Source of the DNA: Geobacter sp. UBA1603
GTDB taxonomy: Bacteria; Desulfobacterota; Desulfuromonadia; Geobacterales; Pseudopelobacteraceae
Direction of reading: 5' to 3'
DNA length: 27,533 bases
NCBI GenBank assembly: GCA_002322035.1
Contig: DCNF01000089.1
Coordinates: 41,310-68,842, forward strand
Shown here: positions 1 to 27,533 of the stretch, piece after piece
Layout: each line of letters opens with the position of its first letter
Position numbering within the stretch: position 1 is the stretch's first letter
The notes under the pieces: generated by a model
The model's input: only the letters and a program-made list of their open reading frames with translations
Told to the model about the DNA's origin: nothing
The model's database searches: none
Program-made: the position numbers and the translations under genes

Positions 1-112
1 CCATGTCCCGCCGGCCGAGCGGGCGGCCAGCCAGCTGCCGACAGCCGTCGCAAGTGAGCCGATGTGGAGTGGTCCGGTCGGAGAGGGTGCAAAACGGCCG
101 GTAACAGGAGCG

Positions 113-427
113 TCAGGGGAGGAATGAGCAGCAGTAATCACAGACAACCGGCACCTTCATCAGAAACGCTGATTGTGCGGGGACCTGAAAGGAATCGCCC
201 CCGGTGACCTTAATCCACGCATCGCTGTTTTTCATCTTCCATTCCAGCTCGCCGGACAGTATTTCCATGATTTCTGCTGCTCCGGTGGAAAACTCGTACT
301 CGCCCGGCTGCATGATGCCCAGGGTTTTTTTGCTGCCGTCCGGGAACAGAACGGTGTGACTGGCAACACTGCCTCCGAAATAGATATTTGCCTTTTTGAC
401 GACGCTTACATTGCTGAATTCAGGCAT
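113..427 (-). CDS. ppnP: Pyrimidine/purine nucleoside phosphorylase PpnP (YaiE/DUF1255 family)
   Basis: A 104-residue protein with the small single-domain cupin pattern of PpnP. Visible signatures are [20 protein letters not shown] at the N-terminus, [20 protein letters not shown] in the middle and the [15 protein letters not shown] strand near the C-terminus, which line up with the E. coli family member as I remember it. The family carries out phosphorolysis of several purine and pyrimidine nucleosides in the cytoplasm. The ATG start is supported by a GGGAGG Shine-Dalgarno sequence about four bases upstream. The gene lies alone, downstream of a terminator, so it is probably monocistronic. 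The family assignment is strong; the reaction is known for relatives and inferred here. Confidence 0.88.
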
Positions 428-486
428 GATGCCTCCCTGTGATAGTAGTGAAGGTTATATAACCGCAAGCGGTGATTGAGGCACAT

Positions 487-516
487 AAAAAACCCGCCGC
501 GGATATCACGGCGGGT
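487..516 (-). terminator. Rho-independent terminator of the glycine-zipper protein gene
   Basis: On the minus strand an 8-bp GC-rich stem (ACCCGCCG at 492-499 against CGGCGGGT at 509-516) with a 9-base loop is followed by a run of six T. It lies 24 bases past the stop codon of the 541-933 gene and upstream of ppnP. It should end transcription of the former and separate the two genes. Confidence 0.85.
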
Positions 517-540
517 CATTCAGGAGCGGGGTATGACAGA

Positions 541-933
541 TTAATTGAATGTCCCGCGGATCAGGTCTGCTTTCCATGCGATCGTCGTATGGCCGGTGGC
601 AGATGACTCAATCAGATCGGGGCGGACGGTTGGTACCGCGATCCGTACTTTGCCGTTATTGATCTCCGCCAGGGAACGGGCTGATTTGGTCACCCCGTAA
701 GCGGCGCCAACCAGAATGCCGGCTCCGGCCCCATAGCCGATGTTTTCGGCATGATCAGCCGGTTTTTTGGCAAAGACCATGAACGCGGCTCCGACCAATG
801 CCCCGACGGCACCTCCGTAGACCGCATTCTTGAATGTTTCTTCGAACACATTATCAGCGGCCCTTACCGGGGTAATCCCGGTAAGGAATGACATACAGGT
901 AATCAGGGTGATCACGCGGGTCAGTTTTTTCAT
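541..933 (-). CDS. Secreted glycine-zipper hypothetical protein
   Basis: The start chosen is the ATG at 933, giving 130 residues. It follows a GGAGGAG Shine-Dalgarno sequence and begins a clear Sec signal peptide: MKKLTRV, a hydrophobic core, then a cleavage site near PVRA|ADN. A longer frame from 990 would put charged residues before the signal and is less likely. The mature protein has a glycine- and alanine-rich segment (NAVYGGAVGALVGAAF, then YGAGAGILVGAAYG), the pattern of glycine-zipper membrane-associating proteins, followed by a polar tail of about 45 residues. No enzymatic motif is seen. It is probably periplasmic or outer-membrane associated. It has its own promoter and terminator, so it is a single-gene unit. 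Function unknown. Confidence 0.7.
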   Translation of the reverse strand: MKKLTRVITLITCMSFLTGITPVRAADNVFEETFKNAVYGGAVGALVGAAFMVFAKKPADHAENIGYGAGAGILVGAAYGVTKSARSLAEINNGKVRIAVPTVRPDLIESSATGHTTIAWKADLIRGTFN

Positions 934-1023
934 GTATCTCCTCCGTTCTGTCCGGATAGCGTATCGTTTCTCTCGTGTATTGCAGAACACATGCCATTAT
1001 GCTGTTTACGTACCTTTTCTATA

Positions 1024-1053
1024 ATCTTATCAAATAATATTATGTTGTTGCAA
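1024..1053 (-). promoter_or_regulatory. Putative sigma-70 promoter for the glycine-zipper protein gene
   Basis: On the minus strand a -35 TTGCAA (1048-1053) and a -10 TAAGAT (1024-1029) are separated by 18 bases. The -10 is preceded by TGA, giving an extended -10. The site lies about 90 bases upstream of the ATG at 933, in an AT-rich stretch between two minus-strand genes. Called from the sequence only. Confidence 0.5.
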
Positions 1054-1100
1054 CTCTTTTGTGCCGAATTGGGGTGATGCCGGACATTGCCTGCCGACCA

Positions 1101-3785
1101 TTATCCAGGTGTTGGTGATGCGTTTTTGCAACACAGTGCTCCGTCATCTGCCGCAATAAGCGCCAGGGCCAGTTCACGTTCCTGTTGATCATCGCTGATA
1201 ATGCCGTCCAGGCGGGCATTGCGAAGTTTTCTTAATACAAGTCCGACCCGGGGGCCCTGGGCCAGGCCCAGTTCGCGGAGCTGGCTGCCGGTCATGCTGC
1301 AGTGGATACGCCGCAAGCGGGTCATGTATGTGGAGATCATCCGCCGGACAGCGTCGTTAACGGTACGTGCTGCCAGATAGAGCAGGGTTTCGACCGGAAG
1401 CGGATTCAGCAGAGCGTAAAGCTCACTTGCCGGACAGGCCTCGGAGCGCCTGGTGCGGCGCTGCAGCGTGGCAAGGGCGGACAAGGCCCGCTGTCGATGG
1501 CTGAAGACGTGCTCGCGGTCACGTTCGCGGATTGCCAGGCGTGTGCAGACCGCTTCAAAGTCGCTGCGGTTTAGGTGGTCGCACAGGGCAAGGAAATATA
1601 CCTGCCAGTGATTGCAGGGTTCTTCCAGGTAGGAGAGGCGAAACCAGCCCAGAACCCGGCTGGCTTCGGCAACCACCCGGGAGGTCGACGGTGTCAGTTT
1701 CAGCGCCGGATGGATGTAAGGGAGCACCCCCAGGGACGCCATGCGGCTGATGGCCGCCGCCGGCTCCTTCTCGTTAAGCATCTGAATCAGTTCGTTGCGA
1801 AGCCGCGCACCGCCGACGTTTTCGAGAAGGTTCATCCGGACGGAGGTTTTGATAAGTCCTTCCGTGTGCGGTGCGATCCGGAAGTCAAGCCGCTGTTCAA
1901 AACGGATCGCCCGGAATACGCGGGTTGGGTCTTCGACAAACGAAAGATTGTGGAGCACCCTGACAACCCGCTCCTGAAGGTCCTGCTGCCCGTTAAAATG
2001 GTCGATCAATCTGCCAAAGTGATCGTTGTTGAGGCAGAATGCCAGAGTGTTGATGGTGAAGTCCCGCCGATACAGATCGTGTCGCAGCGATGCCCGTTCT
2101 ACCGTCGGCAATGCTCCGGGCGACTCGTAGTATTCCAGGCGGGTGCTGGCCACATCGATTTTAATGTCATCGGGCAGGAGAATAACCGCAGTTCCGAACA
2201 GCTCATGGCTGCGAACACGTCCCCCGTTACGCGCAGCATATGCTTCGGCAAAAAAAATCCCGTCACCTTCGACCGTCACGTCAATATCGAGATTGTCGAC
2301 GCCCAGGACCAGGTCGCGGACAAAGCCGCCTACGGCGAAGATCTGCATGCTGAGCTGGTCAGCAACCGCTCCCATGCTTCGCAGCAGCTCCACGACCCGT
2401 GGGGGAAGACGTTTGCTGATCATCGAGGAAATCGAGCGAATCCGTAACGGCCGTTCCAGATGTTCCACATCATAGAGTGTTTCGCTGCCCGGTCCGGTGC
2501 CGCGGTGCATATGCCGCATGAGATCGGTTCTCGTAACTGCTCCGACCAGGACTTCTCCGTTAAAAACCGGGACGAACCGTCGGTTTCCCTCGATCATGTA
2601 GCTTTGAATCACCCGTAACGGGGTCTCCGGAGTGGCCCGCATGTAATCGGTATGCATGAAGTCGGTGACCGGCATGTCCCCCAGGCCGTGGTAGAGGGCC
2701 TTTTCGACAATCTTACGGGAGATGATGCCACTCATGGAGGCGCCGTCCATGACCGGCATGGCATTGCAGTTGTAGCGTGTCAGCATATCGCGGGCCTCGC
2801 CGATACTGATCCCTGCCCGAACGGTTTTTACCGGCGACGACATGATGCCGGCTGCAGTGGCTCCTCCGGACAGGGACAGGCGGATAACCTCTTCAAGATG
2901 CTGAAGTACCTGGCGAATGTGAACGCCGTGTACCGAGGCCGAGGCCGCTGCGGCATGTCCCCCGCCGTTGAATCGGCGCAAAATTTCGCCGGCGTCGACT
3001 TCCGGTACCCGGCTGCGTCCCACCAGGTAGACACGCCCCTCCATCTCAACAGCCAGGAAAAGGGCATCAAGGTTTTCCATATCCCTGATCATGTGAGCTA
3101 CGGCTGCAATATCACCGATATAGCGGGGAGCGGATGCGTGGGCCACCGTGACCGGAATCCCGTTGACCGTCGTGGTCCTGATGGTTGCTAGGAGCGCTTT
3201 GAGCAGCTCCATCTGCGGGGGGGACAGTTCCTGCTGAAGCGCGTCGGCGATTACCTGCAGGCTGGCCCCCTGCTCGAGCAGCCAGGCGGCAGCCCGGTAG
3301 TCATCGGCGGTGGTAGTTGAAAACAGAAGTCGGCCTGTGTCCTCATGAATCCCCAGCAGAATAGTTGTCGCTTCGGCCGGAGTCAGTCGGCAGCCTTGGT
3401 CCGCCAGCACACCGCATAACATTGATGAGCAGGAACCGGCCGGTCTGATGATTCCGTTTCCGGCTGGAATGCTTCCCGGAGCGGATGGGTGATGGTCGAA
3501 GACATGGATTTCCACACCCGGGCGGCCGAGCAGTTCGCTGAAACGGCCGATTCGCCCAGGGTCCTGGCAGTCGACAATGATCAGGCAGCGGACCGCATCC
3601 AGATTGATCTCACGAGCCTTGACCAGCGGGGGGAGCAGTTCGGGGTGGCGGGAGCTGAAATCACGAAGATTTTTTTCCTGGGAGCCGGGAAAGGCAAGCA
3701 GCGCACCCGGGTAAAGGCGGGATGCGGCGGTCAGGGCGCCGAGGCAGTCGAAATCGGCATTGGTATGGGTGGTGACAACGACCAT
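1101..3785 (-). CDS. DHH-CBS-CBS-tRNA nucleotidyltransferase fusion (probable A-adding enzyme or poly(A) polymerase family)
   Basis: A large protein of 894 residues with three modules. Residues 1-300 are a DHH/DHHA1 phosphoesterase: HTNADFDCLG at 7-16, VDCQDP at 71-76, FDHHP at 96-100, HEDTGRL near 148-154 and GGGHAAAAS near 274-282. Residues 314-427 are a pair of CBS domains. Residues 480-890 are a class II nucleotidyltransferase with GGFVRD (486-491), the metal-binding pair D500/D502 and an EDPTRVFRAIRF block. This architecture is known from Aquifex-type A-adding enzymes, which work with a separate C-adding enzyme to build the tRNA 3' CCA end; Geobacter has been reported to split these activities. 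Whether this copy adds A, CCA or poly(A) cannot be told from motifs. The start ATG overlaps the stop of the upstream aminotransferase (TGATG), implying translational coupling. Confidence 0.85.
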   Translation of the reverse strand: MVVVTTHTNADFDCLGALTAASRLYPGALLAFPGSQEKNLRDFSSRHPELLPPLVKAREINLDAVRCLIIVDCQDPGRIGRFSELLGRPGVEIHVFDHHPSAPGSIPAGNGIIRPAGSCSSMLCGVLADQGCRLTPAEATTILLGIHEDTGRLLFSTTTADDYRAAAWLLEQGASLQVIADALQQELSPPQMELLKALLATIRTTTVNGIPVTVAHASAPRYIGDIAAVAHMIRDMENLDALFLAVEMEGRVYLVGRSRVPEVDAGEILRRFNGGGHAAAASASVHGVHIRQVLQHLEEVIRLSLSGGATAAGIMSSPVKTVRAGISIGEARDMLTRYNCNAMPVMDGASMSGIISRKIVEKALYHGLGDMPVTDFMHTDYMRATPETPLRVIQSYMIEGNRRFVPVFNGEVLVGAVTRTDLMRHMHRGTGPGSETLYDVEHLERPLRIRSISSMISKRLPPRVVELLRSMGAVADQLSMQIFAVGGFVRDLVLGVDNLDIDVTVEGDGIFFAEAYAARNGGRVRSHELFGTAVILLPDDIKIDVASTRLEYYESPGALPTVERASLRHDLYRRDFTINTLAFCLNNDHFGRLIDHFNGQQDLQERVVRVLHNLSFVEDPTRVFRAIRFEQRLDFRIAPHTEGLIKTSVRMNLLENVGGARLRNELIQMLNEKEPAAAISRMASLGVLPYIHPALKLTPSTSRVVAEASRVLGWFRLSYLEEPCNHWQVYFLALCDHLNRSDFEAVCTRLAIRERDREHVFSHRQRALSALATLQRRTRRSEACPASELYALLNPLPVETLLYLAARTVNDAVRRMISTYMTRLRRIHCSMTGSQLRELGLAQGPRVGLVLRKLRNARLDGIISDDQQERELALALIAADDGALCCKNASPTPG

Positions 3786-4957
3786 CAGACGGCAACAGTG
3801 CGAAAACGCTCCACCGCACCCGGGATGTCATCATGGCTGATGTTGCCGAAAGCCAGGCGCAGGTAGCGTTCCAGCCCGGGTCCAAAGACCTCTCCGGGAA
3901 GGCAGAGTATGCCGGCTTCGTCAACCAACCGGCGGGCTGCCTGGCGTCCGGTCAGATCCTCCCAGGGGTGGCGGACCCAGGCGAAAAACGCACCGCTGAC
4001 CGACAGGTCAAAACAGTTGCCAGGTCGTAGAAACTCTTCCCGGAACAGGTCGTGGCGCCGGGCCATCACCTCCCGTTTTTCGGCGATCCAGTCCCCCAGA
4101 TTGTCGAGGCCAAAACGCACCGCATGCTGGGTGATCCGTGGCTGGCAGACCGCCATGGTATCCTGCGCTTTCAGCGCTTGTTCGATGAAAGGGGCTGAAG
4201 CCGCAAGCATCCCGGCCCGGTAGCCGGTCAGGGCTAGGGTTTTACCGAAAGAGGCCAGATGGATCAGATGGCCGTCCCAGTCTGGCCGGATGAAGAGATC
4301 GTGGGGACGGCTGCCGCCCGGGATGAAGCAGTTATAGGTTTCATCCAGTATAAGGGCGATCCGGTGCCGGCGGGCGAGGCCGTAGAGTTCATCGATGGCG
4401 GCAGGCGGAGTGATTGCTCCGGTAGGGTTGTTGGGGGTGACCACCAGCAGGGCCCGGGTGCGGGGGGTGATCAGCGGTTCCAGGACAGAAACGGAGGGGA
4501 TGCCGCCGTTTTCTTCGCTGAAAGGGGCGTAGACCCCTTTGATTCCGAGTAGCGCCAGTGCCATGGGGTGGTCGAAATAATAGGGGGTTTGGACCACAAC
4601 CTCGTCTCCGGCTGCGCAGAGGGTGACTATCGCAAGCCAGAAGGCCTGGCTGGCACCGATGGTCAGGCAGATCTGGTCGGGAGACATTCGGGCTGCGTAA
4701 AGGTGGCGGTACCATGAGCAGATGGCTTCGCGTACGTCGATTAGCCCTTCGTCCGGCGAGTATTTCGAGGTCAGAGGATCATCGAGCAGCTTTTTCAGGT
4801 AGTCATTCAGGGCTGGGGGGGGGGCATAATCAGGAACAGCCTGGCAAAGATCGATTAGCGGCAGGGTCCCGTCCAGACGGGCCGCAGCCCAGGTCTTCAC
4901 TTCCGATATGGGTGGCGGGTGCACTGACGTTATGAGCGGAGAGACGGAGTAGCGCAT
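3785..4957 (-). CDS. Class I/II PLP-dependent aminotransferase
   Basis: A 390-residue fold-type I aminotransferase. The PLP lysine is in SFGKT (K239). NNPTG at 176-180, DETYN at 205-209 with the cofactor-contacting Asp, and a C-terminal YLRLAFGN block with the carboxylate-binding Arg (about R367) complete the active site. The family is cytoplasmic and transfers amino groups between amino acids and 2-oxo acids; the substrate cannot be assigned, though the aspartate/aromatic group is closest in feel. The ribosome-binding site is weak. Codons 45-48 lie on a run of ten C, so the frame is exposed to slippage, but it is open here. It is the first gene of a two-gene operon with the nucleotidyltransferase, perhaps a historical rather than functional pairing. 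Confidence 0.85.
   Translation of the reverse strand: MRYSVSPLITSVHPPPISEVKTWAAARLDGTLPLIDLCQAVPDYAPPPALNDYLKKLLDDPLTSKYSPDEGLIDVREAICSWYRHLYAARMSPDQICLTIGASQAFWLAIVTLCAAGDEVVVQTPYYFDHPMALALLGIKGVYAPFSEENGGIPSVSVLEPLITPRTRALLVVTPNNPTGAITPPAAIDELYGLARRHRIALILDETYNCFIPGGSRPHDLFIRPDWDGHLIHLASFGKTLALTGYRAGMLAASAPFIEQALKAQDTMAVCQPRITQHAVRFGLDNLGDWIAEKREVMARRHDLFREEFLRPGNCFDLSVSGAFFAWVRHPWEDLTGRQAARRLVDEAGILCLPGEVFGPGLERYLRLAFGNISHDDIPGAVERFRTVAV
4815..4824. repeat. G10 homopolymer (C10 on the coding strand) inside the aminotransferase gene
   Basis: Ten consecutive G on the plus strand encode the APPP part of VPDYAPPPALN in the aminotransferase. The frame is open at the present length. A gain or loss of one base would truncate the protein near residue 50. 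Confidence 0.9.
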
Positions 4958-4992
4958 AAATTGCTCGTAGCAGCGTGGTGTTGGTAGGATGT

Positions 4993-5001
4993 ACTATAGC
5001 A
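4993..5001 (-). promoter_or_regulatory. Putative extended -10 promoter for the aminotransferase operon
   Basis: The minus strand reads TGCTATAGT, an extended -10 element with TATAGT at 4993-4998, about 36 bases upstream of the ATG at 4957. No good -35 is present at 16-18 bases, which is typical of extended -10 promoters or of activator-dependent ones. The direct repeats at 5019-5089 lie just upstream in the activator position. Confidence 0.4.
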
Positions 5002-5018
5002 GAAATCAGTATCATCCG

Positions 5019-5089
5019 CATTCTTTTCTGACATTGTTTTCTGGGCATCTTTTCTGTTACAGCACGGTTGCGGGTCCATTCTTTTCTGA
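5019..5089. repeat. Cluster of four imperfect 13-base direct repeats, CATTCTTTTCTGA type
   Basis: Copies on the plus strand are CATTCTTTTCTGA (5019-5031), CATTGTTTTCTGG (5032-5044), CATCTTTTCTGTT (5046-5058) and, after an 18-base gap, CATTCTTTTCTGA (5077-5089). The first three are head-to-tail with a spacing of 13-14 bases; the outer two are identical. Their position, 20-100 bases upstream of a promoter, suggests binding sites for a regulator. Confidence 0.75.
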
Positions 5090-5315
5090 TATTCTTCAAC
5101 GAGTTGATACCGAAAACCCTGCATCTTCAAGTGGGGGAGATAAGACTTATCAAGGCCTCGGCAGAAGCATTTATTATGACCGTGCTTACAATATGTCTCC
5201 TGGCACCCGCAGGATGCGAATGGACTTCGAATGGATTATGGAGGGTTCGTGCCTGAAATCGGTGAAAACGATACCACGTATTCAGCAGGATAGCCTTAAC
5301 ACGGAGCTCTAGCAT

Positions 5316-8300
5316 ATGGGATGGTTCGCGAATCTGCCAATCGGCCGCAAGATACTCTCGGGGTATTTCATCATCTTCCTGTTTTCTGCTCTGATGGGAA
5401 TTTCCAGTGTCAAAGGGCTGGAGCGTGTCCGGGAAGATATCGACAAGATCAATCAGACCATCCTGCAACAGGTTGTGATATCGAATGATCTCAGTGTTAA
5501 CCTCACCATGCAAAACAGACGGGTTATGCGGCATATCCTTACCCCGGAGCCGGAAAAAATGGAGCAGATCCGGGGTCAACTCCACCTGAACGAGCTTGCG
5601 CTTCGGGGGTTGCTTGATAAGTACCGCTCGACGGAGATGGATACAACTGAAACGCGCCTCTTTGAGCGTTTCACCCGTGGGCTCCCTGAATATTTGTCGA
5701 TATCATCGCAAATTACTGTGATGTCTGCCGGGGGCAGGAAGCAGGACGCAATGGCGCTGTCTGAAGGAGAGGGGAGGCGCAAGTTCCACGAGCTTGAGGC
5801 CGCCCTCTCCGAGCTGGTGCGGTACAATATCGCGGAAGGCAATCATTATGAGAAAGATGCGTTAGAGCTCTACTCGTCTCTCAGGTATTCACTGATTTTC
5901 ATACTGGCCATATCGGCAGCCATCGCCAGCGGGGTCGCATATAAAGTTACCAGGAGCATCACGAACCCGATCCGGCGGATGCTTGATATGCTCGAAATGC
6001 TTTCTGGAGCGGTCACGGAGCGGGCGGCGCTTGCGCAAGCGATTGCAGAAGGAGACCTTGCCAGGCAGGTGACCGTTACGGAACCGCTCGTTCTTTCCGC
6101 GGCAGAGATTACCGGTGACGAGGCTGGCAGGCTGCTTAAGACTGTCGCCGACTTGAGTGTGCTTCAGGCCAAACAGGATGCCGCTGTTGCTCACATGACG
6201 GAGTCCCTCTGCAGTGTCCGCGATGAGAGGGAACTGCGTGACTGGCTCAAGACAGGTGTGGGCGGTATTAGCGATGTCCTGCGAGAGGACCAACTGCTTA
6301 AAGACCTTGTCGCTAAAAGCCTCTCTTACGTCTGCTCCTACCTGCAGGTACCGGTCGGAGCGCTCTACCTGTGGGATGAACGTGACGCCATGCTTGAACT
6401 GGCAGCAGGGTACGGGCTGCCTGAGTCGGATACCCGTAACCGGCGTTACCGCCTTGGCGAGGGGGTGCCCGGGCAGACGGCTCTGGAGAGGAAACTATAT
6501 TCCTGCGATAACGTGCCTCCCTGCTACATGACGGTAACGTCCTCTTTGGGGGCTGCAGAGCCTTTTGAAATCACAGCACTTCCCCTGTTGCACGACAGCC
6601 GACTGGTTGGGGTACTTGAGATCGGCGCCTTCCGGAGACTCAACCAGAACGAGCAAGGCATGCTTGTAAAGTTTGTCGAGGTAATTTCCGCCGGGATAGG
6701 GGTCAACATTTCTCGGCGCATGGTGGATGACCTGCTCGAGCAGACCCAGGCCCAGGCCGAAGAGTTGAGGGTGCAGCAGGAGGAACTCCAGCAGACCAAC
6801 GAAGAGCTCGAGGAACGGGCCCAGATACTGGAACAGCAGCGGGAGCAGCTTAAAGCCAAGAGCCGCGAGGTGGAGCTTTCAAATATCGAGACCCAGCGCA
6901 AGGCTGAAGAGCTCGCCAGGGTCAGCAGCTACAAGTCAGAGTTTTTGGCAAACATGTCCCATGAGTTGCGGACTCCTTTAAACAGCCTGATGATCCTGTC
7001 GAGCCTTTTAAAGGACAACCGAGAAGGAAACCTCACTGACAAGCAGATGGAATACGCGGCCACAATCAACAGTGCCGGCAAGGATCTGCTGAACCTGATT
7101 AACGATATCCTTGACCTTTCCAAAATCGAGTCGGGCAAGTTGGAGTACCATCTTGAGGAGGTGGTGCTTTCAGAGCTTGGTGACCAACTGAAGGCGCTTT
7201 TTTCAGCCGTGGCCGTTGAGCGGGGGCTGGGATTTGAGGTCTCGGTAGATGACGGCCTGCCTGAGGTGGTTCGCACGGATGGCCAGCGGGTGCTTCAGAT
7301 CCTCAAGAATCTTACCTCGAATGCACTTAAATTTACACGTTCAGGCGGAATCTCGGTGAAGATGTACGCTGCAGCTGCGGGTGATTCGCCACTGAACGCA
7401 CAGTCGGTGGCATTTGCCGTCACTGACACCGGTATCGGCATAGCGCCCGAAAAGCATGAGCTGATCTTCCAGGCGTACCGTCAGGCAGACGGTGGTACAA
7501 GCCGTATCTACGGGGGCACTGGTCTTGGTCTTTCCATATCGCGCCAACTGGCACTTGGCCTCGGAGGTGACATAACACTGGCCAGTCAGGTGGGGAGTGG
7601 CAGTTGCTTCACCCTCTATCTGCCGTTAGAGGGTGTTGAGCCGCTTGAGAGGGAGGGGCCGATAATAGTGTCTCCGCAGAGCCGGCCCGTACCCCTGTCA
7701 GCTATATCTGGCAGTGGGTCTGCCCTGCCACCGGTGCTGGTTCCGGATGACCGTGATTATCTGACGCCCTCAGGCCGTTGTATCCTGATCGTCGAGGATG
7801 ATCAGGTATTTGCCCGGGTTTTGGCAGAAACAGTCCGGGCGAAGGGATTCAAGGCACTGGTGGCTGGCAGTGGCGAGGGAGGGCTTGCACTCGCGGACCG
7901 TTTTCTGCCGTCAGCGATCATGCTCGATGTCATGCTGCCGGGTATGGACGGCTGGGAAGTCATTCAGCAGCTCAAGTCAAATACCCGCACCCGGCATATC
8001 CCGGTCCACTTCATAACCTGTCTTGAAGACCGCTCCAGGGCCATGGCGCTCGGTGCAGTTGGTTTCAATACAAAGCCGGTCAGCACTGAGGGGCTGGAGG
8101 CAATCTGCCGGGCCATCGAAAATACCATTAGGTTGTCGGAGAAAAATTTGCTGATCATTGAGGATGACGCCAATGAGGCGGAAAGTCTGGTTGCCCTCCT
8201 GTCGGAACAGGGTGTGAATATCTCAATCGCCCGGAGCGGCGAGGATGCATTGAGGCTTGTGGAACAGGCCCCGTTCGATTGCATCGTGCTCGATCTGGGG

Positions 8301-8960
8301 CTGAGTGATATGTCAGGTTTCGAGCTGCTCGAAACGCTACACTCCAAGGAGTCCACATGCCGCGTCCCGGTCGTCGTCCACTCCGGTCGGGATCTTAGCA
8401 GGACCGAAGAGGGCCTTCTTCGACACTACGCCGAGTCGATCATCGTCAAGGGAGGCAAGAGTTCCGAACGTCTGCTTAACGAGGTGTCAATCTTCCTCCA
8501 TCTCGTCGAGAACGGGATAAAACAGCCGGAGCGCGAGGCAATGGTCCGCGAAGCCCTCAACGGAGATTCCGCTCTGGCCGGCAAAAAAGTGTTACTGGTC
8601 GACGACGATATGCGCAACATTTTCTCACTGTCGAGTGTTCTTTCGGAGAAGGGGTTAGTGGTCGTTGAGGCGGAGAACGGCCGGGAGGCCCTTGCATGCC
8701 TTGAAGAGCACCCTGACATCGATTTGGTCTTAATGGACGTGATGATGCCGGTCATGGACGGGCTGGCTGCCACCCGGGCCATCCGAGAAAATCCGCGTCT
8801 GCGGAACCTGCCGGTTATAACGCTTACCGCGAAGGCGATGAAGGGAGACCGTGAAGAATGCATACGGGCCGGTGCCAGCGACTACATATCCAAGCCGGTC
8901 GACGTTGCAAAACTCCTTTCCCTGCTGCGGGTGTGGCTGTATGGGAAGAGTCAGGGATGA
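5316..8960 (+). CDS. Membrane hybrid histidine kinase: 4HB-like sensor, HAMP, GAF, HisKA-HATPase and three receiver domains
   Basis: A 1214-residue sensor kinase. TM1 is about 13-32 and TM2 about 190-210, enclosing a helical periplasmic 4HB/MCP-like sensor. Then come HAMP (about 211-290), GAF (about 325-470) and a long Gln/Glu-rich coiled coil (about 480-545). The kinase core has SHELRTP with phospho-acceptor His549, an ATPase domain with TDTGIGIAP and GGTGLGLSIS, and receivers with acceptor Asp871, Asp993 and Asp1141. An in-frame TAG two codons upstream limits extension, and GGAG lies nine bases before the ATG. The kinase autophosphorylates and passes phosphate to its receivers; the signal is unknown. 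It leads an operon with cheR, cheB and a second hybrid kinase, so its cytoplasmic coiled coil may be a methylation target. There is no DNA-binding output domain. Confidence 0.92.
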   Translation: MGWFANLPIGRKILSGYFIIFLFSALMGISSVKGLERVREDIDKINQTILQQVVISNDLSVNLTMQNRRVMRHILTPEPEKMEQIRGQLHLNELALRGLLDKYRSTEMDTTETRLFERFTRGLPEYLSISSQITVMSAGGRKQDAMALSEGEGRRKFHELEAALSELVRYNIAEGNHYEKDALELYSSLRYSLIFILAISAAIASGVAYKVTRSITNPIRRMLDMLEMLSGAVTERAALAQAIAEGDLARQVTVTEPLVLSAAEITGDEAGRLLKTVADLSVLQAKQDAAVAHMTESLCSVRDERELRDWLKTGVGGISDVLREDQLLKDLVAKSLSYVCSYLQVPVGALYLWDERDAMLELAAGYGLPESDTRNRRYRLGEGVPGQTALERKLYSCDNVPPCYMTVTSSLGAAEPFEITALPLLHDSRLVGVLEIGAFRRLNQNEQGMLVKFVEVISAGIGVNISRRMVDDLLEQTQAQAEELRVQQEELQQTNEELEERAQILEQQREQLKAKSREVELSNIETQRKAEELARVSSYKSEFLANMSHELRTPLNSLMILSSLLKDNREGNLTDKQMEYAATINSAGKDLLNLINDILDLSKIESGKLEYHLEEVVLSELGDQLKALFSAVAVERGLGFEVSVDDGLPEVVRTDGQRVLQILKNLTSNALKFTRSGGISVKMYAAAAGDSPLNAQSVAFAVTDTGIGIAPEKHELIFQAYRQADGGTSRIYGGTGLGLSISRQLALGLGGDITLASQVGSGSCFTLYLPLEGVEPLEREGPIIVSPQSRPVPLSAISGSGSALPPVLVPDDRDYLTPSGRCILIVEDDQVFARVLAETVRAKGFKALVAGSGEGGLALADRFLPSAIMLDVMLPGMDGWEVIQQLKSNTRTRHIPVHFITCLEDRSRAMALGAVGFNTKPVSTEGLEAICRAIENTIRLSEKNLLIIEDDANEAESLVALLSEQGVNISIARSGEDALRLVEQAPFDCIVLDLGLSDMSGFELLETLHSKESTCRVPVVVHSGRDLSRTEEGLLRHYAESIIVKGGKSSERLLNEVSIFLHLVENGIKQPEREAMVREALNGDSALAGKKVLLVDDDMRNIFSLSSVLSEKGLVVVEAENGREALACLEEHPDIDLVLMDVMMPVMDGLAATRAIRENPRLRNLPVITLTAKAMKGDREECIRAGASDYISKPVDVAKLLSLLRVWLYGKSQG

Positions 8961-8972
8961 AAGCGGCCCTTG

Positions 8973-9824
8973 ATGAGGGAAGATGAATTGTTCGACATAG
9001 AGATGCGGCTTCTGTTGGACGGCGTCCGGCTGGTCTACGGTCATGATTTTACCGAGTATGCCGAAGCATCAATCAGGCGGCGAGTGACCCAGTGGCTTTC
9101 GTCCTCGAAGTTCGCAACGCTCTCCGAAGCTCAGGCGCAGGTGCTGCGCGATCCTGAAGTGTTCGATTCACTGCTGCGGGGGATCACGGTAAATGTCTCC
9201 GAAATGTTCCGCGATCCGCACTTCTTCAAGGTTTTTCGCCAACAGGTGATCCCGTACCTGAAAACATGGCCATTCGTCAAGATCTGGCTGGCCGGATGCG
9301 CTACCGGAGAAGAAGCATATTCCCTGGCAATTCTGCTGGAAGAGGAAGGCCTCGCCGAGCGCTGCCGGATCTACGCCACCGATCTTAACGGAGCAGTCCT
9401 GGAGACGGCCCGCAAGGGGATTTATCATCTGCGCGATATGCAGCGCTACACGCGTAACTACTTGGCGTCCGGTGGTCGGGCCTCCTTTTCCGATTATTAC
9501 TCCGCCCTCTACGACCATGCCATTATGGCTTCACGGCTGGCAGAGCGGATGGTGTTTGCTGCTCACAGCCTGGCGACCGATGCCGGGTTTGGCGAGATGC
9601 ATGTGGTATTCTGTAGAAATGTTCTGATTTACTTCAAGCCGAGCCTGAAGGAACGGGTGTTGAGGCTCTTTAACGGTTGCATTCTGTCAGGTGGCTTCCT
9701 CTGTCTGGGGGTCAAGGAGACTATCGACGGCCGCGATGTCGCCTGCCAATATGACGAACTTGCCCCGAACATCCGGATCTATCGGAAGCGTTATGAAGCG
9801 CCCGAAAAAAAAACGGTCCGTTAA
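8973..9824 (+). CDS. cheR: CheR-type protein-glutamate O-methyltransferase
   Basis: A 283-residue CheR. The N-terminal helical domain contains the Arg-rich ASIRRRVTQWL segment. The SAM-binding domain has WLAGCATGEEAYSLAI, the acidic YATDLNG loop and FCRNVLIYF. These enzymes methylate glutamates on receptor helices using S-adenosylmethionine. The ATG at 8973 is preferred over the TTG directly before it; the ribosome-binding site is weak, and the gene starts 12 bases after the kinase stop, so coupling is likely. The 3' end overlaps cheB by 32 bases, with a run of nine A inside the overlap. There is no C-terminal TPR extension. No classical receptor lies in this operon, so the substrate is open; the coiled coil of the upstream kinase is one candidate. 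Confidence 0.92.
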   Translation: MREDELFDIEMRLLLDGVRLVYGHDFTEYAEASIRRRVTQWLSSSKFATLSEAQAQVLRDPEVFDSLLRGITVNVSEMFRDPHFFKVFRQQVIPYLKTWPFVKIWLAGCATGEEAYSLAILLEEEGLAERCRIYATDLNGAVLETARKGIYHLRDMQRYTRNYLASGGRASFSDYYSALYDHAIMASRLAERMVFAAHSLATDAGFGEMHVVFCRNVLIYFKPSLKERVLRLFNGCILSGGFLCLGVKETIDGRDVACQYDELAPNIRIYRKRYEAPEKKTVR

Positions 9825-10416
9825 GGCCGTGGTTATCGGTGTTTCGACCGGAGGCGTCGAGGCACTGCGCACCGTATTAATGGCTCTTCCGGCCAGTTTC
9901 CCACTGCCGGTTATGGTGGTGGCTCATATCGCCCCCGAGTCAGGTAGCGGCCTGGCACGGCTGCTTGACGACCTCTGTTCCATCCGTGTAAAGGAGGCCG
10001 ATGAATTCGAGACAGCGGTCCCGGGAACGGTCTATCTGGCACCTGCCAACTATCACCTGCAGGTTGAGGCAGGAGGAGTACTGACACTCTCGGTCGATGC
10101 CCCGGTCAGTTACGCCCGACCGTCGGCGGATGTGTTGTTCGAGACGGCTGCGGCTGCCTACGGTGACGAGTTGGCAGGTGTCATACTGACCGGCGCAGGC
10201 GGCGACGGAGCCAGGGGGCTGGAGAAGGTTCGCCGTATGGGTGGTATTGTAGTTGTCCAGCACCCCGATGATGCGGAGTGTTCATCGATGCCTCTGCAGT
10301 CACTTATGCTGGTCAGGCCAGACTATGTGGTGCCCCTCAAAGATGTTGCATCGCTGTTGATTGAGCTTGCTGGAACGAGCGCACACCATGAAAAGGAGTG
10401 CACATATGCCGAATAA
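9793..10416 (+). CDS. cheB: Receiver-less CheB-type protein-glutamate methylesterase
   Basis: A 207-residue methylesterase domain without the N-terminal receiver of classical CheB. The catalytic Ser18 and Thr19 lie in IGVSTGG, His45 in VAHIAPE and Asp138 in TGAGGDGARG. The enzyme hydrolyses glutamyl methyl esters and may deamidate glutamines. The chosen ATG at 9793 follows GGAAG by four bases and begins MKRPKKKRS; a longer open frame upstream lies entirely within cheR and is rejected. Without a receiver it cannot be activated by CheA-type phosphotransfer to itself, so its control must differ, for example by binding a partner receiver. It overlaps cheR upstream and the next kinase downstream by 11 bases. 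Confidence 0.92.
   Translation: MKRPKKKRSVKAVVIGVSTGGVEALRTVLMALPASFPLPVMVVAHIAPESGSGLARLLDDLCSIRVKEADEFETAVPGTVYLAPANYHLQVEAGGVLTLSVDAPVSYARPSADVLFETAAAAYGDELAGVILTGAGGDGARGLEKVRRMGGIVVVQHPDDAECSSMPLQSLMLVRPDYVVPLKDVASLLIELAGTSAHHEKECTYAE
9805..9813 (+). repeat. A9 homopolymer in the cheR-cheB overlap
   Basis: Nine A lie within both reading frames: near the CheR C-terminus (APEKKTVR) and in CheB codons 5-7 (KKK). Loss of one A in the transcript would join the CheR frame to the CheB frame. Confidence 0.9.
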
Positions 10417-12394
10417 TGAACCGATCAAGGTGCTTATCGTTGATGATCGGCCCGAAAACTTGACAGCCCTTGAAGCTCTGCTGGGGGACATGGGGTTTCT
10501 GCTCGTGCGCGCCCTGTCCGGGAACGAGGCGCTCCGGCTGACTCTCAGGCACACCTTTGCGTTGGTTCTGCTTGATGTCCAGATGCCTGATATGGATGGT
10601 TTCGAGACCGCCGAGTTGCTCAGGTCGAATCCCAAAACCCGGAACCTGCCGATCATGTTTATCACGGCAGGCATGAAGGACCTCAACTATCAGTTCAAAG
10701 GATATGACATCGGTGCCGTCGACTACCTTGCCAAGCCGATAGAGCCCCACGTCTTGAGAAGTAAAGTGCGGGTCTTCTGTGACCTTCATGCCCAAAGGCT
10801 TGAGATTGAGCGGCGTGAAGAGGCTCTGGAGGAACTGGTGCGGCAGCGTACCGAAACCCTGGTGCAGACCGCCGAATCGCTTCTGGAGAGCCGTGAACGC
10901 TACCGCAGTGCTTTCGAACAGGCCGCGGTCGGGATTGCCCACGTGTCCACTGAAGGCACTATTCTGCAAGCGAATCCTGCCTATTGCACAATGCTCCGGT
11001 TTGAACGTTCCGAACTCGAGGGTAAGTCACTGCAGGACATTACCTGCTCCGATATGATCATGGAAGATCTCGGAAATATGGATCTGATGCGCGAGGGCAA
11101 ACTGTTCGCGTATACCGTTGAGCAGCGCTGTTTTCGCAAGGACGGGACCCAGGCCTGGTTACGTAACACGGTATCCCTGGCCCGTGATAAAGAAGGCAGG
11201 CCGGAATATTTCATCCGTGTTGCAGAGGATTTTACTGAAAACCAGGTGCTTAGGGAACAGCTACTCCAGTCTCAGAAAATGGAGGCGGTTGGATTGCTGG
11301 CCGGCGGAATCGCCCATGATTTTAACAATATCCTGAGTGTTATTATGGGGTATGGCAACATGATCAGCATGAAGGCCGGGAGAGACCCCCAGATAGAGGG
11401 ATACCTTAACAGCCTGATCGGTGCCACCGAAAAAGCTGCCGCCCTTACCCGCGGGTTGCTGGCATTCAGCCGCAAGCAGGAGATAACTCTTCAGGTCGCT
11501 GATCTAAATGATCTGGTTATTAGGGTTTCGAAGCTGTTGGAACGGATTGTTCCCGAGGACATCAGTTTTGATGTCAGGACCTGCGAGGGTCGTCTGGCGG
11601 TCAACATAGATGCCGGGCAGATCGAACAGGTCATGATGAACCTGGTGACCAACGCTCGTGATGCTATGCCGCAGGGGGGGGCACTGAACGTGACCACCGA
11701 ACTGGTCACTCTGGATGCCAATTTTGTGAGTGCACACGGGTTCGGTGCGCCCGGTGACTACGCAATGGTCTGTGTTGCCGATACCGGGGAGGGAATCAAT
11801 CGCGAGGTGATGAAGCGGATCTTTGACCCATTTTTTACCACCAAGGAGATCGGTCATGGGACCGGCCTCGGCTTGTCGATTGTCTATGGCATCGTCAGCC
11901 GCCATAACGGATATGTCAAGGTCTTCAGTGAGCCGGGGGTGGGCACGTCATTCCGGGTCTATCTGCCGCTGTACGCCAACAAAATTGATGATAAACCGTC
12001 TGCTGTTGCGGTTCCGCCGCGTGGTGGGAGCGAAACAATTCTGCTGGCCGAGGATGATGAGTTGATCAGGGTCATGGAGACCCAGGTGCTCGCTGATTAC
12101 GGATACAAGGTCATTGCCGCATGCAACGGGCAGGAAGTTCTGCAGATTTACCGGGAGCAGGGCGATTCGATTGCACTGCTTTTGCTTGATGTCATTATGC
12201 CGGTGATGAACGGCAGTGATGCCTACGAAGAAATTCGGAAGATAAAGCCTGATGTAAAGGCGCTCTTCATAACCGGATATACGGCAGACTTGGTCGAGAA
12301 CAAAGGTTTGAGCCTGGGTGATGTGGGTATGGTCATGAAACCGGTCTTGCCTCAGGAACTGGCGCGCAGAGTGCGTCAGGCGCTTGACTCGTAA
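10406..12394 (+). CDS. Hybrid histidine kinase with N-terminal receiver (REC-PAS-HisKA-HATPase-REC)
   Basis: A 662-residue soluble kinase. The N-terminal receiver begins with VLIVDDRPEN and has acceptor Asp57 in LLDVQMPDMDG. It is followed by a short coiled coil, a PAS domain (about 155-275), a phospho-acceptor His304 in GGIAHDFNNIL, an ATPase domain with VADTGEGI and GTGLGLSIVYGI, and a C-terminal receiver with Asp595. The start at 10406 is fixed by AAGGAGTG seven bases upstream; a frame extending to 10361 lacks such support. The gene overlaps cheB by 11 bases. The N-terminal receiver is a natural phosphate entry point from the membrane kinase at the head of the operon, suggesting a relay; this is inference. 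It resembles the kinase at 24690 from PAS to the final receiver. Confidence 0.92.
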   Translation: MPNNEPIKVLIVDDRPENLTALEALLGDMGFLLVRALSGNEALRLTLRHTFALVLLDVQMPDMDGFETAELLRSNPKTRNLPIMFITAGMKDLNYQFKGYDIGAVDYLAKPIEPHVLRSKVRVFCDLHAQRLEIERREEALEELVRQRTETLVQTAESLLESRERYRSAFEQAAVGIAHVSTEGTILQANPAYCTMLRFERSELEGKSLQDITCSDMIMEDLGNMDLMREGKLFAYTVEQRCFRKDGTQAWLRNTVSLARDKEGRPEYFIRVAEDFTENQVLREQLLQSQKMEAVGLLAGGIAHDFNNILSVIMGYGNMISMKAGRDPQIEGYLNSLIGATEKAAALTRGLLAFSRKQEITLQVADLNDLVIRVSKLLERIVPEDISFDVRTCEGRLAVNIDAGQIEQVMMNLVTNARDAMPQGGALNVTTELVTLDANFVSAHGFGAPGDYAMVCVADTGEGINREVMKRIFDPFFTTKEIGHGTGLGLSIVYGIVSRHNGYVKVFSEPGVGTSFRVYLPLYANKIDDKPSAVAVPPRGGSETILLAEDDELIRVMETQVLADYGYKVIAACNGQEVLQIYREQGDSIALLLLDVIMPVMNGSDAYEEIRKIKPDVKALFITGYTADLVENKGLSLGDVGMVMKPVLPQELARRVRQALDS

Positions 12395-12452
12395 GCTGCA
12401 GCACTGTTGAACAAGGATGGTGAGTCAGCAGGCTGGCAGCTGCTTCCGTTTG

Positions 12453-13040
12453 TTAGAGGGTTCCTTTGGTCGACATGACGCCCGCAACCCGGGGGTCGAT
12501 CTGGGAAGCGGCATCCATGGAGCGGGCAAAGGCTTTGAAGCAGGCTTCAATGATGTGGTGTACATTGTCACCGTACATGACATTGATGTGCAGGTTTATC
12601 CCGGCATGGTTGACGAAAGCCTGGAAAAATTCCCGGGCCAGTTCAACGTCGAATTCTCCGATCTTAACCTTGGGGAGGTTTACATGGTAGACCAGATAGG
12701 GGCGGCCTGATATGTCGATTGCAACCGAAGCGATGGTCTCGTCCATCGGAACGGTCGCCTGTCCGTAGCGCCGGATACCCTTCTTTTCTCCCAGGGCCTG
12801 CTTGAATGCCTGGCCGAGCACAATGCCGATATCCTCGACCGTGTGATGGAAATCAATGTCGATGTCGCCGGATGCCTCAACTTGGAGATCAAAAAGACCA
12901 TGCCGGGCAAACAGATTGAGCATGTGATCCAGAAACGGCACCGAGGTGCAGATGGATGCGGTACCGGTGCCATCGACGTTGAGGTCAAGGCGGATCCTGG
13001 TTTCGCTTGTTGTTCGTTCAATCTGTGCCGTACGTGACAT
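12453..13040 (-). CDS. hisB: Imidazoleglycerol-phosphate dehydratase HisB
   Basis: 195 residues, the size of the monofunctional bacterial enzyme. It catalyses the dehydration of imidazole glycerol phosphate to imidazole acetol phosphate in histidine synthesis. Metal-binding repeats are visible as [15 protein letters not shown] and [15 protein letters not shown], with LDHMLN near the N-terminus. The ATG at 13040 follows AAAGGAG with a six-base gap; an in-frame ATG at 13079 lies upstream of that site and is rejected. It is the last gene of a hisC / zinc-ribbon / hisB group and converges on the plus-strand kinase, leaving 58 bases with no clear terminator. hisH, hisA and hisF, which often follow, are not in the window. 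Confidence 0.95.
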
Positions 13041-13065
13041 ATCCGGCTCCTTTCGCGGCTGAAGG

Positions 13066-13467
13066 CTATTTTTTGTCAATCACGTCAAATTTGTCCAACG
13101 GGCTTCCTAGCAACAGGAAGGCTTTGCCTTCCGTGTCATCCCAGAGAGAGATGTAGCCTTTCCATCCTTTGTTGAGCAGCAGCTCCTTGAGCGCGTAGAG
13201 CACATCTGCGGACGGGGGGGTGTGGAATGCGTTATAGCCACAGTAACCACCGGGCGGGATCAGGCGGAATGCGCCATAGCCCTTTGCTTCGCTGCGCATG
13301 ACCAGTTCTGGTCGAGTCTCGTCCCAGTTGAGTTCTTCATAGGCAGTCCAGCCGCAGACCGGACACATAAGGCGCCGGGCGCTGCTTGCTCCCCACGCTT
13401 CCGTGTCAATCCGGGCGTACTCGAATCCGCACTGATTGCATGGTTCATGCATATCTTTGAGAGCCAT
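13066..13467 (-). CDS. Hypothetical zinc-ribbon protein between hisC and hisB
   Basis: 133 residues, beginning MALKDMHEP at an ATG preceded by AGGAGAAG; the longer frame upstream is a shadow of hisC. Two CxxC pairs (C10/C13 and C35/C38) form a likely zinc ribbon. The rest contains [21 protein letters not shown] and an alpha/beta C-terminal half ending in a charged tail. I do not recognise the family. Its ribosome-binding site overlaps the hisC stop, and hisB begins 25 bases after it, so it is co-transcribed with both. A role near histidine metabolism is possible from context only. Confidence 0.7.
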
Positions 13468-13477
13468 AGTGCTTCTC

Positions 13478-14533
13478 CTAGCCGATTTCGACCAGAGCTG
13501 CCAGGGTGTGTTCCATTTCTTCACGGGTACCGACTGAAATGCGCAGACCATGGCAGAGCAGTGGGTCGGAAAAGTGACGCACCAGAATTTTTCTGGCATA
13601 GAGCCCATCGTAAACCCGTGTACCCTCACGATCGGGCGGAGAGGCGAAGACGAAGTTGCCTTGGGAGGGGATCACTCCATACCCAATGGAACGTAGCCTA
13701 TCGCTGAACCATTCGCGGGTCTCGACGATCTTGCGGCAGCAGTTGCGGAAATACTCCTGGTCGCGGAGCGCTGCCACACAGGCTGCCTGTGCCAGTCGGT
13801 CGAGGTTGTAGTGGTCGCGGATCTTGTCAAGGGCCTGAATGACCTCCGGCCGGGCGATGGCAAGCCCCAGGCGCATGCCGGCCAGTGAGTAGCTTTTGGA
13901 GAGCGTGCGGGTGACCACCACATTGTCGTACTTCCGGACCAGATCGAGCGCGTTGGCATCGGCGAAGTCGGCATAGGCCTCGTCGACCACCAGCATGCCG
14001 CCGCAGTTACTCGCGAGCTCCTCGATGTAACTGATCGGGAAGGCGAACCCGAGCGGCGAGTTGGGAGTGGTCAGAAAAAAGATCCTCCCCTGGTAGTACT
14101 CGGGAAACGCCTCGATCTTCTTCAGATCGTCGGTCAGGCCGTAGGTGCAGACGATGGCCCCCTGAATTTCGGCCAGGGTGGAGTAATAGGAGTATGAGGG
14201 ATGGACGTAGCCGATCTCCTGCCCCTGGCCGGCGCAGGCGCGGATCAGGTTGTTGAGCACCTCGTCCGAGCCGTTGGCCATGATAATCCAGGATGGATCG
14301 AAACCGTACAGTTCTGCGGCCGCCTCCCGGAGAGTCTGGCTTGATGCGCTGGGGTAGGTACGCAGAGATGCTCCGTCGGGGCCCAACTCGGCCAGAATGG
14401 CATCCCGTACCTTCGGCGACGGGGGATAGGGGTTCTCATTGGTGTTGAGCTTGATCCACGAGGCGATGTCCGGGGGCTGATAGCCGGGCACATACCCGGC
14501 CATGGCGGCGATGTTCGGTCGAAGGCTGATCAT
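13478..14533 (-). CDS. hisC: Histidinol-phosphate aminotransferase HisC
   Basis: 351 residues, typical of HisC. It transfers an amino group from glutamate to imidazole acetol phosphate, giving histidinol phosphate. Marks are [12 protein letters not shown] near 29-40, ANGSDEV at 86-92, VVDEAYADF at 182-190 and the PLP lysine K213 in [16 protein letters not shown]. The usual NPNNPTG loop reads TPNSPLG (155-162), an odd but tolerable variant. The C-terminal GLRISVG carries the substrate carboxylate Arg. The ATG at 14533 lacks a strong ribosome-binding site. It follows the chemoreceptor gene by 84 bases on the same strand, so it may be read through from the hydrogenase cassette or have a weak promoter of its own. 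Confidence 0.95.
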
Positions 14534-14617
14534 AATGGTAGACCAATATCACGCCGATGGTGAGAAAATCAAGGAGGAACACAAGTCTCGCCGACCGGTT
14601 TCCCGTGCTGTAGAACG

Positions 14618-16147
14618 CTAAAATTTGAACCTGTTTACCATATTTGAGAGCTTGGTCACCTGCTTTTCCAGGTCGGTTGCGGCATTGAGGGATTCTGCTG
14701 CTCCGGATGCGTTCTTCTCGGTAACCTCGGTGATTTGCGTGGCGGTCCTGCTGATCTGTTCCAACCCTGCTGTCTGCTCGTGAATGTTGTGGAGTATCTC
14801 ATCTGCAAAATCGCTGATAGCACGGGCGCCGTGGACCGCGCCTTCGAGCTGCAGATCGATGTCACGGGAAAGTGCCGCGCCGTTTCTGGCCAGGCTGGAT
14901 GCCGTCTTCGTGAGGTTGCTTGTCGTTTTTGCAGATTCTGCCGACCTGACAGCAAGGTTATGGATTTCATCCGTCATGGTTTTGAACTCATTGCCGGTGC
15001 CTTCCACATGGGCCGCCTCAATTGCGGCGTTTACTCCCAAAAGGTTGGAGAAACGGGCCACATTCAGCAAATTGGCAATTAGTTCGCTGAACTCCTGCTG
15101 GTGCTCATCCCCCAGTTTTTTCTCGAACTCTTTCATTGCCTTGGCGGTTTCAGTACACTGGCGCGACAGTTTGCGGATTTCCTGTGCCACTACACCAAAT
15201 CCGCCGGCGGAGATCCTCATTCTGGCAGCCTTTTCAACCGCGCTGCCCGCAAGAGTTCCGGTCTCCCTGGCAATGCCGTCGATGTCTGTGGCGATCGTCG
15301 ATGTGCTGTCTGAAGCACCACTGATCTGGGTCATGGATGAGACCATGCTGTTCATCGACTCCTTGGCCTTGAGAATCGCCTCGACTGCCTTCTTGGCGTT
15401 AGCATGGGCATCCCTGGATTTCTCCGCACTCCTGACGGCACTCTCCGAAAGAGAGTTGAGGCTGCCGGACGTCTCTGTCAGCTGTTTGCTCTGTTCTTCG
15501 GCACCGCGGGCAACCGAGAAGCTTACGGCAGAAATTTTCCGGGCAACGTCGGAAACGAACCCGACCGTTTCAGAAACCTGTGAGATGGCATCGTGCAGCG
15601 ACCCGGCGGTAGCGTTCATGGCTTTGCGGATGGAGGCATGCTCTCCGCGGTATTTCCCGCTCATCCTGGCCTGGAGATCATAGCCGGCAAGCCGGTCGAG
15701 AACCTCACCCGCTTCGTGAATCGGGGCGATGACCGCATCCAGCGTGCTGTTCATACCGGAGATCAACTCCTTCCAGATGCCCTCATAATCCCAGTCATTG
15801 CCGCGGGTCTTCAGCTTGCCGGCCCGGATGCTGTCGATGAGGTGGATGGTCTCACCATGCATGCCGTAGAGGATTGCCAGCAGGGTATTGATATTCTGTT
15901 TGATCTGGTTGTATTCGCCCTGATAGTCCTCAATGACGAACGGCGGCAGCTTGCCGTGGGCGATTTCGGCAAGGGCATTGCCGGCAAGCCGCATCGGAGT
16001 TACCATGGCATCGATCATCCCGTTGACCATTTCCACCAGTTCAGCGTCGCTGCCTGCGAGAGAGGCGGTGTCTCCCCTGGCATCCAGTTGGCCAGCAATC
16101 ATGGCTTCAGACAGCTGCTTGATGATGTCATGTGCATTCATGCTCAT
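14618..16147 (-). CDS. Soluble poly-HAMP methyl-accepting chemotaxis protein with duplicated signalling tip
   Basis: 509 residues without a transmembrane segment or a recognisable ligand-binding domain. Residues 1-200 look like consecutive HAMP-type units (repeated G-x-L-x-x-R-G, Y-x-G-E/W and M-N patterns). Residues 205-509 are an MCP signalling domain: GAEEQSKQLTETSGSLNSL starts the descending helix and EQTAGLEQISRTATQITEV plus NRFKF ends the ascending one. The tip normally occurs once, but here tip-like blocks occur at 286-335 (IDGIARETGTLAG...GFGVVAQEIRKLS) and at 357-406 (VARFSNLLGVNAAIEAAH...EIHNLAVRSAESAK), 71 residues apart. Such proteins control CheA through CheW. The start ATG overlaps the protease stop (TGATG). 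It is the last gene of the hydrogenase cassette, which suggests that it reads the state of that complex. Confidence 0.9.
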   Translation of the reverse strand: MSMNAHDIIKQLSEAMIAGQLDARGDTASLAGSDAELVEMVNGMIDAMVTPMRLAGNALAEIAHGKLPPFVIEDYQGEYNQIKQNINTLLAILYGMHGETIHLIDSIRAGKLKTRGNDWDYEGIWKELISGMNSTLDAVIAPIHEAGEVLDRLAGYDLQARMSGKYRGEHASIRKAMNATAGSLHDAISQVSETVGFVSDVARKISAVSFSVARGAEEQSKQLTETSGSLNSLSESAVRSAEKSRDAHANAKKAVEAILKAKESMNSMVSSMTQISGASDSTSTIATDIDGIARETGTLAGSAVEKAARMRISAGGFGVVAQEIRKLSRQCTETAKAMKEFEKKLGDEHQQEFSELIANLLNVARFSNLLGVNAAIEAAHVEGTGNEFKTMTDEIHNLAVRSAESAKTTSNLTKTASSLARNGAALSRDIDLQLEGAVHGARAISDFADEILHNIHEQTAGLEQISRTATQITEVTEKNASGAAESLNAATDLEKQVTKLSNMVNRFKF

Positions 16148-16611
16148 CAGGGTCTCCCGTACACAAGGTCTTCAATGGTTTTGACTGCGGGGCCTATGGC
16201 CCTGTGAACTTCTTCACTCATGAATTCTATTGTCCTGTTGAAGCATCTGCCTTCGATGCCCACCAGCGTGATCCGTTCCGGCATGGTTCCCGGAAACAGT
16301 ACATTCCCGATTTCGATGGTTTCGCGCAGCCCCAGACCATGGGCTGAAATGGATGTCGCCGTTGCAGGCAGTGATTCCCAGGGGATGACATGAATCGTCC
16401 CCGGTGGAGCGCCAAGTTGAACCGCATCGACAACGATCAGATCGCTTTCTCCCTGCAGTAGCGGCAGAATATCGATGCCGCCGAGGCTGCAGTATTCAAC
16501 CCGTGCATCCTTGCAGGCCAAAAGCTGGCAGATCTCAAAACCGACCGCGTCATCGGCGATGAGTTCGTTTCCGATGCAGACAACTATTGTACGGCGGTCT
16601 GCAGGCAGCAT
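16147..16611 (-). CDS. [NiFe] hydrogenase maturation endopeptidase (HycI/HyaD/FrcD family, peptidase A31)
   Basis: 154 residues. The three nickel-sensing ligands of this family are all present: E16 in CIGNELIADDAVGFE, D62 in LIVVDAV and H91 in SAHGLGL. The enzyme cuts the C-terminal extension from the hydrogenase large subunit after nickel insertion. The large subunit encoded two genes upstream keeps such an extension of about 23 residues after its last metal-binding motif, so it is the natural substrate. The gene start overlaps the V4R-like gene by 28 bases with a weak ribosome-binding site, and its stop overlaps the chemoreceptor start. No hypA-F genes are in the window, so the pleiotropic maturation proteins must be elsewhere. 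Confidence 0.9.
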   Translation of the reverse strand: MLPADRRTIVVCIGNELIADDAVGFEICQLLACKDARVEYCSLGGIDILPLLQGESDLIVVDAVQLGAPPGTIHVIPWESLPATATSISAHGLGLRETIEIGNVLFPGTMPERITLVGIEGRCFNRTIEFMSEEVHRAIGPAVKTIEDLVYGRP

Positions 16612-17039
16612 TCGTTGCCGACGGATATCAACGTTGATTTTACCGGCCGGCAGAGCAGGCCATTGACGATGCCGTCAAAATAGGAGTGGAACAGCTTGCA
16701 GAGTGCTCCGCCTGTTTCGATGTTCCGCATTGTGCACATGTCCCTGAGAACGCATGACCGGAACGTCAGGTTTTCGCCTTCCAGTGAAACCTCGAACCCT
16801 GCCTTCATCTGCTCGCTCAACAGCGAGATGACATCCTGAAGCGTCGGATCAGAAAGGGTTACCGGAAGTTTTTTGGCGGTGTCACGGCCGGCTATTCTGC
16901 CGACCGGGGCCGTATTGCCACCCATGATGTTATCAATGGTGCTGGCAAAGGCATCCAGGAGAAAGGCAACCTCAATCGAGGCTTTCTGGTAGTCTTCCGG
17001 TAACAGGTCAAGAGTAGACTTGAAATCACTGGTGTTCAT
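16584..17039 (-). CDS. V4R-like protein 2, hydrogenase-associated
   Basis: 151 residues, related to the protein at 19649-20143. Shared features are an N-terminal helix around AFLLDAFAS, an AGRDTAKKL / AGVNLGKKL block, and a C-terminal core of FRSCVLRD (C96), GALCKLF (C114), a Phe-x-Gly and VGNECCLQ (C144/C145). This Cys and Gly spacing resembles the V4R (4-vinyl reductase) small-molecule-binding domain, but the match is by eye. Additional cysteines at 102 and 130 are specific to this copy. It starts within the ferredoxin stop (ATGA) and ends inside the protease gene. Possible roles are a ligand or redox sensor, or a chaperone for the hydrogenase; none is established. Confidence 0.7.
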   Translation of the reverse strand: MNTSDFKSTLDLLPEDYQKASIEVAFLLDAFASTIDNIMGGNTAPVGRIAGRDTAKKLPVTLSDPTLQDVISLLSEQMKAGFEVSLEGENLTFRSCVLRDMCTMRNIETGGALCKLFHSYFDGIVNGLLCRPVKSTLISVGNECCLQTAVQ

Positions 17040-17290
17040 AGGAACTTGCCCATCCTTTGGCAGAATTCCGCATCGCGGTAGAAATTCTTGACGGCGTGGT
17101 ACTCGGTATGGGTTATGGCATTTGATGGACAGATATAGGCACAGGAGAGGCAGGCGATGCAGTCCTCGGCATGCTTGACCACACAGAGACGCTTATCTGA
17201 GTCCAGTTCAAAGACCTTGGTCGGGCATATGTCGATACATAACTCGCATCCCCGGCATGACTGTTCGTGTACATCTATCTCAAGCGGCAT
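17036..17290 (-). CDS. 2x[4Fe-4S] ferredoxin
   Basis: 84 residues with two canonical cluster motifs, CRGCELCIDICP and CIACLSCAYICP. These bind two [4Fe-4S] clusters and make a low-potential electron carrier or an electron-transfer subunit. The start ATG at 17290 follows a strong GGAGGT; a longer frame that begins inside the large-subunit gene is a shadow. About 30 residues follow the second cluster, which could dock to a partner. It follows the hydrogenase large subunit and overlaps the next gene by four bases (ATGA). It probably takes electrons from, or gives them to, the small subunit, in the place that MvhD and heterodisulfide reductase occupy in archaeal Mvh operons. Confidence 0.92.
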   Translation of the reverse strand: MPLEIDVHEQSCRGCELCIDICPTKVFELDSDKRLCVVKHAEDCIACLSCAYICPSNAITHTEYHAVKNFYRDAEFCQRMGKFL

Positions 17291-17295
17291 GCCGG

Positions 17296-18708
17296 TTACC
17301 TCCGAATGGTCTTTAACGTTGAACCGCCGCGGGTGACGGCAATTTCCATGGGCATCCTGCCGATGGCATGGGTCGCGCACGAAAGGCACGGATCATAGCA
17401 GCGGATGCTGAATTCAACCGCATTCAGCAAGGCGGTATCATCCGGTTTGTCGATGACGTGTGACTGTGCCGCCTGGGCGATGGAGCGGTTGATGATGTTG
17501 TAGTTCTGCTGCGTGGCAACGATCAGGTTGGCCGCGCGGATAATGCCTTTCTCGTCAATTTCGTAATCATGGATCAGCGTGCCACGCGGCGCCTCTACAT
17601 GGCCTACCCCTCTGCCCCCCTTGAAGGATACCGGAACACGGGTCTCTCCCCATATCGCCTGGTTGTTGATGATTTCATCGGCGCGCTCGATGGCCCAGAT
17701 CATCTCGATCATCCTGGCGTAGGTCTGGAATACGGTCAGATGGCAGGGCCAGCCGCCCAGTTTCGTGAACTCGGCGTATTCAGCATCGGCCAGTTCTGTG
17801 CCGAAACGCCGGATGGCGTTCATGCGGGCCATGGGGCCGACCCGGTACTCATGAAGTCCGTCCAGATTGATATGCACCTTCTTCATGTACGACCATTCAA
17901 CCACTGACTCCTGCAGGTATCTGTCATACTCCTCAACGCCGAACTCGGCACGTATGGTACCGGTCTCGTCGATACTGCGCAGTTTTCCCTCGATCAGCGA
18001 GACCTTGTCGTCAAGCACCGTTCCCAGCGCCCAGGATGGTGCGACCCAGTCAGTAAGCATCGACGGATGTTTGTCAAGGGCGTTCAGCAGCAGCCCCTTT
18101 ACGGCCGGAACGACTGTCGGGAGCAGTCCGCGTGCTTCGTTGATCCACTCCTGGATATTCTTCTTTTTTTCCTGGTCCAATGTGAAGGTTATGCCGCCGG
18201 CCACTGATGTGACCGGATGGGTGCCGCGCCCGCCGACCATCTCGTTGATCTTCTGGCCGATGGTACGCAGGCGGAGGGCTATTTTTGCCAGTTCAGGATT
18301 GGCCTTGACGATGCCGACCACGTTGCGTTCAGCCGGATCGGAATCCAGGCCAAGCACCAGGTCAGGTCCCTGCAGCACAAAGATCGAGAGGCTGTGGGAG
18401 TGGATGATGTGCCCCATGTACATCAGTTCCCGCAGCAGCATGGCTGCCGGAGGCGGGGTCACTCCGGCCGCATGGTCGAGTGCATTGGAGGCGGCGATGT
18501 GGTGGGCGGTCGGGCACACCCCGCAGATGCGTGCCGTCACGTGCGGCATGCGGTCGGCCTCCATGCCGATCAGGATCTTCTCAAAGCCGCGAAGCTCATT
18601 GACCACCAGGCCGGCATTTTCGAGCCTGCCGTCGTCGTCGAGGTTGATGAACACCTTGGCGTGCCCTTCGATGCGGGTCACCGGATCAATTTTGATGCTT
18701 TTCTTCAT
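17296..18708 (-). CDS. Cytoplasmic [NiFe] hydrogenase large subunit (group 3, Mvh-like)
   Basis: 470 residues. The nickel-iron site ligands are C62 and C65 in RICGVCPTAHH, and C441 and C444 in DPCLSCATH. VTRIEGHAKV at the N-terminus is another family block. After H447 there remain 23 residues, the usual C-terminal peptide removed by the dedicated protease. Length and the L1/L2 motif wording match group 3 enzymes such as MvhA rather than periplasmic group 1. It oxidises or makes H2 together with the small subunit. GGGAGG lies before the ATG, which overlaps the small-subunit stop (ATGA). All catalytic residues I can check are intact, so the enzyme should be active. Confidence 0.95.
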   Translation of the reverse strand: MKKSIKIDPVTRIEGHAKVFINLDDDGRLENAGLVVNELRGFEKILIGMEADRMPHVTARICGVCPTAHHIAASNALDHAAGVTPPPAAMLLRELMYMGHIIHSHSLSIFVLQGPDLVLGLDSDPAERNVVGIVKANPELAKIALRLRTIGQKINEMVGGRGTHPVTSVAGGITFTLDQEKKKNIQEWINEARGLLPTVVPAVKGLLLNALDKHPSMLTDWVAPSWALGTVLDDKVSLIEGKLRSIDETGTIRAEFGVEEYDRYLQESVVEWSYMKKVHINLDGLHEYRVGPMARMNAIRRFGTELADAEYAEFTKLGGWPCHLTVFQTYARMIEMIWAIERADEIINNQAIWGETRVPVSFKGGRGVGHVEAPRGTLIHDYEIDEKGIIRAANLIVATQQNYNIINRSIAQAAQSHVIDKPDDTALLNAVEFSIRCYDPCLSCATHAIGRMPMEIAVTRGGSTLKTIRR

Positions 18709-19652
18709 GCCGTCCCTCCCGCCTCATAATCGGCATTTTCATCCTCGATCCACTTCTTGATGTGAAATGTCGGCTTGCTGCCGATCATCGAGGTTGCCAT
18801 GGTGTAGGAATAGTGAGATTTGGAAGCGCGCTCCAGGGAGGCGACAATCGTGTCACGGTCAATCTTTGTAAGGCGAGACATCCTGTCGGCGATCTCAGTG
18901 CGGATGTCGCGGTTGGGTTCGGTCAGTATCTGCAGGGTAGCGCCGGCGCATCCGGTGCAGGGCACGCCATTGGTCGGACAAGGAGCAAGGCATCGGTCGA
19001 TGGTCACTGATCCCATGCAGGTGTAGCCCTGGCTCAGGAAGCATTGTTCCTCATTGGGAATGCCCGAGGAGTTCGGAACAATCTCATTGACGTCGGTTTT
19101 CTCCATCTTGCGTGTGCATTTTGCACAGACGGAACGGTGATTGACCTCCGGCTGTCGCCCTTCCACCAGCGCCGAGAGCGCCTCGAAGACGAACGCCGGA
19201 TGGGGCGGGCATCCCGGCAGGTACAGGTCGACATCAATGACCGAATCAATGGGGCTGACCACTGATTCCATGGGAGAGATTTCTCTGCTTGGCGGGTGCG
19301 CAGAAGTCGTCGTTTTGTTCTCAAGGTAGACGGCCCGCCCGATCTCTGCCGGCGTATGAATGTTGCCGGCTCCGGCCGGGCCGCCAAATACGGCGCATGA
19401 ACCCCAGGCGATGACGATGTCGCAGGACTTTCGCATCTCGATGGCGGCATGGCGGTCATGCTCGTTGCGTATGGCTCCCGATACCAGCCCGACCGTGGCG
19501 TGCGGGTAATCCTTGATGTCGGTCAGCACCGGACAGCGCTGGATCTTGACCGCCTGAAGAACGTTAAGGATCTTCTCGTGCAGGTCGACTATCGCAATAT
19601 GGCAGCCGGAGCAGTCGCTCAGCCACTCGGTATTGACGGTGACGTCACTCAT
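18705..19652 (-). CDS. Cytoplasmic [NiFe] hydrogenase small subunit (group 3, Mvh-like)
   Basis: 315 residues with no Tat signal, so the enzyme is cytoplasmic. Proximal [4Fe-4S] ligands are C14 and C17 (DCSGCH), C86 (WGSCAVFGG) and C148 (PGCPPHP). Eight more cysteines (C176, C179, C204, C212, C221, C225, C232, C235) can hold two further [4Fe-4S] clusters, forming the wire from the nickel-iron site to the surface. Length and absence of a signal resemble MvhG. The ATG at 19652 follows GGAGGGAG and overlaps the V4R-like protein 1 stop by four bases. The acceptor is probably the ferredoxin encoded after the large subunit; no flavin or NAD-binding subunit is encoded nearby. Confidence 0.94.
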   Translation of the reverse strand: MSDVTVNTEWLSDCSGCHIAIVDLHEKILNVLQAVKIQRCPVLTDIKDYPHATVGLVSGAIRNEHDRHAAIEMRKSCDIVIAWGSCAVFGGPAGAGNIHTPAEIGRAVYLENKTTTSAHPPSREISPMESVVSPIDSVIDVDLYLPGCPPHPAFVFEALSALVEGRQPEVNHRSVCAKCTRKMEKTDVNEIVPNSSGIPNEEQCFLSQGYTCMGSVTIDRCLAPCPTNGVPCTGCAGATLQILTEPNRDIRTEIADRMSRLTKIDRDTIVASLERASKSHYSYTMATSMIGSKPTFHIKKWIEDENADYEAGGTA

Positions 19653-20143
19653 TGCTCCCTCCTGACGATCAGCTTCTTGTAGCAGGCATTCTCACCGGCA
19701 TGAACGATCTCAAGGGAGGACTCGCGCCCCATGATGTTCTGCAGTGCACCGGCAAAAAAACCATACATCATGTTGCAGAGGGAGCCTTTCTGGGTGTGGC
19801 CGAAGCGGAACAGGGACTGACGGATCATGCAGTCCCTGAAAACCAGCATGACCTGTGTCCCGTCATCATTCTCCTGGACGATCGAATCCTGGTCATGGGT
19901 CTTGAACGGCTCAAACAGCCACAGATAGTCGTTCTTCTCTAGGACCTCCCTGGTGGCCTTCAGTGCCTCTTGGATATCGCGTGTCTGGGGAACACCGGAA
20001 GAGAGCTTTTTACCGAGATTGACGCCGGCCAGATAGGAAATGCTATTGGCTGATTCGCCGATGGCCTGTTCCGTGCCGGAGGCGATAGCACCCAGGAACA
20101 CCATGGCGTCCTGAAGCGCCTTTCTCTGTTGATTTGTCTCCAT
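19649..20143 (-). CDS. V4R-like protein 1, hydrogenase-associated
   Basis: 164 residues from the ATG at 20143, which has AGGAG seven bases upstream; a TTG two codons earlier is less likely. The C-terminal half has FRDCMIRQ (C105), KGSLCNMMYGFFAG (C123) and HAGENACYKK (C154), the Cys/Gly pattern shared with the protein at 16584 and resembling V4R domains. The N-terminal half, with AGVNLGKKLSS, also matches that paralogue. It starts only ten bases after the frame-corrected cheW end and overlaps the hydrogenase small subunit, so it sits exactly between chemotaxis and hydrogenase genes. Function unknown; a sensory or coupling role is inference. Confidence 0.7.
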   Translation of the reverse strand: METNQQRKALQDAMVFLGAIASGTEQAIGESANSISYLAGVNLGKKLSSGVPQTRDIQEALKATREVLEKNDYLWLFEPFKTHDQDSIVQENDDGTQVMLVFRDCMIRQSLFRFGHTQKGSLCNMMYGFFAGALQNIMGRESSLEIVHAGENACYKKLIVRREQ

Positions 20144-20153
20144 TGACAAGCTC

Positions 20154-20578
20154 CTATGTGAGATGTTCGAGATTCAAGTACACCAGAAGTTTCTGATCGA
20201 GATGGAGGATCCCGTCGATCCATGGCTGCGTCACGATATCTAAGGGGGGGGCTGGATTTCACTCCGTTTGACGCGAATGACGTCGGAGATCTCATCGATG
20301 ATGAATCCGGTTAGTTCACCATTCAAATCCATCACAGCAATGCAACATGAGCTCTCGTCGTCAAGGTCAGCATGGTCGAAGCGATTGCGAAGTGAAATCA
20401 CGGGAACGATGCTACCACGCAGGTTTATAATTCCCCTGACATGGGCGGGGGAATTGGCTGATTTGGTGATTTCGGTGATGTTGATAATCTCGCGAACAGC
20501 CATGACATCAACAGCGTATTCCTGATTGTTTATGAAAAATGAAACCAGCTGGATTTCGTGGGACAGGATTGACGCCAC
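20154..20578 (-). pseudogene. cheW: CheW-like coupling protein, frameshifted at a C8 tract
   Basis: The frame as written ends at 20240 after ...VKRSEIQPPP, about 25-30 residues short of a full CheW. Visible CheW features are LVSFFINNQEYAVDVMAVREI, HVRGIINLRGSIVPVISLR and GFIIDEISDVI. Adding one C to the run of eight (plus-strand G at 20244-20251) reads on as LDIVTQPWIDGILHLDQ and KLLVYLNLEHLT before a TAG at 20154, an unmistakable CheW C-terminus, giving about 141 residues. A GTG at 20578 with GGGGTG upstream is the preferred start; a TTG at 20590 is possible. CheW links chemoreceptors to CheA. The break may be a sequencing error, a recent mutation or a phase-variable OFF state. It heads the hydrogenase cassette. 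Confidence 0.85.
20244..20251. repeat. G8 homopolymer (C8 on the coding strand) at the cheW frameshift
   Basis: Eight G on the plus strand. Nine would restore the full cheW frame; eight gives a stop two codons later. Confidence 0.9.
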
Positions 20579-20629
20579 ACAACACCCCAATCACGTGTAA
20601 TAGCCATTCGCCGGAAGAACAGCGCGCAT

Positions 20630-20657
20630 AGTGTATACAAAAATAAACTTAATGCAA
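20630..20657 (-). promoter_or_regulatory. Putative sigma-70 promoter of the cheW-hydrogenase-chemoreceptor cassette
   Basis: On the minus strand TTGCAT (20652-20657) and TACACT (20630-20635) are separated by 16 AT-rich bases. They lie about 50 bases before the cheW start, in the 141-base gap after hisD. No sigma-54 or sigma-28 consensus was found here. If real, the cassette can be expressed independently of the his genes. Confidence 0.4.
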
Positions 20658-20719
20658 GTTTTCTGTAACCGGAAGTTTTATTCGGTCAAACAGGAGGGAC
20701 AAGGGAGTGTGTTGGATTT

Positions 20720-22012
20720 TCAGGGAGTGATTCGGAGTGACACTGATTTCCCGTGGGCCTCAAGCCCTTCCAGGCCGGCGATGCGGACGATGTCGCTGCC
20801 GAGGCGTTTCAAGCCTCCTTCGGAGAAGTAAACGACAGAGGACTTCTTGACGAAATCATCCGTGGAGAGCGGGGAGAAAAAACGGGCGGTACCGCCGGTG
20901 GGCAGGGTGTGGTTTGGGCCGGCCAGGTAGTCACCGGCTGCTTCGGGGGTCCAGTGACCCATGAAGATTGCGCCGGCGTTGGTGATCATGGGCAAAATGG
21001 CGAATGGGTCCGCCACTGCCAGCTCCAGATGTTCCGGAGCGATTCGGTTGGAGAATTCGATCACTTCATCAAGATTCGAGGCAACGATGACAGCACCGAA
21101 CCGTTCCCATGACGCACGGGCAATTGATTCGCGGGAGAGCAGGTTTAACTGGTACTCCACCTCGGTGGCCACTTTCTCGCCGAAGGCACGGTCGGTGGTG
21201 ATCAGTATCGATGAGGCCAGTTCATCGTGCTCGGCCTGGGAGAGCAGATCAGCCGCAATGTGGGCCGGGTTGCCGCTACCGTCGCTGATGACCAGGATTT
21301 CGCTCGGGCCGGCGATCATGTCGATGCCCACCTGACCGAAGACCAGCTTCTTGGCCGTGGCGACGTAGATGTTACCCGGGCCGGTGATCTTGTCTACCTT
21401 TGGTACGGTCGCCGTTCCGTAGGCCAGAGCGGCCACGGCTTGGGCGCCGCCGATGCGGAAAATACGGTGGACGCCTGAAAGCTGAGCGGCAACCAGCACA
21501 TGGGGGTTGATCTCGCCCCCCGGCGTCGGTGCCACCATGATGATCTCGCCGACACCGGCAACCCGTGCCGGCACGGCGTTCATGATCACGCTCGACGGGT
21601 AGCTGGCCTTGCCGCCGGGGACATAGATACCGACCCGTGAGAGTGGTGTGACTTTTTGACCGAGCATAATGTCGGGCTCTTCTGTGGAAATCCAGGTCTG
21701 CTGCTTCTGCTTTTCGTGGAAGCGTGCCACCCGTTCGACTGCCAGCCGCAGTGAGGTGATGTCATCTGCTGAAACAGATGCAAAGGCAGTTTCGATCTCG
21801 GCTGGTGTCACTTCCAGTTCTGCCAGCGACGATGCAGCCACTTGATCAAAGCGCCGGGTCAGTTCCAGCACCGCCTGATCTCCCCGTGTGCGGACGTCGG
21901 CAATGATGTCGAGCACGATTTGCTCGACTTCACGCCCTGTTTCTTCGCCGCGGGCCAGTATCCTGCCAAATTGTGCAGTAAAGGTAGTGTCAGTGATATC
22001 AAGAAACAGCAT
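20720..22012 (-). CDS. hisD: Histidinol dehydrogenase HisD
   Basis: 430 residues, full length. It oxidises histidinol to histidine with two NAD. Family blocks are VGIYVPGGKASYPSSVIMNA, RIGGAQAVAALAYGT, DKITGPGN, IDMIAGPSEILV and HIAADLLSQAEHD with zinc-site residues, EHLEL, and GPNHTLPTGG near the C-terminus. The ATG at 22012 is preceded by GGAGA with a good gap. It lies 20 bases after the lipoprotein gene and is followed by 141 bases before cheW, unlike the tight hisD-hisC arrangement common in relatives. No feature suggests inactivation. Confidence 0.96.
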   Translation of the reverse strand: MLFLDITDTTFTAQFGRILARGEETGREVEQIVLDIIADVRTRGDQAVLELTRRFDQVAASSLAELEVTPAEIETAFASVSADDITSLRLAVERVARFHEKQKQQTWISTEEPDIMLGQKVTPLSRVGIYVPGGKASYPSSVIMNAVPARVAGVGEIIMVAPTPGGEINPHVLVAAQLSGVHRIFRIGGAQAVAALAYGTATVPKVDKITGPGNIYVATAKKLVFGQVGIDMIAGPSEILVISDGSGNPAHIAADLLSQAEHDELASSILITTDRAFGEKVATEVEYQLNLLSRESIARASWERFGAVIVASNLDEVIEFSNRIAPEHLELAVADPFAILPMITNAGAIFMGHWTPEAAGDYLAGPNHTLPTGGTARFFSPLSTDDFVKKSSVVYFSEGGLKRLGSDIVRIAGLEGLEAHGKSVSLRITP

Positions 22013-22032
22013 GAAGGTCTCCGGATCAGTTG

Positions 22033-22560
22033 TTATCTGGCAAAACCGCTGGCGCCGCGCAGGTCGAGTTTCAAAAGGACGGCAGCCTTCTCCCGGGCGG
22101 GGTTGTACTCCTGGGCAACCACAGCGGCACCTTTGAGGAAACCCTCCAATTTTACAGTGCCGCTGGAGAGCCGGAGCTCTCCAGCTGTGGCGTACCGGGC
22201 AAGGTACTGGGCCAGGTTGCGTCGTGCAACAATTTCGGCTGCCCGAGTTGCCGTAAGGCGCATCTGTGCGGCTCCGGTGGCACTGGCGGCATGTGTCCCT
22301 TCGCCGTAGGCAATAACGGCCCCTTGGGCAAAAGCCGGTTCATATTCGTAGGCGGCCGATTTCCCGGCATTGATGGTCATGTTGTTGGTCGCCAGCCAGG
22401 AATCTATGACCGGGAACGGACCTTGTTCGGCTGGTGCTGAGTGCTGACCAGTTGGAAGCTGATTCAGCGCAGGCGAACTGACGGGTGGGGGAGAAGCACA
22501 GGCTGCCAGCAGATTGAGTATAAGGAGGGCAGCAACCGGGAGGTACAAGGTATTTTTCAT
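22033..22560 (-). CDS. LPP20-like lipoprotein
   Basis: 175 residues. A type II signal peptide ends in a lipobox (LLAAC, Cys21), followed by a proline/serine-rich linker, so it should be a lipid-anchored envelope protein. The folded part has AAQMRLTATRAAEIVARR followed by NLAQYLARYATAG, the Ala/Arg-rich helix typical of LPP20-family lipoproteins, and a following EGFLKGAAVVAQEY strand. AAGGAG precedes the ATG. It is inserted in the histidine operon between hisG (17 bases upstream) and hisD (20 bases downstream), and has no obvious link to histidine synthesis. Molecular role unknown. Confidence 0.8.
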   Translation of the reverse strand: MKNTLYLPVAALLILNLLAACASPPPVSSPALNQLPTGQHSAPAEQGPFPVIDSWLATNNMTINAGKSAAYEYEPAFAQGAVIAYGEGTHAASATGAAQMRLTATRAAEIVARRNLAQYLARYATAGELRLSSGTVKLEGFLKGAAVVAQEYNPAREKAAVLLKLDLRGASGFAR

Positions 22561-22577
22561 CTCCGACTCCTTTTGCT

Positions 22578-23222
22578 TCAGGTGGCGAGAACCGCTTCCA
22601 GACCAGAAATGATCGCGCTGATCCGTTGATGTTTGGTCTTCAGGCTGGCACGGTTGACAATCAACCGCGTGGTGATTTCAGCAATGGTCTCAACTTCCAC
22701 GAGCCCGTTCTGGCGCAGGGTCTCACCGGTTGAAACCAGGTCGACAATCCGTTCAGAAAGCCCGACCAGCGGAGCGAGTTCGATGGAGCCGTAGAGTTTG
22801 ATCACCTCGACCTGTACCCCTTTGGAGGCGAAGTGGCGCTCGGTAACGTTGGGGTATTTGGTGGCAATGCGGATGTGTGACCAGGCTGCCGGATCATCGG
22901 TGCTGGCCAGTCTGGCCGGTTCGGCCACAATCATCCTGCAATAGCCGAATTTGAGGTCGAGCGGCTCGTACAGGTCTTTGCCCTGCTCCAGCAGTGTGTC
23001 TTTGCCGACAATGCCCACGTCAGCCGAGCCGTAATCGACGTAGGTCGGCACATCCGTTGCTCGGACGATCATGTATCGCATTTTCTGTTCATGGTTCTCA
23101 AAGACCAGTTTGCGTGAATCGGAGAGCAGTTCACCGCAGTCGATGCCAATTTTTGCGAAGAGCTCAACCGATTCTTCAAGGATACGTCCTTTGGGTATGG
23201 CAATAGTGATAGAGTCGTTCAT
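22578..23222 (-). CDS. hisG: ATP phosphoribosyltransferase, short form HisG
   Basis: 214 residues, the short form lacking the C-terminal regulatory domain. It catalyses the first step of histidine synthesis, ATP plus PRPP giving phosphoribosyl-ATP. Blocks include [59 protein letters not shown] and the PRPP loop [12 protein letters not shown]. Short HisG enzymes need the regulatory subunit HisZ, which is not in this window. The ATG overlaps the murA stop by four bases (ATGA), so the two are coupled; this murA-hisG junction is seen in other Geobacter-type genomes. Confidence 0.95.
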
Positions 23223-24472
23223 TCCTTCACCCGCTGGATATCCGCCCCGAGGCCGGCCAGTTTTTTCTCGATCGATTCATAGCCCCTGTCCAGATGGTAG
23301 ATCCTGGTCACCTCGGTGGTGCCTTCGGCGGCCAGACCAGCCAGAATCAGCGAAGCTGAAGCGCGCAGGTCGGTGGCCATCACCGGTGCTCCGGAAAGTT
23401 TTTTTACCCCTTTTACCGTGGCGGTATTCCCCTCGATCGTGATGTCAGCCCCGAAGCGGAGCAATTCCGAAACGTGCATGAAGCGGTTCTCGAAAATGTT
23501 TTCCGAGATAACGCTGGCGCTGTCGGCAATGCACATCATGGCCATGAACTGGGCCTGCATGTCGGTCGGGAAACCGGGATAGGGACGGGTTTTGATGTTG
23601 ACGCTCTTTAGCCGTCGCGGGCCTTTGACCCGGACGATCCCGTCACGGCTCGTGATTTCAACGCCGGCATCCTGCATTTTGAAGGCCAGGGCGTCAAGAT
23701 GTTCCAGCTTCATGCCGTTGATTCTGACATCGCCTCCGGTCATGGCGGCTGCGATCATGAACGTCCCGGCTTCGATCCGGTCCGGCATGACTTCGTAGCT
23801 GGCGGCTGACAGCTCAGATACACCTTGGATGCGGATTGTGTCAGTACCAGCCCCTTCGATTTTTGCCCCCATCCGGTTAAGGTAACATGCCAGGTCGACA
23901 ATTTCCGGCTCGCGGGCGGCATTTTCCAGAATTGTCTCTCCCTTGGCGGTGGCAGCTGCCATCATCAGGTGTTCGGTGCCGCCGACAGTGGAGATGTCAA
24001 AGTTGATTCGGGCTCCCTTGAGCCGTTTTGCCCGTGCCTCCACATATCCGTGGGTAAGTGTGATTTCGGCTCCCAGGGACTGGAGCCCCTTCAGGTGCAG
24101 ATTGATCGGACGTGCGCCGATGGCGCAGCCGCCCGGCAGTGAGACGCGGGCTTTGCCGAAGCGGGCCAGAAGTGGGCCCAGAACCAGTACCGAGGCCCGC
24201 ATGGTTTTGACCAGTTCATAGGTCGCCTCGTGGTTGGTGATCCCGGACGAATCGATTCTGACTGTGTGCCCGTTTCCCTCGACTGAAGCACCAAGAGATT
24301 CCAGCACCTTGATGGTCGTGTTGATGTCCCGCAGGAAGGGAACGTTACTGATCTGGTTCTGGCCGGGCGCCAGAATTGTGGCGCAAAAAATCGGCAGGGA
24401 AGCGTTTTTGGAGCCGCTGACAGTGACGTCTCCCCTGAGCTTTTTCCCGCCTTTGATGATGAGTTTATCCAC
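23219..24472 (-). CDS. murA: UDP-N-acetylglucosamine 1-carboxyvinyltransferase MurA
   Basis: 417 residues, full length. It transfers enolpyruvate from PEP to UDP-GlcNAc, the first committed step of peptidoglycan synthesis. K22 and N23 in GSKNASLP and the catalytic Cys116 in [10 protein letters not shown], the fosfomycin target, are present, as are the DRIEAGTF and [12 protein letters not shown] blocks. The start is a GTG at 24472 with GAGG upstream; no ATG nearby fits. It is the first gene of the murA-hisG-lipoprotein-hisD group, with a recognisable promoter about 30 bases upstream. Confidence 0.96.
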
Positions 24473-24502
24473 GTCGGTGCCTCGTTGCTTAAAAGGTAGA
24501 CA

Positions 24503-24531
24503 ATACTAGCCCAGGGGGGGGCAATGTTCAA
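24503..24531 (-). promoter_or_regulatory. Putative sigma-70 promoter of the murA-his operon, with a C8 tract in the spacer
   Basis: On the minus strand TTGAAC (24526-24531) and TAGTAT (24503-24508) are 17 bases apart, the optimal spacing. The spacer contains eight C in a row (plus-strand G at 24514-24521). The -10 lies about 31 bases from the GTG start. A change in the length of the run would alter promoter spacing. Confidence 0.6.
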
Positions 24532-24552
24532 GCAGAATTCAGCAGAATTCAG
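24531..24552. repeat. Tandem repeat of AGCAGAATTC upstream of the murA promoter
   Basis: Two exact 10-base copies (24531-24540 and 24541-24550) plus AG of a third. The period of about one helical turn and the position adjoining the murA -35 fit a protein-binding site, but two copies alone could be chance. Confidence 0.7.
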
Positions 24553-24606
24553 GCTGACGAAGGATTCAATGGTATACATGGAAGTGGGTATTCGCTGAAA
24601 AACCGA

Positions 24607-24634
24607 TTGAGTATGGATAAAACTGTGTTATGAT
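24607..24634 (+). promoter_or_regulatory. Putative sigma-70 promoter for the GAF-PAS hybrid kinase operon
   Basis: TTGAGT (24607-24612) and TATGAT (24629-24634) are separated by 16 bases, followed by an AT-rich start region and, 55 bases later, the kinase ATG at 24690. It is divergent from the murA promoter in the same 217-base gap. Confidence 0.5.
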
Positions 24635-24689
24635 TTTATAAAATATGCCGTACTGATCTACAGGCGAATGCCTGGCGGGGTGATAAACG

Positions 24690-26810
24690 ATGAGTCTTGA
24701 CCAGTCTGAATATACGACTGAAAAACAGAGGATGTCCGAACGTGGCCATGGTGATAGCTTGTTGTCCCGTAAGAACGAATACCTTCAGGCATTGCATGAC
24801 ATTACACTGGGCTTGTTGAGGCGCCATGACGTGCAGGGGCTCTTGCAGGCGATCGTAATCAGGGCCGGCAAGCTGATGGAAACTGATCACTGCTACGTCT
24901 ACCTGAAAAACAGCTCGTCAACCGAAATGATCATGGTCTTCCAGAGCGGCATTTATGACGGGCTCGTGCATTATCCGATCTCTCCCGGCCAGGGGCTGTG
25001 CGGGCGCGTCTGGCAGAATGCCGAACCGGTCTGGGTCGACGATTACAGCAAATGGGAAGGCCGACTGCCTGATCCGGACAGGGATATCATGCATGCCATG
25101 GCTGGTGTCCCGCTGACCTCCAACGGAGAAGTTGTCGGTGTTCTGGGGCTTGCTTTCGTCGAGCCGGGCCGTGTGTTCACTGCCGAGATGATCAGCCAGT
25201 TAGCCCAGTTTGGAGAATTGGCGTCCCTGGCGCTTGAGAATGCCCGCCTGGTTGAAGACTCGCAGCGCGAACTGGCTGAACGTAAGAAAGCCGAGGCGTT
25301 GTTGCGCAAGCTCTCGGTCGCTGTAGAACAGAGCCCGGTTTCGATTGTGATCACCGATGTTCATGGCACAATCGAATACGCTAACTCCCACTTTACCCGT
25401 CTGACCGGTTACTCGACTGAAGAACTGATCGGTCAAAATCCGCGGGTACTCAAGTCTGGTTTCACTTCTGCTGCCGACTACCGTAAGCTCTGGGAAACAA
25501 TTCTGCAGGGTGGCGAATGGCGTGGTGAGTTTTACAACATCAAGAAGAATGGCGATCACTACTGGGAGATGGCTCTGATAGCTCCGATTCGAGACGAGAA
25601 CGGCACAATAACCCATTTTGTTGCTATTAAGGAGGATATTACTGATCAGAAAAAGCTTGAAAGCCAGTTGCGTCACTCCCAGAAGATGGAGGCGGTTGGC
25701 CAGATGGCAGGCGGCATAGCCCACGATTTCAATAATATCCTGACCGCGATAATCGGCTATTCGACGATCATGCAGATGAAGTTGCCCGATGAGAGCTCGC
25801 TCAAGGTTACGGTCGATCAGATCATCGCTACGGCCGAGCGGGGTGCCAGCCTGACCCAGGGGCTGCTGGCCTTCAGTCGTAAACAGGTCAACAACCCGGT
25901 GAGAATTGATCTGAATGCTGTGATCGAGCGGGTCGAGAAGCTGTTGATCCGATTGATTGGCGAGGACGTGCGTCTGCTGACCGAACTCCAGGCCGAGCCG
26001 TTGCCGATCATGGCCGACAGTATGCAGATCGAGCAGGTGATTATGAATCTGGCCACCAATGCCCGGGATGCCATGCCGGATGGTGGTACCATATCGATCA
26101 GTACCGAAACGGTCCAGTTGGACAACCAGTTTGTATCCGCCCATGGATTCGGTGAAAAAGGGCGTTATGCGCTGCTGGTCTTTTCGGATACCGGATGCGG
26201 GATGGATGAAAAAGCGGTGAAACGGATTTTCGAACCGTTTTACACGACCAAGGAGACCGGCAAGGGGACCGGGCTCGGGCTGTCGATCGTCTACGGCATT
26301 ATCAAGAAGCATGGTGGTTATATCACCTGCAATAGCCTGATAGGCATGGGTACGATTTTCCAGATTTACCTCCCCTTGACCGATACGGAGGCGCTGCCGC
26401 CAGTGGAAGCCATTCCGGTTGAGCCGACCCGGGGGGGCAGCGAGGTGATTTTGCTGGCCGAGGATGACCAGGCCACCAGGTCCCTTGCCCGAGAGGTGCT
26501 GGAAAACTTCGGCTATACTGTCATCGCCGCTGAAGACGGCACCCAGGCGCTGGAGCAGTATCGTCAGCACCATGGTGAAATCTGCCTCGTGATTCTCGAT
26601 GCGGTCATGCCCGGCATGAAGGGTGTTGATGTCTATCGTGAAATTTCTGCCATAACACCGGACATGCCGGTGATTTTCTGCAGCGGCTACGGTGCCGATG
26701 CCGTAGAAGGACACCTGCCCGCAGGCGGGAGAATCCATTTCATTGCCAAGCCGTTTCTGCCCCGGGAGCTGCTGGCTGCCATAAGGGAGGTCCTCGAACA
26801 TGGGAACTGA
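24690..26810 (+). CDS. Soluble hybrid histidine kinase (GAF-PAS-HisKA-HATPase-REC)
   Basis: 706 residues with no membrane segment. A GAF domain (about 45-190, with ISPGQGLCGRVWQNAEPVWV) is followed by a PAS domain (about 210-330, with GYSTEELIGQNPRVLKSG). The kinase core carries His345 in GGIAHDFNNIL, an ATPase domain with FSDTGCGMD and GTGLGLSIVYGI, and a C-terminal receiver with acceptor Asp637 in LDAVMPGMKG. GGGGTGA lies before the ATG. It closely resembles the second kinase of the cheRB operon from the PAS domain onward. Its stop overlaps the next gene by 11 bases, so the REC-HD-GYP protein is its probable phosphotransfer partner. Confidence 0.92.
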   Translation: MSLDQSEYTTEKQRMSERGHGDSLLSRKNEYLQALHDITLGLLRRHDVQGLLQAIVIRAGKLMETDHCYVYLKNSSSTEMIMVFQSGIYDGLVHYPISPGQGLCGRVWQNAEPVWVDDYSKWEGRLPDPDRDIMHAMAGVPLTSNGEVVGVLGLAFVEPGRVFTAEMISQLAQFGELASLALENARLVEDSQRELAERKKAEALLRKLSVAVEQSPVSIVITDVHGTIEYANSHFTRLTGYSTEELIGQNPRVLKSGFTSAADYRKLWETILQGGEWRGEFYNIKKNGDHYWEMALIAPIRDENGTITHFVAIKEDITDQKKLESQLRHSQKMEAVGQMAGGIAHDFNNILTAIIGYSTIMQMKLPDESSLKVTVDQIIATAERGASLTQGLLAFSRKQVNNPVRIDLNAVIERVEKLLIRLIGEDVRLLTELQAEPLPIMADSMQIEQVIMNLATNARDAMPDGGTISISTETVQLDNQFVSAHGFGEKGRYALLVFSDTGCGMDEKAVKRIFEPFYTTKETGKGTGLGLSIVYGIIKKHGGYITCNSLIGMGTIFQIYLPLTDTEALPPVEAIPVEPTRGGSEVILLAEDDQATRSLAREVLENFGYTVIAAEDGTQALEQYRQHHGEICLVILDAVMPGMKGVDVYREISAITPDMPVIFCSGYGADAVEGHLPAGGRIHFIAKPFLPRELLAAIREVLEHGN

Positions 26811-27533
26811 ACAACAGGGGGCCATTTTTGTTGTCGATGACGACCGTTTTGTCCTCGACAGCGTCACATTGCTGCTTCGTGAATACGGCTTCAGCATCAT
26901 TCCCTTTGACAACGGTCGAGAGGCAGTAGAACGCTTTGCCTCGGAGCCGGTCGACCTGGTTCTGACCGACATCAATATGCCTGGCATGACCGGCATTGAG
27001 CTGCTGGAAAAAATCAGGATCATGGACCGGGAGACGCCGGTACTGCTGATGACCGCCTACGCGGACCTTGATACCGCGGTCAAGGCAATCCAGAAAGGCG
27101 CGTTCGATTTTATCATCAAGCCCTACCGTCCCCCGTACCTGATCCACGCCGTGGAAAAGGGGCTGACCTACAAGCGGCTGATGCGGATCGAGAAGAACTA
27201 CAAGCGTGAGCTGGAGCGAACGGTTGAGGTGCGCACCTCAGAATTGAATGCCGCCCTTGGTAAACTGACGGAAATGAGCCGTGAGATCATCGAGCGTCTG
27301 ACCGCCGCCGCCGAACTTCGTGACGAAGATACCGGTCTGCACATCTCACGGATCGGCATGTACGCCAAGAGGCTCTCACAGCAGATGGGGCTCCCGGAGG
27401 TGTTTATCGACAACATCTCCGTGGCCAGCGCCATGCACGACGTCGGCAAGATCGGTATTCCCGATTCGATTCTGCTTAAGCCGGGAGCCCTGACGGCCGA
27501 AGAGTTTGCAACCATCAAACAGCATACGACGAT
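26800..27533 (+). CDS. Response regulator with HD-GYP domain, probable c-di-GMP phosphodiesterase (partial)
   Basis: The gene starts at the ATG at 26800 after GGGAGG and runs off the window after 244 codons. Residues 1-125 are a receiver (FVVDDDR, acceptor Asp57 in LTDINMPGMTG, Lys in IIKPYRP). A helical linker leads to an HD-GYP domain: AELRDEDTGLH with H181, then AMHDVGKIGIPD with H213/D214 and H242 in KQH. The remaining metal ligands and the GYP motif lie beyond the end. Members of this RpfG-like family hydrolyse cyclic di-GMP under phosphorylation control. It overlaps the upstream hybrid kinase gene by 11 bases, suggesting a cognate pair. Confidence 0.92.
   Translation, partial: MGTEQQGAIFVVDDDRFVLDSVTLLLREYGFSIIPFDNGREAVERFASEPVDLVLTDINMPGMTGIELLEKIRIMDRETPVLLMTAYADLDTAVKAIQKGAFDFIIKPYRPPYLIHAVEKGLTYKRLMRIEKNYKRELERTVEVRTSELNAALGKLTEMSREIIERLTAAAELRDEDTGLHISRIGMYAKRLSQQMGLPEVFIDNISVASAMHDVGKIGIPDSILLKPGALTAEEFATIKQHTT

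Follow-up and report, generated by a model that had tools for sequence, protein, structure and literature searches.

Gene Content and Organization of the Locus

The window, by which we mean the whole stretch of 27,533 nt that was analyzed (contig DCNF01000089.1 of Geobacter sp. UBA1603), contains a block of minus-strand genes that encode, in this order, CheW, a V4R-like protein (V4R1), the small and large subunits of a [NiFe] hydrogenase, a ferredoxin (Fd), a second V4R-like protein (V4R2), a hydrogenase maturation protease, and a soluble chemoreceptor (MCP). All eight open reading frames listed by an initial annotation of this DNA were found where it had placed them. Pfam and NCBIfam matches were as expected for six of the eight proteins, and V4R1 and V4R2 had none at E 0.001. 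The features are:

20240..20590, minus strand: CheW, read as 116 aa (PF01584, E 4e-28, covering positions 1-102 of the 138-position profile)
19649..20143, minus strand: V4R-like protein 1, 164 aa (alignments, AF2 model, Foldseek)
18705..19652, minus strand: small subunit of the [NiFe] hydrogenase, similar to MvhG/VhuG (E 9e-71 with the VhuG profile, below cut-off; E 6e-69 with MvhG of 5ODC)
17296..18708, minus strand: large subunit of the [NiFe] hydrogenase, similar to MvhA/VhuA (E 1e-103 with the VhuA profile, below cut-off; E 7e-99 with MvhA of 5ODC)
17036..17290, minus strand: 2x[4Fe-4S] ferredoxin, 84 aa (Fer4_7 E 1.7e-13; start set from relatives)
16584..17039, minus strand: V4R-like protein 2, 151 aa, homologue of V4R1 (hhalign of the two alignments)
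16147..16611, minus strand: hydrogenase maturation protease, HycI/HupD type (PF01750 E 1e-14; TIGR00072 E 2e-29)
14618..16147, minus strand: soluble poly-HAMP MCP, 509 aa (HAMP_2 E 4e-35 and MCPsignal E 6e-23, two stretches each)
15119..15301, minus strand: MCP signalling tip copy 1, residues 283-343 (internal repeat; MCPsignal profile)
14906..15088, minus strand: MCP signalling tip copy 2, residues 354-414 (same basis as copy 1)

Four-base overlaps join V4R1 to the small subunit, the small to the large subunit, and Fd to V4R2, while V4R2 and the protease overlap by 28 bases and the protease and the MCP by one base (TGATG). The most likely start of Fd is at 17290 (84 aa); Fd and the large subunit therefore do not overlap and are separated by a gap of five bases. 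For V4R1 the ATG at 20143 is the most probable start and gives 164 aa, as in many relatives. The description of the whole block as overlapping or nearly touching genes thus holds for the tightly packed stretch from V4R1 to the MCP, but not for CheW and V4R1, which lie 96 bases apart counted from the CheW stop as read. The spacing suggests that the block is co-transcribed. Sites resembling promoters or terminators occurred in the window no more often than in shuffled sequence, and Rfam gave zero matches in the window. Elsewhere the host genome contains three CheA-domain matches, HypD, and flagellin-family matches.

An Mvh-Like Hydrogenase with Its Own Protease

The hydrogenase comprises NiFeSe_Hases and Oxidored_q6 domains and no [FeFe] catalytic domain. 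The small subunit has 12 cysteines that are invariant among 17 sequences, and the large subunit contains the motifs RICGVC and DPCLSCATH. The best matches of the enzyme are Vhu/Mvh, F420-type, and NAD-reducing hydrogenases rather than group 2, and MvhA and MvhG of 5ODC are by sequence the closest solved relatives of both subunits in the PDB. From these matches the enzyme appears to be Mvh-like (group 3c), with scores well below the NCBIfam equivalog cut-offs (347 versus 800 for VhuA and 238 versus 450 for VhuG). It shares the Fe-S and Ni-Fe ligand motifs of the Mvh/Vhu enzymes and differs from them in its partners: HdrA, MvhD, and HdrABC were not found among the 18 open reading frames scanned in the window, where Fd, two V4R-like proteins, and signalling genes take the place of MvhD/HdrABC. 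Fd and V4R2 are fused in a single open reading frame in 15 of 80 named loci, and the protease and the MCP in two genomes (one of which, L099, was checked).

The sensory HupUV/HoxBC hydrogenases are not known to have a C-terminal extension or a protease, and a cleavable extension with a protease is usual for catalytic hydrogenases. In contrast to HupUV/HoxBC, the large subunit described here has an extension beyond DPCLSCATH and an adjacent protease gene. Membership in this sensory group (2b) was rejected on the best matches. Signalling by a soluble [NiFe] hydrogenase to a kinase system, as is known for HupUV/HoxBC with HoxJ, is what we propose below, with the differences that the hydrogenase belongs to another group and that an MCP takes the place of the histidine kinase.

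Two V4R-Like Proteins

The AF2 model of V4R1 (pLDDT 83.8) predicts a V4R/TRAPP fold. Foldseek ranks the PoxR and MopR V4R sensor domains first (E near 1e-4, TM near 0.6), followed by TRAPP Bet3, with DmpR also listed; V4R1 shares its predicted fold with these proteins, but only about 12-16% of its residues are identical to theirs. Pfam V4R did not reach its cut-off with V4R1 (E 0.11, 13 bits versus 31) and did not match V4R2. Comparison of the two protein alignments with hhalign (probability 97.8, E 7e-13) supports the inclusion of V4R2 in the same predicted fold through profile homology to V4R1. Both lines of evidence are in favor of the V4R-like identity assigned initially. Cys107, Cys125, and Cys156 of V4R1 (166-aa numbering) are invariant across 40 sequences.

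A Soluble Chemoreceptor with a Duplicated Tip

HAMP_2 (PF18947) and MCPsignal (PF00015) each match the MCP twice, above cut-off. The protein has no transmembrane segment, its highest Kyte-Doolittle mean over 19 residues being 1.11, so that the lack of a membrane anchor noted in the initial annotation is borne out. The signalling tip is duplicated and not a single hairpin. Profile positions 32-94 of MCPsignal are matched twice, and the internal repeat scores 54 (z 6.6), with a maximum of 43 in 200 shuffles. The repeat beats all 200 shuffles in 22 of 30 MCP sequences, with z values of 22.3 and 16.4 at the loci L100 and L110. The tip residues differ from the canonical ones. The AF2 model (pLDDT 80.6, pTM 0.40), which shows, instead of two separate tips, two long helices (169-342 and 347-505) with a turn at 343-346, is too uncertain to settle the tip geometry. 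Single-chain MCPs likewise carry more than one signalling region per chain; in the available part of that report whole signalling domains are joined, whereas here about 60 tip residues are duplicated (PMC4692393). When plasmids were searched with the MCP, all matches were below 60% identity.

Conservation of the Block and the Place of CheW

Among 147 related genomes, 32 contain both a close hydrogenase and the MCP, one the MCP alone, none the hydrogenase alone, and 114 neither (up to 27 candidates scored per genome). Within the limits of the contigs, the order V4R1, small subunit, large subunit, Fd, V4R2, protease, MCP is kept in 31/31 other close genomes, and the block is therefore not a chance neighborhood, which the co-occurrence of hydrogenase and MCP also rejects. 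The initial annotation had proposed a search for such linkage and had allowed that the order might be unique to this genome; the linkage is conserved in 32/32 carriers, and the order is shared. In 80 named loci, each missing core gene (V4R1, either hydrogenase subunit, Fd, or V4R2) falls at a contig end. One of the 31 close loci is split over two contigs. The module and MCP are present in the named strains Geomonas paludis, Geomonas azotofigens, and Trichlorobacter thiogenes. Two genomes deviate: the close relative G010 has only a distant module (45%), without MCP, and G039 has an MCP without the module. This copy starts near residue 44 of the window MCP, follows a hybrid kinase, runs off the contig end, and has no module gene in 5.7 kb upstream; we read it as a remnant or artefact.

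In this genome a frameshift breaks CheW at eight consecutive C (20244-20251). A second frame carries on as far as 20154, and its product is similar to the C-terminal part of the CheWs from 17 relatives, which are 141-167 aa as called. The loci L031-L047 (17/17) have a CheW of their own ahead of the block, but none was found upstream in 13 close loci (L048-L060); CheW is therefore outside the core and marks one subclade. Thus, of the two chemotaxis genes that had been counted as part of the unit, the MCP is retained (32/32 hydrogenase carriers) and CheW is not.

Signalling Neighbors of Distant Copies

Of 22 outer loci, which were singled out after the survey and for which the seeds were taken from the neighbors of the same loci, 11 have a kinase, Roadblock, or regulator gene directly beside the core on the same strand, compared with 21 of 114 control genes that also have such a signalling gene adjacent. 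Three of them (L127, L130, L133) have a kinase 5' and a Roadblock gene 3' of the core. Signalling genes are thus common around the outer loci in general. The signalling neighbors at some distant copies support a sensory reading. In a clade of 18 loci, mostly from Desulfobulbales, the core has no adjacent MCP or other searched signalling gene on its strand (L108, L116, and L121 are incomplete downstream), and for this reason the core may be able to work without a linked output.

We see even chances that these loci form one multi-phylum family of sensors built on Mvh-type [NiFe] hydrogenases, in which V4R/TRAPP-fold proteins act as couplers, the outputs are exchangeable, and a single H2 input was rewired several times. 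In Geobacterales-type and other genomes the output would be chemotaxis through the double-tipped chemoreceptor; Myxococcota-type genomes would use a Ser/Thr kinase with Roadblock, and others response-regulator/Roadblock proteins.

Proposed Function and Alternatives

H2 is one of the main currencies in anoxic sediments and in syntrophy, and to our knowledge little is known about how motile bacteria find it. HydDB lists as [NiFe] H2-sensor classes 2b, with a histidine kinase, and 2c, with a putative diguanylate cyclase, and in its available part links MCPs only to [FeFe] group C2, "Chemotactic (putative)" (PMC5037454). The comparison with HupUV/HoxBC in the initial annotation, which knew of no link to an MCP, thus needs amending in that the enzymes are closest to Mvh and that H2 sensing via MCPs has already been proposed there, for [FeFe] C2, whose metal site and protein family are unrelated to those described here. 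Among the matches listed from the open-licence literature, titles and abstract openings connect neither a [NiFe] hydrogenase with an MCP nor V4R proteins with a hydrogenase, and the word "hydrogenase" does not occur in the available part of PMC2577667. The listed matches include papers that mention hydrogenase together with chemotaxis, PMC10787695 and PMC9888536 among them, or "hydrogenotaxis" (PMC4266047).

We consider it fairly probable that the block encodes a sensor module based on a cytoplasmic [NiFe] hydrogenase, with chemotaxis as its output in this genome. The Mvh-like hydrogenase would be matured by its own protease and would oxidize H2, or equilibrate with H2 or the redox state. Electrons would pass along the Fe-S chain of the small subunit to Fd and both V4R-like proteins, and the soluble poly-HAMP MCP could read a shift in redox state or conformation of the V4R-like proteins. 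Acting with a CheW (encoded with the block in one subclade, a different one in other genomes), the MCP would alter CheA activity. We infer from the genomes the formation of a complex, the electron flow to Fd/V4R, H2 as stimulus, and the control of CheA. In favor of this reading are the conserved order and co-occurrence, the signalling genes beside distant copies, the resemblance of V4R1 to sensing domains, the lack of HdrA/MvhD domains in the 18 scanned open reading frames, the shared reading frames of Fd with V4R2 and of the protease with the MCP, and the CheA, HypD, and flagellin-family matches of the host genome. Against it count the 18-locus clade with no linked output, the frequency of signalling genes around the outer loci, the G010 module without MCP, the non-canonical tip residues, the broken CheW of this genome, and the extension and protease, which are usual for catalytic enzymes. 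The H2/redox-chemotaxis hypothesis of the initial annotation gains from the conserved unit and from the distant copies beside signalling genes, and loses CheW as a core component.

The same retained active-site motifs, Fe-S ligands, and own protease would also suit a mainly metabolic hydrogenase that passes electrons from H2 to ferredoxin or a V4R-bound acceptor, with the MCP tracking turnover or the local redox state (energy taxis), as would the 18 modules without a linked signalling gene. The usual Mvh partner genes are, however, missing from the 18 window open reading frames, and some distant copies lie beside kinases, Roadblock proteins, and response regulators, which makes this reading rather unlikely. 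Still less probable is a stimulus in the form of a small, aromatic or hydrocarbon-like molecule bound by the V4R pair, for which the hydrogenase would set the redox state of ligand or site; the top structural matches of V4R1 are indeed phenol-sensing domains, but such a ligand alone leaves the hydrogenase and Fe-S chain unexplained in the loci examined. That MCP and CheW are a scaffold or regulator of the hydrogenase and do not report to CheA is very improbable: the duplicated, altered tip may bind CheA/CheW abnormally, and MCP and protease share a reading frame in two genomes, but the own CheW of the subclade and the kinases or regulators beside several outer loci argue against it.

The conserved hydrogenase-receptor set thus suggests, on genomic grounds, an H2/redox sensor that in many bacteria would be able to steer movement. 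Because named strains carry a [NiFe] module linked to an MCP, H2 taxis becomes directly testable; V4R-fold proteins may couple a redox enzyme to a signalling protein, and the doubled-tip receptor offers material for studies of array assembly.

Position between hisD and hisC

In the window the block sits between hisD and hisC, which the initial annotation had missed; this arrangement was seen here only. In 10 of 23 relatives hisD is directly 5' of hisC, and in the other 13 it is absent from about 1.5 kb on each side of hisC. None of the 23 has an MCP or CheW beside hisC, so a meaningful position in the his operon was rejected, and the insertion looks specific to this genome, the alternative being a chimeric assembly.

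The Module and Its Genomic Setting

The arrangement reported in the initial annotation, in which a [NiFe] hydrogenase shares a minus-strand set of eight genes with CheW and a chemoreceptor, is borne out by ORF reading and profiles, with the transcription order CheW, V4R1, small subunit, large subunit, ferredoxin, V4R2, maturation protease, and MCP. The tight packing claimed for these genes, read on the junctions, holds from V4R1 to the MCP. The window holds the module inside a run of his genes and, apart from these, a signalling cluster:

5316-12394: separate signalling cluster with a hybrid kinase that combines three receivers with a 4HB_MCP domain, CheR, one more ORF, and a second hybrid kinase
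12453-24472: murA-hisG-ORF-hisD, module, hisC-ORF-hisB
14618-20590, minus strand: the module
22033-22560: ORF of 175 aa between hisG and hisD, with no assigned identity

Both flanking his genes share the strand of the module: 129 bases separate CheW from hisD on the upstream side, and 84 bases separate the MCP from hisC on the downstream side. GC content is similar in the module (0.558) and its his flanks (0.581 and 0.577). Among 23 relatives, hisD stands immediately 5′ of hisC in 10 and was not seen in 13 within the ~1.5 kb fetched around hisC; neither MCP nor CheW lies beside hisC in any of the 23, and none of 33 fetched relative module loci (3.9-19 kb) contains his genes. The host genome, in which the window occupies 41310-68842 of contig C91, is incomplete (2.35 Mb, 75.9% complete), and its nearest named relatives by small-subunit identity are mostly metagenome genomes of Geobacteraceae and Desulfuromonadaceae.

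Conservation Among Close Relatives

A close small-subunit orthologue (at least 69% identity; one partial, 92%) is present in 32 of 147 related genomes; the next matches (45-46%) are in genomes G056, where the close one is present too, and G010, and the rest are below 40%. Hydrogenase and receptor co-occur: a search with the MCP tip (E 1e-10; at most 27 candidates scored per genome) hit 33 genomes, including all 32 carriers and beyond them only G039; G010 yielded no such MCP. The order V4R1-small-large-ferredoxin-V4R2-protease-MCP is kept in the 31 close loci other than the window, to the extent that contigs cover it (a single contig in 30, with that of L063 starting inside the small subunit, and two contigs in the remaining one). 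Flagellin-family matches, counted in carriers alone with a profile that may also match hook proteins, occur in 32 of 32.

The claim that CheW belongs to the unit holds for part of the family: all 17 loci from L031 to L047 carry CheW 5′ of the block, and in L048-L060 none was found. Among the 80 named loci, the 15 with CheW together make up one whole clade on the small-subunit tree. The window CheW has 116 aa, and its relatives run ~25-30 residues beyond its end. A run of eight C (20244-20251) marks a frameshift relative to 17 relatives, past which a different frame stays open until the stop at 20154, its product being similar to the C-termini of relatives' CheWs; the break may reflect a sequencing error, slippage, or a genuine lesion.

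The MCP and Its Duplicated Tip

As initially described, the MCP (509 aa) has no membrane segment; HAMP_2 matches it twice. Its signalling tip is duplicated, residues 283-343 (copy 1) aligning with 354-414 (copy 2; z 6.6). Two loci of relatives, L100 (z 22.3, score 141) and L110 (z 16.4), show the repeat clearly, and it beats all 200 shuffles in 22 of 30 MCP sequences but not in the other eight (z 1.3 in L034, 2.6 in L037, 4.2 in L041, 3.7 in L043, 1.7 in L044, 3.9 in L046, 3.2 in L047, and 3.7 in L087). Both tip regions are gap-free in the alignment of the 30, with a spacer of variable length between them. In a 14-sequence alignment, copy 1 is best conserved in its second half (SAGGFGVVA-EIR) and copy 2 in its first half (NLLGVNAAIEAAHVEG); we read the weak repeat in the eight MCPs as decay of complementary halves. 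The AF2 model of the MCP carries too much uncertainty to settle how the tips are arranged. The tip region has 199 relatives, most of ~509 aa among the 120 matches listed. Natural single-chain MCP signalling domains are described in passages of an earlier report (PMC4692393); our literature search found no duplication of the MCP tip alone. Protease and MCP are fused in one ORF of ~690 aa in two distinct genomes (L053, 385-2460; L099, 5043-7115), and in L072 and L096 a second, different MCP lies directly 3′ of the double-tip one.

Hydrogenase and V4R-Like Proteins

The best profiles are VhuA for the large (E 1e-103) and VhuG for the small subunit (E 9e-71), both under their cut-offs, and the nearest structures are MvhA and MvhG of 5ODC. 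The 18 window ORFs scanned gave no match to an HdrA or MvhD domain. Twelve cysteines are invariant in 17 small subunits, down to 44% identity, sufficient for three [4Fe-4S] clusters. All eight large subunits inspected carry the motifs DPCLSCATH and RICGVC, the latter as RLCGVC in one of them. The C-terminal extension and the protease suggest maturation of the usual kind; HypD is encoded elsewhere in the host genome. Locus L135 has a second small/large hydrogenase pair (4059-6086), a few kb 5′ of its V4R-linked module.

Neither V4R-like protein reaches the Pfam V4R cut-off (V4R1 13 bits vs. 31; V4R2 without a match). The predicted model of V4R1 (pLDDT 83.8) matches the sensor domains of PoxR, MopR, and DmpR and TRAPP Bet3 (best E 9.7e-5), and V4R2 is a homologue of V4R1 (hhalign 97.8%). 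Cys107, Cys125, and Cys156 of V4R1, invariant in 40 chosen sequences, are possible metal or redox ligands. Profile search returned 1246 V4R1 relatives, some labelled "predicted hydrocarbon binding protein" among the 120 matches listed. Ferredoxin and V4R2 lie within a single ORF in 15 of 80 loci.

Proposed Signalling Route

H2 would be split at the Ni-Fe site and electrons would pass to the ferredoxin and the V4R pair, whose state may be read by the MCP, which in turn would control CheA via CheW. Three CheA-domain matches and other MCP-domain matches in the host genome mean that an array may exist for this MCP to join. In passages of the HydDB article, [NiFe] groups 2b (histidine kinase) and 2c (diguanylate cyclase, putative) are H2 sensors, 2d has a possible regulatory role, and [FeFe] groups C1, C2 (chemotactic, putative), and C3 (phosphatase) are also listed (PMC5037454). 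If our reading is right, the module would work like [FeFe] C2, its lineage being [NiFe] group 3c-like instead. A Fibrobacteres paper, in passages that do not give the module's gene set, describes putative sensory hydrogenases for H2 gradients (PMC4704652).

The Wider Family

A scan of named genomes gave 112 relatives, of which 80 were kept as loci. Their core comprises V4R1 in 77, the large subunit in 79, ferredoxin in 76, and V4R2 in 75, all misses being at contig ends. The family MCP is linked in 38 loci, not found in 33 with at least 2.2 kb present downstream, and undecidable in nine. On the small-subunit tree, where placement of long branches is unsure, the MCP label requires 6 changes vs. 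a shuffled mean of 26.8, and starred branches force at least three. One 35-row clade is MCP-bearing (33 with MCP, the other two cut by contig ends); five further MCP loci fall outside it, in Eisenbacteria, Latescibacterota, Acidobacteria, and two labelled delta. In an 18-row clade whose labels are mostly Desulfobulbales, no signalling gene of the types sought adjoins the core on its own strand, with contigs ending early downstream in L108, L116, and L121; a divergent histidine-kinase-like ORF lies upstream in its loci L104 and L120.

In 11 of the 22 remaining non-MCP loci (L101, L107, L124-L143), the core has an immediate same-strand neighbour of the kinase, Roadblock/LC7, response-regulator, or DUF4388 kind, compared to 21 of 114 control genes of those loci, so that adjacency is enriched over a high background in a set picked after the survey, with search seeds taken from the neighbours of these same loci. 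The strongest cases (L127, L130, L133) begin 5′ with a Ser/Thr kinase and end 3′ with Roadblock. Domains are Pfam-confirmed in L107, L124, L125, L127, L133, and L138; assignments in L129, L130, L131, L134, and L135 are from phmmer alone. In L062, a histidine kinase and a receiver-DUF4388-Roadblock protein lie upstream on the same strand. MglA-like GTPases are near, not adjacent to, some other loci (one checked, Arf family, E 1e-5). In L132, L140, and L142, at most a few kb separate such GTPase genes from V4R-like (TRAPP-fold) genes, and L132 and L140 contain Roadblock genes as well; this proximity recalls the eukaryotic TRAPP/Rab regulators.
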